64,000 bases of DNA from Sinorhizobium sp. RAC02 (lineage in GTDB: Bacteria > Pseudomonadota > Alphaproteobacteria > Rhizobiales > Rhizobiaceae): NCBI RefSeq assembly GCF_001713395.1, contig NZ_CP016450.1, forward strand, positions 2,924,001 through 2,988,000, written 5' to 3'. The notes beneath the pieces were generated by a model. The model was given only the letters and a program-made list of their open reading frames with translations, ran no database searches and was not told the DNA's origin. Both the position numbers and the translations under genes were made by a program. Shown here piece after piece: positions 1 to 64,000 of the stretch. How positions within the stretch are numbered: position 1 is the stretch's first letter; each line of letters begins with the position of its first letter.

Positions 1-80
1 AGGCGCTGCAACGGCTCAATCGCGTCGCGGCCGGCATTCTCGCCGGAACCGCCGCCTATATCGCGACCCGCGCCGCCTGA
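1..80 (+). CDS. C-terminal end of a membrane protein (possibly LysE-type exporter), partial
   Basis: An open frame enters from the left edge and ends at TGA 78-80. About 25 codons are visible. They encode an amphipathic start (ALQRLNR) followed by a short hydrophobic stretch rich in Ala and Gly and ending in TRAA. This is like the last membrane helix of LysE/RhtB amino-acid exporters, which often close with a pattern of this kind. The piece is too short to assign a family firmly. It ends about 190 bases before cysK on the same strand. Confidence 0.4.
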   Translation, partial: ALQRLNRVAAGILAGTAAYIATRAA

Positions 81-268
81 GGCGACCTGTCTCCGCAAGC
101 CGGTGCCCGCAAACTGACATGTTGAGCGCGGGTTGAGCGACCCGACCCGGCTTTTGCGGGATCGGCGCCCGATTATTCCGTCTTCGGCCCTTTTGTCGCG
201 AAATTCAGACTCGTTTCTCGCCGCGTTCGCCCCTATCTTCACTCCAACGAGAACCGAGGGAGTACCCG

Positions 269-1237
269 ATGACCGACACCCGCAAGCCCGGCCGCGGCCG
301 CATCTACACCTCCATCACCGAGACGATCGGCGATACGCCGATCGTGCGGCTCGACAAGTTCGCCAAGGAAAAGGGCGTCGTCGCCAATCTCCTCGCCAAG
401 CTCGAATTCTTCAATCCGATCGCCTCGGTCAAGGACCGTATCGGCGTGGCGATGATCGAAGCGCTCGAAGCGCAGGGCAAGATCACGCCCGGCCAGTCGA
501 CGCTGGTCGAGCCCACCTCGGGCAATACCGGCATTGCGCTTGCCTTCGCCGCCGCCGCGAAGGGATACCGCCTCATCCTCACCATGCCGGAAACCATGTC
601 GGTCGAGCGGCGCAAGATGCTGGCGCTGCTCGGCGCGGAACTGGTGCTGACCGAAGGCCCGAAGGGCATGAAGGGCGCGATCGCCATGGCGGAAGAACTG
701 GCTGCCACCATTCCCGGCGCCGTCATTCCCCAGCAGTTCGAAAACCCGGCCAACCCGGAAATCCACCGCAAGACGACCGCGGAAGAAATCTGGAACGACA
801 CCGAAGGTGCCGTCGACATCCTCGTTTCGGGCATCGGCACCGGCGGCACGATCACCGGCGTCGGCCAAGTACTGAAGGCCAGGAAACCCGGCCTGCAGGT
901 CGTGGCGGTCGAGCCGGCCGACAGCCCGGTGCTTTCCGGCGGCAATCCCGGCCCGCATAAGATCCAGGGCATCGGCGCCGGTTTCGCACCGGCGATCCTC
1001 GACAAGTCGATCTATGACGAAGTCGTGACGGTCAGCAATGACGAAGCCTTCGAAAATGCCCGCCTCGTCGCACGCCTCGAAGGCGTTCCGGTCGGCATCT
1101 CCTCGGGTGCCGCGCTCGCCGCCGCCGTCAAGGTCGGCAGCCGCCCGGAAAATGCCGGCAAGACCATCATCGTCATCATCCCCTCCTTTGCCGAGCGTTA
1201 TCTTTCGACGGTGCTCTTCGAAGGCCTCGGCGGCTGA
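269..1237 (+). CDS. cysK: cysteine synthase A (O-acetylserine sulfhydrylase)
   Basis: This is a cytoplasmic pyridoxal-phosphate enzyme that makes L-cysteine from O-acetylserine and sulfide. The 322-residue length is normal for the family. The Schiff-base lysine is Lys55 in the motif SVKDRIG. The substrate loop TSGNTG is at about residues 83-88, and the phosphate-binding glycine loop [10 protein letters not shown] at about 188-197. The start ATG has a GAGGGA ribosome binding site seven bases upstream. The gene stands alone, with 188 bases before it and 159 after it. No riboswitch fold was recognised upstream. CysK and CysM are hard to separate by eye, but the TSGNTG loop and length favour CysK. 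Confidence 0.95.
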
Positions 1238-1396
1238 CACAGATTGCCCGTCGCATGAAAGATCATGTGGCGGGCGTCCTCGCTGGGCGCATTTTCGTTT
1301 TTCCGCGACTTGCGGAAACACTCCAACGCTTTGCTTCGCAGCAATCGGGCTGCAATCCGCCTCGCACGCCCGCTGCCATTGCTCCGGTATTCAACC

Positions 1397-1795
1397 ATGC
1401 TGCACCACCTTTCCCTTGGCGTGGCCGACATAGCGCGAGCGGCGACCTTCTATGACGCGGCCCTGGCGCCGCTCGGCTATGTCCGTGTCTGGTCGGATAT
1501 GCGGCCCGGCGAACCGGACTAGGCCGTCGGCTACGGGCTGCCCGGCGGCGGTGACAAGCTCGCGCTCAAGCACCATGGCAACGGCGCCCGCGCACCCGGC
1601 CCCGGCTTCCACATCGCCTTTGCCGCGCCGGACCGGCCGGCCGTCGACGCCTTCCATCAAGCGGCCCTCGCCGCCGGTGGGATCGACAACGGCGCGCCCG
1701 GCCTGCGGCTGCACTATGGCCCGACCTATTATGCCGCCTTCGTCATCGACCCGGACGGACACCGGATCGAAGCGGTTTTCAAGGCACCGGCATAG
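1397..1795 (+). pseudogene. VOC family (glyoxalase-like) protein interrupted by an in-frame amber codon
   Basis: The frame starts at ATG 1397 (MLHHLSLGVADI) and hits TAG at 1520-1522 after 41 codons. It then continues in the same frame without a break (AVGYGLPGGGDKLALKH... FVIDPDGHRIEAVFK) to TAG 1793-1795. Both halves together give about 132 residues, the normal size of a small vicinal-oxygen-chelate protein. They keep the typical first strand (HHLSLGV), with a metal-ligand His position, and the closing DPDGHRIEAVF motif with its Glu ligand. A single change of CAG or another NAG-type codon to TAG explains the break. It could be a recent pseudogene, a sequencing error, or very rarely readthrough. 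Confidence 0.8.
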
Positions 1796-1939
1796 TCGCA
1801 TGCCTCTATAGGGGGACCGATATGCTTCGTTGGCCCTGAGCAGGCCTCGCTCAAACCCTACCAGCCGAACCTGGGCAGCCACCCGCGCAACGACCATCCG
1901 GGCGCTTTCCGTTGCCCCCAACGTCACCGCATCGCAGGC

Positions 1940-3472
1940 TCACGCCGCAGCCACCAGCCGCTCGCCTGCGATGCGATAGGAAATCGCTTCCGCCAGATGG
2001 ATGCGCCCGACGATGGCCGCCTGGTCGAGATCGGCAAGCGTGCGGGCGACCTTCAGAACGCGATGGTAGCCGCGGGCGGAAAACCGCATTTTCTCCGCGG
2101 CGTCGCGGAGCAGCTGGAGGCCGGCGGGATCGGGCTCCGCAACCTTTTCGACGAGTGACGTCGAGGCGCGGGCATTGCTCGTTACCGAGGCCATGCCGAG
2201 ACGGGCGAAACGATCGACCTGCAAGGCCCGGGCATGGGCGACGCGGCGGGCGACGGTCTCGCTGGGCTCGGCGGCCATCGGGCGGATGAGATCCGAGGCG
2301 GAGACGGCCGGCACGTCGATGCGGATGTCGATGCGGTCCATCAGCGGGCCGGAGACGCGCGCCTGATAATCGCTCATGCAGCGCGGTCCGCGAACACAGC
2401 TGCGGCCCGGCTCGCCCGCCATGCCGCAGCGGCACGGGTTCATAGCCGCGACGAGCTGGACGGCAGCCGGGTAGCTCACCCGGTGATTGGCGCGCGCGAT
2501 GATGCATTCCCCGGTCTCGAGCGGCTGGCGCAGCGCATCGAGCGCCTGCGGCGAGAATTCGGGCAGTTCGTCAAGGAAGAGCACGCCATTGTGGGCGAGG
2601 GAAACCTCGCCGGGCCGGGCACGCGCGCCACCACCGACAAGCGCCGCCATGGTGGCCGAATGGTGCGGCGTGCGGAACGGGCGGCGATCCGACAGCCGGC
2701 CGCCGGACAGCTGGCCGGCAATGGAGTGGATCATCGAAACTTCAAGCAGCTCGGTCGGCGTGAGCGGCGGCAGGATGGCGGCAAGGCGAGAAGCCAGCAT
2801 GGATTTTCCCGAGCCCGGCGGGCCGACCATCAGGAGATTGTGGCTGCCAGCCGCGGCGACCTCCAAGGCCCGCTTGGCGCTTTCCTGGCCCCGGATATCC
2901 GCGAGATCAGGCAGGTCCGTCGCCGACGCGCGGATCGCCGGCGTGGGGCGCGACAGGACCTGGGTGCCCTTGAAATGGTTGGCGAGCGCAATGAGGCTCC
3001 TTGGCGCCAGGATGTCGAGCCCACCGCCGGCCCAGGCAGCTTCCGCACCGTTTTCCGCCGGGCAGATCAGCCCCTTGCCGAGCGCATTCGCCCCCATCGC
3101 AGCGGGCAAGGCACCGGCAACCGGTGCGATCGTGCCGTCGAGATTGAGTTCACCGATGACGACATAGCCTTCCACCGCATCGCCCGGCACAGCGCCGAGC
3201 GCCATCATCAGGCCGAGCGCAATGGCGAGATCGTAGTGGCTGCCTTCCTTGGGAAGATCGGCGGGCGCGAGATTGACAGTCACCCGCTTCGGCGGCAGCG
3301 ACAGACCGGAGGCGTGCAGGGCGGCCTGCACCCGCTCGCGGCTTTCGGCGACCGCCTTGTCGGCCAAGCCGACGATCTGCATGCCCACCTTGCCGGGCGC
3401 CACCATGACCTGCACATCGACGGGCACGCCCTCGATGCCCTGAAACGCAATCGTACTGACCCGTGCGACCAT
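1940..3472 (-). CDS. comM: YifB/ComM family Mg-chelatase-like AAA ATPase
   Basis: This is a 510-residue protein of the ComM family. In naturally transformable bacteria the family acts as a hexameric branch-migration helicase that helps integrate incoming DNA; its role in rhizobia is less clear. The N-terminal Lon-protease-like ChlI domain covers about residues 1-170 (AFQGIEGVPVDVQV start). It is followed by the AAA module with Walker A GPPGSGKS at 217-224 and a Walker B with LFLDELPEF near 300. A short C-terminal Mg-chelatase-type lid domain follows (FSARGYHRVLKVARTLADL). A Cys-containing insert (NPCRCGMAGEPGRSC) is also typical. It lies downstream of gshB on the same strand, 302 bases away and behind a terminator, so it has its own promoter. 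Confidence 0.93.
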   Translation of the reverse strand: MVARVSTIAFQGIEGVPVDVQVMVAPGKVGMQIVGLADKAVAESRERVQAALHASGLSLPPKRVTVNLAPADLPKEGSHYDLAIALGLMMALGAVPGDAVEGYVVIGELNLDGTIAPVAGALPAAMGANALGKGLICPAENGAEAAWAGGGLDILAPRSLIALANHFKGTQVLSRPTPAIRASATDLPDLADIRGQESAKRALEVAAAGSHNLLMVGPPGSGKSMLASRLAAILPPLTPTELLEVSMIHSIAGQLSGGRLSDRRPFRTPHHSATMAALVGGGARARPGEVSLAHNGVLFLDELPEFSPQALDALRQPLETGECIIARANHRVSYPAAVQLVAAMNPCRCGMAGEPGRSCVRGPRCMSDYQARVSGPLMDRIDIRIDVPAVSASDLIRPMAAEPSETVARRVAHARALQVDRFARLGMASVTSNARASTSLVEKVAEPDPAGLQLLRDAAEKMRFSARGYHRVLKVARTLADLDQAAIVGRIHLAEAISYRIAGERLVAAA

Positions 3473-3774
3473 GACTGCCCCCGCTCGTCCCGCAGCGCTG
3501 CGCGCCGGTCATGACGCGCAAAGAGCACCGCAACACGTTTTTGCCGAAAACGATCCCTGCAACCGCCCCTGGGTTGCAGGTGTAAATCTGACATGAAATG
3601 CGGAATGAAACAAGAACAATCGTAGAACTTGCGGGAGGATTTTCCGCGTGCCGGTTGTGGCCGGTTGCCTTTGCGGAACGAAGGCGGGACGTTCGCGAAC
3701 GGACCGTCCCGGAGAGGCCGTTCTACCCGGAAAACGCGGCGGATTTCCCGCCGCGCTCCCGCGGGGAAGAGGCC
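3473..3774. other. intergenic region between gshB and comM
   Basis: No coding region is supported here. The stretch contains the gshB terminator (3731-3755) and the comM upstream region. A second dyad (TTGCAGG/CCTGCAA class repeats) around 3556-3580 may belong to the comM leader. Longer antisense frames here are shadows of GC-rich coding DNA. Confidence 0.6.
3731..3755 (-). terminator. rho-independent terminator of gshB
   Basis: On the minus strand the sequence forms an eight-base-pair GC stem, CGCGGCGG with CCGCCGCG, around a GAAAT loop. It is followed directly by TTTT. It sits about 20 bases after the gshB stop codon, so it separates gshB from comM. Confidence 0.8.
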
Positions 3775-4719
3775 TTAGCGCTTCTTCTCGATAGCATCCC
3801 AGAGCAGGGCTGCAATGTCGGCGCCGCCGAATTTCTTGACCTCGCGGATGCCGGTGGGCGACGTCACGTTGATCTCGGTCATATAGTCACCGATGACGTC
3901 GATGCCAACGAGCAGGAAGCCGCGTTCGCGCAGCGACGAGCCGATGCGGGCGCAGATTTCCTTTTCGCGCGCCGTCAGTTCCGTCGGCTCCGGGCGGCCA
4001 CCGGCATGCATGTTGGACCGGGCATCATGCTCGGCCGGCACACGGTTGATCGCACCGACCGGCTCGCCGTCGACGAGGATGATGCGCTTGTCGCCCTTGC
4101 GCACGTCCGGCAGGTATTGCTGGGCGATGAAGGGCTCGCGGAACATCTGGCCGAACATTTCGAGCAGCGACGAGAGGTTGCGGTCGTCCTTGGTCGAATG
4201 GAAGACGCCGGCGCCGCCATTGCCGTAGAGCGGCTTCAGGATCATGTCGCCCATTTCGTCCCGGAAGCGGCGGATTTCGCCGGCGTCGCGGGTGATCAGC
4301 GTTGCCGGCATCAGGTCGGCGAATTCGGTGACAAAAATCTTTTCCGGCGAATTGCGCACCCAGGCTGGATCGTTGACGACCAGCGTCTTCGGGTGGATGC
4401 GCTCCAGAAGGTGCGTGGACGTGATGTAGGACATGTCGAAGGGCGGATCCTGGCGCAACAGCACCACGTCCATCGTAGAGAGATCGACGCGCTCGGGCGT
4501 GCCCAGCGTATAATGGTCGCCCTTGACGTCGCGCAGCTCCATCGGCTCGACGGTGGCATAGACCGTGCCGTCGCGCAGCGAGAGACGATCCGGTGTGTAG
4601 TGGAAAAGCTTGTAGCCGCGGCTTTGCGCCTCGAGGCTCATGGCGAAGGTGGAATCGCCGGCGATGTTGATGGTCGAAACGTGGTCCATCTGGACCGCGA
4701 CGTTCGTGATCTTTGCCAT
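3775..4719 (-). CDS. gshB: glutathione synthetase
   Basis: This enzyme joins gamma-glutamylcysteine and glycine using ATP, the second step of glutathione synthesis in the cytoplasm. It begins [14 protein letters not shown]. The 314-residue length matches the bacterial family. It has the N-terminal substrate domain, then the ATP-grasp core with [12 protein letters not shown] and the metal-binding end [13 protein letters not shown]. The start at 4719 is chosen because a good AGGGGA site lies just upstream; an in-frame ATG 48 bases earlier has no such support. In related genomes gshB usually lies close to yraN and rsmI. Here about 6 kb of ugp genes and a cupin gene separate them. Confidence 0.95.
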
Positions 4720-4826
4720 GAAAAGTCCCCTCAGGAATGCCCGACACATGTAGGATGCGGCAGGCACAATGGCAACGGGCGTAGCACTTTCCCAGCACGA
4801 CGCCCGTCGATCATTCGGGGTGTTTT

Positions 4827-5330
4827 TTAAGCGGCCAGTCCGCCGGAGGCCTGCCGGCCACCGCGCAGGCGATCACGCAGCTTCAGGGCGAGATTGATCG
4901 GAGCCGGGAATTCCTTGCGGCAGAAGGCGATCTTGCGCACGTAGGTGTCGATGTGCCAGGTCGCCCAGCTCTTGCCGGGGAAATAGGCGATGTCGCCGGC
5001 CTTCAGCGTGCGTTCGCTGCCGTCTTCGCCGGTGATGTGGACTTCGCCGTCGAGGATCATGACGGTCTCGTCCCAGCCGAAATACCAGCGGAAGGTGCCG
5101 GCCGTGCAATCCCAGATCGCCGTCGTCGCCTGCTCGTCATAGGCGCGCGAATGCAGCGAAAGCCGCGCTTGTGGGTCGCCTGCGATCACCCAGGAGGGCT
5201 CGATCGGCTTCGGCTCCATTTCGAGCTTGTCGAGCGAAGACGCGATCAAAGGCCTCGGCGCGTTCATTTCAGCCTGCCGATTGCGCACGGCGACACCGAC
5301 CATGGCGGCAAGCATCAGTTTCAGTACCAT
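4827..5330 (-). CDS. cupin domain-containing protein of unknown substrate
   Basis: This is a 167-residue protein with one cupin barrel of the DUF861/EutQ-like type. The visible core is [20 protein letters not shown], then [19 protein letters not shown]. The fold has the usual GDxxxxPxG-like turn, but classical metal histidines are sparse, so an enzymatic role is uncertain. The N-terminus [15 protein letters not shown] is hydrophobic, which could be a signal or membrane segment. The start at 5330 has a GGGGGATGAA ribosome binding site; a start 60 bases upstream is less likely. It lies between gshB and the ugp operon on the same strand. No function can be assigned from sequence alone. Confidence 0.8.
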
Positions 5331-5430
5331 TTCATCCCCCTTGGAAGTCGTGCCGGGAGAATAGGCGATAGCGGTAACGGTGCCGTTCAAACAATCGGTT
5401 GCATTTTAAACATCCGTAACAATTCCCGCT

Positions 5431-6423
5431 TCAGGCGAAACCGTCGATCCGGCAGGTGATGAGATCGTGGTCAGACAGCGGTCGGCCGGAGGGGCAGAGC
5501 GACGAGACGATGCGGGTCTGCGAGACGGCAAGGCCGCGGGTCAGGAACCAGTCGAGCTTCATCGCCCGCTCGGGCCAGCGCGTGATGAGGCTCGGACGTG
5601 TCGTCATCGTGTCGAGCGGGCCGCCGTGGCGCGTGAAGCCACGCTCGGCAGCGCGGGCGAAAAGGCCCTCCGCTTCGAAATCACCATCGGCATGGTTGCC
5701 GGTGTTGAGATCGCCGCCGATGATGAGCGGGCGGCCCGGAAAGGCGGCATCCAGCGCATCCATCAGGCCGACCATCTGGCGCTCGCGATAGACCGCCGTC
5801 GTCGCGCTTTCGAAATGCGTGGAGGCCAGCACGAGGGGACCGGATTCCGTGTTGATGACGGCGCCGATCGCCATGCGTTCGCCAAGACGCGGCTGGTCGA
5901 CCGCGTCCATGAACCAAAGGCGTTCACCTTCGAGGCGCAGCAGGAAGGGCTCGTGCAATGGCACGGTCGACATCAGGCCGTTGCCATGCAGGCCGCGACG
6001 GTTGAATTTGTCCTTGCAGAATTCGAGTTCCGTCTCCGAGCCGAGGCCGAGCTCGATGAATTCGACACCGTAAAGATAGGCCATGCCGAGCTCGTCGGCG
6101 ACCTCTGCCGTGGTATGGCGCTGGCGCGTGCGGGCCATGCCGTCGTCCATCTCGGAGAGCAGCACGATTTCGGCACCGGTGGCACCCAGATGTTCGGCGC
6201 TTTGCAGCGGAAACAGGCAGCGCTCCAGGTTCCAGGCGGCGACGGTGAAGGGAAAGGGCAGCGGCTCGGCGCGTTCGGCCCGGCCACCGGCCTCCACCGC
6301 GTTCATGCAGGCGAGGTCCGCCATATGGGCGTCGTGCGCGGCGATGGACTTTTCGAGACCTGCAATGGCGGCGCGCTCCTCCGGGGAGGGGGCGGACAGC
6401 CTGCCGACGGTCGTGCGGATCAT
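5431..6423 (-). CDS. endonuclease/exonuclease/phosphatase (EEP) family protein, last gene of the ugp operon
   Basis: This 330-residue protein has the EEP (DNase I-like) fold. It carries [11 protein letters not shown], an acidic ELGLGSETE region, the catalytic [11 protein letters not shown] motif and a final [10 protein letters not shown] motif. These supply the Asp, Asn and His residues of the metal-dependent phosphodiesterase site. Its ATG overlaps the ugpC stop codon in an ATGA arrangement, so it is translationally coupled to the glycerol-3-phosphate importer. That context suggests action on a glycerophospho compound, replacing the ugpQ phosphodiesterase normally found at this place, but this is inference. 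No secretion signal is obvious. Confidence 0.85.
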
Positions 6424-7529
6424 GATATCACGAACTCCACCGTGGAAGCGCTTGCCGTAACCGTTCTTTCACCCGCCCAGTCGATGCGGCGACCGCTGGC
6501 CGTGTCGAAGAAATGTAGCCGGGAGGGCGAAATCGACAGCGAGGCGGTTTCCGGAAGCGGGATTTCCGCCGAGAGCGCCGCGACCATCGGCTGGTCGCCG
6601 ACGAGCCCGTGCACGAGGCGCTGGGCACCCAGTTCCTCGACATAGTCGATGTGGAACGGCATGCTGCCATCCAGTCCCTGATGCAGGCGCAGGTCCTCCG
6701 CGCGCAGACCCACGGTGACCGCGCCCTGTGCCGGCACCGTCGAACCGAGGTCGATGAGCGCCGGGCCAAGCGCCAGCTTCGTGCCATGCACTTCACCGCT
6801 GACGAGGTTCATGGCCGGCGAGCCGATGAAGCTTGCGACGAAGGTGGTGGCCGGGCGGTGATAGACCTCCAACGGACGGCCGATCTGCTCGATCTTGCCG
6901 CCTGACAGGACGACGAGCCGGTCGGCGAGCGTCATGGCTTCCAGTTGGTCGTGGGTGACGTAGATCGACGTGGTGCCGACGCGGCGTTGCAGGCGCTTGA
7001 TCTCGCCGCGCATGGAGACGCGTAGCTTCGCATCGAGATTGGACAGCGGCTCATCGAACAGGAAGGCCGACGGCTTGCGCACGATGGCACGGCCCATGGC
7101 GACACGCTGCCGCTGGCCGCCGGACAGCGCGCGGGGCTTGCGTTCCAGATAGGGCTGGAGTTCCAGCATGCGGGCGGCCTCCGCCACGCGTGCATCGATC
7201 TCCGCCTTCGGCGTGCGACGGTTCTTCAGGCCATAGGCAAGGTTTTCGTAAACCGACATGTGCGGGTAGAGCGCGTAGTTCTGGAAGACCATGGCGATAT
7301 CGCGGTCGGCCGGATCAACGGCGTTGACCACGCGGTCGCCGATCGTCACGCTGCCCTCGCTGATCGTCTCCAGCCCGGCGATCATGCGCAGCAGCGTCGA
7401 CTTTCCGCAGCCCGACGGGCCGACGAGCACGATGAACTCGCCGTCGGCGATGTCGATGTTGACGGCGCTGACCGCGGTCACCCCGCCATTGTAGATCTTC
7501 GATACGTCCTTGATGCCGATCGATGCCAT
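6420..7529 (-). CDS. ugpC: sn-glycerol-3-phosphate ABC transporter ATP-binding protein
   Basis: This is the ATPase subunit of the UgpBAEC importer for sn-glycerol-3-phosphate and glycerophosphodiesters, on the inner face of the membrane. The 369-residue length fits the MalK/UgpC group. It has Walker [10 protein letters not shown] near residues 37-45, Q-loop [10 protein letters not shown], signature [15 protein letters not shown], Walker [17 protein letters not shown] and H-loop [10 protein letters not shown]-terminal TOBE regulatory domain follows. It is 11 bases downstream of ugpE and overlaps the following EEP gene by four bases. The substrate assignment rests on the whole operon. Confidence 0.92.
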
Positions 7530-7540
7530 GGGGAGGTTCC

Positions 7541-8383
7541 TTACTTGTCGCTTTCGGTGAGGCCCTTGATGAACCAGCGCTGGAAGATCAGCACGATCAT
7601 CACGGGCGGCAGCATGGCGAGGATCGCCAGCGCAAAGGCCTCGTTGTAATCGGGGATGTTGGAGCCGACCCAGACGAGCAGGATCTGCTTGATGCCGCGC
7701 ACCAGCGTGAAGAAGCGCTCATCTGTGGTCATCAGCGTCGGCCAGAGATACTGGTTCCAGCCATAGACGAACATGATGATGAAGATCGCCGCGATCATGG
7801 TGCGCGAGAGCGGCACCAGAATGTCGAAGAAGAACTTGATCGGCCCGGCGCCATCGATGCGCGCAGCCTCCAGCAGTTCCTCGGGTACCGACTTGAAGAA
7901 CTGGCGGAAGAAGAAGGTGCCGGTGGCGGATGCGAGCAGCGGGACGATGAGACCGGTATAGGTGTTGGTCAGCCCAAGCTTGGTCATCACCTCGTAAGAC
8001 GGCACGATGCGCACTTCGAGCGGCAGGAGCAGCGTCGTAAAAATCATCCAGAAGAACAGCGTGCCGAACTTGAAGCGGAAATAGACGATCGCATAGGCCG
8101 CCAGCATCGACAGCACGATCTTGCCCGCGGCAAAACCGATGCCAAGGATCAGCGAATTGAGGATCATGCGGGTGCCAGTGATTTCGCCGGTGAAGCCACC
8201 CTTGCGCGTCAACACGGTGTTGTAGGTCTCGGTGAAATGGTCGCCCCAGGAGAGGAAGACGCCGTTGCGGTGGATGTCGACCGCGTCGTGGGTCGAGGTC
8301 ATGAAGGCGACCACGACCGGCGCCACCATGATGAAGACGCCGAGCATGAGGACGAAGTGATCGAAGAAACGGATGCGGTTCAT
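7541..8383 (-). CDS. ugpE: sn-glycerol-3-phosphate ABC transporter permease UgpE
   Basis: This 280-residue inner-membrane permease belongs to the MalG/UgpE type. It has six predicted membrane segments, starting with [22 protein letters not shown]. The cytoplasmic EAA loop that docks on UgpC is visible as [20 protein letters not shown]. It ends in [11 protein letters not shown], the usual C-terminus of UgpE. It lies between ugpA (13 bases) and ugpC (11 bases) in one operon. Confidence 0.92.
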
Positions 8384-8396
8384 GGCGGGCGCCCTC

Positions 8397-9278
8397 TCAA
8401 TTGTAATGGACGCGCCGCTCGATGAAGCGGAACTGGAAGATGGTGAGCACGAAGACGACGATCATCAGGATGACGGACTGGGCCGAGGAGCCACCGAGGT
8501 CGTTGCCGCGGAAGCCGTCCATATAGACCTTGTAGACGAGCGTGATCGGGTTGTTGGCCGCCTTGTCCTTCACCATCACGTCGATGACGCCGAACGTGTC
8601 GAACAGCGAATAGGTCATGTTGATGATGAGCAGGAAGAAGGCGGTGGGGGCAAGCAGCGGCAGCGTCATCGTCCAGAAGCGGCGGACGCCGGAGCGGCAG
8701 TCGATGGCGGCGGCTTCGCGCACGGAGACGGGGATGCTCTGGAGCCCTGAGAGAATGAAAATGAAATTGTAGGGGATCTGCTTCCAGACCGACACGATGA
8801 TCATGGCGATCGCGGTGTCGTTGTAGTTGAGGCCGACCTTCATGTCCCAGCCGAAGAAGCCGGCGAGCTTCACCAGCGGGCCGATATGCTGGTCGAAGAA
8901 CATCATGCCCATCAAGCCGGCGACCGGCGGGGCGATGGCGTAGACCCAGATCAGCAGTGTCTTGTAGGTCGAACTTCCCTTCAGCACCGCGTCAGCCTTG
9001 ACGGCGAGCAGCATGCCGATGCCCAGCGACAGGAAGGTCACCAGCACCGTGAAGACCACCGTAAAACGGGCGATTGCCTGGTACTGCACGGAGCCCAGCG
9101 CATCGGCATAGTTGGAAAGGCCCACGAAGGTGGAGCCGAAACCGAACGGGTCTTCGAGATAGAAGGACGACTGGATCGCCTGCACGGAGGGCCAGTAGAA
9201 GAACACGAAGATGATCGCCATCTGCGGCGCGATAAAGAGATAGGGCAGATAGGGCGAGGAGAATTGCACGCGCTTCAT
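8397..9278 (-). CDS. ugpA: sn-glycerol-3-phosphate ABC transporter permease UgpA
   Basis: This is the 293-residue partner permease (MalF type) of UgpE. It opens with MKRVQFSSPYLPYLFIAPQMAII and a long first membrane segment. The EAA loop is VREAAAIDCRSGVRRFWTMTLPLL. It ends FQFRFIERRVHYN, a pattern common to UgpA. It follows ugpB after 68 bases that contain a strong hairpin, and 13 bases separate it from ugpE. Confidence 0.92.
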   Translation of the reverse strand: MKRVQFSSPYLPYLFIAPQMAIIFVFFYWPSVQAIQSSFYLEDPFGFGSTFVGLSNYADALGSVQYQAIARFTVVFTVLVTFLSLGIGMLLAVKADAVLKGSSTYKTLLIWVYAIAPPVAGLMGMMFFDQHIGPLVKLAGFFGWDMKVGLNYNDTAIAMIIVSVWKQIPYNFIFILSGLQSIPVSVREAAAIDCRSGVRRFWTMTLPLLAPTAFFLLIINMTYSLFDTFGVIDVMVKDKAANNPITLVYKVYMDGFRGNDLGGSSAQSVILMIVVFVLTIFQFRFIERRVHYN

Positions 9279-9297
9279 GGAGCCACCTTCATAGCGG

Positions 9298-9326
9298 CGT
9301 GCCGGGAGCAGGACGCCCCCGGCACG
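9298..9326 (-). promoter_or_regulatory. intercistronic hairpin between ugpB and ugpA
   Basis: A perfect nine-base-pair inverted repeat (CGTGCCGGG with CCCGGCACG, 11-base loop) lies between the binding-protein gene and the permease genes. No T-run follows in the direction of transcription. Such hairpins after binding-protein genes usually protect the upstream mRNA and reduce read-through, giving more UgpB than UgpA. The role here is inferred from position. Confidence 0.6.
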
Positions 9327-9346
9327 AATTTCAGCGGATGGCAGTA

Positions 9347-10645
9347 TCAGCCGGCGGTCTTGGCAAAGCGGGCGAGCAGTTCGTTCGCTTCGGTCTCGAT
9401 CGTCTTCAGGGCTTCTTCGACAGTCGTTTCACCGGCGAAGATGCGGCCGTATTCGCGTTCCATGATTTCGCGGATCTGCGGGTAGAAGCCGAGGCGGTAA
9501 CCCTTCGACCAGTCGCCCGACTTCAGCATGAGCTGCTGGATGCCGACTTCGGCTGCCGGCTTCTCCTTGTAGTAGCCTTCGGACTTCGCGAGTTCATAGG
9601 CAGCCTTGGTGATGGCGACGTAGCCGGTTGCCTGGTGGTAGAACTTCTGGATTTCCGGCGAGGTCAGGAACTGGAAGAAGTCGGCCGTGCACTTGTTTTC
9701 AGCTTCCGGCTTGCCGGACATGGCGAAGAGAGCAGCGCCGCCGATGAAGGTGTTGGTGCCGGCACCCTCGATGCTGTTCCAGTAGGGCAGGAAGGTTGCC
9801 GAGAACGGCTTCTGCGCGGTCTTCTGGAGGCCGCCGAACGAACCCGAGGAGCCGATCCAGAAGGCGGCCTTGCCTTCTTCGAAGAGCTTCTGGTTGTCGT
9901 TCCAGCCGGCGCCGTAGTAGCCGAAGTAGCCTTCGTCAGCCCAGGCCTTGAGCTTGGTGAACATCATGACGAGGTTCGGGTCCGTCATGTTGATCTTGGT
10001 GTCGACGACCGAGTCGTAACCGTTGTTGTTCGTCGCGAACTGGATGTTGTGGCGCGAGAAGAAGTTTTCGGTGAACTGCCAGGTCAGCTGCGACTGGACG
10101 AGCGGCAGGTAGCCGGCTTCCTTGAGCTTCGGCGCGACAGCCTCGAACTCTTCCCAGGTCTTCGGGGCTTCGACGCCGGCTTTTTCGAGGGCTTCGGTGT
10201 TCACGTACATGATCGGGGCCGAGGAGTTGAACGGCATGCCGACGAACTTGCCATCCGGGGCGGCGTAGAAGTAGCGCACGCCCTCGATGAAGGCTTCGCG
10301 GTCGAAGGTGTAGCCGGCCTGGGTGATCAGGTCTTCAGCGGGGATGACGGCGCCCGGCGCGTTGATGATCGTCGCCGCACCGGCGTCGAACACCTGCAGG
10401 ATGTTCGGCTGCTCGCCCGAACGGAAAGCCGCGATGCCCGAAGCCAGCGCTTCCTCGTAGGTGCCCTTGGAAACCGGCGTGATGGCGCAGGTCGACTGGG
10501 CGGCGTTGAACTTCTGCGCGACTTCGTTGATCACTTCGCCGTTGCGGCCGGCCATGCCGTGCCACCAGGTGATGTTGGTGGCGGCCATCGACGTCGTGGC
10601 GGAGATGGCGAGTGCGAAACCTGCGAGGGAAAGCGGCTTGAACAT
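9347..10645 (-). CDS. ugpB: sn-glycerol-3-phosphate ABC transporter substrate-binding protein
   Basis: This 432-residue periplasmic binding protein is the first gene of the ugp operon. An N-terminal signal peptide ends near SMAATN, and the mature part starts NITWWHGMAGRNGEVINEVAQKFN, very like UgpB. It captures sn-glycerol-3-phosphate and glycerophosphodiesters and delivers them to UgpAE. The start has a GAGGAGCAACCC ribosome site. A Pho-box-like site lies about 75-92 bases upstream, so control by PhoB under phosphate limitation is likely. Confidence 0.93.
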   Translation of the reverse strand: MFKPLSLAGFALAISATTSMAATNITWWHGMAGRNGEVINEVAQKFNAAQSTCAITPVSKGTYEEALASGIAAFRSGEQPNILQVFDAGAATIINAPGAVIPAEDLITQAGYTFDREAFIEGVRYFYAAPDGKFVGMPFNSSAPIMYVNTEALEKAGVEAPKTWEEFEAVAPKLKEAGYLPLVQSQLTWQFTENFFSRHNIQFATNNNGYDSVVDTKINMTDPNLVMMFTKLKAWADEGYFGYYGAGWNDNQKLFEEGKAAFWIGSSGSFGGLQKTAQKPFSATFLPYWNSIEGAGTNTFIGGAALFAMSGKPEAENKCTADFFQFLTSPEIQKFYHQATGYVAITKAAYELAKSEGYYKEKPAAEVGIQQLMLKSGDWSKGYRLGFYPQIREIMEREYGRIFAGETTVEEALKTIETEANELLARFAKTAG

Positions 10646-10719
10646 GGGTTGCTCCTCTTCACCGGATTTGGTGTGAGGGGTGCACTAAGGGGCGACCATG
10701 ACGGGCGCGTTACGCTTTC

Positions 10720-10737
10720 ATGTCAGTTTCGTTACAT
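10720..10737 (-). promoter_or_regulatory. Pho-box-like operator upstream of ugpB
   Basis: On the minus strand the sequence reads ATGTAACGAAACTGACAT. This is two degenerate TGTCA-type repeats (TGTAAC and TGACAT) 11 bases apart, the layout of a PhoB site. It lies upstream of ugpB, a classic Pho regulon member in enterics and rhizobia. Two to three positions differ from consensus, so this is a candidate only. Confidence 0.6.
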
Positions 10738-10748
10738 TTTCTTTTTGA

Positions 10749-11117
10749 TCAAAACGCATCCACAAGGTGTTTTGGAAGCCGCCAGGGCCGCACCGCGACA
10801 ATATCATACCGTAACGACAGGCGATGACCGTCCGGCTGGCGCGAAAGCCAGAGTTCGCTCGCCGCGCGAATGCGGTTCTGGGTCGTTCCGGTAACGGCGA
10901 AAACGGCGCTGTCGACATCGCGGCGCGCTTTCACTTCCACGCAGACGATGAGATCACCGCGCCGGGCGATGATGTCGATCTCGCCAAGCTTGGTGCGATA
11001 GCGGATGGCGCGGATGCGGTAGCCCTTGGCCATCAGATACAGTGCAGCGATGTATTCGGAAACGTGTCCGCGGCGGAAGGCCTTGAGCCGGTTCGGATCC
11101 GCCGCCCTATCCCGCAT
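10749..11117 (-). CDS. YraN family protein (UPF0102)
   Basis: This is a 122-residue member of the YraN family, which has a restriction-endonuclease-like fold. The core [21 protein letters not shown] shows the D...ExK arrangement of PD-(D/E)XK nucleases. Its cellular role is not settled. Its start overlaps the end of rsmI by 11 bases, a pairing seen in many bacteria, so the two are co-transcribed. It ends shortly before the divergent-looking ugpB upstream region, although ugpB is on the same strand. Confidence 0.9.
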
Positions 11118-12033
11118 CGCCGCCCTTCAGGTCGATCAGGCGCTGGTAGAGATCCCGACGCGGCAGGCCGGTCTGGCGCGCCGCTTCCGTCGCGGCCTTG
11201 CCGGCCGACATGTCCTTGACGAGCGCCGAAAGCAGCCGGTCGACATCCGCCGCCTCGGGGGCTGCCGCCTCGCCCGGCGGGGCGATGACAAAGACGATCT
11301 CGCCCTTCACCGTGTGACCGTCACCATAAAAGACGGCGAGATCACCGAGCGGGCCGCGGCGGAATTCCTCGAATGTCTTGGTCAGTTCGCGGCAGACGCA
11401 GGCGACGCGCGCCTCGCCCAATACATCGGCCGCCGCAGCGACCGTTGCCGCAATGCGATGTGGCGATTCAAAGAACAGCAGCGTTGCCGGAACACTCGCA
11501 AGTTCGGCGAGGCGGTCGCGCTTCGCCTTGTCCTTGGTCGGCAGGAAGCCGGCGAAAAAGAAGGCGTCGTTCGGCAGGCCGGAGCCGACGAGGGCGGCAA
11601 GCGGCGCGGAGGCGCCGGGGATCGGCACCACGCGGTGGCCGGCCGCGATGGCGAGCAGCGCGAGGCGATAACCGGGGTCGGAGACGAGCGGCGTGCCGGC
11701 ATCCGACACGAGCGCCACGGATTTCCCCGCTTCGAGCGCCGCGATGAGGCGGGGACCGGCCTCGTCAGCATTGTGCTCATGATAGGCATAGGGCCGGTTG
11801 ACGATGCCGTAGCGGTCGAGCAGCACGCGGGTGACGCGGGTATCCTCGCAGGCAAGCACATCGGCGCCGGCCAGCGTTTCCAGCGCGCGCAGCGTGATGT
11901 CGGAGAGATTGCCGATGGGGGTGGCGACCAGATAGAGCGCCGGCTCCATCGGGCGGGCCGGGATCACGGCATTGTGCAGGCGAAAGCTTTTCGCGTTTTC
12001 GCCCGCTCCGCTCGCCACAGCCTCGTCCCGCAT
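11107..12033 (-). CDS. rsmI: 16S rRNA (cytidine-1402-2'-O)-methyltransferase
   Basis: This 308-residue enzyme methylates the ribose of C1402 in 16S rRNA using S-adenosylmethionine. It belongs to the tetrapyrrole-methylase fold. Motifs include [46 protein letters not shown] and [11 protein letters not shown]. The start at 12033 (MRDEAVASG) is preferred because of an AAAGGTGA ribosome site. The open frame extends 60 codons further upstream, but that part has no family similarity. Divergent from dnaN, with 232 bases between. Confidence 0.93.
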
Positions 12034-12265
12034 ATCCGTCACCTTTCCGGCCGTTGAAGGGCAGCACTTTTCTCTCCTTATGGGCGAGCAGGCATGCCCT
12101 CGCAAGGTGCGACCGGTGAGTATCGCGTGTCCAGCGCCGTTAGCACTTGCAATGTTCGACCAGTTTCTGCCATTTTGCCCGTCCACATCCTTCCGGCACA
12201 ACCGGAATTCCAAGGCAATGCCGCGCCGGTCTCCGGCGCACTAGCGGTCGAAAGCGGTACAGTTC

Positions 12266-13384
12266 ATGCGCATTACTCTCGAGCGGTCCAATCTTCTGAA
12301 GTCGCTGAACCACGTTCATCGCGTGGTCGAACGGCGCAACACGATCCCGATCCTCTCGAACGTGCTGCTGCGCTCGGATGGCGCGAGCCTCGACATGAAG
12401 GCGACCGACCTCGACCTCGAGATCACGGAAGCGACGCCCGCACAGGTCGAGCAGGCCGGTGCGACCACCGTTCCGGCGCATCTCCTCTACGACATCGTCC
12501 GCAAGCTTTCCGACGGCTCGGAGGTGGCGCTGGCCACCAATGCAGACGGCTCGGCCATGACGGTGACGTCCGGCCGCTCGAAATTCTCGCTGCAATGCCT
12601 GCCGCAGTCCGACTTCCCGGACCTCACCGCCGGCAGTTTTTCGCACACGTTCCGCCTCAAGGCGACGGATCTGAAAATGCTGATCGATCGCACGCAGTTC
12701 GCGATCTCGACGGAAGAGACCCGCTATTACCTCAACGGCATCTTCATCCACACGATCGAGAGCAACGGCCAGCTCAAGCTGCGCGCCGTCGCCACCGATG
12801 GCCACCGCCTCGCGCGCGCCGATGTCGAGGCCCCGTCGGGCTCCGAGGGCATGCCGGGCATCATCATTCCGCGCAAGACGGTCGGCGAGCTCCAGAAGCT
12901 GGTCGACAATCCGGACCTCGTCGTCACCGTCGAAGTGTCGGACGCCAAGATCCGTTTCACCATCGGCTCGATCGTTCTGACCTCCAAGCTGATCGACGGT
13001 ACCTTCCCGGATTACCAGCGCGTGATCCCGACCGGCAACGACAAGGAACTGAAGATCGATTGCCAGTCCTTCGCACAGGCCGTCGACCGCGTTTCCACCA
13101 TTTCCTCCGAACGCGGCCGTGCCGTGAAGCTGGCGCTGGGCGAAGGCCAGCTGACGCTGACCGTCAACAACCCGGATTCGGGCAGCGCCACGGAAGAACT
13201 GGCCGTCGGCTACGACAGCGATCCGCTGGAAATCGGCTTTAACGCCAAATACCTGCTCGACATCACCTCGCAGCTCTCCGGCACGGAAGCCGTCTTCATG
13301 CTGGCCGATCCGGGTTCGCCGACGCTGGTGCGCGATCTCGCCGGCGACGACGCCCTCTACGTGCTCATGCCGATGCGCGTCTAG
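12266..13384 (+). CDS. dnaN: DNA polymerase III beta subunit (sliding clamp)
   Basis: This 372-residue ring-forming clamp tethers DNA polymerase to the template. The N-terminus MRITLERSNLLKSLNHVHRVVERRNTIPILSN is diagnostic. The three clamp domains follow, and it closes with the conserved LYVLMPMRV. The gene is not next to dnaA or recF, as is common in rhizobia. A strong terminator follows 33 bases after the stop codon, so it is a single-gene unit on this side. Confidence 0.97.
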   Translation: MRITLERSNLLKSLNHVHRVVERRNTIPILSNVLLRSDGASLDMKATDLDLEITEATPAQVEQAGATTVPAHLLYDIVRKLSDGSEVALATNADGSAMTVTSGRSKFSLQCLPQSDFPDLTAGSFSHTFRLKATDLKMLIDRTQFAISTEETRYYLNGIFIHTIESNGQLKLRAVATDGHRLARADVEAPSGSEGMPGIIIPRKTVGELQKLVDNPDLVVTVEVSDAKIRFTIGSIVLTSKLIDGTFPDYQRVIPTGNDKELKIDCQSFAQAVDRVSTISSERGRAVKLALGEGQLTLTVNNPDSGSATEELAVGYDSDPLEIGFNAKYLLDITSQLSGTEAVFMLADPGSPTLVRDLAGDDALYVLMPMRV

Positions 13385-13416
13385 GCCTGCGGTCTCGACA
13401 TCGGGAAACCGTTGTG

Positions 13417-13448
13417 GAACCCGCCGGCCATCCGGCGGGTTCTTTTTT
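13417..13448 (+). terminator. rho-independent terminator of dnaN
   Basis: An 11-base-pair stem, GAACCCGCCGG with CCGGCGGGTTC, around a CCAT loop is followed by TTTTTT. It lies about 32 bases after the dnaN stop. Confidence 0.9.
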
Positions 13449-13602
13449 GCGTAAGCGCCGCCGCCCGAGGAAACTTGGGGCGACGGCGCAATCAGACTTG
13501 CTTTTGACGCAAACCGCGTCACATATTTGCCCATGGCCGGACGAACTGGACGGGAATGAACCCCGCTGCCGACCTAGCGAATGCACCATGAAGGGGAATG
13601 GC

Positions 13603-14205
13603 ATGACGTTGCGTGTGAAGGTCAAGGAACGGCTGGGCAAAAAGTTCGACGACGAAATCCGCTTCTTCAAGGGCTGGATGAGCAACACGCGGGCCGTCGG
13701 CTCGATCATTCCCACGTCCTCGATCACCGCGCGCCGCATGGCGAGCGTCGTCAACCCCAACTCCGGCCTTCCGGTGCTGGAACTCGGCCCGGGCACCGGC
13801 GTCATCACCAAGGCGATCCTCGCGACCGGCCTTGCCCCGGAAAAACTGACCTCGATCGAATTCTCGACGGACTTTTATAACCACCTCGTCGAGCGCTTCG
13901 ATGGCGTGAACTTCATCAATGGCGATGCCTTCGACCTCGACAAGACGCTTGGCGCGATGCGCGATGCGACGTTCGACAGCGTTGTTTCCGCCGTGCCGCT
14001 CCTCAATTTCCCGATGCACAGGCGCGTGTCGCTGATCGAGGACCTGCTGTCGCGCATTCCCGTCGGCCGCCCGGTCGTGCAAATCTCCTACGGCCCGCTT
14101 TCCCCCGTCGTCGCCATGCCGGATCGCTACCAGATCACGCATCTCGACTTCGTCGTGCGCAACATTCCGCCGGCGCAGCTCTGGACCTACCGCCGCACCC
14201 ACTGA
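13603..14205 (+). CDS. pmtA: phosphatidylethanolamine N-methyltransferase (PmtA, rhizobial type)
   Basis: This enzyme uses S-adenosylmethionine to methylate phosphatidylethanolamine stepwise to phosphatidylcholine at the membrane surface. The SAM-binding motif is VLELGPGTGVITK at about residues 58-70. The N-terminal GKKFDDEIRFFKGWM and VGSIIPTSS stretches match the rhizobial PmtA group. With the start at 13603 (AAGGGG site six bases upstream) the protein has 200 residues, normal for the family. A second ATG 15 bases upstream is possible. The order pmtA, histidine phosphatase, pyrF, DUF1330 is the one I expect in Agrobacterium and relatives. Confidence 0.9.
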   Translation: MTLRVKVKERLGKKFDDEIRFFKGWMSNTRAVGSIIPTSSITARRMASVVNPNSGLPVLELGPGTGVITKAILATGLAPEKLTSIEFSTDFYNHLVERFDGVNFINGDAFDLDKTLGAMRDATFDSVVSAVPLLNFPMHRRVSLIEDLLSRIPVGRPVVQISYGPLSPVVAMPDRYQITHLDFVVRNIPPAQLWTYRRTH

Positions 14206-14214
14206 GGCACGGCC

Positions 14215-14796
14215 ATGTTCGCGCTCTACATCACCCATCCGCAGGTGCTGATCGACCCGGCCGTTCCCGTGCCCGACTGGGGCCTGTCAGAGCGCGGGCG
14301 CGAGCGCGCCCTGCTTGCCGCTTCATCCGACTGGTCCCGCCAGATCGGCCGTTTCGTGGCGAGCACCGAGCGCAAGGCGATCGAGACGGCGGACATCCTG
14401 GCCGCCGGCCGTCTCGCCATCGAAACCGACCATGCCATGGGCGAAAACGACCGCTCCGCCACCGGCTTCCTGCGGCCCGACGCCTTCGAGGAGGCGGCCG
14501 ACTGGTTTTTCGCCCATCCGGAACAGAGTTTTCGCGGCTGGGAGCGGGCGGTGGATGCGCAGGCGCGCATCATCTCGGCCGTCGAGCGGGCATTGGCCGA
14601 CCACGATCCCAAAATCCCCGTCGCCTTTGTCGGCCATGGCGGCGTCGGCACATTGCTGAAATGCCACCTCAAGGGCAAACCGATCCACAGGGATGGCGAC
14701 CAGCCGGCGGGGGGCGGTAATCTTTTCGCTTTCCGGCTTGCAGACCGTGCCGTCACATGCGACTGGACGCCAATGGAGTTTTGGAAAGGGATTTGA
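14215..14796 (+). CDS. histidine phosphatase superfamily protein with altered RHG motif
   Basis: This is a 193-residue protein with the phosphoglycerate-mutase-like fold. The C-terminal VGHGG (His141), the STER arginine (Arg53) and an acidic ENDR region are present. The usual N-terminal RHG catalytic motif is replaced by THP, keeping the nucleophile His8 but losing the neighbouring Arg and Gly. Activity is therefore uncertain. It starts nine bases after pmtA and ends two bases before pyrF, so it belongs to that operon. The substrate is unknown. Confidence 0.85.
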
Positions 14797-14798
14797 CC

Positions 14799-15497
14799 AT
14801 GTCCGCGCGCGACCGCCTGATCGTTGGCCTCGATGTTCCAACCATCGCGGAGGCGGAAAAGGTGGTCCGGACGCTCGGCAGTACCGCCCTTTTCTACAAG
14901 ATCGGCTACCAGCTGGTCTTCGCCGGCGGCCTGGAGTTCGCCCGCGACCTTGCCAAAGACGGCAAGAAAGTCTTCCTCGACATGAAGCTGCTCGACATCG
15001 ACAACACGGTGGCGAAGGGCGTGGAAAACATCGTCAAGATGGGCATGTCCATGCTGACCCTGCACGCTTACCCCAAGGCCATGGCCGCCGCCGTGTCCGC
15101 TGCCAAGGGCTCCGACCTCTGTCTGCTCGGCGTGACGGTTCTCACCTCCATGGATGCCAAGGACGTCATCGACGCCGGCTACGAATATGACCCGCATACA
15201 CTGGTGTTGCGCCGCGCCGAACAGGCGCGCATCGCCGGCATGGGCGGCGTCGTCTGCTCCGCCGAAGAAGCCAAGGCCGTGCGGAAGATCGTCGGTGCGG
15301 ACATGGCAATCGTCACCCCCGGCATCCGCCCCGCCGGCGCGGAACTCGGCGACCAGAAGCGCGTGATGACGCCGGCCGACGCCTTGAAGGCCGGCTCCAG
15401 CCACCTCGTCGTCGCCCGCCCCATCGTGAACGCCGCCGATCCGCTTGCGGCGACCAAGGCCATCCTCGCCGAGATGGACGGCGCGCTGACGGCGTGA
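14799..15497 (+). CDS. pyrF: orotidine 5'-phosphate decarboxylase
   Basis: This 232-residue TIM-barrel enzyme makes UMP in the last step of pyrimidine synthesis. The catalytic cluster is D61-x-K63-x-x-D66 in LDMKLLDID, with Lys34 earlier in the phosphate-side site. The phosphate loop [14 protein letters not shown] is near the end. ATG 14799 follows a GAAAGGG ribosome site. It lies two bases after the phosphatase gene and is followed by a RIME-like repeat. Confidence 0.96.
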
Positions 15498-15520
15498 AAT
15501 AACGGAGAGATACGGGTTAC

Positions 15521-15634
15521 CCCCCTCATCCGGCCTTGGGCCACCTTCTCCCCGCTGGGGAGAAGGGAAACGAGACGTCTGCGATGTCCCCTTCTCCCCA
15601 GCGGGGAGAAGGGGCCGGCAGGCGGATGAGGGGG
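15521..15634. repeat. RIME-like palindromic intergenic repeat
   Basis: This is a roughly 114-base imperfect palindrome between pyrF and the DUF1330 gene. The outer arms are CCCCCTCATCCG and CGGATGAGGGGG. The inner parts are two copies of the CTTCTCCCC-GC/GCGGGGAGAAGG module. This is the layout of the rhizobial intergenic mosaic element family. A related copy lies at 42964-43025. Confidence 0.85.
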
Positions 15635-15674
15635 AATCCCGGCGGCGCTTTGACAACAAAAGACGGAGAGAGAC

Positions 15675-15962
15675 ATGCCGAAGGGCTACTGGATTGCACA
15701 GGTCGACGTGCGCGACCCCGAGCGCTATAAGGACTATGTCGCCGCCGCCAAGCCGGCCTTCGAGAAGTTCGGCGCAAGCTTCGTCGCCCGCGGCGGCGCC
15801 TATGCGCAGCTGGAAGGCCGCGTGCGCGCCCGCAACGTGATCATCGAATTCCCCTCCTTGCAGGCCGCCGTCGACTGTTACAACTCGCCGGAATACCAGA
15901 TCGCCGCCGCCATCCGCCAGGAAGTGGCGGATGCGGAAATGGTGGTCGTCGAAGGCCTCTGA
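15675..15962 (+). CDS. DUF1330 domain-containing protein
   Basis: This is a 95-residue protein with the dimeric ferredoxin-like fold of DUF1330, starting MPKGYWIAQVDVRDPERYKDYV and ending MVVVEGL. Its biochemical role is unknown. The family length (about 95) and the motif FPSLQAAVDCYNSPEYQ fit well. It follows the RIME-like repeat after pyrF and has a GGAGAGAGAC site before the ATG. Confidence 0.9.
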   Translation: MPKGYWIAQVDVRDPERYKDYVAAAKPAFEKFGASFVARGGAYAQLEGRVRARNVIIEFPSLQAAVDCYNSPEYQIAAAIRQEVADAEMVVVEGL

Positions 15963-16082
15963 TCGCCGGGCTCAAAACCTTCATAAAACCCGGCCGGAGA
16001 GACGCTTCGCCGCGCTTCACCTTGTCAGCACTTTGGGCTATGTAGGCCCTACCTACCTTTCCTACTCTCCAGGAGCAGCCAC

Positions 16083-17063
16083 ATGACCTTGTCCAACCTT
16101 CCGCCGCTCGTCACCGTCTTCGGCGGCTCGGGCTTCGTCGGGCGTCATGTGGTGCGCGCGCTGGCGCGCCGCGGCTATCGCATCCGCGTTGCCGTGCGGC
16201 GCCCGGATCTCGCCGGCTTCCTCCAGCCGATCGGCGGCGTCGGCCAGATTTCCTTCGTCCAGGCGAACCTGCGCTACCGCCAGTCGGTCGACCGCGCCGT
16301 CGAAGGCTCCGACCATGTCATCAACTGTGTCGGCGTGCTCTTCGAGAGCGGTCGCAACAGCTTTGATGCGGTTCAGGATTTTGGCGCCCGCGCAGTCGCC
16401 GAGGCTGCCCGTGCGGCCGGTGCCAAGCTGACCCACATTTCCGCGATCGGCGCCGACGAAAAGTCGCAGTCCTCCTACGCCCGCACCAAGGGCCGCGGTG
16501 AGGCCGCCGTGCTGCGCACGGTGCCGGACGCCGTCATCCTGCGCCCCTCCATCGTCTTCGGTCCAGAGGACGGCTTCTTCAACAAGTTCGCCACCATGGC
16601 CCGCTATGCGCCGGCTTTGCCGCTGATCGGCGGCGGCCACACCAAGTTCCAGCCGGTCTATGTCGCCGACGTCGCGGAAGCGGTTGCCCGTTCTGTGGAT
16701 GGCACCATCGAACGCGGCCGCATCTACGAACTCGGCGGCCCGGAAGTGCTGACCTTCCGCCAGTGTCTCGAGCTGATGCTGCGCGTGGTCGACCGCAAGA
16801 AGCCGCTTGTGTCCCTGCCATTCGGCATTGCTTCGCTGATCGGCTCCATCGCCTCGCTGGTGCCGTTCATCGCGCCGCCGCTCACCTCCGATCAGGTGAC
16901 GCTGCTGCGCTCGGACAATGTGGTTTCCGATGCTGCCCGCAGCGAAGGCCGCACGCTCGAAGCCATCGGCATCGAACCGATCCTCGTTGAAGCGATCCTG
17001 CCGAGCTACCTCGTGCGCTACCGCCAGCAGGGCCAGTTCACCCGCATCGACAAGACGGCCTAA
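16083..17063 (+). CDS. complex I NDUFA9-like NAD(P)-binding protein
   Basis: This 326-residue atypical short-chain dehydrogenase is of the NDUFA9/complex I accessory type widespread in alphaproteobacteria. The dinucleotide-binding motif GGSGFVGR is near residue 14. SAIGADEKSQSSYARTKGRGE supplies the Y-x-x-x-K pair. The C-terminal part has a hydrophobic segment (ASLIGSIASLVPFIAPPL). The bacterial role is unclear; links to quinone biosynthesis or complex I assembly have been proposed for relatives. It stands alone and is followed by a strong terminator. Confidence 0.88.
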   Translation: MTLSNLPPLVTVFGGSGFVGRHVVRALARRGYRIRVAVRRPDLAGFLQPIGGVGQISFVQANLRYRQSVDRAVEGSDHVINCVGVLFESGRNSFDAVQDFGARAVAEAARAAGAKLTHISAIGADEKSQSSYARTKGRGEAAVLRTVPDAVILRPSIVFGPEDGFFNKFATMARYAPALPLIGGGHTKFQPVYVADVAEAVARSVDGTIERGRIYELGGPEVLTFRQCLELMLRVVDRKKPLVSLPFGIASLIGSIASLVPFIAPPLTSDQVTLLRSDNVVSDAARSEGRTLEAIGIEPILVEAILPSYLVRYRQQGQFTRIDKTA

Positions 17064-17086
17064 TAGGCGTTTTTCGGGAATCGGAA

Positions 17087-17127
17087 CGGCCGCCGCAGGG
17101 GTATTTCCCGCGGCGGCCGCTTTGTTT
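17087..17127 (+). terminator. rho-independent terminator of the NDUFA9-like gene
   Basis: The stem CGGCCGCCGC with GCGGCGGCCG (10 base pairs, extended by GGG/CCC inside the loop) is followed by CTTTGTTTT. It starts about 24 bases after the stop codon. Confidence 0.85.
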
Positions 17128-17316
17128 TCTGAAAGCGCTTTAAGCGCTCTGTTGCACTTATGCAGCGGTTAAAAAATGCGTTGCGGCATTTACCCGAGAT
17201 TCAGCATGTCGCGATATTGCTTGTCTTCGGGCCAGCGAATAAACACCGCCCCCGTCGCGTTGTACTGAATGACAGTTCTGCGGCGTATTTTCAGGACTTT
17301 GAGAGGCTTCCCGCCC

Positions 17317-17466
17317 ATGGGCAAGGCAATTGCAATCTTCTTCGGATTTTCGGCTCTGATCATCGTGGCCGGATCCTTTGCCGCGCCCTCGACGGTCTCC
17401 GCCGGCAAGCACGGCTGCTCGCCGGCCTACGGCGTCGACCCGTGCACGACCGCATCGGTCAAGTAA
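17317..17466 (+). CDS. small secreted hypothetical protein (49 aa)
   Basis: A 49-residue frame starts MGKAIAIFFGFSALIIVAG. This is a clear signal-peptide-like hydrophobic segment with a likely cleavage site after VSA. The mature tail is about 20 residues with two cysteines (GCSPAYGVDPC), which could form a disulfide. The start at 17317 follows GAGAGG. An in-frame ATG at 17269 would add 16 residues with no good ribosome site. It is followed by a hairpin. No known function. Confidence 0.6.
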   Translation: MGKAIAIFFGFSALIIVAGSFAAPSTVSAGKHGCSPAYGVDPCTTASVK

Positions 17467-17472
17467 GCGCCG

Positions 17473-17507
17473 GCCGGTCCTGAGACCGGCCGAATTGATT
17501 CTTTGTT
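17473..17507 (+). terminator. hairpin after the small secreted protein gene
   Basis: GGCCGGTC pairs perfectly with GACCGGCC around a CTGA loop. The downstream tract is only moderately T-rich (TTGATTCTTTGTTT). It begins six bases after the stop codon and probably terminates the short transcript. Confidence 0.6.
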
Positions 17508-17558
17508 TGACGCAATTCCGAACGGAAAACCGCTACGCACTTTTCCTGGAATTGCTTC

Positions 17559-18365
17559 TCAACCAAAGACCAGCAGGCCGATCAGGCCCAGCGTTCCCAC
17601 AACGATTCGCCAGATCGCAAACAGCGTGAAGCCGCGGCGCGACACGAAGTCGAGCAGCTTGCGCACGACGAACAGACCAGCCACGAAGGCAGCGGCAAAG
17701 CCGACGCCGATCACCAGCAGGTCGTCCGACGAGAGTGCATCGCGGTTCTTGTAGAGATCGAGCGTGAAGGCGCCGACCATGGTCGGCATGGCGAGGAAGA
17801 ACGAGAATTCCGCCGCCGAACGCTTGTCGGTGCCCATCAGCAGGGCGCCGGCGATGGTGGCACCCGAGCGGGAGGTGCCGGGAATCATCGCCAGGCACTG
17901 GCACAGGCCGATCTTAAAGGCGAGTGACGGCGGGTAGGTCATCGCATCCGTATAACGCGGCGTCAGCGGCAGCTGATCGATCACGTAGAGAATGACGCCG
18001 CCGATGATCAGCACGATACAGATGAGCATCGGCGTCTCGAACAGCACCGTCTTGATGAAATCATGCGCGATCGCGCCGATGACCGCCGCCGGCAGGAAGG
18101 CGATGAGCACGCTCAGCACGAAACGCCGGGCTTCGGGGCTCGACGGCAGCGCGAAGGCGATACGCAGCAGCTTTGCCGCATAGACGGAGAGGATCGCCAG
18201 GATGGCGCCGAGCTGGATCAGCACGGCAAAGGTATTGCCCGGTGATTTGAAGCCGAGAAAGTGCCCGGCAAGCAGGATGTGTCCGGTGGAGGACACTGGT
18301 ATGAATTCGGTCAGGCCCTCGATGAGACCGAGAATGAGGGCACTGACAATCGATTGATCTGCCAT
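17559..18365 (-). CDS. uppP: undecaprenyl-diphosphatase
   Basis: This 268-residue integral membrane enzyme (BacA/UppP type) recycles the undecaprenyl carrier lipid for peptidoglycan and surface polysaccharide synthesis. The active-site motif is E16-GLT-E20 followed by PVSSTGH (residues 23-29). The second motif GTSRSG lies in the middle third. Eight membrane segments are expected. It is divergent from the fzlA-like gene. Confidence 0.95.
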
Positions 18366-18435
18366 GAAAGTTCCTTGAGACTGGGAAAGGAAGGCATGAA
18401 AGTGAAGCAGGCTTACGGCAAAAAGCCCGATTCGC

Positions 18436-18464
18436 TTGTGTTTGTACCACCAAATTTCTATAGG
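18436..18464 (+). promoter_or_regulatory. candidate sigma-70 promoter for fzlA-queG operon
   Basis: TTGTGT and TATAGG are spaced by 17 bases, about 90 bases upstream of the GST-like gene. Each hexamer has two to three departures from consensus. The spacing and position are right, but the call is by eye only. Confidence 0.35.
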
Positions 18465-18553
18465 TTCGTCAAATCAGCCGTCGCCAAATCAGTTCCGCAT
18501 GAAGCGGCAGGCCCGGCATCGCCCCTTCCGCAAGACGAGTAAAAGCAGCGTTC

Positions 18554-19246
18554 ATGCCCACACTCTATCATCATCCGATGTCGTCCGCGTCACGCTTCGT
18601 CCGCCTGATCCTTTCGGAATACGGCTTCCAGACGGAGCTTGCCGAGGAGGCGCCGTGGGAAAACCGCCGCGATTTCCTGGCCCTCAATCCGGCCGGAACG
18701 CTGCCTGTCTATGTCGATGACAGCATGCGTGCGCTCTGTGGCGCGAGCATCATCTCCGAATATCTCGACGAGACGCACGGCGTGCTGAAGCGCGATCGCC
18801 GGCTGCTTGCGGAGGACCCCTTCCAGCGCGCGGAAATCCGCCGTCTGACGGAATGGTTCCTGCAGAAGATGGAACAGGACGTCACGCGCCCGCTGGTGCG
18901 CGAGCGCATCTTCAAGCTCCAGATGACGCCGGACCAGGGTGGCGGCGCGCCGGACAGCAAGATTCTCCGCAACTCGCGCGCCAACATCCGCCAGCATATG
19001 AAATATCTCTCCTGGCTTGCCGGCTCGCGCACCTATCTCGCCGGCGACCGCCTGAGCTATGCCGACCTCGCTGCCGCCGCCATGATCTCGGTGCTCGACT
19101 ATATGGGCGAGATCAACTGGGCGGACGCGCCGCAGGCCAAGGACTGGTACCAGCGGCTGAAATCCCGCCCCTCCTTCCGCCCGCTGCTCGCAGAGCGCGT
19201 GCGCGGCGTCACGCCGGTCTCGCATTACGCGGACCTGGATTTCTGA
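18554..19246 (+). CDS. fzlA: glutathione S-transferase-fold protein, probable FzlA (FtsZ-binding division factor)
   Basis: This 230-residue protein has an N-terminal thioredoxin-like domain ([20 protein letters not shown]) and an all-helical C-terminal GST domain ([22 protein letters not shown]). Length and gene context match the alphaproteobacterial FzlA group, where the protein binds FtsZ filaments and supports constriction instead of acting as an enzyme. It is divergent from uppP (another cell-wall gene) and 10 bases upstream of queG. A plain GST function cannot be excluded from sequence alone. Confidence 0.7.
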
Positions 19247-19256
19247 GGACAAGACA

Positions 19257-20398
<1,142 letters not shown>

Positions 20399-20402
<4 letters not shown>

Positions 20403-21274
20403 AACACCTCCTGATCCTCGGTGCCGGCTTTTCCGGCAAGGCCATCGGCGAAACCTTTCGGGATGCCGGCTTTTCCGTCGCCGGCACCACACGGTCCGCC
20501 GAGAAAGCCGAGGCACTTCGCGCCCTCGGCGTCGAACCGATCCTCTATGACGGCGGCGCGATCTCCGAGGCGCTGGCTGCCGACATGGCGCGCGCCACCC
20601 ATCTCGTTCAGTCGATCGCTCCCGGCAAGGATGGTGATCCGCTCTTCCGCACCGAGAGCCCCGCACTCTCCACCCTGATGCCGAAGCTCGAATGGGCCGG
20701 TTATCTCTCCACCGTCGGCGTCTACGGCGACCACAAGGGTGGATGGGTGAACGAGGACACGGTGCTGAACCCGGTCTCCGCCCGCTCCGTCGAGCGGGTC
20801 GAAGCGGAAAACCATTGGCTCGCCTCCGGAGAGGCATCAGGCCTGCCCGTCGCCGTACTGCGTCTTGCCGGCATCTATGGGCCGGGGCGCAATGCGCTGC
20901 GCAACATGGAGGATGGCACGGCGCGCCGCCTCATCAAGCCGGACCAGGTGTTCAACCGCATCCGCGTCGAGGATATCGGCGGCTCGGCGCTGTTCCTTGC
21001 ACAAAAGCATCTCGGCGGCGTCTGGAACATCACCGACGACGAGCCCGGCCCGCCGCAGGATGTGGTGGCGGAAGCCGCCCGCCTGATGGGCCTGCCGACG
21101 CCGCCGGACATTGCTTTCGAGACGGCGGAACTTTCTCCCATGGCCAGGTCTTTCTATGGCGAGAACAAACGCGTCTCGAACGCGAAACTGCGGGCTGCAG
21201 GCTTCGACTTCCGCTTTTCGAACTACCGCCAGTCGCTCGCAGAATTGCACGCGTCCGGGCGGTGGCGGGGCTGA
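20399..21274 (+). CDS. NAD-dependent epimerase/dehydratase family (SDR) protein
   Basis: This 291-residue Rossmann protein starts [20 protein letters not shown], with the dinucleotide-binding GAGFSG motif. It is an atypical [21 protein letters not shown] replaces the standard tyrosine region, with a possible Tyr in VYGDHKG. The substrate is unknown. It is translationally coupled to queG, an association common in rhizobia. A weak terminator follows. Confidence 0.85.
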
Positions 21275-21635
21275 CGGGGCGGGGCAGGCAACGGCCCCTT
21301 TTGTTGTTTAATACAACCTGAAATTTATCTGCCCTATTTTTGCCGCCGAATTCCTGCGCAGTAATTGCTAATATTGGAAGTTTTTTCTGAAAATTTGCAC
21401 GAATGCCTCATCGGCATTCCAGTTCGACAGTCGATACAGTTTAGCGACTGATTCAGAAGACCTTTTCCTGTCATCTTAACAAAGATTAAAAATCCATCGT
21501 GGGCGATGGACTGTATATCGGAACGCCGTTCGACAGAATTGTGGCGGGTTGAGGCACGCTTTTGCCACTTTTGCTTCATCATAGGGCAAGCATCAAAGGG
21601 GATTTTCACAACTCGCCGTAAGGGTCATCCTAGAC
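21275..21635. other. intergenic region between the SDR and RlpA-like genes
   Basis: This 361-base stretch has no supported gene. It begins with a small hairpin (GGGGC at 21281-21285 with GCCCC at 21294-21298) followed by TTTTGTTGTTT, probably the terminator of the fzlA-queG-SDR operon. The rest is clearly more AT-rich than the surroundings. It includes an inverted repeat CAGTCG/CGACTG at 21428-21450 and should hold the promoter and a long leader of the RlpA-like gene. Confidence 0.55.
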
Positions 21636-21998
21636 ATGCTGTCCAAGCTCTCCAGCCTCGCGCTCGCTTCTCTCGTCGTCACCTCCTCCACCTTCGTTGC
21701 TTTTTCTGATGCTCAAGCCGCTGGTTGCGGTCGTGCCTCGTGGTATGCGCTGCATTCGCGCACGGCCTCCGGTGAGCGGATGAATCCGAACCTGATGACG
21801 GCCGCCCATCGCAGCCTGCGCTTCGGCACCAAGGTGAAGGTCACCAACGCCAACAACGGCAAGAGCGTCGTGGTGCGCATCAACGATCGTGGCCCGTTCA
21901 TCCGCGGCCGCGTGCTCGATCTTTCCAAGGCCGCCGCTTCCAACATCGGCATGATCCGCTCCGGCCACGCCAAGATCTGTTTCGAAGTCATCGGCTGA
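21636..21998 (+). CDS. RlpA-like double-psi beta-barrel protein
   Basis: This 120-residue exported protein has a signal peptide ending near DAQA and a single DPBB domain. [20 protein letters not shown] and [23 protein letters not shown] contain the conserved features of the RlpA family, whose full-length members are septal lytic transglycosylases. There is no SPOR domain and no lipobox, so septal targeting is not obvious. It probably acts on peptidoglycan in the periplasm. Confidence 0.88.
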
Positions 21999-22075
21999 TC
22001 AAACCTTGAATCTGCGCACTCCCGCTTGCCCTCGGCGCGTTCCGCCGCTACCACGACGCAAAATGGAGTAAGCGG

Positions 22076-23365
22076 ATGCGATTGGGTGGGCGGCTCTCGG
22101 GAGCCATCGAGGTTCTGACGGATATCGAGACGCGGCGGCGTCCCGTCGCCGATGCGCTCAAGGACTGGGGCCTGTCCCATCGCTTCGCCGGGTCCGGCGA
22201 CCGCGCCGCGATCGGCAATATCGTCTACGACGCGTTGCGCATGAAACTGTCGCACGCCTTCCTGATGAACGATGACAGCCCTACCGCCCTCGGCTACGCG
22301 GTGCTGCTGCGCCAGTGGGACCTCGCCCCCGAGGCACTGGCTGCGGAATTCGACGGTGATCGCTTCGCCCCGGAAACGCTTTCCGAAGAAAAGCTCGCGG
22401 CCTTCCGCACCCGCAGCCTCGATGAGGCGGCCCCGCATGTGCAGGGCGATATCCCGGAATGGATCCAGTCTGCCTTCGAGACGAATTTTGCCGATGCGTG
22501 GCTGGCCGAAGCCAAGGCGCTGGCCGGACGGCCGACGCTGGACCTCAGGGCCAACACGCTGAAGGCCGGCCGCGACAAGGTGCTGAAGGCGCTGGAACGC
22601 AACGCCGCCGTCGCCTCCCCCATCGCCCGCCAGGGTGTGCGCATTCCCGCCGGCGAAGGCCCGTCGCGCCTGCCGAACGTCACCGCCGACCTCGCCTTCC
22701 AGAAGGGCTGGTTCGAGGTGCAGGACGAGGGCTCGCAGATCGTCGCAGATCTCGTCTTCCCGCAGGATGGCGACCAGGTTCTCGACTTCTGTGCCGGCGG
22801 CGGCGGCAAGACGCTCGCCATGGCGGCCGCGATGCACAACAAGGGCCAGGTGCACGCCTACGACACCGACCGCAAGCGCCTCGCGCCGATCATCGAGCGG
22901 CTGAAGCGCGCGGGCACCCGCAACGTCCAGGTCCACGAGGACATTTCCAGCCTCTCGTCGCTCAAGGGCCGGTTCGACCGCGTGCTGGTCGACGCGCCCT
23001 GCACGGGTACCGGCACTTGGCGCCGACGCCCGGACACCAAGTGGCGCCTCACCGAGAAGAACCTCGAGGAACGCATCGTCCAGCAGCAGGAAGCGCTCGC
23101 CAATGCCAGCGCCTTCGTGCGGCCGGGCGGTTCCCTGCTCTACGTCACCTGTTCCATCCTGCCGCAGGAGAACGAGGACCAAGTGCACGGCTTCTGTGCG
23201 GCCAATCCAGATTTCGAGATCCTGCCCGTCACCGATACGTGGCAGAAGCTGTTCGGCGCGGACAAGCCGCAGCCTTGGTCGCGCGATGGAAAGACCGTCA
23301 CGCTGACCCCGGCATCCACCGATACGGACGGTTTCTTCTTCTGCGCCATGGGTCGCAAGGCCTGA
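22076..23365 (+). CDS. RsmB/NOP family class I SAM-dependent RNA methyltransferase
   Basis: This 429-residue protein has an N-terminal NusB-like helical part and a C-terminal Rossmann methyltransferase. The SAM motif is VLDFCAGGGGKTLAMAA, the catalytic motif DAPCTGTGTWRRRP, and the second cysteine is in YVTCSILPQENEDQV. These two cysteines (PC and TC) define RNA m5C methyltransferases. The exact target, 16S rRNA C967 or another site, is not certain. It lies 77 bases downstream of the RlpA-like gene. Confidence 0.9.
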   Translation: MRLGGRLSGAIEVLTDIETRRRPVADALKDWGLSHRFAGSGDRAAIGNIVYDALRMKLSHAFLMNDDSPTALGYAVLLRQWDLAPEALAAEFDGDRFAPETLSEEKLAAFRTRSLDEAAPHVQGDIPEWIQSAFETNFADAWLAEAKALAGRPTLDLRANTLKAGRDKVLKALERNAAVASPIARQGVRIPAGEGPSRLPNVTADLAFQKGWFEVQDEGSQIVADLVFPQDGDQVLDFCAGGGGKTLAMAAAMHNKGQVHAYDTDRKRLAPIIERLKRAGTRNVQVHEDISSLSSLKGRFDRVLVDAPCTGTGTWRRRPDTKWRLTEKNLEERIVQQQEALANASAFVRPGGSLLYVTCSILPQENEDQVHGFCAANPDFEILPVTDTWQKLFGADKPQPWSRDGKTVTLTPASTDTDGFFFCAMGRKA

Positions 23366-23398
23366 GGCGTTTGCGCTCTGTCAAAACGGGCAGAACAG

Positions 23399-23416
23399 CT
23401 TGAAATCGTTCTAAAC
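23399..23416 (+). promoter_or_regulatory. candidate Irr (ICE) operator upstream of the imelysin operon
   Basis: The sequence CTTGAAATCGTTCTAAAC contains a perfect right half-site TTCTAAA and a partial left half-site TTGAA. It resembles the iron control element TTTAGAA-N3/4-TTCTAAA used by rhizobial Irr. It lies 160 bases upstream of the first imelysin gene. Imelysin/di-heme operons are iron-regulated in alphaproteobacteria, which supports the assignment but does not prove it. Confidence 0.4.
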
Positions 23417-23576
23417 TATACACTTTGACACCAGTTTTTATTTGGTCCATGACAATAACGCCTGAATAATCCCGAGCCCGGCGGTCTGCCGGGCCATCCG
23501 GGCAACGGCCTGCTGTCGAGCAAGCCGCGACGTCCGGTGTCGGGGGGACACGCCAAACAGGACACCAGGAGACGTC

Positions 23577-24854
23577 ATGACCACTTCCACTCTTCGCGCG
23601 GTCGCCTTTGCGCTTGCTGCGGCGGCGTCAAGCCTCGCCATCGGCTCCGCCCATGCGGCGGCCGATCCGGCTGCGATCGTCAAGCACTATGCCGAAATCG
23701 CCCATGCCAAATTCTCCGACTCGCTCGATGCCGCCAAGGCGCTCGATGCGGCGGTCGATGCCCTCATTGCTAAGCCGAGCGACGCAACACTGAAGGCAGC
23801 GCGCGAGGCGTGGCTGAAGTCGCGCGTGCCCTATCAGCAGACGGAAGCCTATCGCTTCGGCAACCCGCTCGTCGACGACTGGGAAGGCAAGGTCAACGCC
23901 TGGCCGCTTGACGAAGGCCTGATCGACTATGTCGACCCGAGCTACGGCACGGAAAGCGACGAGAACGCGCTGTTCGTCGGCAATGTCATCGCCAACCCGA
24001 AGCTGGAGATCGCCGGCAAGACGATCGACGCGACGACGATCACGCCGGCTGTGCTGCAGGAGTTGCATGAGGCCGGCGAAGTCGAGGCGAACGTCGCCAC
24101 TGGCTACCATGCCATCGAGTTCCTGCTGTGGGGCCAGGACCTGAACGGCACCGGCAAAGGCGCCGGCAACCGCCAGGCTTCCGACTACGACAAGGCCAAT
24201 TGCACCAACGGCAATTGCGACCGCCGCGGCGCCTATCTGAAGGCCGCCTCCTCGCTGCTCGTCACCGATCTCGAAGAGATGGTGAAGGCCTGGGCCGCGG
24301 ATGGCGACGCCACCAAGAACGTCACCGCCGATCCGAAGGCCGGCATCACCGCCATGCTGACCGGCATGGGCTCGCTCTCCTACGGCGAACTGGCCGGCGA
24401 GCGCATGAAGCTCGGCCTGTTGCTGCACGATCCGGAAGAAGAGCACGATTGCTTCTCCGACAACACGCACAACTCGCACTACTACGACGTCGTCGGCATC
24501 CAGACCGTCTATACGGGCGAATATACCCGTCCGGACGGTTCGAAGCTGACCGGCCCGTCGCTTTCGGAGCTGGTTGCGGAAAAGGACGCCGCACTCGACA
24601 CCGAGATGAAGGGCAAGCTCGACGCCAGCCATGCCGCCTTCAAGGCGCTGGTCGACCGTGCGGAAGGCGGCGAAGCCTATGACCAGATGATCGGTGAAGG
24701 CAATGCGGAAGGCAACAAGGTGGTGCAGACCGCCGTCGACAGCCTGATCGACCAGACGAAGACCATCGAACGCGTCATCGGGTCGCTGGACATCGGCAAG
24801 ATCGAGCTTGAAGGCTCCGACAGCCTGGATAATCCTAACGCTGTCTTCCAATGA
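23577..24854 (+). CDS. imelysin family iron-regulated periplasmic protein (IrpA-like)
   Basis: This 425-residue protein has a signal peptide ending around GSAHAAADP. The imelysin GxHxxE motif is G176-Y-H178-A-I-E181 in GYHAIEFLLWGQD. These residues are thought to bind metal. Family members are iron-regulated outer-surface or periplasmic proteins tied to iron uptake. A cysteine-containing segment (ANCTNGNCDRR) is typical of this subgroup. It starts a four-gene operon with a di-heme protein, a second imelysin and a DUF1513 protein. Confidence 0.9.
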   Translation: MTTSTLRAVAFALAAAASSLAIGSAHAAADPAAIVKHYAEIAHAKFSDSLDAAKALDAAVDALIAKPSDATLKAAREAWLKSRVPYQQTEAYRFGNPLVDDWEGKVNAWPLDEGLIDYVDPSYGTESDENALFVGNVIANPKLEIAGKTIDATTITPAVLQELHEAGEVEANVATGYHAIEFLLWGQDLNGTGKGAGNRQASDYDKANCTNGNCDRRGAYLKAASSLLVTDLEEMVKAWAADGDATKNVTADPKAGITAMLTGMGSLSYGELAGERMKLGLLLHDPEEEHDCFSDNTHNSHYYDVVGIQTVYTGEYTRPDGSKLTGPSLSELVAEKDAALDTEMKGKLDASHAAFKALVDRAEGGEAYDQMIGEGNAEGNKVVQTAVDSLIDQTKTIERVIGSLDIGKIELEGSDSLDNPNAVFQ

Positions 24855-24899
24855 TAGAAGGCGGGCCGCCTCTCCCAAGATGGCGGCCCGATTTCACGC

Positions 24900-26432
24900 A
24901 TGACAGAACGCCCTGCCCGTCGCCTGCTCGCGGTTTCTGCCGCGGTCTTTGTCGCGGCGGGCGTTTTTGTTATTGGCGCCCATTCCGCTGATGGCGGGCG
25001 CGACGATCTTTCGGAAAAGGACCGCAAACGCGTCGCTACCGTGACGCGGCTAACGACGGATTTCTCCGCCGCCGAACAATACGAGGCCATGTCCGGCGGG
25101 GCCGCGACCTCGCTTGCGTCGACCGACGTGAACAGTTTTTCGCATTTTTCGGACAACCTCACCTTCGCCGAGGAAGAGACGTTCAAGCTCGGCAACGCGC
25201 TGTTCCAGAAGCTCTGGGTCTCTTCGCCCTCCTCCACGCAGGCCTCGGACGGCCTGGGGCCGCTCTACAATGCACGCTCCTGCCAGACCTGCCACATCAA
25301 GGACGGCCGCGGCCATCCGCCGGAGGGGTCGGCCGAGGCAAGCTCCATGTTCCTGCGCCTGGCGCGGCCCGCGACGACGCCGGAGGAAGAGGCAGCGCTG
25401 AAGACTTTCAGCGAGATGAGCCTGCCGGACCCCGTCTACGGCCGCCAGCTTCAGGATCTCGCCGTGCCCGGCCTCAAGGCCGAAGGCCGAATGGTCATCA
25501 CCTACACGGAAGAGCAGGTGACGCTTGCCGGTGGCGAGGTCGTCAGCCTGCGCCGGCCGAGTTATTCCGTTGTCGATCTCGCCTATGGCGACCTCGATGC
25601 GGCGACCACGCTCTCGCCGCGCGTTACCCAGCCCATGCTCGGCCTTGGTCTCGTCCAGGCGATCCACGCGGCGGATATCCTGGCGCTCGCCGACCCGGAC
25701 GATGCGGATGAAGACGGGATCAGCGGCAAGGCCGCGATCGCCATCGACCCGAAAACCGGCAAGCAGACGCTGGGCCGGTTCGGCTGGAAGGCGCAGTCCG
25801 CCACGGTGCGCCAGCAGAGCGCCGACGCCTTCGCCTTCGACATCGGCATCTCGACACCGGAGGTGCCGCTGCACCAGGGCGACTGCATGCCCGCACAGGC
25901 CGTCTGCCTGGAGCGGCCGGACGGCGTGCAGAAACGGCTCGGCGACGTGGAAGCGCCGCCGCCGATCATGGATCTCGTAACCTTCTACGCGGAAAACCTC
26001 GCCGTGCCGGCGCGCCGCAAGGCGAGTTTTGCCGAGACGCTGGCGGGCAAGCGCGTCTTCTACGAGACGGGCTGCGTGAGCTGTCATCAACCGAAATTCG
26101 TGACCCGCCGTGACGCCGAAAACAAGGCCCATGCCTTCCAGCTCATCTGGCCCTATTCCGATTTCCTGCTGCACGACATGGGCGAAGGCCTTGCCGACGG
26201 GCAGGCGGTCGGCGTGGCGAGCGGCCGGGAGTGGCGCACGCCGCCGCTCTGGGGTATCGGCCTTACAAAAACCGTCAACGGCCATACGTTCTTCCTGCAT
26301 GATGGACGCGCCCGCAACCTCACCGAGGCCATCCTCTGGCACGGCGGCGAGGCCAAGGCTGCGCGCGACCGCTTCACTGCCCTGGAAAAACAAGACCGCG
26401 ACGCCCTTCTGACCTTCCTGGAGAGTCTCTGA
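24900..26432 (+). CDS. di-heme oxidoreductase-like c-type cytochrome (DUF1111 family)
   Basis: This 510-residue exported protein has two c-type heme sites, CQTCH (Cys128, Cys131, His132) and CVSCH (Cys392, Cys395, His396). An N-terminal hydrophobic segment (LLAVSAAVFVAAGVFVIGA) should direct it to the periplasm. Members of this family accompany imelysins and may change the redox state of iron, but the electron partners are unknown. It follows the first imelysin gene after 45 bases, and its stop overlaps the next ATG by one base. Confidence 0.9.
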   Translation: MTERPARRLLAVSAAVFVAAGVFVIGAHSADGGRDDLSEKDRKRVATVTRLTTDFSAAEQYEAMSGGAATSLASTDVNSFSHFSDNLTFAEEETFKLGNALFQKLWVSSPSSTQASDGLGPLYNARSCQTCHIKDGRGHPPEGSAEASSMFLRLARPATTPEEEAALKTFSEMSLPDPVYGRQLQDLAVPGLKAEGRMVITYTEEQVTLAGGEVVSLRRPSYSVVDLAYGDLDAATTLSPRVTQPMLGLGLVQAIHAADILALADPDDADEDGISGKAAIAIDPKTGKQTLGRFGWKAQSATVRQQSADAFAFDIGISTPEVPLHQGDCMPAQAVCLERPDGVQKRLGDVEAPPPIMDLVTFYAENLAVPARRKASFAETLAGKRVFYETGCVSCHQPKFVTRRDAENKAHAFQLIWPYSDFLLHDMGEGLADGQAVGVASGREWRTPPLWGIGLTKTVNGHTFFLHDGRARNLTEAILWHGGEAKAARDRFTALEKQDRDALLTFLESL

Positions 26433-27562
26433 TGCTGACCCGGCGACCAACCTTCCACCGTTTCGGAACTCTCCTCGCAGCCGGCCTGCTGCTCACGGCC
26501 AGTCTGCCGGCCGCCGCGCAGGAGGGTGGCGCGCCGGTGCTGCCGGAGCTGACCGACGAGATCGTCACCGGCATCATGACGCGCGCCGTCGACGACGTCA
26601 TCCGCCCCGGCTACCGCGCCTTCCAGGCCTCCGCCGGCGCACTTGCCGAGACGACCGCCGCTTTCTGCAAGGTCCCATCCGAGGATGGCCGGAAAGCGGT
26701 CGATGACGCCTTCCGCCAGGCGGTGACCGACTGGGGACACATCGAGATCGTGCGCATCGGTCCTGTCATCGAGGACAACCGCTTCGAGCGCATCCTGTTT
26801 TACCCTGACCGCAAGGGCACCGGCCTGAAACAGGTGCAGGCGCTGCTCCAGAAGCAGGACGAAGCGGATACGAAGGCCGAAACGATGGGTGGCAAGAGCG
26901 TCGCCATCCAGGGGTTTGGCGCCATCGAGTTCGCCCTCTACGGCACCGGCTCCGAAACGCTGATGAATACCCCGGACGGTTTCCGCTGCCGCTATGCCGC
27001 CGCCGTCGCCACCCATATCGAGACGACGGCCGGCCAGCTGGTCGCGGCCTGGGACGCGCCGGATGACGTGCAGCGGGACTGGAAACATCCCGGCCCGCAG
27101 AACCCGGTGTTCCGCACCGCCAAGGAAGCAATGACCGCGCTGCTCGGCATTCTCGTGCACGGCGCGGAGGCGGTGCGTGACCAGCGCATCGAAACCTTCT
27201 ATCGCAATGGCGGCATCGCCCGCCCGAAATCGGCGGTGTTCTGGCGCTCCGGCAACACCTGGACATCGATCACCGCCAATATCGACGGCCTGAAAACGCT
27301 GTTCGACAAGTCCGGCATGGCGGACCTCGTCGATCCCAACGTCGCGTCGATCAACGGCAATATCGAGTTCGTGCTGAACTCGCTCCACCGCATCGCCCCG
27401 ACGATCGACCCCGACATGGAGAAGGCCGTTTCCACACCGGCGGAACAGCAGAAGATCAACTTTCTTCTCGTCAACACGCGCGACCTGATCGTCAGTCTCG
27501 ACGGCGGCTATGGCGGCGCCATCGGTCTCGGCTCGGGCTTCTCCTTCTCGGACGGCGATTGA
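26432..27562 (+). CDS. second imelysin family protein
   Basis: This 376-residue exported protein of the imelysin superfamily has a signal peptide ending near PAAAQEGG. The motif region FGAIEFALYGTGSE takes the place of the GxHxxE of the first imelysin; here His is replaced by Ala while the Glu remains. Metal binding may therefore differ. Its ATG overlaps the di-heme gene stop, and its own stop overlaps the next ATG, giving tight coupling. Confidence 0.88.
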   Translation: MLTRRPTFHRFGTLLAAGLLLTASLPAAAQEGGAPVLPELTDEIVTGIMTRAVDDVIRPGYRAFQASAGALAETTAAFCKVPSEDGRKAVDDAFRQAVTDWGHIEIVRIGPVIEDNRFERILFYPDRKGTGLKQVQALLQKQDEADTKAETMGGKSVAIQGFGAIEFALYGTGSETLMNTPDGFRCRYAAAVATHIETTAGQLVAAWDAPDDVQRDWKHPGPQNPVFRTAKEAMTALLGILVHGAEAVRDQRIETFYRNGGIARPKSAVFWRSGNTWTSITANIDGLKTLFDKSGMADLVDPNVASINGNIEFVLNSLHRIAPTIDPDMEKAVSTPAEQQKINFLLVNTRDLIVSLDGGYGGAIGLGSGFSFSDGD

Positions 27563-28665
27563 TGACGGCGACGGGCGGCCATAGCGCGCTTGTCGACCGG
27601 CGCGCCTTCCTGCGCATGGCGGGTGCGGCCTGGGTCGCGACGCTCAGCGCGCGCCAGGCCTTTGCGCTTACCCGCACCGATGCCGTCTTCGCTTCCGGCT
27701 ACCGGGACAGAAATGGCCGTTTCGGCATCGCGGTTCTTGCCGAAGACGGCACGATCATCGACCGCACTCCCTTGCCCGCCCGAAGCCACGGCATGGCCTT
27801 TTCGCCGGCAACCGGCCACCTCGTCGCCTTCGCCCGGCGCCCAGGCACTTTTGCGCTGGTGATCGACCGCAGCGGCAAGGCGGAGCCCATAACGATCGCC
27901 GCTGCCGAGGACCGGCATTTCTTCGGCCACGGCTGCTTTTCGCCGGATGGAAGACTGCTCTATGCCAGCGAGAACGATTTCGACGCCAACCACGGCGTGA
28001 TCGGCCTCTATGATGCCCACGACGGCTACCGCCGCATCGGCGAATATCCCACCTACGGCATCGGTACGCACGACCTCTCCGTCAGCGACGACGGCAGCCT
28101 GCTGATCGCCGCCAATGGCGGCATCGAGACCCACCCGGATTTCGGCCGCACCAAGCTCAACCTCGACCATATGGAGCCGTCGCTCGCGCTCATCGACGCT
28201 GCGACCGGGGCGCTGATCGAGCGCCACACGCTGCCTGAGAAACTCCGCCAGCTTTCTACCCGCCATATCGATCTCGACGACAAGGGCCGCATCTGGTTTG
28301 CCTGCCAGTACGAGGGGCCGCGCAACGACCTGCCGCCGCTCGTCGGCCATTTCGGAAAGGGCGAGGACCTGACCTTCCTCTCCCTGCCGGAGGAGACCAC
28401 CATCGGGCTGGCCAACTATGTCGGCGCCATCGCCGTCAACCGGCGCGAGGGTCTTGTCGGCCTCACCTCGCCGAATGGCGGACGCTTCGTCGTGCTCGAT
28501 GCAGGAACCGGCAGCGTGCTGCGCGAGGAAAGCGTCACGAACGCCGCCGGCATCGCCGCCGCGCCGCAGGGCCTCGCCGTCTCCTCCTATGACGGGCGTT
28601 TTGCCGGCCACCGCGAGGGCGTCTCCTGGGACCAGCACATTGCCGGGCTGATGCCGCGCCGCTGA
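27562..28665 (+). CDS. DUF1513 beta-propeller protein with Tat signal
   Basis: This 367-residue protein is the fourth gene of the imelysin operon. The N-terminus carries a twin-arginine signal (DRRAFLRMAGAAWVATLSA), so it is likely exported folded. The body shows repeated strands such as LVAFARRPGTFALVIDR and IGTHDLSVSDDGSLL, consistent with a propeller. The role in iron handling is unknown but its co-occurrence with imelysins is common. The start is ATG 27562, overlapping the previous TGA by one base. Confidence 0.88.
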   Translation: MTATGGHSALVDRRAFLRMAGAAWVATLSARQAFALTRTDAVFASGYRDRNGRFGIAVLAEDGTIIDRTPLPARSHGMAFSPATGHLVAFARRPGTFALVIDRSGKAEPITIAAAEDRHFFGHGCFSPDGRLLYASENDFDANHGVIGLYDAHDGYRRIGEYPTYGIGTHDLSVSDDGSLLIAANGGIETHPDFGRTKLNLDHMEPSLALIDAATGALIERHTLPEKLRQLSTRHIDLDDKGRIWFACQYEGPRNDLPPLVGHFGKGEDLTFLSLPEETTIGLANYVGAIAVNRREGLVGLTSPNGGRFVVLDAGTGSVLREESVTNAAGIAAAPQGLAVSSYDGRFAGHREGVSWDQHIAGLMPRR

Positions 28666-28718
28666 TTACGGCCCCTCCGCCTCTGGACGACCGTCTGTCG
28701 CGCACTACCTCCAGGCGC

Positions 28719-29177
28719 ATGAACAACAAACCCCTCGTCTATCTGCTCTTCATCATCCTTGTCCTCGGTGGCGGTCTCCTGATCGGTGCCAACAACGTGC
28801 CGGGCGACTGGTATCAATCGCTGGCAAAACCGTCCTTCAACCCGCCGAACTGGGTGTTCGCGCCGGCCTGGAGCCTTCTCTACGTCATCATCGGCGTGGT
28901 GGGCGCCCGCACATGGCTTTCCCCGCTCCGCCGGTCGATCGCGATGCGCCTCTGGTTCGCCCAGCTCGTGTTCAATTTCGCCTGGTCGCCGGCCTTCTTC
29001 GGCCTGCAGGATCCGATGTCGGCGATGATCATCATCCTCGGCCTTCTCACCTCGGTCGCAGGCTTCATCGCGGTCTCCTGGCGGCAGGACCGGACGGCAG
29101 CCCTGCTCTTCCTGCCCTATCTCGCCTGGGTGCTCTTCGCGACGGCCCTCAATGCGGCAATTATCGCATTGAACTGA
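28719..29177 (+). CDS. tspO: TspO/MBR family tryptophan-rich sensory protein
   Basis: This is a 152-residue outer-membrane protein with five expected membrane helices. The family signature is present: WYQSLAKPSFNPPNWVFAPAW and LVFNFAWSPAFFGLQ. TspO binds porphyrins and modulates tetrapyrrole or nutrient-stress responses in alphaproteobacteria. It lies 53 bases after the iron operon, so a link through heme metabolism is attractive but unproven. Confidence 0.93.
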   Translation: MNNKPLVYLLFIILVLGGGLLIGANNVPGDWYQSLAKPSFNPPNWVFAPAWSLLYVIIGVVGARTWLSPLRRSIAMRLWFAQLVFNFAWSPAFFGLQDPMSAMIIILGLLTSVAGFIAVSWRQDRTAALLFLPYLAWVLFATALNAAIIALN

Positions 29178-29260
29178 AAGACGCTTGCGATGCAGCATGG
29201 GCCGTGCAAACGTCGATCAACTCCGTTCCAGGCCGGCGCGCCGGCAGACATGTGTGCACC

Positions 29261-29710
29261 ATGACCGATTTTCCGCCCGCCGATTTTGCCGGCCGCATCA
29301 CCCGAAGCTTCGACCGGCAGCCCGCGCTGCGACTGATCGGCGCCGAGCTGACCCGCGTCGAGCACGGCACGGTGGAAATCGAGCTGCCCTTCGACGAGAA
29401 GCTGACGCAGCAGCACGGTTTTCTGCATGCCGGCATCATTTCCGCCGCCCTCGATGCCGCCTGCGGCTACGCTGCCTATTCGGTGATCGATGCGGATGCC
29501 TCGATCCTCACCATCGAGTTCAAGGTCAACCTCATGTCACCCGGACGTGGCGACCGCTTCCTGTTCCGCGGCGAGGTCACCAAGCCAGGCTCCAACATCA
29601 TCGTCGCCGACGGGCGCGGTTATGCCATCTCGGACGGCCCGGCAAAGCTCATCGCCTCCATGACCGGCACCATGATGGTGGTGCGCGGCCGCGAGGACGT
29701 CGCCGAATGA
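29261..29710 (+). CDS. PaaI family hotdog thioesterase
   Basis: This 149-residue protein has the hotdog fold. The PaaI-type active-site segment is QQHGFLHAGIISAALDAACGYAA, with the conserved HAG and the Asp on the central helix. It should hydrolyse acyl- or aryl-CoA thioesters, substrate unknown. ATG 29261 is the start that gives the family length; no strong ribosome site precedes it. Its stop overlaps the next ATG by four bases (ATGA). Confidence 0.85.
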   Translation: MTDFPPADFAGRITRSFDRQPALRLIGAELTRVEHGTVEIELPFDEKLTQQHGFLHAGIISAALDAACGYAAYSVIDADASILTIEFKVNLMSPGRGDRFLFRGEVTKPGSNIIVADGRGYAISDGPAKLIASMTGTMMVVRGREDVAE

Positions 29711-30351
29711 GCGTCGTCCTGAAGACGGTCGGCGCGCACCGCATCCTCTATGTCATGGCGGCGGACGCCGAATACGGGCCGCACCTCAAGGCCCGCATCA
29801 CGCCGTTCATGACGGGCGTCGGCCCGGTCGAGGCCGCGGTACAGCTGACGCTGGCGCTTTGCCACCTCGAAGCCGAGGCCCAGCTGCCTGATTTCGTCGT
29901 CTCGCTCGGCTCCGCCGGCTCCGCCACACTGGAGCAGACCGGCGTCTATCAGGCGACCGCCGTCTCCTATCGCGACATGGACGCCTCGGCGCTCGGCTTC
30001 ACCAAGGGCGCCACGCCCTTCCTCGACCTACCCGTGGAAGTAATACTTCCCGTCCGCATTCCCGGCATCCCCGAAGCCCGCCTTTCGACCGGCGCCAACA
30101 TCGTCTCCGGTCCCGCCTACAGGGGCATCGACGCCGACATGGTGGAGATGGAAACCTACGCCGAACTGCGCGCCTGCCAGGCCTTCGGTGTGCGCCTCAT
30201 CGGCCTGCGCGGCATTTCCGACGGCAAGACCGAACTCACCCATATCGGCGACTGGACGGAATACCTTGGTGTCATCGACGAGAAGCTCGCCGCCGCCGTC
30301 GACCGGCTGGAAGCGGCCGTTCTCGACGGCACCATCGTGTTGAAGGGCTGA
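29707..30351 (+). CDS. mtnN: 5'-methylthioadenosine/S-adenosylhomocysteine nucleosidase
   Basis: This 214-residue nucleoside phosphorylase-fold enzyme cleaves the glycosidic bond of MTA and SAH, supporting methionine salvage. Motifs are TGVGPVEAAVQL, LGSAGSA, DMVEMETYAE and RGISDGK with the catalytic Asp. It is translationally coupled to the thioesterase gene and precedes guaA. Confidence 0.88.
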   Translation: MSVVLKTVGAHRILYVMAADAEYGPHLKARITPFMTGVGPVEAAVQLTLALCHLEAEAQLPDFVVSLGSAGSATLEQTGVYQATAVSYRDMDASALGFTKGATPFLDLPVEVILPVRIPGIPEARLSTGANIVSGPAYRGIDADMVEMETYAELRACQAFGVRLIGLRGISDGKTELTHIGDWTEYLGVIDEKLAAAVDRLEAAVLDGTIVLKG

Positions 30352-30404
30352 AAATCCGGCCTTCCCCCGTTGCGCGGCGCGCGGTTTTTCATTAAAGGCT
30401 CGCC

Positions 30405-31967
30405 ATGACCCAGACAGCCACTCCCGACAGCGTTCTCATCATCGATTTCGGCAGCCAGGTGACCCAGCTCATCGGGCGACGCGTGCGTGAAGCAGGCGTC
30501 TATTGCGAGATCATCCCCTTCCAGTCGGCGGAAGAAGCCTTCCACCGCATGCAGCCGAAGGCGATCATCTTCTCCGGCGGCCCCGCCTCGGTTCTCGACC
30601 AGGGCAGCCCCCGCGCACCGCAGGTGGTCTTCGATTCGGGTCTGCCGATCCTCGGCATCTGCTATGGCCAGCAGACACTCAGCCTGCAGCTCGGCGGCAA
30701 TGTCGAAGGCGGCCATGCCCGCGAATTCGGCCGCGCTGACGTGGAAATCCTGAAGGACAGCCCGCTCTTCGACGGTTTCTGGGAAGTCGGCAAGAAATAC
30801 CCCGTCTGGATGAGCCACGGCGACCGCGTCACCGAGGCACCCGAGGGCTTCGAAATCATCGGCACTTCGGAAAACGCGCCATTCGCGATCTGCGTCAACG
30901 AGGCGAAGCGCTACTACACCACCATGTTCCACCCGGAAGTGGTGCACACGCCGGATGGCGCAAAGCTGCTGTCGAACTTCGTGCACAAGATCGCCGGCAT
31001 CAAGGGCGACTGGTCGATGTCGGCCTACCGCGCCCGCGCCGTGGAAGCGATCCGCGAACAGGTCGGCGACAAGCGGGTCATCTGCGCGCTGTCGGGCGGC
31101 GTCGACAGTTCCGTTGCGGCCCTCCTCATTCATGAGGCGGTCGGCGCGCAGCTCACCTGCATCCTCGTCGACCACGGCCTGATGCGCAAGAACGAGGCGG
31201 CCGACGTCGTCGCCATGTTCCGCGAGCACTACAACCTGCACCTCATCCATGTGGATGCCGTCGACCGCTTCGTCGGCGAGCTGGAGGGCGTTTCCGACCC
31301 GGAAACCAAGCGCAAGATCATCGGCCGCCTGTTCATCGAAGTGTTCGAAGAGGAAGCCAAGAAGCTCGGCGGCGCGGAATTCCTCGCCCAGGGCACGCTC
31401 TATCCGGATGTCATCGAAAGCGTCTCGTTCACCGGCGGCCCCTCGGTCACCATCAAGTCGCACCACAATGTCGGCGGCCTGCCTGACCGCATGAACATGA
31501 AGCTGGTCGAGCCGCTGCGCGAACTCTTCAAGGACGAAGTGCGCGTGCTCGGCCGCGAACTCGGCCTGCCGGACAGCTTCATCGGCCGCCACCCCTTCCC
31601 CGGTCCTGGCCTCGCCATCCGCTGCCCGGGCGGCATCACCCGCGACAAGCTGGAAATCCTCCGCGACGCCGACGCCATCTATCTCGACGAGATCCGCAAG
31701 GCCGGCCTCTACGACAAAATCTGGCAGGCTTTTGCCGTGCTGCTCCCCGTCCAGACCGTCGGTGTCATGGGCGACGGACGCACCTACGAATTCGTCTGCG
31801 CGCTGCGCGCCGTCACCTCCGTCGACGGCATGACCGCCGATTTCTACCACTACGACATGAACTTCCTCGGCCGCGCCGCCACCCGCATCATCAACGAAGT
31901 CCGCGGCATCAACCGCGTCGTTTATGACGTGACCAGCAAACCACCGGGCACGATCGAGTGGGAATGA
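30405..31967 (+). CDS. guaA: GMP synthase (glutamine-hydrolysing)
   Basis: This 520-residue enzyme converts XMP to GMP. The class I glutaminase domain at the N-terminus has the nucleophile Cys86 in GICYGQQ and the [11 protein letters not shown] histidine region. The ATP pyrophosphatase domain has the loop [11 protein letters not shown] at about residues 227-237. The dimerisation domain closes with PPGTIEWE. A strong terminator follows 47 bases after the stop. Confidence 0.97.
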
Positions 31968-32013
31968 CGGGCCGCTTCCCGGGCATCCCTCAGAGCGAAT
32001 AGACAGAAACAGG

Positions 32014-32045
32014 GTCCCGGTGCCACGCGCCGGGACTTTTTCTTT
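32014..32045 (+). terminator. rho-independent terminator of guaA
   Basis: GTCCCGG pairs with CCGGGAC around a nine-base loop and is followed by TTTTTCTTT. It lies about 47 bases after the guaA stop codon. Confidence 0.85.
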
Positions 32046-32109
32046 GCCTGCGCGCCGTAATCCAGATGGGGTGCGGCAAAACCCGTCTTGTCTAAAAATT
32101 TCGGCGGCC

Positions 32110-32136
32110 ATGTCACATCGCGCACTGCTGCCTCGT
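32110..32136 (+). promoter_or_regulatory. ECF41-type promoter TGTCACA-N16-CGTC
   Basis: The sequence TGTCACA at 32110-32116 and CGTC at 32133-32136 are separated by exactly 16 bases. This is a perfect match to the promoter consensus I know for group ECF41 sigma factors. It lies 33 bases before the ATG of the AhpD-like gene and just upstream of the ECF41 sigma gene itself, so the sigma factor probably activates this operon and thus its own expression. Confidence 0.8.
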
Positions 32137-32168
32137 CATGGCCATGTGTGAACGAAAAGGAGAGTGGA

Positions 32169-32629
32169 ATGTCACCGCGCATGACCGACTATTTCAAACG
32201 TGCAGAGCCGGCCTTCAAGGCGATGTTTTCCCTGGAAGCGGCAATAAAGGCGAGCCCGCTCGATGCGACGCTCGTGCACCTGGTCAAAATACGCGCCTCC
32301 CAGATCAACGGCTGCGCCTATTGCATCCACATGCATGTGGGAGAGGCGCTGAAGGACGGCGAGGAAGCGATGCGCCTGCACCTGCTTGCCGGCTGGCGCG
32401 ACTCGTCATTCTACTCGCCGCGCGAGCGAGCCGCCTGGCCTGGACCGAAGCCCTGACGCTGGTGGCTGAAACGCATGCCCCCGATGCGGACTGGGCAGCC
32501 GTCGAGGCCGCCTTCACGCCCGACGAGCAGGCCTGGCTGACCGTCGCCATCGGCGCGATCAATGTCTGGAACCGCGTGCAGGTCGGGTTCCGCGCGCAAC
32601 ATCCGACCGAGCAGCGCCATGCCGCTTGA
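32169..32629 (+). pseudogene. carboxymuconolactone decarboxylase/AhpD-like protein, single-base frameshift
   Basis: The frame from ATG 32169 (AGGAGA site) encodes an AhpD-like protein with the redox motif C49-A-Y-C52-x-x-x-H56. Near 32433-32436 (GCCGCCTGGCC) one C appears to be missing. The original frame then stops at 32454-32456, while the correct continuation (LAWTEALTLVAETHAPDADWAAVE... VGFRAQHP) runs in the next frame to TGA 32627-32629. Restoring the base gives about 153 residues, the usual length. It is the expected target (COE-class gene) of the adjacent ECF41 sigma factor. Either a recent mutation or a sequencing error in a C-run. Confidence 0.85.
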
Positions 32630-33506
32630 CCCCTCCACGGATGTCTTCGAGATGCAGCGGCCCCGGCTGCTGCGTCTCGCCTATCGAATGCTGGGATCGC
32701 ATTCGGAGGCGGAGGACATCGTACAGGAGGCCTGGCTGCGCTGGCACCGCAGCGACCGCGAGGCGGTGGCCGAGCCCGCCGCCTGGCTGACCCGCATCGT
32801 CTCGCGCCTCTGCCTCGACGCCATGAAATCCGCCCGCTCCCGCCGGGAGACCTATCCCGGCACTTGGCTGCCCGAACCGCTGATCGAGCCGGCGGATGAC
32901 GAGCTGCGGGCCGACAACATCACGCTCACCCTGATGGTGGCGCTGGAGCGCCTTTCGCCCCTGGAGCGCGCGGCATTTCTGCTGCACGACGTCTTCAACC
33001 AGCCGATGGATGAAGTGGCGGCCACGCTACAAAGAAGCCCGGCCGCAACCCGGCAACTGGCCGCCCGGGCGCGGGCGCATGTGCAGATCGACCGGCCGCG
33101 CTACGAGATCGCACGGGAGGACGGCGAGGCGCTTGTCCGCGCCTTCTTCGAGGCCTGCCGCCTGGGCGATGCGTCAGCGCTCGGTTCCATGCTCGCCGCC
33201 GATGTGGCGCTCCGCTCGGACGGCGGCGGCAAGGTGCTGGCCTTTCCGAACGCGATCCATGGTGCCGACCGTCTGGTGCGCCTCTATCTCGGGCTTGCGC
33301 GCAAGCTGGGGCCGCGCATGGAGTTCATCGGCCATGCCGTCATCGATGGTCTGCCGGGCTTTCTCAGCCGTACCGACGGCTACTTGCAGACCACGGCCGT
33401 GGAAATCGTGCAAGGCCGCATCACGGCAATCTATATTACGCGCAATCCGGACAAGCTGGCCGGCCTGATCAGCCCGGCACTGCCCGGACCACCGCAAGCC
33501 CACTAA
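32619..33506 (+). CDS. ECF41-type RNA polymerase sigma factor (SigJ-like) with SnoaL-like C-terminal domain
   Basis: This is a 295-residue extracytoplasmic-function sigma factor. Sigma2 (residues 11-75, RLAYRMLGSHSEAEDIVQEAWLRW) and sigma4 (about 103-155) are followed by a SnoaL-like extension. The ECF41 hallmark motifs are all present: WLPEP at 83-87, DGGGK at 201-205 and NPDKL at 276-280. The C-terminal domain regulates activity in place of an anti-sigma factor. The ATG at 32619 overlaps the end of the AhpD-like gene. Confidence 0.92.
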   Translation: MPLDPSTDVFEMQRPRLLRLAYRMLGSHSEAEDIVQEAWLRWHRSDREAVAEPAAWLTRIVSRLCLDAMKSARSRRETYPGTWLPEPLIEPADDELRADNITLTLMVALERLSPLERAAFLLHDVFNQPMDEVAATLQRSPAATRQLAARARAHVQIDRPRYEIAREDGEALVRAFFEACRLGDASALGSMLAADVALRSDGGGKVLAFPNAIHGADRLVRLYLGLARKLGPRMEFIGHAVIDGLPGFLSRTDGYLQTTAVEIVQGRITAIYITRNPDKLAGLISPALPGPPQAH

Positions 33507-34063
33507 AACCCGAACGACGACTGCGCCGGTTCCGGCGGCGTGAAGGAAATGCCTTCGAGAGCCAGCATCTTCAGCTTGGAGGAGGCGCCGCCGGGCGCGG
33601 AGAAGCCGCCGACCTTGCCGCCGGCGGCCAGCACACGGTGGCAGGGGATGATGAGGGCGACGGGGTTTTTCGCCATGGCCTGGCCGACCTCGCGGGCCAT
33701 TTCCGGACCGGCACCGAGATCGCGGGCGAGCGTGCCGTAGGTCGTCGTCTCGCCCCAGTGCACGCGGCGCGCCGCATCGTAGATCGCGCGAAAAAAGTCG
33801 CTCTGGCCGGCAAGGTCGAGCGGTACCTCGGAAAAATCCGCGGGCTCGCCGGCAAAATAGCGTCTGACGCCTTCAATGGCCTCGGCAACCGCAGGCGACG
33901 GCTCGGCGGCTTCCGCCTCCGGCAGGTGGCGCAGCAGCAGGCGGCGCGTCGTCGCCGCATCGTCGCCTGGCAGCTGGAAGCGCAAAACGCCCGCCGCCGT
34001 CCAGGCGATGCCGCAGGGGCCGCCGTCGGTGTCGAAGATCCGATAATAGGTTTTGCCGGTCAT
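33503..34063 (-). CDS. ogt: methylated-DNA--protein-cysteine methyltransferase
   Basis: This 186-residue suicide repair protein takes alkyl groups from O6-methylguanine onto Cys141 in the motif IIPCHRV. The helix-turn-helix TTTYGTLARDLGAGPEMAREVGQAM precedes the active site. A short N-terminal RNase H-like domain is present, but no Ada regulatory domain. It converges with the sigma factor gene, overlapping by four bases. Confidence 0.94.
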   Translation of the reverse strand: MTGKTYYRIFDTDGGPCGIAWTAAGVLRFQLPGDDAATTRRLLLRHLPEAEAAEPSPAVAEAIEGVRRYFAGEPADFSEVPLDLAGQSDFFRAIYDAARRVHWGETTTYGTLARDLGAGPEMAREVGQAMAKNPVALIIPCHRVLAAGGKVGGFSAPGGASSKLKMLALEGISFTPPEPAQSSFGF

Positions 34064-34197
34064 GGTTCGGCTCCTTCCCGTTTCATCGAAAGATCGGGCT
34101 TTGCCCGGCCGCTTTCAACCCGTTTCTTGCCGGGGCTTGCGCCAGAGGCCGCCAATTCGCATAAACCGTCGCAAAAACGTGTCAGCGAGGAAACGAC

Positions 34198-35256
34198 GTG
34201 GAGACTTCGGAGATCATCATCAGCGGCGATACGGCGGGCATCGAATGGCGCGTGCCCGTCTTCCGCTTCAAGGGCCGCGACGCCAAGGCACCGTCCACCT
34301 ATCTCCAGGCGGCGCTGCATGCCAACGAGCTGCCGGGCACCGCCCTCCTGCACTTCCTGCTGGAAAGGCTGCGCAAGGCGGATGCGGAGGGCGCGATCCT
34401 TGGCGACACCACCGTCATCCCGCAGGCGAACCCGATCGGCCTTGCGCAATCGCATTTCGGCGAGATGCAGGGCCGGTTCGATCTCGGCTCGCGCACCAAT
34501 TTCAACCGCGACTTCCCGCTGGTCGCCCTTTCCGAGCGTGAAACGCTTCTGAAAGATCTCGATCGCCGCAGCGCCGCCGACCGACTGAAGCGCAGGCTGC
34601 TGCACACCGCGCTTGAAGCCGATCTGGTGATCGACCTGCACTGCGACGACGAATCCCTGCAATATGCCTATATCGACGACGCCTTCTGGCCGGAGGCGGC
34701 CGATCTCGCTGGCGCGCTCGACATGCAGGCCGTATTCCTCTCGGACGGCGAAAGCACCGCCTTCGAGGAGGCCGTCGGCCACGCTTTCAAGCATCAGGGC
34801 GGCGAGAAGCTCAAATCCGTACCGGGCCGCCTTGCGGTCACCGTCGAGCTGCGCGGCCGGCGCGATGTCTATCCGGACATGGCGAAGCGCGATGCGGACG
34901 GCCTGTGGGCCTTCCTTGCCGGTCGCGGCGTCGTGGCAGACCCGGCACATGTGGCCAAGCCCTACACCGGCCCGGCGCTGCCACTCGACAATATCGAGAT
35001 GGTGCGCGCGCCCGAGCCCGGCACGATCCTCTTCCACCGCAATATCGGTGAACAGGTCAAGGCCGGCGATCTTCTGGCGACACTGATCACGCGGCCCGGC
35101 GCAGCCGATGGCACGCTGGAGGTCAAGGCCGGGCATGACGGCCTGATCGCCACCCGCAGCTCCGCCCGCTATGCGCGGCGCGGCGACGACCTGATGAAGA
35201 TCGCCTGCTATGAGGCGACGCGCAAGGACCGCAAGCCGGGTACGCTGGAGGACTGA
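34198..35256 (+). CDS. succinylglutamate desuccinylase/aspartoacylase family protein
   Basis: This 352-residue zinc hydrolase is related to AstE/aspartoacylase. ALHANELPGTALLHFLL supplies the first His and Glu zinc ligands, and DLVIDLHCDDESLQYAYI the second His. The C-terminal beta domain (GTILFHRNIGEQVKAGDLLATLITRPG) resembles a biotinyl-like barrel. The start codon is GTG at 34198 preceded by GCGAGGAAAC. The substrate is unknown; it should be an N-acyl amino acid or a related amide. It is divergent from ogt. Confidence 0.85.
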   Translation: METSEIIISGDTAGIEWRVPVFRFKGRDAKAPSTYLQAALHANELPGTALLHFLLERLRKADAEGAILGDTTVIPQANPIGLAQSHFGEMQGRFDLGSRTNFNRDFPLVALSERETLLKDLDRRSAADRLKRRLLHTALEADLVIDLHCDDESLQYAYIDDAFWPEAADLAGALDMQAVFLSDGESTAFEEAVGHAFKHQGGEKLKSVPGRLAVTVELRGRRDVYPDMAKRDADGLWAFLAGRGVVADPAHVAKPYTGPALPLDNIEMVRAPEPGTILFHRNIGEQVKAGDLLATLITRPGAADGTLEVKAGHDGLIATRSSARYARRGDDLMKIACYEATRKDRKPGTLED

Positions 35257-35375
35257 ACATCCTCCGGTAGAGAATTTTGCTGGGGCATGCACTTGGCCCT
35301 CGCCTTCGGCTCGTCCGGCGCAATATATAGGGGCGGCAGCATCGACTGCCGCACTTTGGATGATCCGCACGCATC

Positions 35376-36836
35376 ATGTTTGAAACGCTTTCCGCCTATT
35401 GGCCGCATATCCTCGTCGCCCTGTCGATCATCCTCGGCGTGCCGGCGGCCATTCATGCGACCATGACGAAGGAAGAGGTGCGCGCGGCCATCGGCTGGGT
35501 CGGCGTGATCATGCTCTCGCCGGTCGTCGGTCCGCTGATCTATGCCATCGGCGGGGTGAACCGCATCCGCCGCAAGACGCTCAACCTCAGCCGTGAGGGA
35601 CTGCTCGCTGCCGGCTGGCATCACATGGCCGAGTACGACGTCTCCAACGCGCACATGCAGGTGGCCTATGGCGGGGCGCTTGCCGCGATGCAGCGCCTCG
35701 GCGACACGGTCGGGCGCTGCAAGCTCACCTCGGGCAACCGCATTGCGGTGCTGTCGACCGGCGACGAGGCCTATGCCGCGATGCTCGCTGCCATCGACGC
35801 CGCCGAACACTCCATCCTGCTCGAAACCTATATTTTCGACCGCGACAAGGCCGGCGAGCGCTTCGTGCGCGCGCTGTCGGCGGCGGTCGCGCGCGGTGTC
35901 GAGGTGCGCGTGCTGATCGATGCGGTCGGCGCGCGCTACTCCATCCCCTCGATCGTCTCGGAATTGCAGCGGGCGAACGTGCCGACGGATGTCTTCAACG
36001 GCAATATCGTCATGGGCCTGCGCCTGCCCTATGCGAACCTGCGCACCCACCGCAAGATCCTCATCGTCGATGGCAGCATCGCCTTCACCGGCGGGCTCAA
36101 CATCCGCGCCGGTTTCTGCACGGAATTTTCCGGCGAGGCGGCGGCGCTCGACACGCATTTTCGCATCACCGGTCCCATTGTCAGCGACCTCTTCCGCATT
36201 GCCTACGAGGACTGGCGTTTTTCCGGTGGCGACGAGCTTTCCCACGAAGCCTGGCAGATCGCGCCGCCGCCGGATGCGCCGGGCGACGGCATGCTCGCCC
36301 GTATCGTGCCCTCCGGGCCGGACAAGAGCCTGGAGACCAATCACCGCGTGCTGATGGGCGCCGTTTCCGTCGCCAAGAAGCACATCCACATCATGTCGCC
36401 CTATTTCCTGCCGGACCGCGAGCTGATCAGCGCTATCGTCACGGCGGCGCGGCGCGGTGTGGAGATCGACATCGTCGTGCCGTCGGCCAACAACCTGAAG
36501 CTCGTCGATCTCGCGATGACCGCACAGTTCGACCAGATGCTGAAACACGGCTGCCGCATCTGGCGCGCCTCCGGTGCCTTCAACCATTCCAAGCTGACCG
36601 TCGTCGACGGCGTCTGGTCCTATGTCGGCTCGTCGAACATCGATCCGCGCTCGCTGCGGCTGAATTTCGAGGTGGATATCGAGGTGGTGGATGCGGATTT
36701 CGCCGATCTCATCGGCCGCCGCATCGGTGCCGCGCTTTCGGAGGCGGTGGAGGTGAAGCTCGACGAGCTCCGGGCCCGCCCCTTTGCGCAGCGCCTCGTG
36801 GAGCGCGTCACATGGCTTGGCTCACCGTATCTGTGA
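35376..36836 (+). CDS. cls: cardiolipin synthase
   Basis: This 486-residue inner-membrane phospholipase D-type enzyme condenses two phosphatidylglycerols to cardiolipin. Two HKD motifs are present: H225-x-K227-x4-D232 in THRKILIVDG, and H404-x-K406-x4-D411 in NHSKLTVVDG. Two N-terminal membrane segments lie in residues 7-60. It overlaps the convergent EEP gene by 29 bases. Confidence 0.94.
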   Translation: MFETLSAYWPHILVALSIILGVPAAIHATMTKEEVRAAIGWVGVIMLSPVVGPLIYAIGGVNRIRRKTLNLSREGLLAAGWHHMAEYDVSNAHMQVAYGGALAAMQRLGDTVGRCKLTSGNRIAVLSTGDEAYAAMLAAIDAAEHSILLETYIFDRDKAGERFVRALSAAVARGVEVRVLIDAVGARYSIPSIVSELQRANVPTDVFNGNIVMGLRLPYANLRTHRKILIVDGSIAFTGGLNIRAGFCTEFSGEAAALDTHFRITGPIVSDLFRIAYEDWRFSGGDELSHEAWQIAPPPDAPGDGMLARIVPSGPDKSLETNHRVLMGAVSVAKKHIHIMSPYFLPDRELISAIVTAARRGVEIDIVVPSANNLKLVDLAMTAQFDQMLKHGCRIWRASGAFNHSKLTVVDGVWSYVGSSNIDPRSLRLNFEVDIEVVDADFADLIGRRIGAALSEAVEVKLDELRARPFAQRLVERVTWLGSPYL

Positions 36837-37686
36837 GCCTGAGCGAGCGTTCCCAGACAACTTTCAGATCGATATGCGCCTTGATCGGCAGGTGATCGGA
36901 GGCGACACGGGCGAGCGGAGAATCATGCACCTCGACCGAGGTGACGAGATCGTGCGGATGGCCGAGCGCCCGGTCGAGCGCCAGCACCGGAAACCGTGAC
37001 GGAAAGCTCGGCACTGCGCCGGAGGCCGGATCGAAGGTCGGCTGAAGGCGGGAGAGCGACGAGCGCCGACCGACGCGCCATTCGTTGAGATCGCCGACGA
37101 GCAGCGTCGGCATCTGCTCCTCTTCGGCGACCGACGCAAGGATCGCCATGGCTTGTTGCTCGCGCGAGCGCTTCAACAACCCGAAATGCGCGGCAACGAG
37201 GCGGAGTTTCCCGACCGGCAGATCGAGCGTCACGACCAGCGCGCCGCGCGGCTCCACGCCCGGCAGCTTCAACTGCCGCACGGCGCCGACCGCACCCTTG
37301 CGGATCATGATCATGTTGCCGTGCCAGCCATGGCCGGTGGAGGAGAGCGAGGTGATAGGCACCGGCACGAGGCCGCAGTCGCGCTCCAGGATTTCGAGGT
37401 TGAGCAGTCCCGAGCGTTCGCCGAAGCGTTTGTCCGCCTCCTGGATGGCGATGATGTCCGCGTCGATCTCGGCGATCACGCTTGCCGTGCGTTCCGGATC
37501 GAAACGCCGGTCGACGCCGATGCATTTGTGCACGTTGTAGGACGCGATCACGGTATCGCCCGGGCGATTGGCTTCCGGCGGCCGGTGGCCGCGGCGGTTG
37601 CGGATGGCCGACAGCAGCGCGGCCGACATGACCTTGTCGTTCGACTTTCTGTCCACGAGCCCTTCCTTGGTGACGCAGTCCATCAT
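36808..37686 (-). CDS. endonuclease/exonuclease/phosphatase family protein
   Basis: This is a 292-residue EEP-fold protein. Motifs are TVIASYNVHKCIGVDRRF, IIAIQEADKRFGE (catalytic Glu), LLVGDLNEWR and ASDHLPIKAHI (catalytic Asp-His). Members are metal-dependent phosphodiesterases acting on DNA, RNA or lipid head groups. Its tail-to-tail position with cls would fit a lipid role but does not prove it. The N-terminus is uncertain; 37686 is used because a GGAGGGAAA region precedes it. Confidence 0.8.
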   Translation of the reverse strand: MMDCVTKEGLVDRKSNDKVMSAALLSAIRNRRGHRPPEANRPGDTVIASYNVHKCIGVDRRFDPERTASVIAEIDADIIAIQEADKRFGERSGLLNLEILERDCGLVPVPITSLSSTGHGWHGNMIMIRKGAVGAVRQLKLPGVEPRGALVVTLDLPVGKLRLVAAHFGLLKRSREQQAMAILASVAEEEQMPTLLVGDLNEWRVGRRSSLSRLQPTFDPASGAVPSFPSRFPVLALDRALGHPHDLVTSVEVHDSPLARVASDHLPIKAHIDLKVVWERSLRLTDTVSQAM

Positions 37687-37745
37687 ATGGGCGCTTTCCC
37701 TCCATCGGCAACCTCCGTGGGCCGAGAAAGGTTTCGCGCCAGGCG

Positions 37746-38225
37746 TCAGGGAAGTGCGCTCACCTGCATCTTCGGGCTGTCGAGCAGGATGGTCGAGCGC
37801 AGCGTCTTGATCTCGCTGATGCGCTCGAACTCGCTCCACAGCAGCCGACGGTAGTCGGCAACATCCTTTACCGCGATCTTCAGCAGGAAATCGAAATCGC
37901 CGGCGACCGTGTGGCATTCCACCACCTCCGGCATGCGCCGCACGAGATCGATGAAGCGCTCGCCGACCTTCGGCGCCGTGCGCTCCAGCGTCACCTCCAG
38001 GAAAGCCTGGAAACCGATGCCGGCTGCACGCGGATCGACGATCACGGTATGGCGGATCACGCCGCTCGCCTCCAGACGCGCCAGCCGGCGCGACAGCGGT
38101 GCCGGGGACAGGCCAACCTTCTCCGCGAGCTGGTTGTTGGAGAGCCCGGCATCCTCGACGAGCAGGCGGATGATGCGCCGGTCCGTCTGGTCCAGCACGA
38201 CCTCGTCACCCGCCATTTTGTCCAT
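37746..38225 (-). CDS. Lrp/AsnC family transcriptional regulator
   Basis: This 159-residue regulator has an N-terminal winged helix-turn-helix (LDQTDRRIIRLLVEDAGLSNNQLAEKVGLSPAPLSRRLARLEASG) and the C-terminal RAM effector domain (VVECHTVAGDFDFLLKIAVKD). It is divergent from an aromatic aminotransferase gene, with an inverted repeat between them. It probably senses an amino acid and controls that neighbour and itself. Confidence 0.92.
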   Translation of the reverse strand: MDKMAGDEVVLDQTDRRIIRLLVEDAGLSNNQLAEKVGLSPAPLSRRLARLEASGVIRHTVIVDPRAAGIGFQAFLEVTLERTAPKVGERFIDLVRRMPEVVECHTVAGDFDFLLKIAVKDVADYRRLLWSEFERISEIKTLRSTILLDSPKMQVSALP

Positions 38226-38269
38226 ATTCGTCCCTCACGCAAAAACCTGCATAAATCTAGCGGGTAGCG

Positions 38270-38292
38270 GCAAGAATACAAAAGCTTCTTGC
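38270..38292. promoter_or_regulatory. inverted repeat between lrp-type gene and tyrB
   Basis: GCAAGAA and TTCTTGC form a perfect seven-base inverted repeat with a nine-base AT-rich spacer. It sits in the 150-base divergent gap, 45 bases from the regulator start. It is a plausible operator for the Lrp/AsnC protein. Confidence 0.45.
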
Positions 38293-38375
38293 GCCCTTCC
38301 CGCAATATCATGGTCGATTTTGCGGAGGCTTTGTCCTACACCCCTTTGACACCCCACACGCACAGGAAACCGGCC

Positions 38376-39545
38376 ATGTTCGACGCCCTCACCCGCCAGC
38401 CCGATGATCCGTTGCTTGCCCTGATCGGCCTTTTCCGGGCCGACGAGCGGGCCGGCAAGGTCGACCTCGGCGTCGGCGTCTATCGCGACGAGACGGGTGC
38501 GACCCCGATCTTCCGCGCCGTGAAGGAGGCCGAACGCCGCCTCGTCGAAACGCAGCCGACCAAGGCCTATATCGGCCCGGAAGGCGACGCGCTCTTCCTT
38601 GAACGCCTCTGGGCGCTGACGACGGGCGAGGCAGGCCGCGGCCGCGCCACCGCAGCCCTCCAGACGCCGGGCGGCTCCGGGGCCCTGCGCCTTGCCGCCG
38701 ACCTGATGGCCCGCATGGGCACCAAGGGCGTCTGGCTCGGCCTGCCGAGCTGGCCGAACCATGCCAGCATCTTCAAGGCTGCCGGTCTCGACGTGATCAC
38801 CTACCCGTTCTTCGACATTCCCTCCCAGGCCGTGCAATTCGACCGCATGATGGAGGCGCTGTCGGGCGCTGCCGCCGGTGATGCCGTGCTGCTGCATGCC
38901 AGCTGCCATAACCCGACCGGCGCGAACCTTTCCGCCGACCAGTGGCGCGCCGTCTCCGACCTTATCGCCGCGCGTGGCCTGCTGCCGCTCGTCGATATCG
39001 CCTATCAGGGCTATGGCCGCGGCCTCGACGAGGATGCCGCCGGTCTGCGCACGCTGCTTGCCGCTGTTCCCGAAGCACTGGTCGCCGTCTCCTGCTCGAA
39101 ATCCTTCGGCCTCTACCGCGAGCGCACCGGCGCGATCTATGCCGCCTGCAGCAACCCCGAGACCGCGCTTTCCGTGCGCACCAACCTCGCTGCGCTCGCC
39201 CGCACCAGCTATTCCATGCCGCCGGACCACGGTGCCGCCATCGTCAGCATGATCCTCGGCGACGAGGCGTTGAAAGCCGACTGGATGGAGGAAATCGAAA
39301 CCATGCGGCTGCGCATCACCTCGATCCGCGAGCGGCTGGCCGCCGGCCTGTCCCGCCGCTGGCAGGTGCTGACGGCCGTGCGCGAGCAGGAGGGCATGTT
39401 CTCGCTTTTGCCGCTCGAAGAAGCGGACGTGCTGAAACTACGTGCCGAGCACGCCATCTACATGCCGACCTCCGGCCGGATCAACATTGCCGGTCTCAAG
39501 TCGGCGGAAGTCGATGCCGTCATCGAGAAATTCCTGAGCCTCTGA
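38376..39545 (+). CDS. tyrB: aromatic amino acid aminotransferase
   Basis: This 389-residue pyridoxal-phosphate aminotransferase is of the AspC/TyrB group. MFDALTRQPDDPLLALIGLFRADER is the typical start. The substrate region CHNPTGANL and the Schiff-base lysine in AVSCSKSFGLYRERTGA are clear. It transfers amino groups between aromatic or acidic amino acids and 2-oxoglutarate. ATG 38376 follows ACAGGAAAC. It is followed eight bases later by a YitT gene. Confidence 0.9.
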   Translation: MFDALTRQPDDPLLALIGLFRADERAGKVDLGVGVYRDETGATPIFRAVKEAERRLVETQPTKAYIGPEGDALFLERLWALTTGEAGRGRATAALQTPGGSGALRLAADLMARMGTKGVWLGLPSWPNHASIFKAAGLDVITYPFFDIPSQAVQFDRMMEALSGAAAGDAVLLHASCHNPTGANLSADQWRAVSDLIAARGLLPLVDIAYQGYGRGLDEDAAGLRTLLAAVPEALVAVSCSKSFGLYRERTGAIYAACSNPETALSVRTNLAALARTSYSMPPDHGAAIVSMILGDEALKADWMEEIETMRLRITSIRERLAAGLSRRWQVLTAVREQEGMFSLLPLEEADVLKLRAEHAIYMPTSGRINIAGLKSAEVDAVIEKFLSL

Positions 39546-39552
39546 GGTCGCC

Positions 39553-40170
39553 ATGTCGGTCGAGATCGCAACGCCCGAGCGTCATTCCGCCTACGAGGAT
39601 GCCATCGCCATCGTCGTCGGCACGCTGTTCATGGCGCTCGGCGTGGTGATCTACACCAAGGCGGTGCTGCTTGCCGGCAGCACCGCAGGCCTGGCACTCC
39701 TTGTGCAATATGCGACCGGCATAAGCTTCTGGTGGCTGTTCTTCGCCATCAACCTGCCCTTCTACATCCTCGCCGTCAAAAAGCTCGGCTGGGCCTTCAC
39801 GCTGCGCACCTTTGCCGCCGTCACGCTTGTATCGATCTTTACCCGGCTAACATCGGAACTTGTTTCCTTCGCCCATCTCGACCCGCTCTACGCGGCCGTC
39901 ATGGGCGGAGCACTGTCCGGTGCCGGCCTGCTCATCCTCTTCCGCCACCGCACCGGGCTCGGCGGCATCAACGTGCTGGCGATCTACCTTCAGGACCGTT
40001 TCGGTATCCGCGCCGGCTATTTCCAGCTCATCGTGGATCTTGCCATCCTCGCTGCCGCGTTCTTCGTCATTCCGCTCGATCGCCTCGCCCTTTCCGTTCT
40101 GGCCGCCGTCGTCGTCAACATGACGCTCGCGATCAATCACCGCCCCGGGCGTTATCTCGGGGTGACGTGA
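39553..40170 (+). CDS. YitT family membrane protein
   Basis: This 205-residue protein has five to six membrane helices (for example AIAIVVGTLFMALGVVIYTKAVLL and FFAINLPFYILAVKKLGW). The motif GSTAGLALLVQYATG is typical of YitT proteins. The transported compound is unknown. It probably shares a transcript with tyrB, so amino-acid export is a possibility only. Confidence 0.85.
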   Translation: MSVEIATPERHSAYEDAIAIVVGTLFMALGVVIYTKAVLLAGSTAGLALLVQYATGISFWWLFFAINLPFYILAVKKLGWAFTLRTFAAVTLVSIFTRLTSELVSFAHLDPLYAAVMGGALSGAGLLILFRHRTGLGGINVLAIYLQDRFGIRAGYFQLIVDLAILAAAFFVIPLDRLALSVLAAVVVNMTLAINHRPGRYLGVT

Positions 40171-40219
40171 CGGCCTCGTCGCTCTAAGAAAGCGCGACTG
40201 ACACAATCGGGAGAGACGC

Positions 40220-40564
40220 GTGACCGTCACGATCTACGGCATCAAGAACTGCGACACGATGAAGAAGGCGCGGACCTGGCTCGACGCCAAGGGCGTGGTC
40301 TATGACTTCCACGACTACAAGGCCGAAGGCATCGACGACGCGAGCCTCAAGCGCTGGGTGGACGCACTTGGCTGGGAAACCGTGCTGAACCGCGCCGGCA
40401 CCACGTTCCGCGCGCTTCCCGATGCCGACAAGCAGGACCTCGATGCAAAGAAGGCAATCGCCCTGATGCGCGCGCAGCCCTCGATGATCAAGCGCCCGAT
40501 CCTCGACCGCGATGGCCAGCTTACCGCCGGTTTCAAGCCGGATATCTACGAAACGCTGTTCTGA
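40220..40564 (+). CDS. ArsC/Spx-family reductase (YffB-like)
   Basis: This 114-residue thioredoxin-fold protein has the single active-site Cys10 in GIKNCDTMKKARTWL and the closing segment IKRPILDRDGQLTAGFKPDIYETLF. Despite the ArsC name, this subgroup (YffB) probably reduces glutathione mixed disulfides, not arsenate. It has a GGGAGAGACGC site before the ATG and converges with the araC-type gene. Confidence 0.9.
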   Translation: MTVTIYGIKNCDTMKKARTWLDAKGVVYDFHDYKAEGIDDASLKRWVDALGWETVLNRAGTTFRALPDADKQDLDAKKAIALMRAQPSMIKRPILDRDGQLTAGFKPDIYETLF

Positions 40565-40567
40565 GCC

Positions 40568-41473
40568 TCAGGGCCAGGCGGCATAGGACGTCTCCTCGCG
40601 CACCTGGCGGCTGACGAGGCCCGCCCGGCGGGCGCGCGGCGACACGCCGGCAAGCCGCTTGAAGAACCGGCTGAAATAGGCGACATCGCGAAAACCGAGG
40701 GCTTCCGCCACCTCGGCGATCTGCAGGCTCGATCCGTCGAGCAGCATTTCCGCCTCCATCATCAGCCGGGTATGGATCAGTTCCATCGGCGAGCGGCCCG
40801 TCGCGCGCCGCACCGCTGTGTTGAGCCGGTCCGGCGTGACACCCAGAACGTTGGCATAGTCAGCCAGCGACCATTGTTCGCGCATGTGCAGCTCCACCAG
40901 GTGCAGGAAGCTGCGCACCGTGGCGCGCGGCGAAGGTTTCGGCTTTTCCGTCGACGGGTTGGCGCGGCGCCAGATGGCAATCAGCAGCAACGCCAGGTGA
41001 TGACGCACCACCTCCTGCATGCCCGCCGCGTTCTCGCGCAGTTCCGCCTCGATCGTCTCCACCGTCTGCAACATTTTTCTGGCATCGGGGAGCGCCAGCC
41101 GGGCGCCGAGGATCGGCCGGGCGACGGCATCGCGCACCTCGGCAAAAATGGCGCCCGTCGGCATGGCGGGACCGAGCGCCAGTTCCGGGATGGCCAATGC
41201 TGCCCCCTCCGCCCCCGCATCGAAGGTCACGGAGCCCCGCGCGCCGGCCGGCGCCCAGACGAGCGAGGGACCGGAAAGGCCGAGATCGGTGCCGCCGAGC
41301 GACACACGCCCGCTTCCCGACAGCAGCAGGAAGACACGGTTGCGGCCGCCGCGAAACGTCCAGCCGGATTGGGAAAGGGCGCCGCGGAAAAGCCGCGCCT
41401 CCGTCGGCAGGGGCGGCGCATTGGCGAGAGGGCGATGCTGCGGTGCAAGACTGTCCTGGAACGGCATGGCCAA
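40568..41473 (-). CDS. AraC family transcriptional regulator
   Basis: This 301-residue regulator has an N-terminal cupin-like sensor domain (residues 25-130) and a C-terminal pair of helix-turn-helix motifs (SLADYANVLGVTPDRLNTAVRRATG and QIAEVAEALGFRDVAYFSRFFKRLAGVSP). It is divergent from the SBP-liv-ALDH-SDR operon and most likely controls it in response to an aromatic or amino-acid-like ligand. Confidence 0.9.
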   Translation of the reverse strand: MAMPFQDSLAPQHRPLANAPPLPTEARLFRGALSQSGWTFRGGRNRVFLLLSGSGRVSLGGTDLGLSGPSLVWAPAGARGSVTFDAGAEGAALAIPELALGPAMPTGAIFAEVRDAVARPILGARLALPDARKMLQTVETIEAELRENAAGMQEVVRHHLALLLIAIWRRANPSTEKPKPSPRATVRSFLHLVELHMREQWSLADYANVLGVTPDRLNTAVRRATGRSPMELIHTRLMMEAEMLLDGSSLQIAEVAEALGFRDVAYFSRFFKRLAGVSPRARRAGLVSRQVREETSYAAWP

Positions 41474-41493
41474 AACTCCTTACCCGTGAAAAG

Positions 41494-41510
41494 TACAAGT
41501 ATCTCTTGTA
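41494..41510. promoter_or_regulatory. dyad operator between AraC regulator and transporter operon
   Basis: TACAAG and CTTGTA form a perfect inverted repeat with a five-base TATCT spacer, within an AT-rich block 21 bases from the regulator start. It is the only clear dyad in the 176-base divergent gap. A likely binding site for the AraC protein or overlapping promoters. Confidence 0.5.
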
Positions 41511-41649
41511 AAAGTCTATTCCGCAAACCCTTGCCGGCGGCTAACCTTCCATTTGTCAGGAAGCGGCAGAAGGCCCGGAGGAGAACGGGGCCGCTGCCCG
41601 CGTGACGCGCCGCCTGCCGGAAGAGCAGGCCTTTTGGGAGGAATCGACA

Positions 41650-42876
41650 ATGAAATCTGTTCAACGCAGGCATGTCCTGCGCGTGATGGCGGCTGCCTCG
41701 ATCTTGCTGGCCGCAGGCGCTGCACCGGGCGCTTTCGCCCAGGACCGCACATCCGTGAAGATCGGTTACGCCATTTCCAAGACCGGCCCCAATGCCGGCG
41801 GCGCCGGCATCACGACGCTGCCGAACTACCAGCTCTGGGTGAAGGACGTGAACGACGCCGGCGGGCTCGAACTGCCGGATGGCAAGAAGCTGCCGATCGA
41901 GGTAATCGAATATGACGATCGCTCCGCCTCCGAGGAACTGGTGCGTGCCGTCGAGCGCCTCGCCACGCAGGACGAGGCGGACTTTATCCTCGCGCCCTGG
42001 GGCACGGGCTTCAACCTCGCTGCCGCCCCCCTCTTCGACCGCTACGGTTATCCGCAGCTTGCCGTCTCCTCCGTCACCGACAAGGCGCCGGATTTCGTCA
42101 AGCGCTGGACGAAGAGTTTCTGGATGCTCGGCGGCGGCCATGACTATGCCGGCGCGCTCGCCGGCATCATCAAGAAGGCGGCCGCCGACGGCACGCTCAA
42201 CAACAAGGTCGCCATGGTCTCGGTCGCCGATGGTTTCGGCATCGACCTCGTGACCGCCGCCCGCCCGGCCTTCGAGGCGGCCGGCATCGAGGTGGTCTAT
42301 GACAAGACCTACCCGATCGGCACCTCCGACTTCACGCCGATGATCAACGAGGCGAAGGCGAGCGGCGCCGACAGTTTCGTCGCCTTCTCCTACCCGCCGG
42401 ACACCTTCGCGCTGACCCAGCAGAGCCAGGTCGCGGACTTCAATCCCAAACTGCTCTATCTCGGCGTCGGCACCGGCTTCCCCATCTACGGCAAGAACAA
42501 TGGCGACAATGCCACCGGCATCATGAGCCTCGGCGGCATCGACCCGGCCAATGCGGAGAATGCCGCCTATCGCAAGCGTCATGAAGAGGTGACAGGACAA
42601 GGTCCGGATTACTGGGGCAGCGTCATCACCTACGCCTCGCTGCAGATGCTGCAGGAGGCGATCAAGCGCAAGGGCCTCGACCGAGAGGCCGTGTCGGCGG
42701 AACTGTCGACCGGCACGTTCCAGACCGTGCTCGGCGAGACGAAGATGGAGAACAACCAGCTTCGTACCCTCTGGTGGACCGGCCAGTGGCAGAACGGCCA
42801 GTTCGTCGGCATCGCGCCCGTGGACCGCGCCGGTGCCAGCCCGCCGATCCTGCCACGGCAGGCCTGGAAGAAGTAG
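41650..42876 (+). CDS. branched-chain-type ABC transporter substrate-binding protein
   Basis: This 408-residue periplasmic protein of the LivK family carries a twin-arginine-like start (QRRHVLRVMAAASILL) and a signal cleavage near AFAQ. The mature part (TSVKIGYAISKTGPNAGGAG...) has the periplasmic binding protein type I fold. It feeds the LivH/M/G/F-like proteins downstream. The nearby aldehyde dehydrogenase suggests an aromatic or aldehyde-derived ligand instead of an amino acid; this is inference. Start with GGGAGGAATCGAC. Confidence 0.88.
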   Translation: MKSVQRRHVLRVMAAASILLAAGAAPGAFAQDRTSVKIGYAISKTGPNAGGAGITTLPNYQLWVKDVNDAGGLELPDGKKLPIEVIEYDDRSASEELVRAVERLATQDEADFILAPWGTGFNLAAAPLFDRYGYPQLAVSSVTDKAPDFVKRWTKSFWMLGGGHDYAGALAGIIKKAAADGTLNNKVAMVSVADGFGIDLVTAARPAFEAAGIEVVYDKTYPIGTSDFTPMINEAKASGADSFVAFSYPPDTFALTQQSQVADFNPKLLYLGVGTGFPIYGKNNGDNATGIMSLGGIDPANAENAAYRKRHEEVTGQGPDYWGSVITYASLQMLQEAIKRKGLDREAVSAELSTGTFQTVLGETKMENNQLRTLWWTGQWQNGQFVGIAPVDRAGASPPILPRQAWKK

Positions 42877-42963
42877 CGGCACCGTTGTTGCGGAAGCTTG
42901 GGAAGCGGGCATCGGCGGACCGGCCCATCCCTTCCTTCCATGCGAACCGGATAGGCGAGATTG

Positions 42964-43025
42964 CCCCTCACCCTAAACCTCTCCCCGCAAGCGGGGAGAA
43001 GGTGGCCGGCAGGGCGGATGAAGGG
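42964..43025. repeat. RIME-like palindromic repeat between binding protein and permease genes
   Basis: A shorter relative of the 15521-15634 repeat. It has CCCCTCACCC at one end, CTCTCCCCGC/GCGGGGAGAAGG as the central stem with an AA loop, and GGCGGATGAAGGG at the other. Inside an operon it may protect the upstream mRNA, like other intercistronic palindromes. Confidence 0.8.
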
Positions 43026-43083
43026 CATTCTGTCAGAAATTAAAAGCCCGGCGGCTCGCCCGGCCCAAATGTAAGGAGTGGCC

Positions 43084-43956
43084 ATGCTCGTCACGGCCGT
43101 GTTGTCCGGGCTCGTGCTCGGCGGAACCTACGCACTGCTCGCCATGGGGCTGACGCTTCAATACGGCATCGCGCGCATCATGAACCTTGCCTATGGCGAG
43201 ACGATCATCGCGGCGGCGTTCCTCGCCTATGTGCTGTTTAGCGGCTCTAGCATCAACCCGGTGCTCGGCCTTCTCGTCGCCGTCCCGCTCGGCTTCGCCT
43301 TCGGCTATCTCGTCTATGGCCTGATGATGCGCCCGCTGGTGCGCCGGGCCAGAAACCGCGAGACCCTCGAGATCGATTCCATCCTCGCCACCTTCGGCCT
43401 GCTGTTCGTCCTGCAGGGTGTCATGCTGGTGCTCTTCGGCAGCAACTATACGAGCTACAGCTATCTCAATGTCGGCGTGAACGTGCTCGGCACCAATATC
43501 GCCGCCAACCGCCTGCTCGCCTTCCTTCTCGCCATCGTGCTCGGCGGCGGCCTCTATCTGCTTTTGACCCGCACCCTCTGGGGCACTGCCTTGCGCGCCG
43601 TTGCCGTGTCGCCCACCTCCGCGCCGCTCGTCGGCATCGACGTCGACCGCGCGGCCCGCTTCGCCTTCGCGATCGGCGGGGCGCTCGCCGCCGCCGGCGG
43701 CGTCGTCATCTCCATGTACCAGACATTCACCGCGACGGCCGGCGTCGTCTTCACCATGAAGGCGCTGATCGTCGTCATCATGGGCGGCGTCGGCAACGTC
43801 CTGGGCGCTTTGCTCTCCGGCCTCATCCTCGGTCTCGTGGAAACCTTCGTCGCCACCTATGTCGATCCCGGCCTGACGCTTGCCGCCACCTACCTGATCT
43901 TCCTCGCCATCCTGCTCTGGCGCCCGGCGGGCCTGTTCGGGAGGGCTGCGCGATGA
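43084..43956 (+). CDS. branched-chain-type ABC transporter permease (LivH-like)
   Basis: This 290-residue inner-membrane permease opens MLVTAVLSGLVLGGTYALLAMGLTLQYGIARIMNLAYGE, the typical LivH start. The conserved ALRAVAVSPTSAPLVGIDVDRAAR cytoplasmic loop contacts the ATPases. ATG 43084 is preferred over a GTG six bases upstream because AAGGAG precedes it at the right distance. Overlaps the next gene by four bases. Confidence 0.9.
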   Translation: MLVTAVLSGLVLGGTYALLAMGLTLQYGIARIMNLAYGETIIAAAFLAYVLFSGSSINPVLGLLVAVPLGFAFGYLVYGLMMRPLVRRARNRETLEIDSILATFGLLFVLQGVMLVLFGSNYTSYSYLNVGVNVLGTNIAANRLLAFLLAIVLGGGLYLLLTRTLWGTALRAVAVSPTSAPLVGIDVDRAARFAFAIGGALAAAGGVVISMYQTFTATAGVVFTMKALIVVIMGGVGNVLGALLSGLILGLVETFVATYVDPGLTLAATYLIFLAILLWRPAGLFGRAAR

Positions 43957-44876
43957 CCGTCCGTACCCTCCTCGGCCTTGGTGTCGCCGGCCTCGCCCTC
44001 GCGGCGCTCGCAGCCCTGCCCTTCTTCGCTGGCCCCTATGCCGTGACGCTGATGATCGGCATGACGGGCTATGTGGTGCTCGCCACCGCCTGGGGCCTGT
44101 TTTCCGGCCCGACGCGGTATGTCTCGCTCGCCACCGTCGCCTTCTTCGGCATCGGCGCCTATACGGTGGGCGTGCTCAGCGAGACCCTGCCCTACCCGCT
44201 TGTCCTTCTCGTCGCCGCCCTGATCGGCCTTGCGGTGGCGCTCGTCGTCGGGCTCTCGACGCTTAGGCTCGCCGGCGTCTATTTCGTCATCTTCACCTTC
44301 GGTCTTGCAGAACTCATCCGCCAGGTCGTCACCTGGTACGAGGTCAACGTGACCGGCACGCTCGGCCGCTACATCTTCCTGCCCGTGACGCCCGAAGGCA
44401 TCTACTGGCAATTGCTGGCGCTTGCCGCCGCCACCTTCCTCATCTCCTGGGGAATCGGCCGGACCCGCTGGGGCCTTGCCCTGAAGGTCATCGGCGACGA
44501 CGAGGTGGTGGCCAGCCATTGCGGCATCGACATCACCAGACTGAAGCTCGCGCTCTTCGCCACCAGCGCCGTCATTATCACCCTCGTGGGCGCGATCCAG
44601 GCACCGCGCTGGACCTATATCGAGCCGAGCATCGTCTTCAACCCGACCATCTCGTTCCTGACGCTGATCATGGCGCTGCTTGGTGGCGCGGACCGCCTCT
44701 GGGGGCCGCTGCTCGGCGCCATCCCGCTTTTCCTGCTCTTCGAGTGGCTGTCGGCCAATTTCCCGAACCACTATCCGATCATCCTCGGCCTCGTCTTCAT
44801 CGCCATCGTCTTCCTGCTGCCGAAGGGCGTTCTGGCCGCCATCGAAGGCCGGACGAGAAAGGCAGGCGGGCAATGA
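43953..44876 (+). CDS. branched-chain-type ABC transporter permease (LivM-like)
   Basis: This is a 307-residue permease of the LivM type with about ten membrane segments. The loop RTRWGLALKVIGDDEVVASHCGIDITRLKLALF is the ATPase contact. Coupled by ATGA overlaps to both neighbours. Confidence 0.9.
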   Translation: MTVRTLLGLGVAGLALAALAALPFFAGPYAVTLMIGMTGYVVLATAWGLFSGPTRYVSLATVAFFGIGAYTVGVLSETLPYPLVLLVAALIGLAVALVVGLSTLRLAGVYFVIFTFGLAELIRQVVTWYEVNVTGTLGRYIFLPVTPEGIYWQLLALAAATFLISWGIGRTRWGLALKVIGDDEVVASHCGIDITRLKLALFATSAVIITLVGAIQAPRWTYIEPSIVFNPTISFLTLIMALLGGADRLWGPLLGAIPLFLLFEWLSANFPNHYPIILGLVFIAIVFLLPKGVLAAIEGRTRKAGGQ

Positions 44877-45601
44877 GCGAACTCCTGGCGCTCACCGGCC
44901 TCACCAAGCGCTTCGGCGGTCTCACCGCCGTCAACGCCGTCTCCTTCTCGCTGGAACGCGGCGAGGTCGTCGGCCTGCTCGGGCCGAACGGGTCCGGCAA
45001 GACGACCGTGCTCAACATGATCTCCGGCCTCCTGCCGCCGACCGGCGGGCGGATCGCGCTCAACGGCGACGCGATCTCCGGGCTTGGCCCGAACCGCATC
45101 GCGAAAAAGGGGGTAGCCCGCACCTTCCAGCTCGTCCGCGCCCTGCCCTCGCTGACGGTGGCGGAAAACGTCATCGCAGCACTTGCCTTCGGCCGACAGC
45201 GGCTGTGGGGTGCAGCCGCCCGCGATGCGGCGCTCCACCACCTTTCCGCCGTCGGCCTCGCCGGGCGGGCCGATCGGCCGGCCGGCTCTCTCACCTATAT
45301 CGACCAGAAGCGCATGGAGCTTGCCCGGGCGCTCGCCGCCGAGCCGGAACTGCTGCTGCTCGACGAATGGCTCGCCGGCCTCAACCCGACGGAACTCAAG
45401 ACCGGCATCGACCTCATCCTGTCGCTGAAGGATCGCGGCATCACCGTGCTGCTCGTCGAGCATGTGATGGATGCCATCCGCGCGCTCTGCGGCCGCTCGA
45501 TCGTCATGAACGCCGGCCGCAAGATCGCCGATGGCCCGACGGCGGAGACGCTGAAGGACCCGGAGGTGGTGCGGGCCTATCTCGGAGACGGCCATGTTTG
45601 A
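44873..45601 (+). CDS. branched-chain-type ABC transporter ATP-binding protein (LivG-like)
   Basis: This 242-residue ATPase has Walker A GPNGSGKTT, signature-side segment TYIDQKRMELARALA (in place of canonical LSGGQ, as in several LivG subgroups) and Walker B LLLLDEWLAGLNPTE. The D-loop is DEWL instead of DEP. Overlaps livF-like by eight bases. Confidence 0.88.
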   Translation: MSELLALTGLTKRFGGLTAVNAVSFSLERGEVVGLLGPNGSGKTTVLNMISGLLPPTGGRIALNGDAISGLGPNRIAKKGVARTFQLVRALPSLTVAENVIAALAFGRQRLWGAAARDAALHHLSAVGLAGRADRPAGSLTYIDQKRMELARALAAEPELLLLDEWLAGLNPTELKTGIDLILSLKDRGITVLLVEHVMDAIRALCGRSIVMNAGRKIADGPTAETLKDPEVVRAYLGDGHV

Positions 45602-46307
45602 GATCCGCGACCTCTCCCTGCACTACGGCCAGCACCTCGCGCTCGACCAGATTGCCGTCACGGTCGGCAAGGGCGAAACGGTCGTCATCCTCGGCGCGAA
45701 CGGGGCGGGCAAATCCTCGCTCCTCAAGGCGGCAGCAGGCCTCGTCAAGCCCGATCCCGGCGCCGGCATCCGCTTTGTCGGCACCGACATCGTCAACCGG
45801 CCCGCCCATCTCGTGCTCGAAGCGGGCATCGCGCTGGTGCCGGAAGGCCGCGGCGTCTTCGGCGACCTGACGGTGGAAGAAAACCTCGCGCTCGGTGCCT
45901 ATGCCAGGCGTGCCCGTGCGCACGGCAAGGCAAGCCGCGACCTCGTCTATGCGCTCTTTCCCAAGCTTGCCGACCGGCGAAAGCAATTCGTCAACACCAT
46001 GTCGGGCGGCGAGCAGCAGATGGTGGCGATCGGCCGGGCCTTGATGTCGAAGCCCGATCTCCTCATGCTCGACGAGCCTAGCCTCGGCCTTGCCCCCGTC
46101 GTGGTCGGCGAGCTTTTCGCAGCCCTCGGCCGCGTGCGCGAAAGCGGGCTGGCCCTCCTCATCGTCGAGCAGAACGTGAAACTGAGCCTTTCCCTCGCCG
46201 ACCGCGGCTACCTCATGGAGGCCGGGCGCATTGTGGGCGAAAACACCGCAACAGCGCTGATGAACGACGACGCAGTGAAGCGTGCGTTCCTCGGCGCAAC
46301 CGTCTGA
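45594..46307 (+). CDS. branched-chain-type ABC transporter ATP-binding protein (LivF-like)
   Basis: This 237-residue ATPase has Walker A GANGAGKSS, signature MSGGEQQMVAIGRALM and Walker B LLMLDEPSLGLAP, all typical of LivF. Together with LivG-like it energises the importer. Confidence 0.92.
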   Translation: MFEIRDLSLHYGQHLALDQIAVTVGKGETVVILGANGAGKSSLLKAAAGLVKPDPGAGIRFVGTDIVNRPAHLVLEAGIALVPEGRGVFGDLTVEENLALGAYARRARAHGKASRDLVYALFPKLADRRKQFVNTMSGGEQQMVAIGRALMSKPDLLMLDEPSLGLAPVVVGELFAALGRVRESGLALLIVEQNVKLSLSLADRGYLMEAGRIVGENTATALMNDDAVKRAFLGATV

Positions 46308-46328
46308 ATTTTGAGCAGGGAGCCAAAC

Positions 46329-47780
46329 ATGTCTGTCCTTGGACTGAAGATCAACAACCTCGACCAGGCGGCCTCCGACGGGCGCACCTTCTCCCGCATC
46401 AACCCGATTTCCGGCGAGGTCGCGTCCGAAGTCGCCGCCGCCTCGCTGGACGATGCGCGCCAGGCCGTCAACGCCGCGGCCAAGGCCTTCCCCGCCTGGG
46501 CGGCGACCGGCCCCGGCCAGCGGCGCAGGCTGCTCAACGCCGCTGCCGACAAGCTGCAGGCGAAGACGCCGGATTTCGTCGCCGCCATGGCCGCGGAGAC
46601 GGGCGCCACGGCCGGCTGGGCAATGTTCAATGTCGGCCTTGCCGCCGACATGCTGCGCGAGGCGGCATCGCTGACCACGCAGATCACCGGCGAGATCATC
46701 CCTTCCAACCGCCCCGGTTCGCTGGCCATGGGCCTGCGCCAGCCGGCCGGCGTGGTGCTGTCGATGGCGCCGTGGAATGCGCCGGTCATCCTCGGCGTGC
46801 GCTCGCTCGCCACCCCACTTGCCTGCGGCAACACGGTCGTCATGAAGACCTCGGAAATCTGCCCGCGCACACACCGGCTGATCGTCGATGCGCTGCATGA
46901 CGCGGGCCTGCCGGAGGGCGTGCTCAACGCCGTCTCCAACGCGCCGGAGGATGCCGCCGCCATCGTCGAGACGATGATCGCCCATCCCGCCGTGCGCCGT
47001 GTCAACTTTACCGGCTCCACCCGCGTCGGCCGCATCATCGCCGAGACGGCCGGGCGCTATCTCAAGCCCGCCCTGCTCGAACTCGGCGGCAAGGCGCCCT
47101 TCGTCGTGCTGGACGATGCCGATATCGACGCCGCCGTCGCGGCGGCCGCCTTCGGCGCCTACATGAACCAGGGCCAGATCTGCATGTCGACCGAGCGCAT
47201 CGTCGTCGATGAGACAATCGCCGACCGCTTCGTCGAGGCACTGGCGGAAAAGGCAAAAACCCTCGTCGCCGTTGATCCGCGCGAGGGCAACACGCCGCTC
47301 GGCTCGGTGGTCGATGCGCACGCGGCGCAACGCCTCGAGCAACTCATCCGCGATGCGGTCGGCAAGGGTGCGGTGCTTGCCGCCGGCGGCAGCGTCCGAG
47401 GCACCATCGTCGATGCCACCCTGCTCGATCGCGTGACGCCAGCCATGCGCATCTATGGCGAGGAAAGCTTCGGCCCCGTCGTCAGCGTCATTCGTGTCGG
47501 CTCGATCGACGAGGCGGTTCGCGTCGCCAACGACACGGAATACGGCCTCTCGGCCGCCGTCTTCGGCCGGGATGTCAACCGCGCCATGCAGGTCGCCCGG
47601 CGCATCGAATCCGGCATCTGCCACATCAACGGCCCGACCGTGCATGACGAAGCGCAGATGCCCTTCGGCGGCGTCAAGGAATCCGGCTATGGACGCTTCG
47701 GCGGCAAGGCCGGCATTGCCGAATTCACCGAATTGCGCTGGATTACCGTGCAGGACGGCCCGATCCATTACCCGATCTGA
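46329..47780 (+). CDS. aldehyde dehydrogenase, aromatic-aldehyde type
   Basis: This 483-residue NAD(P)-dependent enzyme oxidises an aldehyde to the acid. The general base Glu251 is in LLELGGKAP, and the nucleophile Cys285 in NQGQICMSTERI. The sequence resembles vanillin/salicylaldehyde dehydrogenases more than fatty or betaine types, but the substrate is not proven. It follows livF-like after 21 bases, so it is in the transporter operon and probably acts on the imported compound. Confidence 0.85.
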   Translation: MSVLGLKINNLDQAASDGRTFSRINPISGEVASEVAAASLDDARQAVNAAAKAFPAWAATGPGQRRRLLNAAADKLQAKTPDFVAAMAAETGATAGWAMFNVGLAADMLREAASLTTQITGEIIPSNRPGSLAMGLRQPAGVVLSMAPWNAPVILGVRSLATPLACGNTVVMKTSEICPRTHRLIVDALHDAGLPEGVLNAVSNAPEDAAAIVETMIAHPAVRRVNFTGSTRVGRIIAETAGRYLKPALLELGGKAPFVVLDDADIDAAVAAAAFGAYMNQGQICMSTERIVVDETIADRFVEALAEKAKTLVAVDPREGNTPLGSVVDAHAAQRLEQLIRDAVGKGAVLAAGGSVRGTIVDATLLDRVTPAMRIYGEESFGPVVSVIRVGSIDEAVRVANDTEYGLSAAVFGRDVNRAMQVARRIESGICHINGPTVHDEAQMPFGGVKESGYGRFGGKAGIAEFTELRWITVQDGPIHYPI

Positions 47781-47783
47781 GCC

Positions 47784-48542
47784 ATGGCGCTTCTTCACAA
47801 AAAGACCTGCATCATCACGGGCGGCGCCGGCAGTATCGGCCTCGCCACCGCCCGGCTCTTCCTCGCCGAGGGCGCCAATGTCGTGCTCGTCGACCAGGAC
47901 CGTGCCGGCCTGGAACGCGCCGCGGCCACCCTGCCGCAGGACCGGGTAGCGCTTGCCGTGGCGGATGTCACGGACGCGGCCTCCACCAGGACCTATGTCG
48001 ACCTTGCCGTTGCCCGGTTCGGCGGCATCGACGTGCTGTTTTCCAATGCCGGCATCTTCGGCATCGTGGCGCCCATCGCCGACTATCCGCTCGAACTCTT
48101 CGACAAGGTGCAGGCCGTGCATGTCCGTGGCGCGTTTCTTGCCGCCCAGTGCGCCGTCCCCCACATGCGAAGCGGCGGCAGCATCGTCATCACGTCCAGC
48201 GTGGCGGCGACGCGCGGCGATGCGGGCGTCTATGCCTATATCACCGCCAAGCACGCCCAGACCGGCCTGATGCGCTGCCTTGCCAAGGAACTCGCGCCGC
48301 GCGGCATCCGCGTCAACACCGTCAATCCCGGCCCCGTTGACAACGGTTTCCAGCTTGCCGTGGAACAGGGCCTGGGAGCCGCGATCGGCGCGGATGGAAC
48401 GGAGTTCTTCAACAGGCTCATCCCCATGGACCGCCATGCCAGCCCCGACGAAGTCGCCCGCGCGGTGCTCTACCTCGCCTCCGATCAGGCGAGTTTCGTC
48501 ACCGGCACGATGCTGATGGTCGACGGCGGCATGAGCATCTAG
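47784..48542 (+). CDS. short-chain dehydrogenase/reductase
   Basis: This 252-residue classical SDR has the cofactor motif TGGAGSIG near residue 13, the NAG motif SNAGIFG, the catalytic Ser in ITSSVAAT, and the Y152-x-x-x-K156 pair in YAYITAKHA. The C-terminal MLMVDGGMSI is standard. It lies three bases after the aldehyde dehydrogenase and shares its operon; the substrate is unknown. Confidence 0.9.
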   Translation: MALLHKKTCIITGGAGSIGLATARLFLAEGANVVLVDQDRAGLERAAATLPQDRVALAVADVTDAASTRTYVDLAVARFGGIDVLFSNAGIFGIVAPIADYPLELFDKVQAVHVRGAFLAAQCAVPHMRSGGSIVITSSVAATRGDAGVYAYITAKHAQTGLMRCLAKELAPRGIRVNTVNPGPVDNGFQLAVEQGLGAAIGADGTEFFNRLIPMDRHASPDEVARAVLYLASDQASFVTGTMLMVDGGMSI

Positions 48543-48553
48543 GACACGAAACC

Positions 48554-48590
48554 TTGTCATTGGAAAAATATATGCTACATTCTTTCCAGT
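48554..48590 (+). promoter_or_regulatory. promoter and autoregulatory dyad of the Xre/RES pair
   Basis: TTGTCA and TACATT are 16 bases apart, just upstream of the antitoxin gene. The near-perfect inverted repeat ATTGGAAA (48559-48566) and TTTCCAGT (48583-48590) brackets this promoter. Binding by the antitoxin would block it, as expected for toxin-antitoxin autorepression. Confidence 0.6.
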
Positions 48591-48605
48591 GAAAGGATTT
48601 CGACC

Positions 48606-48983
48606 ATGCAACGCAACCCCATTCCACAGACCAATGCAGAAGGCTCGGTGCTCACCAAGGCGGCTGTCGGTGCGGCGGATCGGCTGGGGCTGACCGCGCG
48701 CATCCTCTCCGGCGTCATCGGCGTTTCGGAGGCGACGGTGTCGCGGCTGAAGCGGCAGGATGTGCTGCTGGAGCGCGGTACGAAACCCTTCGAACTCGCC
48801 GTGCTGCTGGTGCGCCTCTTCCGCTCGCTCGACGCCATTACCGGCGGCGACGAGACCGTCGCCCGCGCCTGGATGACGGCAGAGAACACCGCGCTCGGCG
48901 CGCGCCCCGTCGACCGTATCGTCTCCATTTCAGGCCTCATCGATGTCCTTGCCTACCTGGACGCCCGCCGCGCTCTCGTCTGA
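48606..48983 (+). CDS. Xre/MbcA/ParS-type antitoxin (DUF2384)
   Basis: This 125-residue antitoxin has an N-terminal helix-turn-helix (GLTARILSGVIGVSEATVSRLKRQ) and a C-terminal toxin-binding helical domain (VARAWMTAENTALGARPVDRIVSISGLIDVLAYLDARR). It should neutralise the RES toxin encoded immediately downstream and repress the operon. The two genes overlap by 41 bases. Confidence 0.92.
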   Translation: MQRNPIPQTNAEGSVLTKAAVGAADRLGLTARILSGVIGVSEATVSRLKRQDVLLERGTKPFELAVLLVRLFRSLDAITGGDETVARAWMTAENTALGARPVDRIVSISGLIDVLAYLDARRALV

Positions 48984-49701
48984 GGCGCGGCCCTTTGCGG
49001 GCCACGTCTGGCGGTTCGTCGAGGCACAGCACCGCGTCTCGACGCTGAAACTCGTCGATACGCTGGACGAGCAGGCACTGCTGGAAGACATTCTGGAGGA
49101 GAGCAAGCCGGTGCTGCCGCCGGAATGTGCCGGCCTCGACTATCTGCTCGCCACACCCTTCCGCTACGGCGCGGTCTATCCGCACGGCTCGCGCTTCCGC
49201 CGCGCCGGGCGCACGCTCGGTGTCTACTATGCCGCCCTGTCGGTGGAGACGGCGCTCGCCGAAATGGCCTTTTACCGGCTGCTGTTCTTCGCCGAATCGC
49301 CCGCAACGCCGCTGCCGGGCAATGCCGCCGACTACACCGCCTTCTCCGTCGCCATTCGCACGGACGCGGCAATCGACCTGACCGTCCCGCCACTCGACCG
49401 CGACCTCACCCTCTGGACGCACCCGACCGATTACGCCGCCTGTCAGTCATTGGCCGATGGCGCAAGGACGGCGGATGTCTCCGCCATCCTCTACCGCTCG
49501 GTGCGTGACCCGGGTGCCGGCACGAACATGGCGCTGTTGACCGCGACGGCCTTTGCCGCCCCCAAACCGGTGGAGCGCCAGACCTGGCGCATCCGGCTGT
49601 CGGCGCTCGGCGTGCAGGCTTTGTGCGACCACCCGCCGCGCCGCATCGGCTTTTCCCGTGAGGATTTTCGCGCCGATCCGCGCATCCTCTCACGCGGATA
49701 A
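48943..49701 (+). CDS. RES-domain toxin (NAD+ phosphorylase family)
   Basis: This 252-residue RES protein depletes NAD+ in known systems. The conserved RES features are present: HVWRFVEAQHR near the start, the YGAVYPHGSRFRRAGR segment with Arg and Tyr, ALSVETALAEMAFYR with the active-site Glu, and a late Ser region. It has an extended N-terminal part compared with minimal RES proteins. Paired with the Xre antitoxin; converges with the ABC-F gene with a 12-base overlap. Confidence 0.9.
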   Translation: MSLPTWTPAALSSEARPFAGHVWRFVEAQHRVSTLKLVDTLDEQALLEDILEESKPVLPPECAGLDYLLATPFRYGAVYPHGSRFRRAGRTLGVYYAALSVETALAEMAFYRLLFFAESPATPLPGNAADYTAFSVAIRTDAAIDLTVPPLDRDLTLWTHPTDYAACQSLADGARTADVSAILYRSVRDPGAGTNMALLTATAFAAPKPVERQTWRIRLSALGVQALCDHPPRRIGFSREDFRADPRILSRG

Positions 49702-51216
49702 AGCAGCTTCGGCGAAAAAGTCCTCCGGGCCGTCCACCTCGACAAGCCGCCGCTTCTCGATCACCCAGAAGCGGTTTGCCACCGCCCGCACGAAGGCACG
49801 GTCGTGCGAGACGAAGAGGCAGCTTGCCTCGCTTCCCGTCAGTTCCCGTTCCAGCGCTTCCTGCCCCTCGATGTCGAGATGGTTGGTCGGCTCGTCGAGC
49901 AGGTAGAAATTCGGGTTGGTGAGCCGCAGCACCAGCATGCCGAGCCGCGCCTTCTGCCCGCCGGAGAGCTGCCCCACGGGTCGCGCCTGCATCTCGATCG
50001 ACAGGCCGGCGCCCGCCAGCAGGCTGCGCGCCCGCTGGTCGCCCACGTCGAAGCGGTGGATGATCGTGCCGTGCGGCGTCTCCGTGTCGGAGAGATCGGA
50101 AAGCGCCTGGTCGCCATAGCCGAGCACCAGCGATGGCGTCGCCTTGATGCCCTGAAGGCTTGCCCCCGCCGCCTCGATCGCCCGACGCAACTGGCCGACC
50201 AGCCGTGTCTTGCCGGCGCCGTTCAGCCCGAGCAGCACGATGCGGTCGCCCTGGCAGATGAATTTCTGGCCCGTGCGGAAGAGAGGCGTGCCATCCGGCG
50301 TTTCGACCGCCGCATCCTCCAGCGTCAGCAGCACCTTGGCATGGGTGCCGCGGTTGACGAGACGGATCGCACCGGCGGAACGCTCCAGATGGGCCGGCTT
50401 TGCCCCATCCTCGATCTTCTCCGCCCGCTGCTTCAGCTGCTTGGTCTTCACCACCAGCAGGTCGCTGCCGGAATTGATGCCGATATTGTTGAGCTTTGCC
50501 GCCTGCTGGCGAAGCTGCTGCGCCGTCTTCATGTCGCGCTCGTAGCGCCGCCCCTCGGCCGCATCCATCTCGTCCAGCGCCGCCCGGGCCTCGGAATAGG
50601 GCAGAGCAAACAGCGGCGACCGCTCGGGACGCAGGAACAGCGTGCGGTTGGTCACGGCATCGAGGAAGGCGCGGTCATGGCTGGAGATGATGACCGGCAT
50701 GTCGCGCGGCAGCGTCGCGAGCCAGGTCTCCAGCAGGGCGATCTTCGAGAGGTCGAGATGGTTCGTCGGCTCGTCGAGCAGCAGCAGGTCCGGTTCGCCG
50801 ACGCGCACGCGGGCAACAAGGGCGATGCGCTGCCAGCCGCCGCTCAAGGCATCGAGCCGGCGCTCCCGCAGCGCTTCCGGCACCTCCAGCTCCTCCAGCG
50901 TCACATCGGCGCGCCAGCCCTCGCTCTCCTGCTGCTCGGGCGAAAGCGCGCCCAGCACGGCGTCGCGGAAGGTGAGCGTTTCGAGCCCGGCAGGCAGGTT
51001 CTGCTCCATATGACCGACGGTGAGGCCGCGCGCGCGGGTAATCTCGCCGGTCGTCGGCTCGAACTCGCCGGTGATGCATTTCAGCAGGGTCGACTTGCCA
51101 CGCCCGTTGGCAGCAACGAGACCGATCCGGTCGCCGGCAGCGACGGAGAGGCTGAGATTGGCAAAGAGGGTGGTGGACAGCGTGACGCCGAGCGCGCGGA
51201 TATTGAGAAGCGACAT
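49690..51216 (-). CDS. ABC-F family ATP-binding protein
   Basis: This 508-residue protein has two ABC domains joined by a charged linker and no membrane part. First Walker A is AANGRGKST, and signature region LSGGWQRIALVARV. The second half has GLNGAGKTR and LSGGQKARLGMLVL. Both Walker B motifs (LLLLDEPTNHLD, YLLDEPTNHLD) are intact. ABC-F proteins act on ribosomes; this one could be a translation factor or antibiotic protection type, which sequence alone does not settle. Confidence 0.9.
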   Translation of the reverse strand: MSLLNIRALGVTLSTTLFANLSLSVAAGDRIGLVAANGRGKSTLLKCITGEFEPTTGEITRARGLTVGHMEQNLPAGLETLTFRDAVLGALSPEQQESEGWRADVTLEELEVPEALRERRLDALSGGWQRIALVARVRVGEPDLLLLDEPTNHLDLSKIALLETWLATLPRDMPVIISSHDRAFLDAVTNRTLFLRPERSPLFALPYSEARAALDEMDAAEGRRYERDMKTAQQLRQQAAKLNNIGINSGSDLLVVKTKQLKQRAEKIEDGAKPAHLERSAGAIRLVNRGTHAKVLLTLEDAAVETPDGTPLFRTGQKFICQGDRIVLLGLNGAGKTRLVGQLRRAIEAAGASLQGIKATPSLVLGYGDQALSDLSDTETPHGTIIHRFDVGDQRARSLLAGAGLSIEMQARPVGQLSGGQKARLGMLVLRLTNPNFYLLDEPTNHLDIEGQEALERELTGSEASCLFVSHDRAFVRAVANRFWVIEKRRLVEVDGPEDFFAEAALSA

Positions 51217-51369
51217 GGGAATTCTCTGGTCTTTCAGGACCCCCGCGGCGCGGCATCAGCCGTCAGTCACGCGAAAAGGCCCGATGAAATCTGATGCGGC
51301 AGCACACCTGAAGGCACGTCAGCGCATCGCCGGGAAGGGCAGACCAGAAGAAAGCGTTCGTTCCGATCA

Positions 51370-51393
51370 GCCCTGCAAACGCATTTGCAGGGC
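51370..51393. repeat. perfect inverted repeat GCCCTGCAAA / TTTGCAGGGC
   Basis: Ten-base arms around a CGCA loop are perfectly complementary. No T-run follows on either strand, so it is unlikely to be a simple terminator. It could be an operator for a dimeric repressor or part of a structured RNA. The position is about 155 bases upstream of the ABC-F start. Confidence 0.5.
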
Positions 51394-51525
51394 AAAATCA
51401 GGGCCATGCGTACGATGTGGCAGGAAGTCGGTCTTCACGCGCAGCCCCTCTCTTTCGTGTTGCGAACGAGACAACGGGTACCATCGGGCGGCGGCATTTG
51501 CAACCGGGCCGGTTATCACCACGTC

Positions 51526-51559
51526 AAAAGGCCCGGATGCAGGGGACATCCGGGCTTTT
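51526..51559 (-). terminator. terminator of the small secreted protein gene (possibly bidirectional)
   Basis: GCCCGGATG and CATCCGGGC form a nine-base-pair stem around a seven-base loop, flanked by CAAAAG on the left and CTTTTG on the right. On the minus strand the stem is followed by CTTTTG. It lies about 24 bases after the small gene stop. Confidence 0.8.
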
Positions 51560-51582
51560 GGGGAGGTCAGCGACGATACGGC

Positions 51583-51759
51583 TTATTTGCAGACCTTGAT
51601 CCGCTTGATGACGACATTGCCATAGTAGTCGTAGGCCTTGACCTTCTTGATGAAGCAGTACGGCTCGTAGCCGTAGCTGTAATAGCCGGCCTGCGAGGGA
51701 GCGGCGAAGGACACGGCGGCGACGAGGGCAACGGTGGCGGAAACGATGAACTTGCGCAT
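51583..51759 (-). CDS. small secreted hypothetical protein (58 aa)
   Basis: This 58-residue protein starts MRKFIVSATVALVAAVSFA, a clear signal peptide with likely cleavage after PSQA. The mature part is about 34 residues, rich in tyrosine, lysine and valine (GYYSYGYEPYCFIKKVK and IKRIKVCK) with two cysteines. The start has a strong AGGAGAG ribosome site, and a terminator follows, so it is a real single-gene unit. Function unknown; similar small proteins occur in rhizobia. Confidence 0.75.
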   Translation of the reverse strand: MRKFIVSATVALVAAVSFAAPSQAGYYSYGYEPYCFIKKVKAYDYYGNVVIKRIKVCK

Positions 51760-51864
51760 GGGGTCTCTCCTGATCTCTGGTTGGGGATGAGCCTCTCTCA
51801 TCCAGTGATCAGACTTTCCCACATTGCCCCGCAACGCGCTGTTCCGCATGGAACACGCGAAAAA

Positions 51865-52398
51865 CTATCGGAACAGCCGCTCCACATAGTCCCGCCCGAG
51901 CCCGACCTTCTCGTAGTGGTCGCGACAGAGCGCGATGTAGTTGTGCACGTCGAAGAAACCGTCCGGCTCGCCCCTCTCGTCGAGCCAGATCAGCGGCCCC
52001 GTCACCTGGAAGAACACCTTCATCGGCTGCTCATGCTCATAGGCGACGAGCGTGTGGCCCTCGCCCGGCGTCTCGTAGACGAAATCGCCGGCCGTTGCCG
52101 TCCAGTCGTGCTCCAGGTAACCCCACTTGCCGGAGATCGTGTAGGCGAAGACCTCGTGCGGATGGTAGTGGCGGTTCACCAGCCCGGCCTTCTTGGCCAT
52201 CAGGATGTCGCACCACTTGTTTTGCGTCGGCGAAATCCACAGCGGGCGCGACGAGACGGTTTCGGTGAAGGGCACGTAATAGCGCTCGTCTTCGGTCGGC
52301 GCGTTCTGCAGGTAGACTTCCGGCAGGGCATCCGGCTGAAACACCTTGTCGATCGGCTTCAGGTCCTTCCAGAATTCATGGGTCGCCAGTTCGGGCAT
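51865..52398 (-). CDS. cupin protein of the 2,4'-dihydroxyacetophenone dioxygenase family
   Basis: This 177-residue cupin has the metal site residues H77-Y-H79-P-H81-E82 in NRHYHPHEVFAYTISG and H115 in GEGHTLV. Relatives cleave the side-chain C-C bond of 2,4'-dihydroxyacetophenone using iron and oxygen. The start has a perfect AAGGAGG site. It lies 25 bases after a thiamine-diphosphate enzyme gene, forming a two-gene unit behind a PcaQ-type promoter. The true substrate is unknown; an aromatic ketone or aldehyde-like compound fits the context. Confidence 0.8.
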   Translation of the reverse strand: MPELATHEFWKDLKPIDKVFQPDALPEVYLQNAPTEDERYYVPFTETVSSRPLWISPTQNKWCDILMAKKAGLVNRHYHPHEVFAYTISGKWGYLEHDWTATAGDFVYETPGEGHTLVAYEHEQPMKVFFQVTGPLIWLDERGEPDGFFDVHNYIALCRDHYEKVGLGRDYVERLFR

Positions 52399-52423
52399 GG
52401 TTTCCTCCTTGCATGGGTCTGGT

Positions 52424-54151
52424 TCAGGCGCGGACCTGCACGTCGATGAGCGCCAGCGTCCGTTTCGTCTCGATATGCTCGAGCGCCTCCGCAATGGCGC
52501 CGGCCAGCGCCGCACCGTCGGTCACGCGGCGGGCATAGGCCCGGCTTGCCTCCGCGACCTTGACGAAATCCGGCACCGGCGACAGTGCGGTCAGCGGCAT
52601 GCGGTTGGTCTTTGCCGCATAGCCGTCCGGATAGAGGCCCAGCACCGACTGGCGCACCGCCCCCCATTCCGCATTGTTGACGATGAGGACGAGGATCGGC
52701 AGGTCGAGGGCTTCGGCAATCTGGTGGCAGGCGACGGGATTGGCGAACATGTAGGAACCGTCGCCCATGGTGGCGACGACGAGCCGGTCGCGCCGCGCGA
52801 GCTGCATGCCGAGCGCTGCCGGAAAACACCAGCCGAGTCCGCCGGAATGCGGCTCCTGATACCAGGCCTGGTGATGGGCGAGTGTCATCGGCGCCATGGG
52901 GCAGCCGAGTTCCGACAGCACCGTCGCATCCCGCCCGGCCAAAGCCTCCGACAGTGTCAGCGAGACAAAATCCTTCGTCATCGGTGTGCCGTTGCCGCGC
53001 CGTGCCGTTTCAAGCACGCCGGCACGAGCCGCCCGATTGCGCGCCGCGACCTCCCGGGCGTTCCGCTCGGCCTTCGCCCGATGGATGGGCAGCAGCAGAT
53101 CCATCGCCGCCTTCAACGCGAGAAGGCCCGCATCGACATCGCAGGCAAGTGTTACGTCCGAGCGGAAATAGCGCACCGGCTGGCGCTGGTAGAGCGGGTC
53201 CTGCGCGAGCTGGATGACCTTGCAACCGGGTTTGAGCGGATGTGCATCCGGCGACCAGGGCGCGAGCGCGTCGAGCACCAGAACCACATCCGCCTTGTCG
53301 AGCAGCGGCTTGGGATCGGCCTGCGCCGCCATCGGATGGTCCGTCGCGATAGCAAGCTGCACCGCCCAGTACTGGCAGACCGGAATGCCCCACGCCTCGG
53401 CAAGTGCTGCCAGCGCGGCAAACCCTTCGGCCGAGCCCGCACCGCGCTGCGCAAAGATCACCGGGTTTTCCGCTTCCGCCAGCAGCCGCGCCGCTGTCTC
53501 GATGTCCTTCGGTGACGGCACGAAGATTGCCGGCGCCATCGTGGCCGGCGCGTCCAGCCCCTCCGTCGGGCAAGGCTGGCACAGCACCTCGCGCGGCAGG
53601 CTCATATAGACCGGCCCGCGCGGCGTGGAGCAGGCGATGGCATAGGCGCGATCGACCATCTGCGGGATATGCTCGGGTACGCGCAATTCGTCGTCCCACT
53701 TGCAGGCCTCTCGCACCAGCGCCGCCTGGTCGCGCATTTCCTGTCCCCAGCCGATCGGCACGGTGCGCGACCCCTTGCGCCCGCGTTCGGTGACGGGCGT
53801 GCGGCCGGAGAAGAGCAGGACCGGGATATGCTCCATGGCGGCGTTGATCGCGCCGATCGCGCAATTGGCAAGGCCGACATTGGTGTGCGCCATCACCGCC
53901 TGGGCGCGGCCGGTCGCCAGATAATAGCCGTGCGCCATGCCCATGGCCGCCCCCTCGTGCGGCATGACGAGCGCCTGCGGCAGCGCGATACCCTTGGCTT
54001 CGGCCTCGGCAAGCCCTTCGATGATCGGCGGAAAATCCGTGCCGGAATTGGCAAAGATATAGTCGACCCCGACGGCCTTCAGCCGGGCGAGCAGCGCGCC
54101 GCCCGCCGTCATCACCGGCGTTGCGGCGGGATCGCTTTCGTGCCTGCCCAT
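52424..54151 (-). CDS. thiamine-diphosphate-dependent enzyme (acetolactate synthase/benzoylformate decarboxylase-like)
   Basis: This is a 575-residue enzyme with the three-domain thiamine-diphosphate architecture. The cofactor-activating glutamate is E66 in MPHEGAAMGMAHGYY. The cofactor-binding GDG...NN motif is GDGSYMFAN at 463-471 with N492-N493. The central FAD-like or nucleotide domain lies in between. The family splits into synthases and decarboxylases, and the motif set does not decide which. It shares a promoter layout with the pca operon and is coupled with a cupin dioxygenase-like gene, suggesting an aromatic-acid side route. ATG 54151 is chosen because of GGGGAGG upstream; a start 48 bases earlier is possible. 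Confidence 0.85.
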   Translation of the reverse strand: MGRHESDPAATPVMTAGGALLARLKAVGVDYIFANSGTDFPPIIEGLAEAEAKGIALPQALVMPHEGAAMGMAHGYYLATGRAQAVMAHTNVGLANCAIGAINAAMEHIPVLLFSGRTPVTERGRKGSRTVPIGWGQEMRDQAALVREACKWDDELRVPEHIPQMVDRAYAIACSTPRGPVYMSLPREVLCQPCPTEGLDAPATMAPAIFVPSPKDIETAARLLAEAENPVIFAQRGAGSAEGFAALAALAEAWGIPVCQYWAVQLAIATDHPMAAQADPKPLLDKADVVLVLDALAPWSPDAHPLKPGCKVIQLAQDPLYQRQPVRYFRSDVTLACDVDAGLLALKAAMDLLLPIHRAKAERNAREVAARNRAARAGVLETARRGNGTPMTKDFVSLTLSEALAGRDATVLSELGCPMAPMTLAHHQAWYQEPHSGGLGWCFPAALGMQLARRDRLVVATMGDGSYMFANPVACHQIAEALDLPILVLIVNNAEWGAVRQSVLGLYPDGYAAKTNRMPLTALSPVPDFVKVAEASRAYARRVTDGAALAGAIAEALEHIETKRTLALIDVQVRA

Positions 54152-54246
54152 CGGAACCTCCCCTTCGTCCGGACCCGTCGTCGCGTCCGGTCTCCTCAAA
54201 CCGGGACGCGACTGTCAGGCCGCACTCTGACAGGCGAGGCAGCGAT

Positions 54247-54288
54247 GTAAAATGAAATGCCGGCTCCGTTTCATAACGAAAGCCATAT
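54247..54288 (-). promoter_or_regulatory. PcaQ-type promoter of the thiamine enzyme/cupin pair
   Basis: On the minus strand this reads ATATGGCTTTC, then GTTATGAAA, with TCATTTTAC starting exactly 22 bases after the G of GTTA. The same layout and spacing occur before the transporter operon (59109-59150) and before pcaD (63055-63096). The right half-site GTTA and the downstream TCATTTTAC are kept, while the left half-site is degraded to ATA. I infer regulation by PcaQ. Confidence 0.6.
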
Positions 54289-54296
54289 GAATCCCA

Positions 54297-55019
54297 TCAG
54301 TGCAGGCCACCGACGCCGAGCAGGGTTTCGACCGTATGCGCATCGGCGGACAGCGCCTGCGGCGTGCCCGTCCAGGCGATCCGGCCGCGCTCGAGGATGA
54401 TCACCTCGTCGGCGAAATCAAGCGCGCTCTGGATGCGCTGTTCGACGAGCAGGATGGTCATTTCGCCCGAGGCGGCGAGCGTGCCGAAGGCAGCCATCAG
54501 TTCCTCGCAGATGACCGGCGCGAGGCCCTCCAGCGGTTCGTCGAGCAGCAGCACGGAGGGCTGGCCGAGAATGGTGCGCGCCGTCGTCAGCATCTGCTGC
54601 TCGCCGCCGGACAGTTGCGAGCCGAGGTTCTTCCGCCGCTCCTTGAGGCGGGGAAACATCGCATAGGCTTCCTCGATCGCCGAGCGCGGCCGGGCCTTCA
54701 GGCCGACAAAGAGGTTTTCCTCGACGGTCAGCGTCGGGAAGACGTCGCGCGATTGCGGCACGTAGCCCAGCCCTTTCAGCGCACGCGACGAACTGTCGAT
54801 ACCCTCGATCGGCTGGCCGCCGAGGCGGATTTCGCCGCCGTAGCGCTTGGTTTGGCCGGCGAGCGTGGCAAAGAGCGTCGATTTTCCCATGCCGTTGCGA
54901 CCGAGTACCGCGAGCCTTCGGCCGGCGCCGGCGGAGAAGGAAATATCCTCCAGCACCCGCGTCGGGCCGTAGCCGGCGGACAGGCCTGAAATTTCAAGCG
55001 ACGCTGCGGGCATCGGCAT
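54297..55019 (-). CDS. LIV-type ABC transporter ATP-binding protein (LivF-like), aromatic acid uptake
   Basis: This 240-residue ATPase has Walker A GRNGMGKST, signature LSGGEQQMLTTARTIL and Walker B LLLDEPLEGLAP. It is the last gene of the transporter operon next to the pca genes and overlaps LivG-like by 26 bases. The assignment to protocatechuate or related acids is by context. Confidence 0.9.
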   Translation of the reverse strand: MPMPAASLEISGLSAGYGPTRVLEDISFSAGAGRRLAVLGRNGMGKSTLFATLAGQTKRYGGEIRLGGQPIEGIDSSSRALKGLGYVPQSRDVFPTLTVEENLFVGLKARPRSAIEEAYAMFPRLKERRKNLGSQLSGGEQQMLTTARTILGQPSVLLLDEPLEGLAPVICEELMAAFGTLAASGEMTILLVEQRIQSALDFADEVIILERGRIAWTGTPQALSADAHTVETLLGVGGLH

Positions 55020-55758
55020 AGCTCCCGAGATAGGCCTGGCGGACGCGGGCGTCCTTGGTGACGGCGTCCGGCGACCCGTCGAAAATGATCTCGCCCGCCG
55101 CCAGCACGATGACGCGCTTGGCGAAGCGGAAGACGAGATCCATGTCGTGTTCGATCATCAGCACGGCAAGATCGGCCGGCAGGTCGGCGATCGCCTGCTC
55201 GATGCGCGCCGTATCGCTCTGCGGCACGCCGGCGGCGGGCTCGTCGAGCAACAGCACCTTCGGCTTCAGGGCGAGCGCCAGCGCCAGTTCCAGCAGGCGC
55301 TGCTGGCCATAGGCGATTTCGCTGACGCGGTGGCGGGCGAGATGCGCTATGCCGAGTTTGGCCAGCAAGGCATGCGCTTCGTCCATGACGTCCGGCATCG
55401 CGCGATGGCTTGCAAACATGTGTCCCGAACGGCCTTCGCGCTGCAGGATGGCGAGCGCTACATGTTCCTCCGGCGTCATCTCGGAAAACAGCCGCGTCAC
55501 CTGGAAGGAACGCACGAGGCCGCGACGCACGCGCTCGGTCGGGCCGAGCCGCGTCACGTCCTGACCGCCGAGCATAACGCTTCCGGAATTCGGCAGGATG
55601 TTGCCGGTGACGAGGTTGACGAAGGTCGTCTTGCCGGCACCATTCGGGCCGATCAGCGCAACGCGGTCGCCCGGCGCCATCGAGAGCGAAACGTCGTTGG
55701 TGACGGCGAGACCGCCGAACATCTTTTTCAGGTTGCGGACGTCGAAGATCGCACTCAT
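54994..55758 (-). CDS. LIV-type ABC transporter ATP-binding protein (LivG-like)
   Basis: This 254-residue ATPase has Walker A GPNGAGKTT, the LivG-type signature region EIAYGQQRLLELALALAL and Walker B VLLLDEPAAGVPQ. ATG 55758 has a GGAGGAAGGG site and overlaps the LivM-like stop by four bases. Longer open frame upstream is in the LivM-like gene and is not used. Confidence 0.9.
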   Translation of the reverse strand: MSAIFDVRNLKKMFGGLAVTNDVSLSMAPGDRVALIGPNGAGKTTFVNLVTGNILPNSGSVMLGGQDVTRLGPTERVRRGLVRSFQVTRLFSEMTPEEHVALAILQREGRSGHMFASHRAMPDVMDEAHALLAKLGIAHLARHRVSEIAYGQQRLLELALALALKPKVLLLDEPAAGVPQSDTARIEQAIADLPADLAVLMIEHDMDLVFRFAKRVIVLAAGEIIFDGSPDAVTKDARVRQAYLGSYADARSVA

Positions 55759-56765
55759 CGGCCCTTCCTCCCGCGGCGTTCGAGATAGGCGGCGAACGAA
55801 CCGTAAAGGCCTTTCGGCGCGAACAGCACGACGGCGATCAGGAGCGCGCCGACGATGGTGAGCCAGTGGAAGGGATTTGCCGCCGAGACGACATCCTCGA
55901 ACCACATGAAGACGACGGTGCCGATCAGGGCGCCGTACAGCGAGCCGGTGCCGCCGAGCACGAGCATGACGAGCGCCTCCGCCGACAGGGTGAAGGACAG
56001 GCTGTCGAGGCCGACGACCTGGGTCGAGATGGCATTGAGCGCGCCGCCTGCCCCGGCGACGGCGCCGGAGATCGCGTACATCCGGATCACCGTGCCGTGC
56101 ACCGAACCACCCATGGCGCGCACGCGCACCGGATCCTGCCGGATGCCGCGACACAGCATGCCGAAGGGCGAGCGCACGATCTGGCGCAGGATGACGAAGG
56201 CGACGACGAGCAGCACGATGCCGAAGACATAGGCCGTGCGGCCCCAGAGATCGAACTGCCAGAGGCCGAAGACGGCGTCCGGCATGATGCCGGCAAGCCC
56301 ATCGCTGCCACCGGTCCAGCCGGAGGCCTTGTTGGCGGCCTCATGGGCGAGGTGAACGATGGCGATGGACAGCACGAGCTGCGGCAGGCCATGGGCGCGA
56401 AGCACGACGGCGCCGGACAGGAGGCCGGCAAGCGCGCCCGCGAGGATGCCGACGGCGAGCATGGCGATCGGGTCGGTGATGCCGAAATGCGCCGCCGCGA
56501 TGCCCGCGCCATAAGCTCCCGCGCCGAACAGCGCCGCATGGCCAAGGGTCGCGACACCGCAATAGCCAGTGACGAGATCGAGCGAGAGCACCAGCAGCGC
56601 GATCGCGATGATGCGGGTAAGCAGCGCGAGATTGTTCGGGAAGAGGACATAACCCACGACGGCCAGGGCGAGGATGACAAGCACGCCGATGGCGTCGCGC
56701 GTCAGGCGTGCGCGGCGGTCACCCGCGGCGGAGAGCGTGTCGGAATTCGTCAGCAGCGCCATCAC
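55755..56765 (-). CDS. LIV-type ABC transporter permease (LivM-like)
   Basis: This is a 336-residue inner-membrane permease with about ten helices. GYCGVATLGHAALFGAGAYGAGI and SPFGMLCRGIRQDPVRVRAMG are family hallmarks. Overlaps both neighbours by four bases. Confidence 0.9.
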   Translation of the reverse strand: MMALLTNSDTLSAAGDRRARLTRDAIGVLVILALAVVGYVLFPNNLALLTRIIAIALLVLSLDLVTGYCGVATLGHAALFGAGAYGAGIAAAHFGITDPIAMLAVGILAGALAGLLSGAVVLRAHGLPQLVLSIAIVHLAHEAANKASGWTGGSDGLAGIMPDAVFGLWQFDLWGRTAYVFGIVLLVVAFVILRQIVRSPFGMLCRGIRQDPVRVRAMGGSVHGTVIRMYAISGAVAGAGGALNAISTQVVGLDSLSFTLSAEALVMLVLGGTGSLYGALIGTVVFMWFEDVVSAANPFHWLTIVGALLIAVVLFAPKGLYGSFAAYLERRGRKGR

Positions 56766-57625
56766 TTAGCCCTTCCGGCAAGGCCGCGCGGGAAAAGCCA
56801 GACGATGGCGATGACCGCAAGATAGAAGAAGAATTCCCCGAATTCCGGCATGAGATAACGCCCCGTCGTGTCGATGGCGCCGAGCAGCAGGCAGGCGGCA
56901 AGCGCGCCGGGAATGGATCCCGCCCCGCCGACCGAGACGACGACGAGGAAGGTCACCATGTAGCGCAGCGCATAATAGGGCTCGATCGGTAGCAGCTCGG
57001 CGCCGACCACGCCGCCGAAGGCGGCAAGGCCGACGGCGACGGCGAAGCTCACGGCATAGACGACCTCGGTCTTCACGCCGAGCGCTGCCGCCATCGCCGC
57101 ATTGTCGACGCTGGCGCGCAGCTTCACACCGAAGGCGGTGCGCTCGATGAAATACCAGAGGCCGACGGCAACGGCGGCCCCGCAACCGATGACGAAGAGC
57201 CGGTGGGCCGAGACGGTGCGGAAGCCGAGGCTGACGGGTTCGCGCAGCATTTCCGGCGTCGGAATGGTCTTCAGCGTCGGGCCGAAGACGTAATTGGCGA
57301 TGCCGATGATGCAGAAGGTAATGCCGATGGTCATCAGCACCTGCGTCAGCTCCGGCTGGCCGTAGATGCGGCGATAGAGCAGGCGCTCGATGGGAATGGC
57401 GATGAGGATCGTGCCGGCGACCGCGAGCATGACGGCAACGGCATAGGCAAGGCCAAGATCACGTGCCGCATAGGAGGCGATGTAGCCGCCGATCATCGCG
57501 AAGGCGCCATGCGCCAGATTGACCACCCGCATCAGCCCCATCGTCACCGAAAGGCCGATGGAGATGACGAAGAGCACCATGCCATAGGCAAGGGCATCGA
57601 CCCCGATGCTGAAGACCGTTTGCAT
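56762..57625 (-). CDS. LIV-type ABC transporter permease (LivH-like)
   Basis: This 287-residue permease starts MQTVFSIGVDALAYGMVLFVISIGLSVTMGLMRVVNLAHGAF. The ATPase loop is GVKLRASVDNAAMAAALGVKTEVVYA. ATG 57625 follows AGGACAGGAAC. Between it and the binding-protein gene is a 144-base palindromic block (57676-57819). Confidence 0.9.
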   Translation of the reverse strand: MQTVFSIGVDALAYGMVLFVISIGLSVTMGLMRVVNLAHGAFAMIGGYIASYAARDLGLAYAVAVMLAVAGTILIAIPIERLLYRRIYGQPELTQVLMTIGITFCIIGIANYVFGPTLKTIPTPEMLREPVSLGFRTVSAHRLFVIGCGAAVAVGLWYFIERTAFGVKLRASVDNAAMAAALGVKTEVVYAVSFAVAVGLAAFGGVVGAELLPIEPYYALRYMVTFLVVVSVGGAGSIPGALAACLLLGAIDTTGRYLMPEFGEFFFYLAVIAIVWLFPRGLAGRAK

Positions 57626-57675
57626 GTTCCTGTCCTGCTTGTCGCCGGGATGTCGGCGGTCACTCGTCGGAGGCC

Positions 57676-57819
57676 GGTGGATCCTCGGGTCAAGCCCGAG
57701 GATGACGAAAGAAGCGAGGGCAACGTACCACAGCGACGACGACGCTTGCCGCGCCGCCTGATGGACGGGAAGCGCTTCCCTGCCCTCCGTCATCCTCGGG
57801 CTTGACCCGAGGATCCACC
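57676..57819. repeat. pair of 32-base perfect inverted repeats in transporter operon gap
   Basis: The arms 57676-57707 and 57788-57819 are perfect reverse complements. Each arm contains the smaller palindrome CCTCGGGTCAAGCCCGAGG. This is a widespread alphaproteobacterial intergenic repeat. Together they can fold into a large stem between the binding-protein and permease genes, where it probably protects the upstream mRNA and lowers permease expression. Confidence 0.85.
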
Positions 57820-57847
57820 CGCCAGGCACGTCGCCGGGGTAGTCCGG

Positions 57848-59020
57848 CTATTTCGCAGCCGCCAGACCCGGATCGCCCTGCTTCTCGAAGGTCTGGATTT
57901 CCTTGTTGTAGTAGGTCCCGTCCTCTGCCTTCGCCACCTCGCGCAGATAGATGTTCTGCGTGATATGGCGGCTTTCGGGATCGATGGTCACCGGCCCGCG
58001 CGGGCTTTCCCAGGACAGGCCCTTTACAGCTTCGACGGCCTTGGCCGCATCCTGCTCGCCGCCCGTCGCCTCGATCATCTTGTAGATGACATGCATGCCG
58101 TCATAGGCGCCGACCGAGGGAAACGACAGTTCCGCGGGGTTGCCGATCGCCTTGGCGGCGGCCTCCACGAATTTCTTGTTTTCCGCCGAGTCATGCGAGA
58201 CGGCATAGTGGAAGGTGGTCTGGAGGCCGAGTGCGGCCTCGCCGAGCGCCGGCAGGTCGGATTCCTGCGTCAGGTCGCCGGGCGCGAAGAACTTGACGCC
58301 GGCATCCTTCAGACCGTTCTCGTTGAAGGCCTTCACGAAACCAAGCGTCGTCGGGCCGGACGGCAGGAAGGCGAAGATGCCTTCGGCACCCGAATCCTTG
58401 ATGCGCTGCATGATCGGCGAGAAGTCATTGGTCTGGAGCGGGATGCGGATCGCCTCGACGACGGCACCGCCGGCTTTCTCGAAGCCGGCCTTGAAGGCGG
58501 CTTCCGCGTCGACACCCGGGCCGTAGTCGCTGACGACGGAAATCACCTTCTTCGTGCCGCCGTCGAAGGCGACCTTGGCGATCGGCGTCGAGGTCTGCCA
58601 GGTGGTAAACGAGGTGCGCACCACATAGGGGCTCTTCGTGACGATGGCCGAGGTCGCGGCGTTCATCACCACCATCGGCACATTCGCCTGCTCGAGCAGC
58701 GGCGTGGCGGCCATGGCATCCGGCGTAAAGTAGAAGCCGGCTAAGTACTGCACGCCTTCCTTGACCACCAGCTCCTGCGACAGGGCCTTCGACTGCGCCG
58801 GATCGGCGGTCGGGATGTCGCGGTAGATGATCTCGATCGTGTCGTCGCCAACGGTCGCGCCGTTCAGCGCCATATAGGCATCGATGCCCGCCTTGAAATT
58901 CTTGCCCTGCAGCGCGAAGGGACCGGAGAACGGCCCGACCACCCCGACCTTGATCGTATCGGCATTGGCGACACCGCCCAGAAGTGCAGCCGTCAGCGCG
59001 GCGATTGCAATCGTCTTCAT
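57848..59020 (-). CDS. LIV-type ABC transporter substrate-binding protein, probable protocatechuate/aromatic acid binding
   Basis: This 390-residue periplasmic protein has a signal peptide (MKTIAIAALTAALLGGVANA) and the LivK-like fold (IKVGVVGPFSGPFALQGKNFKAGIDAYMALNG). A similar five-gene LIV operon in Sinorhizobium meliloti takes up protocatechuate under PcaQ control, and this one sits between pcaB and further aromatic genes. The ligand is thus inferred. Ribosome site GGGAGGAAAAC. Confidence 0.85.
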   Translation of the reverse strand: MKTIAIAALTAALLGGVANADTIKVGVVGPFSGPFALQGKNFKAGIDAYMALNGATVGDDTIEIIYRDIPTADPAQSKALSQELVVKEGVQYLAGFYFTPDAMAATPLLEQANVPMVVMNAATSAIVTKSPYVVRTSFTTWQTSTPIAKVAFDGGTKKVISVVSDYGPGVDAEAAFKAGFEKAGGAVVEAIRIPLQTNDFSPIMQRIKDSGAEGIFAFLPSGPTTLGFVKAFNENGLKDAGVKFFAPGDLTQESDLPALGEAALGLQTTFHYAVSHDSAENKKFVEAAAKAIGNPAELSFPSVGAYDGMHVIYKMIEATGGEQDAAKAVEAVKGLSWESPRGPVTIDPESRHITQNIYLREVAKAEDGTYYNKEIQTFEKQGDPGLAAAK

Positions 59021-59108
59021 GTTTTCCTCCCAGAAAAGCCGGCCTCCCGCCAACACGCGGTCCAGTCCCAGAATGGCTTTTTGTCAGATTGCCAGATGAA
59101 ACGGTGAT

Positions 59109-59157
59109 GTAAAATGAAAAAATCGGCCATTTTCATAACTCATAAATTATGAAAATG
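59109..59157 (-). promoter_or_regulatory. PcaQ-type promoter and long palindrome of transporter operon
   Basis: On the minus strand this shows ATAATTTATGA, then GTTATGAAA, with TCATTTTAC starting exactly 22 bases after the G of GTTA, as before pcaD. The bases 59128-59138 and 59147-59157 form a perfect 11-base inverted repeat with an eight-base spacer. This matches the ATAACC-N4-GGTTAA-like PcaQ recognition pattern with a few changes. Confidence 0.65.
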
Positions 59158-59159
59158 CG

Positions 59160-60215
59160 TTAGGCCGCGCCAAACCGGCGAATGGAAGAAAGAAGCGTGG
59201 CGGCAAGGCGAAGCGATGCGCCGCAAGCCACCACCATCTGCGGCAGGATCAGCCATTCCAGCGTCCAGGCTGCACCGGAGCGTTCCTGCTCGTGCACCAT
59301 CGCCTGGGCCAGCCCGCCGAGTTGGGCGGCATTGAAGCGGGCAAGCGTGACAAGCCCTTCGGCGGCGACCGGGTTCTGCTTGTGCGGCATGGCAGACGAA
59401 CCACCGCCGCCGGCAAGCGCGATCTCGTCACCACGATCCGCCATCAGCGCAATGTCCTGGCCGATCTTGCCGAGACTGCCGGTGATGGCCGCCAGCAATG
59501 CGGCAAGCGCGCCGATCCGGTCGCGCTGGCTGTGCCACTGGGGAGCATCGGCAAGGCCAAGCTCGCCCGCCAGCGCGGCGCGCACCGCCGGCGCCTTTTC
59601 GCCGAGTTTCTCCAGCGTGCCGGCGGCACCGCCGAACTGGATGGCGAGGCCCGTCTGGGCGAAGGCCGTCAAATGGTCGGCATGGCGCTGCAAGGGCGCG
59701 CACCAGGAGGTGATGCGGTCAGCCACGGTGATCGGGATCGCCGCCTGCATGCGCGTGCGTCCCATCAGCGTGCGTTCGCCGAACGTGACTGCAAGTCCGT
59801 CGAGGATATCGGCGAGCGCAGCCAGCCGCGTTTCGAAAATCGGCACCACCCGCGCAAGGCGCAGCATCAGGCCGCTGTCGATGACATCCTGGCTGGTCGC
59901 GCCGAAATGCATATGCCTGCCATGCGGCTCGCCGACGGCGACGCGTAGCTGGCGCACGAGATCCGGCACCACGACGCCGTCGCGCGCCGTGGCGTCCCGC
60001 AGGCTCGCCACATCCGGCGAGAAACGATGCGCTCTATCCGCAATCACATCCGCGGCTTCGGTCGGGATAAGCCCTTCGGCCGCCTCGGCCTTGGCCAGTG
60101 CCACCTCGAAGGCGAGCATGGCTTCCAGCTCCGCCGCGATGGAGAAGAATGCCGCCACCTCCTCGTCGCCGAGAAGACCCGAGAGGTAGGGATGGTCGAA
60201 GGATGAAACGGTCAT
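59160..60215 (-). CDS. pcaB: 3-carboxy-cis,cis-muconate cycloisomerase
   Basis: This 351-residue fumarase/aspartase-superfamily enzyme converts 3-carboxy-cis,cis-muconate to 4-carboxymuconolactone. The superfamily signature GSSAMPHKQNP is at 272-282, and the HMHFGATSQDVIDSG region at about 101-115. The protein is about 100 residues shorter than the Pseudomonas enzyme, which is usual in rhizobia. It is the last gene of pcaDCHGB, separated from pcaG by 212 bases with an inverted-repeat pair. ATG 60215 has AGAGGGACCC upstream. Confidence 0.93.
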   Translation of the reverse strand: MTVSSFDHPYLSGLLGDEEVAAFFSIAAELEAMLAFEVALAKAEAAEGLIPTEAADVIADRAHRFSPDVASLRDATARDGVVVPDLVRQLRVAVGEPHGRHMHFGATSQDVIDSGLMLRLARVVPIFETRLAALADILDGLAVTFGERTLMGRTRMQAAIPITVADRITSWCAPLQRHADHLTAFAQTGLAIQFGGAAGTLEKLGEKAPAVRAALAGELGLADAPQWHSQRDRIGALAALLAAITGSLGKIGQDIALMADRGDEIALAGGGGSSAMPHKQNPVAAEGLVTLARFNAAQLGGLAQAMVHEQERSGAAWTLEWLILPQMVVACGASLRLAATLLSSIRRFGAA

Positions 60216-60239
60216 GGGTCCCTCTGGCAAGATGGGCGG

Positions 60240-60382
60240 GCGTGGATCGTCGGGTCGAGCCCGAGGATGACGGAGGGGAGGATAGTTTGCCGGATTCCTG
60301 GGCGGCGCGGCCTGCCGTATCGCTCGATGTACCCAGGCTTCCCTTCTTTCGTCATCCTCGGGCTCGACCCGACGATCCACGC
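60240..60382. repeat. pair of 33-base perfect inverted repeats between pcaG and pcaB
   Basis: The arms 60240-60272 and 60350-60382 are perfect reverse complements, each with the core CGTCGGGTCGAGCCCGAGG. They belong to the same repeat family as 57676-57819 but differ by a few matching changes in both arms, which suggests that the arms are kept complementary. They may tune the pcaB level relative to pcaHG. Confidence 0.85.
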
Positions 60383-60427
60383 CCCGGCGGAAAACACATT
60401 ATAGGCGATTGCCGCGCAAACGCTGCC

Positions 60428-61042
60428 TCAAATATCGAAGAACACCGTTTCCTTCTCGCCCTGCAGATGGATGTCGAAGCGGTACTCGTCCCCATCCGCC
60501 ACGGCGATCAAGGTCGGCACGCGCACGCGGTGCTCGATGCGGGCCAGCACTGGGTCTTCGGCGTTGGCCGCCTCCTCGTCGCCAAAATACAGGCGCGTGT
60601 TGAGGCCGAGATTGATGCCGCGCGCGACGATCCAGACCGAAATGTGCGGCGCCATCGGACGACCGTCCTTGAACGGCACGCGGCCGGGCTTGATCGTCTC
60701 GAAACGGTATTCCCCCGTCACGCCGTCGGTCGCTGAGCGCCCCCAGCCGGAAAAATTCGGATCGGCGCTGCCGCGCAGTTCCGACGGGCTGTTGTAGAGG
60801 CCCGCGGCATCCGCCTGCCAGATTTCGAGCAGTGCATCTTTCAGTGGCGTGCCGGTGCCGTCGAGCACGCGACCGGTAATGGTGATGCGCCGGCCGAGCG
60901 TCTTGTCGTTCACCATGGTGGCGCCGAGATCGCTCTCATAGACGCCGCCGATGCCCGAGAAATTGGGCGTCAGGCCGATATGGACGTAAGGCCCCGCCGT
61001 CTGCGAGGCGCTTTCCTTGAGATACCCGAGCGGCTGGACCAT
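60428..61042 (-). CDS. pcaG: protocatechuate 3,4-dioxygenase alpha subunit
   Basis: This 204-residue subunit pairs with PcaH in the ring-cleavage enzyme that opens protocatechuate between its hydroxyls. The TVNDKTLGRRITITGRVLDGTGTPLKDALLEIWQAD region matches the family. Alpha subunits lack the full iron ligand set. Its ATG overlaps the pcaH stop by one base. Confidence 0.93.
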   Translation of the reverse strand: MVQPLGYLKESASQTAGPYVHIGLTPNFSGIGGVYESDLGATMVNDKTLGRRITITGRVLDGTGTPLKDALLEIWQADAAGLYNSPSELRGSADPNFSGWGRSATDGVTGEYRFETIKPGRVPFKDGRPMAPHISVWIVARGINLGLNTRLYFGDEEAANAEDPVLARIEHRVRVPTLIAVADGDEYRFDIHLQGEKETVFFDI

Positions 61043-61791
61043 CAGTTGCCCTCCATGCGGTTTTCAAAGAGCGTCGAGCGGCGACCGCGCAGCACGATGT
61101 CGAACTTGTAAGCACGCGCATCCATCGGGATCGTGTTGCCCCAGTCGAGGGCCGCGACCAGCTGCTCGATCGCCGCCTTGTCCGGGATCGTCTGCACGAT
61201 GGGACATTTCCAGATCATCGGGTCGCCTTCGAAATACATCTGCGTGATCAGCCGCTGGGCAAATCCATGGCCGAAGACGGAGAAGTGGATATGCGCCGGG
61301 CGCCAGTCGTTGACGCCGTTCGGCCAGGGATAGGGGCCGGGCTTGATGGTGCGGAAAGCATAGTAGCCGTCCGCATCGGTGATGGTGCGGCCGCAGCCAC
61401 CGAAATTCGGGTCGAGTGGTGCGAGATAACTTTCTCGTCTATGACGGTAGCGTCCGCCGGCATTGGCCTGCCAGAATTCCAGGAGCGCGCCGGCCACCGG
61501 CCGCGCCCGCTCGTCGAGCACCCGTCCATGCACGATGATGCGCTCGCCGATAGCGCTTTCGCCGGCTTTCGCGAAATTGTGGATCAGGTCGTTGTCCAGT
61601 TCGCCGAGGATCGAATGGCCGAAGACCGGCCCGGTGATTTCCGACACCGTGCCGTCGAGCGACAGCAGTGCCTTCTGCGGCGAGCGCAGCACGGAGGTCT
61701 TGTAGCCGGGGGTGAGACCGGGCGGATGCCACAGCCGATCCCGCGAGAAGAAGGCGCCCGTTTCGGGCTTGCGATTGGAAAGGTCCGTCAT
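61042..61791 (-). CDS. pcaH: protocatechuate 3,4-dioxygenase beta subunit
   Basis: This 249-residue subunit carries the non-heme iron. The ligands Tyr115 (GGRYRH), Tyr154 (PGPYPWPNG), His167 and His169 (AHIHFSVFG) are all present. It cleaves protocatechuate to 3-carboxy-cis,cis-muconate. The start at 61791 follows GAGGCAGAG. Seven bases separate it from pcaC. Confidence 0.95.
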
Positions 61792-61798
61792 CTCTGCC

Positions 61799-62203
61799 TC
61801 AAGCCGCCTTTTCCGCGTCCAACTGTTCGAAGACCTGCTTGGCGACCTTGATCGCCCGGTTGGCGGCCGGTACGCCGGCATAGATCGCCACATGCAGCAG
61901 CGCCTCGGCGATGTCGTCGCGGCTCGCCCCGGTGTTGACCGTCGCGCGCACATGCATCGCCACCTCCTCGTCATGGCCGAGTGCGGCGAGCAGCGCGATC
62001 GTCACCATGGAGCGCTCGCGCTTCGTCCAGCCCGGCCGCGACCAGACCGTGCCCCAGGCGCCTTCCGTGATCAGCTCCTGAAACGGCTGGTCGAAGTCCG
62101 TCGCGGCGGAGGAGGCGCGGTCGACATGGTTGTCGCCGAGCACCGCGCGACGGGTCACCATGCCCTGGCGATAGCGATCGGAAAAGGTATGGGCATCAGC
62201 CAT
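61799..62203 (-). CDS. pcaC: 4-carboxymuconolactone decarboxylase
   Basis: This 134-residue enzyme removes CO2 from 4-carboxymuconolactone. [40 protein letters not shown] is the typical core, and [33 protein letters not shown] the second half. It overlaps pcaD by eight bases. Confidence 0.95.
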
Positions 62204-63008
62204 GGGGCTCGTCTCCGGCAGGTAGGGTGGCGATGAAGGCGCGGATCATCTCGGTGAGGATTTCCGGCTGCTCGACGCAGGGAATATGCCCGGCATCCTT
62301 GATGACCTCGTAGCGCGCACCGGCAATGAGCTTTGCCATCGACAGCACGACATCCGGCGGCGTCGAGCCGTCCTGGTCGCCGACGACGCACAGCGTCGGC
62401 ACGGAAATGTTCTTGGTGGACTGGGTGAGGTCGGCATCGCGCAGGGCGGCACAGGTCGCGGCGTAGCCGACCGCGGACTGGCGGGTCAGCATGGTGCGGT
62501 AGCCATGATAGGCGGCATTTTCCGGGCGGCGGAAGGCCGGCGTGAACCAGCGCTCCATGACAGAATCAGCGAGGCTTTCGATGCCCTTCGTCTCGACGCT
62601 TTCGATGCGGGCGTTCCACATCTCGGCCGTGCCGATCTTGTGCGCCGTGTCGCAGAGGATGAGCGCCTTGACGAGATCCGGCCGCTTGGCCGCAAGCCCC
62701 TGCGCGATCATGCCGCCGACCGAGAGGCCACAGATGATCGCGTTCCTGACGTCGAGCCGGTCGAGCAGGGCGGCGAGATCGAGCACATGATCGTCGATCG
62801 AATAGGGCACCTGGCCGAGATCGGACAGGCCATGGCCGCGCTTGTCATAGGTGACGATCGGGAAATCACCGGCAAGCCGGACCACGACGTCGCGCCAGAT
62901 GCGGAAATCGGTGCCGAGCGAATTGGAAAAGACGATCACCGGCCGCCCGGCCGGGCCGCCGATCAGCTGGTGATGCAGGATGACGTCGTTGACGGTTGCG
63001 AATTGCAC
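62196..63008 (-). CDS. pcaD: 3-oxoadipate enol-lactonase
   Basis: This 270-residue alpha/beta hydrolase opens 3-oxoadipate enol-lactone to 3-oxoadipate. The nucleophile Ser96 is in CGLSVGGM, with the C-terminal catalytic His in DAGHIPCVEQPE. It is the first gene of pcaDCHGB and divergent from pcaQ. The later genes for 3-oxoadipate breakdown (pcaIJF) are not in the window. Confidence 0.94.
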   Translation of the reverse strand: MQFATVNDVILHHQLIGGPAGRPVIVFSNSLGTDFRIWRDVVVRLAGDFPIVTYDKRGHGLSDLGQVPYSIDDHVLDLAALLDRLDVRNAIICGLSVGGMIAQGLAAKRPDLVKALILCDTAHKIGTAEMWNARIESVETKGIESLADSVMERWFTPAFRRPENAAYHGYRTMLTRQSAVGYAATCAALRDADLTQSTKNISVPTLCVVGDQDGSTPPDVVLSMAKLIAGARYEVIKDAGHIPCVEQPEILTEMIRAFIATLPAGDEPHG

Positions 63009-63054
63009 GGCTTTCTCCTCCCGTCTTCCCAGATTGATCGCTTGATCTGGTTAG

Positions 63055-63096
63055 GTAAAATGATATTTCATGCCGTTTCGTTAACTTCAGAGTTAT
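63055..63096 (-). promoter_or_regulatory. PcaQ binding site and pcaD promoter
   Basis: On the minus strand, ATAACTCTGAAGTTAA differs at two positions from the PcaQ motif ATAACC-N4-GGTTAA known from rhizobia. TCATTTTAC begins exactly 22 bases after the G of GTTA. The site lies in the 95-base gap between pcaD and pcaQ, close to the pcaQ start, so PcaQ can repress itself and activate pcaD. Confidence 0.8.
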
Positions 63097-63103
63097 GAAA
63101 GCC

Positions 63104-64000
63104 ATGGTCGACAGCCGTATCAAGTTCCGTCATCTGCAAACCTTTGTCGAGGTGGCGCGCCAGAAGAGCGTGATGAAGGCGGCGGACCTTCTGCATGTCA
63201 GCCAGCCTGCCGTGACCAAGACGATCCGCGAACTGGAGGAGGTTCTGGGCGTCGCGGTCTTCGAGCGCGACGGCCGCGGCATAAAAATCACCCGCTACGG
63301 CGAGGTTTTCCTCAAACATGCAGGTGCTGCGCTGACGGCGCTGCGGCAAGGCTTCGATTCCGTCTCGCAGGCGCTGTCCGGCGATGCGACACCGATCCGC
63401 ATCGGGGCGCTACCGACGGTCTCGACGCGCATCATGCCGAAAGCAATGCGGCTATTCCTCGCCGAGGGAACAGGCGCGCGGATCAAGATCGTCACCGGCG
63501 AAAATGCCGTGCTGCTCGAGCAGCTGCGCGTCGGCGATCTGGACCTCGTCGTCGGCCGCTTGACGGCACCGGAAAAAATGACGGGGTTTTCCTTCGAGCA
63601 TCTCTATTCCGAACAGGTGGTTTTTTGCGTGCGCGCCGGCCACCCGTTGCTGTCCAGTGGCAACGCGATCTTCGCCGGACTGGATGCCTATCCGGTGCTG
63701 ATGCCGACCCGCGCCTCGATCATCCGCCCCTTCGTCGAGAGCTTCCTGATCACCAACGGCATTGCCGGGCTGCCGAACCAGATCGAGACCGTCTCCGACG
63801 CCTTCGGCCGCGCCTTCGTGCGCGAAAGCGATGCGATCTGGATCATCTCCGAAGGGGTCGTCGCGGCCGACATCGCGGAGGGCAAGCTGGCCGCCTTGCC
63901 GATCGATACCAGCGGCACGAAAGGCCCGGTCGGCCTCACCATGCGCACCGACGCCGTTCCCTCCATGCCGCTCGCCATCCTCATGCAGACGATCCGCGAA
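63104..64000 (+). CDS. pcaQ: LysR-type transcriptional activator of pca genes, partial at right edge
   Basis: The frame runs to the window edge with 299 codons and no stop, so the end of the gene lies outside. The N-terminal helix-turn-helix is IKFRHLQTFVEVARQKSVMKAADLLHVSQPAVTKTIRELEE. The effector domain follows from about residue 90. PcaQ activates pcaDCHGB with carboxymuconate-type inducers. The start is ATG 63104 (MVDSRIKF); an in-frame ATG at 63095 lies inside the operator and is less likely. Confidence 0.93.
   Translation, partial: MVDSRIKFRHLQTFVEVARQKSVMKAADLLHVSQPAVTKTIRELEEVLGVAVFERDGRGIKITRYGEVFLKHAGAALTALRQGFDSVSQALSGDATPIRIGALPTVSTRIMPKAMRLFLAEGTGARIKIVTGENAVLLEQLRVGDLDLVVGRLTAPEKMTGFSFEHLYSEQVVFCVRAGHPLLSSGNAIFAGLDAYPVLMPTRASIIRPFVESFLITNGIAGLPNQIETVSDAFGRAFVRESDAIWIISEGVVAADIAEGKLAALPIDTSGTKGPVGLTMRTDAVPSMPLAILMQTIRE

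Follow-up and report, generated by a model that had tools for sequence, protein, structure and literature searches.

The window analysed here is a 64,000-nucleotide stretch (contig NZ_CP016450.1) from Sinorhizobium sp. RAC02, a soil bacterium that belongs to the genus Shinella. In it, genes for protocatechuate breakdown adjoin a cupin and a thiamine-diphosphate (TPP) enzyme. Gene identities, assigned by homology, and the layout, spacing and conservation of the promoter elements were computed in this analysis. The features, by coordinate, are:

40568-41473, minus strand: AraC-family regulator, HpaA-like but below cut-off, divergent to the following transporter
41602-46307, plus strand: second LIV-type transporter, named by eye; the transporter of the conserved TPP-DAD cluster (whole 40568..46307)
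46311..47780, plus strand: aromatic aldehyde dehydrogenase (ALDH) of salicylaldehyde/vanillin dehydrogenase type; 622 bits to 6qhn, 615 to 9ihb
47784..48542, plus strand: short-chain dehydrogenase (SDR), butanediol/glucose-dehydrogenase-like; NCBIfam scores below cut-off (210.5 vs 215, 208 vs 270)
51865..52398, minus strand: cupin, predicted 2,4'-dihydroxyacetophenone dioxygenase (DAD); 136/173 residues identical to 4p9g
52424..54151, minus strand: TPP enzyme, benzoylformate-decarboxylase-like; NCBIfam PRK08327, 667 bits, cut-off 456
54247..54288, minus strand: PcaQ-type promoter element of the TPP-DAD operon; exact layout, with dyad ATATGGCTTTCGTTAT at 54288-54273 and TCATTTTAC at 54255-54247
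54297..59020, minus strand: predicted pcaMNVWX-type transporter operon; binding protein at 57848-59020, Pfam Peripla_BP_6
59109..59150, minus strand: PcaQ-type promoter element of the pcaMNVWX-type transporter operon; exact layout, rank 2, score 46.1
59160..63008, minus strand: pcaDCHGB operon (pcaB, pcaG, pcaH, pcaC, pcaD); pcaD and pcaB above NCBIfam cut-offs, pcaC with a Pfam CMD domain
63055..63096, minus strand: PcaQ-type promoter element of pcaDCHGB, between pcaQ and pcaD; exact layout, rank 1, score 73.8
63095..64000, plus strand: pcaQ, LysR-type regulator, running past the window end; TIGR02424, 435 bits, cut-off 304

The genes pcaG and pcaH were named by eye and position, and the permeases and two ATPases of the pcaMNVWX-type operon by eye. 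A further gene, pobA, is located 1.4 kb outside the window.

Searching the window for the exact layout GTTA-N18-TCATTTTAC returned three minus-strand hits, 54247-54277, 59109-59139 and 63055-63085, and these were the only exact matches in the genome (3 contigs, 6,626,583 bases, ~6.63 Mb). This confirms the original observation of a three-fold layout with TCATTTTAC starting 22 bases after the G of GTTA; its near-consensus PcaQ dyad at pcaD and its coordinates 54247-54288 were likewise correct. From the dyad start, the sequences read ATAACTCTGAAGTTAA before pcaD, ATAATTTATGAGTTAT before the transporter and ATATGGCTTTCGTTAT before the thiamine enzyme. Allowing up to two mismatches returned the same three places in the window (100 shuffles gave a mean of 0.13 and at most 2). 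Across the genome, the relaxed pattern occurred at 15 places against 24 for a reversed-pattern control, so that only the exact layout is informative, and sites elsewhere with one or two mismatches were set aside. A model built from 23 pcaD promoters of other genera, applied to 127,906 window positions, placed the three sites at ranks 1, 2 and 3; its training set held offset-33 promoters only, so the TCATTTTAC columns are partly given by selection. The bases after GTTA, originally described as (A/C)NGAAA, were only moderately conserved in that training set, and this part of the element is weak. Over the 12 kb from pcaQ through pobA, no PcaQ-type site scoring at least 8 was found beyond the known ones. 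For want of a fourth exact site, we rejected the idea that this genome's regulon extends beyond three operons, with the proviso that sites elsewhere with a changed TCATTTTAC could escape.

The layout is the ordinary PcaQ-type promoter of Rhizobiaceae. Among 199 genomes of the family (the window's own included) there were 72 exact matches, in 55 genomes, versus 10 for the reversed-pattern control summed over the same search. Fifty-two of the matches lay within 150 bp of a pcaQ gene end and 10 more within 10 kb, making 62 that include the window's three. The 10 with no listed pcaQ inside 10 kb equal the 10 control matches, which sets the background at about ten per 199 genomes. A dyad-anchored alignment of the best 30 of 92 pcaQ matches (window included) put TCATTTTAC at offset 33 in 26 and 34 in three; at the single locus without it, no pcaD or pcaC was found next to pcaQ. 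We take the full PcaQ consensus to be ATAACY-N4-RGTTAT, which agrees with the 30 aligned loci. In S. meliloti, pcaD carries the exact layout, and the published pcaM site is ATAACCGGGGGATTAT, with critical bases ATA-N10-TAT and centre 65.5 (PMC5002191). We located ATAACCGGGGGATTAT in pSymB, with TCATTTT at offset 33; the start codon lies 134.5 bp from the dyad centre, so 65.5 is presumably the distance to the transcription start. The pcaQ-locus alignment, together with the S. meliloti pcaM and pcaD sites, rules out a new kind of element. The linkage to pcaQ across the family, the offset of 33-34 in 29 of 30 loci and the S. meliloti pcaD match all identify a PcaQ-type promoter, as had been predicted. 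If so, the signature of a dyad half plus a fixed TCATTTTAC finds such promoters in Rhizobiaceae with few chance matches (72 vs 10).

The first two promoters precede operons expected of this regulon. The binding protein at 57848-59020 has 89.8% identity, across 96% of its length, with the product of S. meliloti 1021 pSymB 1580563-1581681; since the published pcaM site lies upstream of this pSymB gene, we equate the gene with pcaM. The close homology, with an upstream site of the same kind (a dyad, then TCATTTT at the same 33-base offset), bears out the original assignment to the pcaMNVWX type, and protocatechuate transport is predicted. The window thus shares with the S. meliloti PcaQ regulon the TIGR02424 regulator, the pcaDCHGB and pcaMNVWX operons, and the dyad and its spacing; it differs in a third operon, TPP-DAD, with a PcaQ-type promoter.

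At this third site (54247-54288), the critical bases ATA-N10-TAT are present in ATATGGCTTTCGTTAT (54288-54273), and TCATTTTAC starts 33 bases from the dyad start, inside the usual 33-34. The site ranked third of 127,906 positions with a score of 2.9, the fourth place scoring -20.0; the dyad scored alone ranked 23rd. It departs from the full consensus, with a left arm ATATGG and a right arm CGTTAT. Its chance occurrence in one 200-bp promoter is very unlikely at the background rate. One possible explanation, which we consider unlikely, is that the site is a decayed, non-working copy of a pca promoter carried in when TPP-DAD became attached to the pcaMNVWX operon, and that the pair is expressed by read-through from that operon. 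The degenerate left arm (ATATGG/ATACGG, departing from ATAACY) would fit such decay, as would the position of the site, which begins just past the pcaX stop codon (54297), with no terminator-like structure found between pcaX and the TPP gene. Conservation argues against it: across five Shinella species, 14 of 16 dyad columns and 17 of 18 core columns are invariant, compared with 108 of 185 over the whole upstream stretch, and Rhizobium alarense retains the promoter without the pca transporter next to it. Read-through from pcaMNVWX would itself still put TPP-DAD under PcaQ. Two stems resembling terminators near TPP-DAD were discounted, being no more than shuffles yield (mean 1.9), and no promoter emerged when 51500-54700 was scanned for the sigma-70 consensus.

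Of the 21 genomes of the genus, five hold both the TPP gene and a DAD (95-100% identity), and these five have the third site. In R. alarense it recurs before the TPP gene in altered form, the right arm being the poor one; the upstream neighbour there is not the pca transporter and yet the promoter is kept, which indicates that it belongs to the TPP gene. In a genome with a distant TPP orthologue (G103), the TPP gene follows pcaQ, and between them lie an ATAAC-N5-GTTAT dyad and TTATTTTAC at the same 22-base distance; the divergent pobA of this genome carries the exact layout. In the scan of TPP loci, the 10 positive rows scored 8.6-25.3 and the other 106 at most 0.4; among 2,320 windows drawn at random from those loci, six reached 8.6, all of them such sites themselves, and the next best scored 5.5. 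Before orthologues in related genomes, the element is present in the five Shinella genomes, in altered form in R. alarense and in similar form in G103; it is absent there from 22 of the 24 fetched loci with TPP and DAD (the two with it are Shinella). In several site-less loci, the TPP gene is internal to an operon, and the sequence directly ahead of it is then not where that operon's promoter lies. DAD and pcaQ were on different contigs in 13 of the 17 DAD genomes with pcaQ, and pcaQ was not found at E 1e-60 in 7 of the 24. Pca linkages fall in four places on the TPP tree, whose deep nodes are weakly supported, so the count of independent linkages is approximate. A PcaQ-type promoter is not a general property of the TPP-DAD pair, and lineage-specific recruitment is most likely: the TPP gene would have gained it in the Shinella and R. 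alarense lineage.

Control by a different LysR-type regulator, or by the AraC- or IclR-type regulators of the conserved cluster, appears improbable. An IclR of the PcaR/PcaU/PobR kind is divergent to TPP in a Devosia locus, L092 (158 bits, cut-off 285), a similar gene was seen by eye in another locus, L055, and 22 of the 24 DAD-bearing loci hold an AraC-like match. In the window, however, no divergent regulator of this kind precedes the TPP gene, where a transporter gene ends, and the TPP-DAD promoter has the full PcaQ spacing and TCATTTTAC. Because it shares the promoter design of the neighbouring protocatechuate genes, the TPP-DAD operon is probably controlled by PcaQ, and one switch probably governs both the upper and the lower part of the pathway together.

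On homology grounds, the cupin is DAD, which would make 4-hydroxybenzoate and formate from 2,4'-dihydroxyacetophenone. It shares with the enzyme of Alcaligenes sp. 4HAP (4p9g) 136 of 173 residues and all three iron-ligand histidines (H77, H79 and H115, aligned with 76, 78 and 114 of the solved enzyme; PMC4219425). Contrary to the original description, the pair is thus not wholly uncharacterised, and the DAD product would enter the known pobA-pca route. In Alcaligenes, DAD serves 4-hydroxyacetophenone breakdown (PMC4219425), whereas in the window its partner is a TPP enzyme, with an aldehyde dehydrogenase gene nearby. A gene resembling DAD is strongly induced by lignin fragments in Novosphingobium MBES04 (PMC10866074); the words thiamine, TPP and cupin are absent from the available text of that paper.

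The TPP enzyme has three Pfam TPP domains, and among solved structures its best matches are benzoylformate decarboxylases (98 and 93 bits). The N-terminal-domain glutamate and histidine, which have catalytic roles in benzoylformate decarboxylase, align in 7orx and 6qsi. Against the benzoylformate decarboxylase family PRK07092 the protein scored 154 bits, the cut-off being 493. It may instead act on the DAD substrate itself, as a carboligase or ketol lyase of benzaldehyde-lyase or acetolactate-synthase type, a reading we regard as rather doubtful. Its solved relatives include acetolactate synthase (89 bits), benzaldehyde lyase (85) and formolase (79), and 24 of the 80 TPP loci also contain DAD; the benzoylformate decarboxylases nonetheless score best, and the alpha-hydroxy-acid oxidase and aldehyde dehydrogenase partners fit a mandelate-type order. 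This alternative concerns chemistry only and is compatible with PcaQ control. Most likely, the TPP enzyme would decarboxylate (or split) a 4-hydroxyphenyl alpha-keto compound to 4-hydroxybenzaldehyde.

Its partners were counted in 80 TPP loci with flanks of up to 10 kb: ALDH in 36, DAD in 24, SDR in 21, pobA in 14 (11 of them Thalassospira, with pobA 8-9 kb away) and an alpha-hydroxy-acid oxidase in four; at the thresholds used, 41 loci had none of DAD, SDR, ALDH or oxidase. The oxidase also occurs with TPP in two annotated plasmid records, and pcaQ is among the TPP partners elsewhere. DAD is not an obligate partner, as R. alarense and G103 both have TPP and DAD was not found in either at E 1e-15. 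Relatives of the second transporter's binding protein and of the AraC regulator occur in DAD-type loci. The window's ALDH, like the SDR a conserved TPP partner in other loci, matches among solved enzymes a salicylaldehyde dehydrogenase (6qhn) and a vanillin dehydrogenase (9ihb); none of its 25 listed NCBIfam matches reached the cut-off. The mandelate pathway comprises mandelate dehydrogenase, benzoylformate decarboxylase and benzaldehyde dehydrogenase. The locus resembles it in having a benzoylformate-decarboxylase-type TPP enzyme and an ALDH, with the oxidase in some relatives; it differs in that the 24 DAD-bearing loci yielded no oxidase at the thresholds applied and in the TPP protein being far below the benzoylformate decarboxylase cut-off.

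We consider it likely that the three sites are copies of one PcaQ promoter design, through which PcaQ co-activates TPP-DAD with the pca genes, and that the pair feeds 4-hydroxybenzoate. PcaQ would bind a dyad centred near -65 (published S. meliloti numbering), with TCATTTTAC at a fixed distance, at about -40 to -32, where it would act as the -35 region. The inducers of PcaQ are carboxymuconate and gamma-carboxymuconolactone. Sensing such protocatechuate-pathway intermediates, it would activate pcaDCHGB, pcaMNVWX and TPP-DAD together. The nearby ALDH would oxidise 4-hydroxybenzaldehyde to 4-hydroxybenzoate, which DAD would also supply and PobA would convert to protocatechuate; the role of the SDR here is putative. 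Funnelling of 4-hydroxyphenyl-C2 compounds to protocatechuate under PcaQ is thus the most likely function suggested by these assignments. In the Agrobacterium/Rhizobium route, pobA lies near a pcaQ-type gene and its product is protocatechuate (PMC12285266, PMC4495286); the present locus shares this arrangement and would add an upper funnel to 4-hydroxybenzoate. A peripheral-pathway target of PcaQ has a precedent in the control of pobA suggested earlier for R. leguminosarum (PMC4495286). The PcaQ targets given in passages of PMC4495286 and PMC5002191 do not include TPP-DAD, and no paper on the operon or its PcaQ control was found among the open-access titles and abstract openings listed. If correct, a well-studied LysR regulon gains one operon.

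More tentatively, and with a chance of well under even, PRK08327 enzymes may be dedicated 4-hydroxyphenyl-alpha-keto-acid decarboxylases (or ketol lyases) that form, with DAD and ALDH, a so far undescribed alphaproteobacterial funnel from 4-hydroxyphenyl-C2 compounds to 4-hydroxybenzoate, brought into the PcaQ regulon at least twice (in the Shinella/R. alarense clade and in G103); an inducer from the bottom of the pathway would then switch on its top. The TPP family would gain a concrete substrate class: 4-hydroxyphenyl ketones, keto acids and aldehydes that are routed to 4-hydroxybenzoate. The NCBIfam name of PRK08327 is only 'thiamine pyrophosphate-requiring protein'. The proposed substrates of the TPP-DAD operon are probably plant-derived phenolic ketones and aldehyde precursors.

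Scanning the window for GTTA-N18-TCATTTTAC returned three exact matches, all on the minus strand, and no further exact copy was found elsewhere in the 6.63-Mb, three-contig genome, so the shared layout claimed by the original prediction is borne out, beyond chance. The matches and the gene pair of interest are as follows.

54247-54277, minus strand: layout before the TPP-DAD pair
59109-59139, minus strand: layout before the pcaMNVWX-type transporter
63055-63085, minus strand: layout before pcaDCHGB
52424-54151, minus strand: thiamine-diphosphate enzyme gene (TPP)
51865-52398, minus strand: cupin gene (DAD)

The dyads (PcaQ-type inverted repeats) of the three promoters read ATAACTCTGAAGTTAA, ATAATTTATGAGTTAT and ATATGGCTTTCGTTAT, with TCATTTTAC following 17 bases on in each. 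Across 199 Rhizobiaceae genomes, the exact pattern gave 72 matches in 55 genomes versus 10 for a reversed control. In a tally that drew on 72 of 92 pcaQ entries, 52 matches lie within 150 bp of a pcaQ gene end and 10 more within 10 kb (these 62 include the window's own three); five of the remaining 10 are farther off on the pcaQ contig, and five are on other contigs or in genomes without a listed pcaQ. An alignment of the best 30 of 92 pcaQ loci, the window's among them, anchored only on the dyad, placed TCATTTTAC 33 bases from the dyad start in 26 and 34 bases in three. The sole locus without it has neither pcaD nor pcaC detected beside pcaQ. In Sinorhizobium meliloti, the pcaD promoter has the exact layout, and the account of the mutated pcaM site in PMC5002191 gives ATAaccgggggatTAT, with critical bases ATA-N10-TAT and a centre 65.5 bp ‘upstream of the structural gene’. 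This sequence is present in pSymB, with TCATTTT at offset 33 and then TG in place of AC. Since the pcaM start codon is 134.5 bp from the site centre, we take the 65.5 bp of that account to be measured from the transcription start. Taken together, the pcaQ loci and the S. meliloti sites establish that the layout is an ordinary PcaQ-type promoter, and the promoter part of the earlier interpretation was correct. By S. meliloti numbering TCATTTTAC would fall at about -40 to -32, and we infer that it may act as the -35 region; no promoter turned up when 51500-54700 was scanned with a sigma-70 consensus.

The site before TPP scores lowest of the three. A 48-column model was trained on 23 pcaD promoters from other genera; all 23 have offset 33, a selection that partly dictates its TCATTTTAC columns. 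It scores the pcaD, transporter and TPP sites at 73.8, 46.1 and 2.9, ranks 1, 2 and 3 of 127,906 positions, and the fourth position at -20.0. The same sites rank 1, 2 and 23 by the dyad only and 1, 2 and 3 by the downstream part only. The TPP site has the critical ATA-N10-TAT and lacks the full left arm. Among five Shinella genomes, 14/16 dyad columns and 17/18 core columns are invariant, compared with 108/185 for the whole upstream stretch. PcaQ probably controls the TPP-DAD pair.

How widely the site precedes TPP genes was assessed in 116 upstream regions, of which 10 score 8.6-25.3 and the other 106 at most 0.4. Because three genomes are present in both collections, these 10 regions come from seven genomes, namely five Shinella, R. 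alarense and the distant genome G103. In random windows from the same loci, 6/2,320 reach 8.6 (next 5.5); each of the six overlaps a site of this kind, before TPP in five cases and before a Devosia TRAP operon in one. The closest named relative of the window's TPP gene is from Shinella kummerowiae (93%), and the same locus occurs in G007, a genome of the window's genus; the host is assigned to Shinella on this basis. TPP is found in 5/21 genomes of the genus, and DAD at 95-100% identity in exactly those five; another four carry only a 43% DAD relative. In a tree of 89 TPP sequences, Shinella and R. alarense group in a single clade (support 0.999), consistent with a single gain, and G103 is far away. 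The proposal of a third PcaQ target is limited to the Shinella/R. alarense lineage and one similar distant case. Of the 24 DAD-bearing loci in the genome_contigs collection, only two, both Shinella, have the site before TPP. TPP is internal to an operon in several of the others.

In R. alarense the site is ATAACGAAAACCGTGT, with an intact left arm and a poor right arm. The upstream neighbour of TPP there is an amidase-like ORF (by eye) rather than the pca transporter. The R. alarense pcaQ lies on a separate contig, and a search of the genome at E 1e-15 detected no DAD. G103 has the order TPP-pcaQ with pobA divergent. An ATAAC-N5-GTTAT dyad precedes its TPP, and TTATTTTAC is spaced from it by the same 22 bases; its pobA promoter matches the layout exactly but is poor in the left arm of the dyad (TTGCATTTATGGTTAA).

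At other positions in the 24 DAD-bearing loci, the exact layout is confined to two loci, both from Devosia (L092 3257 and L124 3159, both minus strand). There it lies in the stretch from pcaQ to the TPP-DAD cluster, ahead of a TRAP-transporter operon. This operon is likely a further PcaQ-type target.

The description of both enzymes as uncharacterised proved wrong. The cupin is identical at 136/173 residues to 4p9g, a 2,4'-dihydroxyacetophenone dioxygenase of solved structure, and the three histidines that PMC4219425 gives as iron ligands are among them. The same paper names 4-hydroxybenzoate and formate as the products. Several plasmid relatives are annotated under this enzyme name, and the cupin is very likely DAD. 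The TPP enzyme is a member of PRK08327 (667 bits). Among solved proteins, its closest relatives are benzoylformate decarboxylases (98 and 93 bits), with which its N-terminal glutamate and histidine align. These two residues have catalytic roles. We give about even weight to an arylglyoxylate decarboxylase for this step, the main rival being a ketol lyase.

The usual DAD-type cluster, as in Ensifer sp. PDNC004, comprises AraC, LIV transporter, ALDH, SDR, TPP and DAD. Every member is present in the window, in two separate parts (listed here together with pobA, which lies outside it):

41602-48542, plus strand: transporter-ALDH-SDR arm
48606-51216: splitting genes, an Xre/RES toxin-antitoxin-like pair and an ABC-F-like gene (49690-51216); RES and ABC-F by eye, Xre match 29.5 bits against a cut-off of 90
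G000:C1:2989395-2990564 (this genome): pobA, 1.4 kb past the window end (676 bits, cut-off 539)

The window's ALDH is of the salicylaldehyde/vanillin dehydrogenase type. Beyond pobA are ORFs resembling an AraC regulator, an IclR regulator and pcaIJF (by eye). Among 80 TPP loci, each taken with at most 10 kb of flank, partners are DAD (24), ALDH (36), window-type SDR (21), alpha-hydroxy-acid oxidase (4) and pobA (14, of which 11 are Thalassospira with pobA 8-9 kb away); 41 lack all four of DAD, SDR, ALDH and oxidase at the thresholds used, and looser clustering gives ALDH 40 and SDR 30. In Neorhizobium petrolearium and Paroceanicella profunda, TPP accompanies the oxidase and ALDH, a gene order resembling the mandelate pathway. 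At E 1e-60, pcaQ is found in 17/24 DAD genomes, within 15 kb of DAD in four (two Shinella, two Devosia) and on different contigs in 13.

TPP-DAD is most likely a peripheral funnel to 4-hydroxybenzoate, placed under other regulators in many Alphaproteobacteria, which the Shinella/R. alarense lineage would have brought under PcaQ. Peripheral PcaQ control is not without precedent, as PMC4495286 suggests it for pobA and the transporter in R. leguminosarum. What would be new is the target; the regulator was already known.

Several other loci are of note. An Agrobacterium plasmid, pAtCFBP7129a (L231 7079-13589), carries DAD next to genes for a LIV transporter and a 2,3-butanediol dehydrogenase; its record has no TPP match at E 1e-120. 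This arrangement, a different DAD module, fits aryl glycol oxidation to the DAD substrate and suggests aryl glycols as the substrate source. In Labrenzia sp. R4_2 (L085 7745-11683), pcaQ points away from pobA and the pca genes, and the start of the TPP ORF overlaps the end of pcaQ, which hints at a shared transcript for these two genes. In Rhizobium populisoli (L101 9392-12400), a UbiX-type flavin prenyltransferase follows TPP (257 bits, cut-off 188), and the pca operon is ~4 kb off, a MarR-like gene preceding it. Exact layouts outside the pcaQ-pcaD gap occur in other genomes at L163 1501 (+), L141 1501 (+), L158 1531 (-), before a pcaB-like gene, and G159 C2:484222. At L163 the dyad is complete (ATAACTCATTAGTTAT) and the contig lacks the pcaQ match; this site marks a candidate further PcaQ target. 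The pcaQ matches of four genomes (G260, G186, G256, G037) are each reported with one internal in-frame stop.
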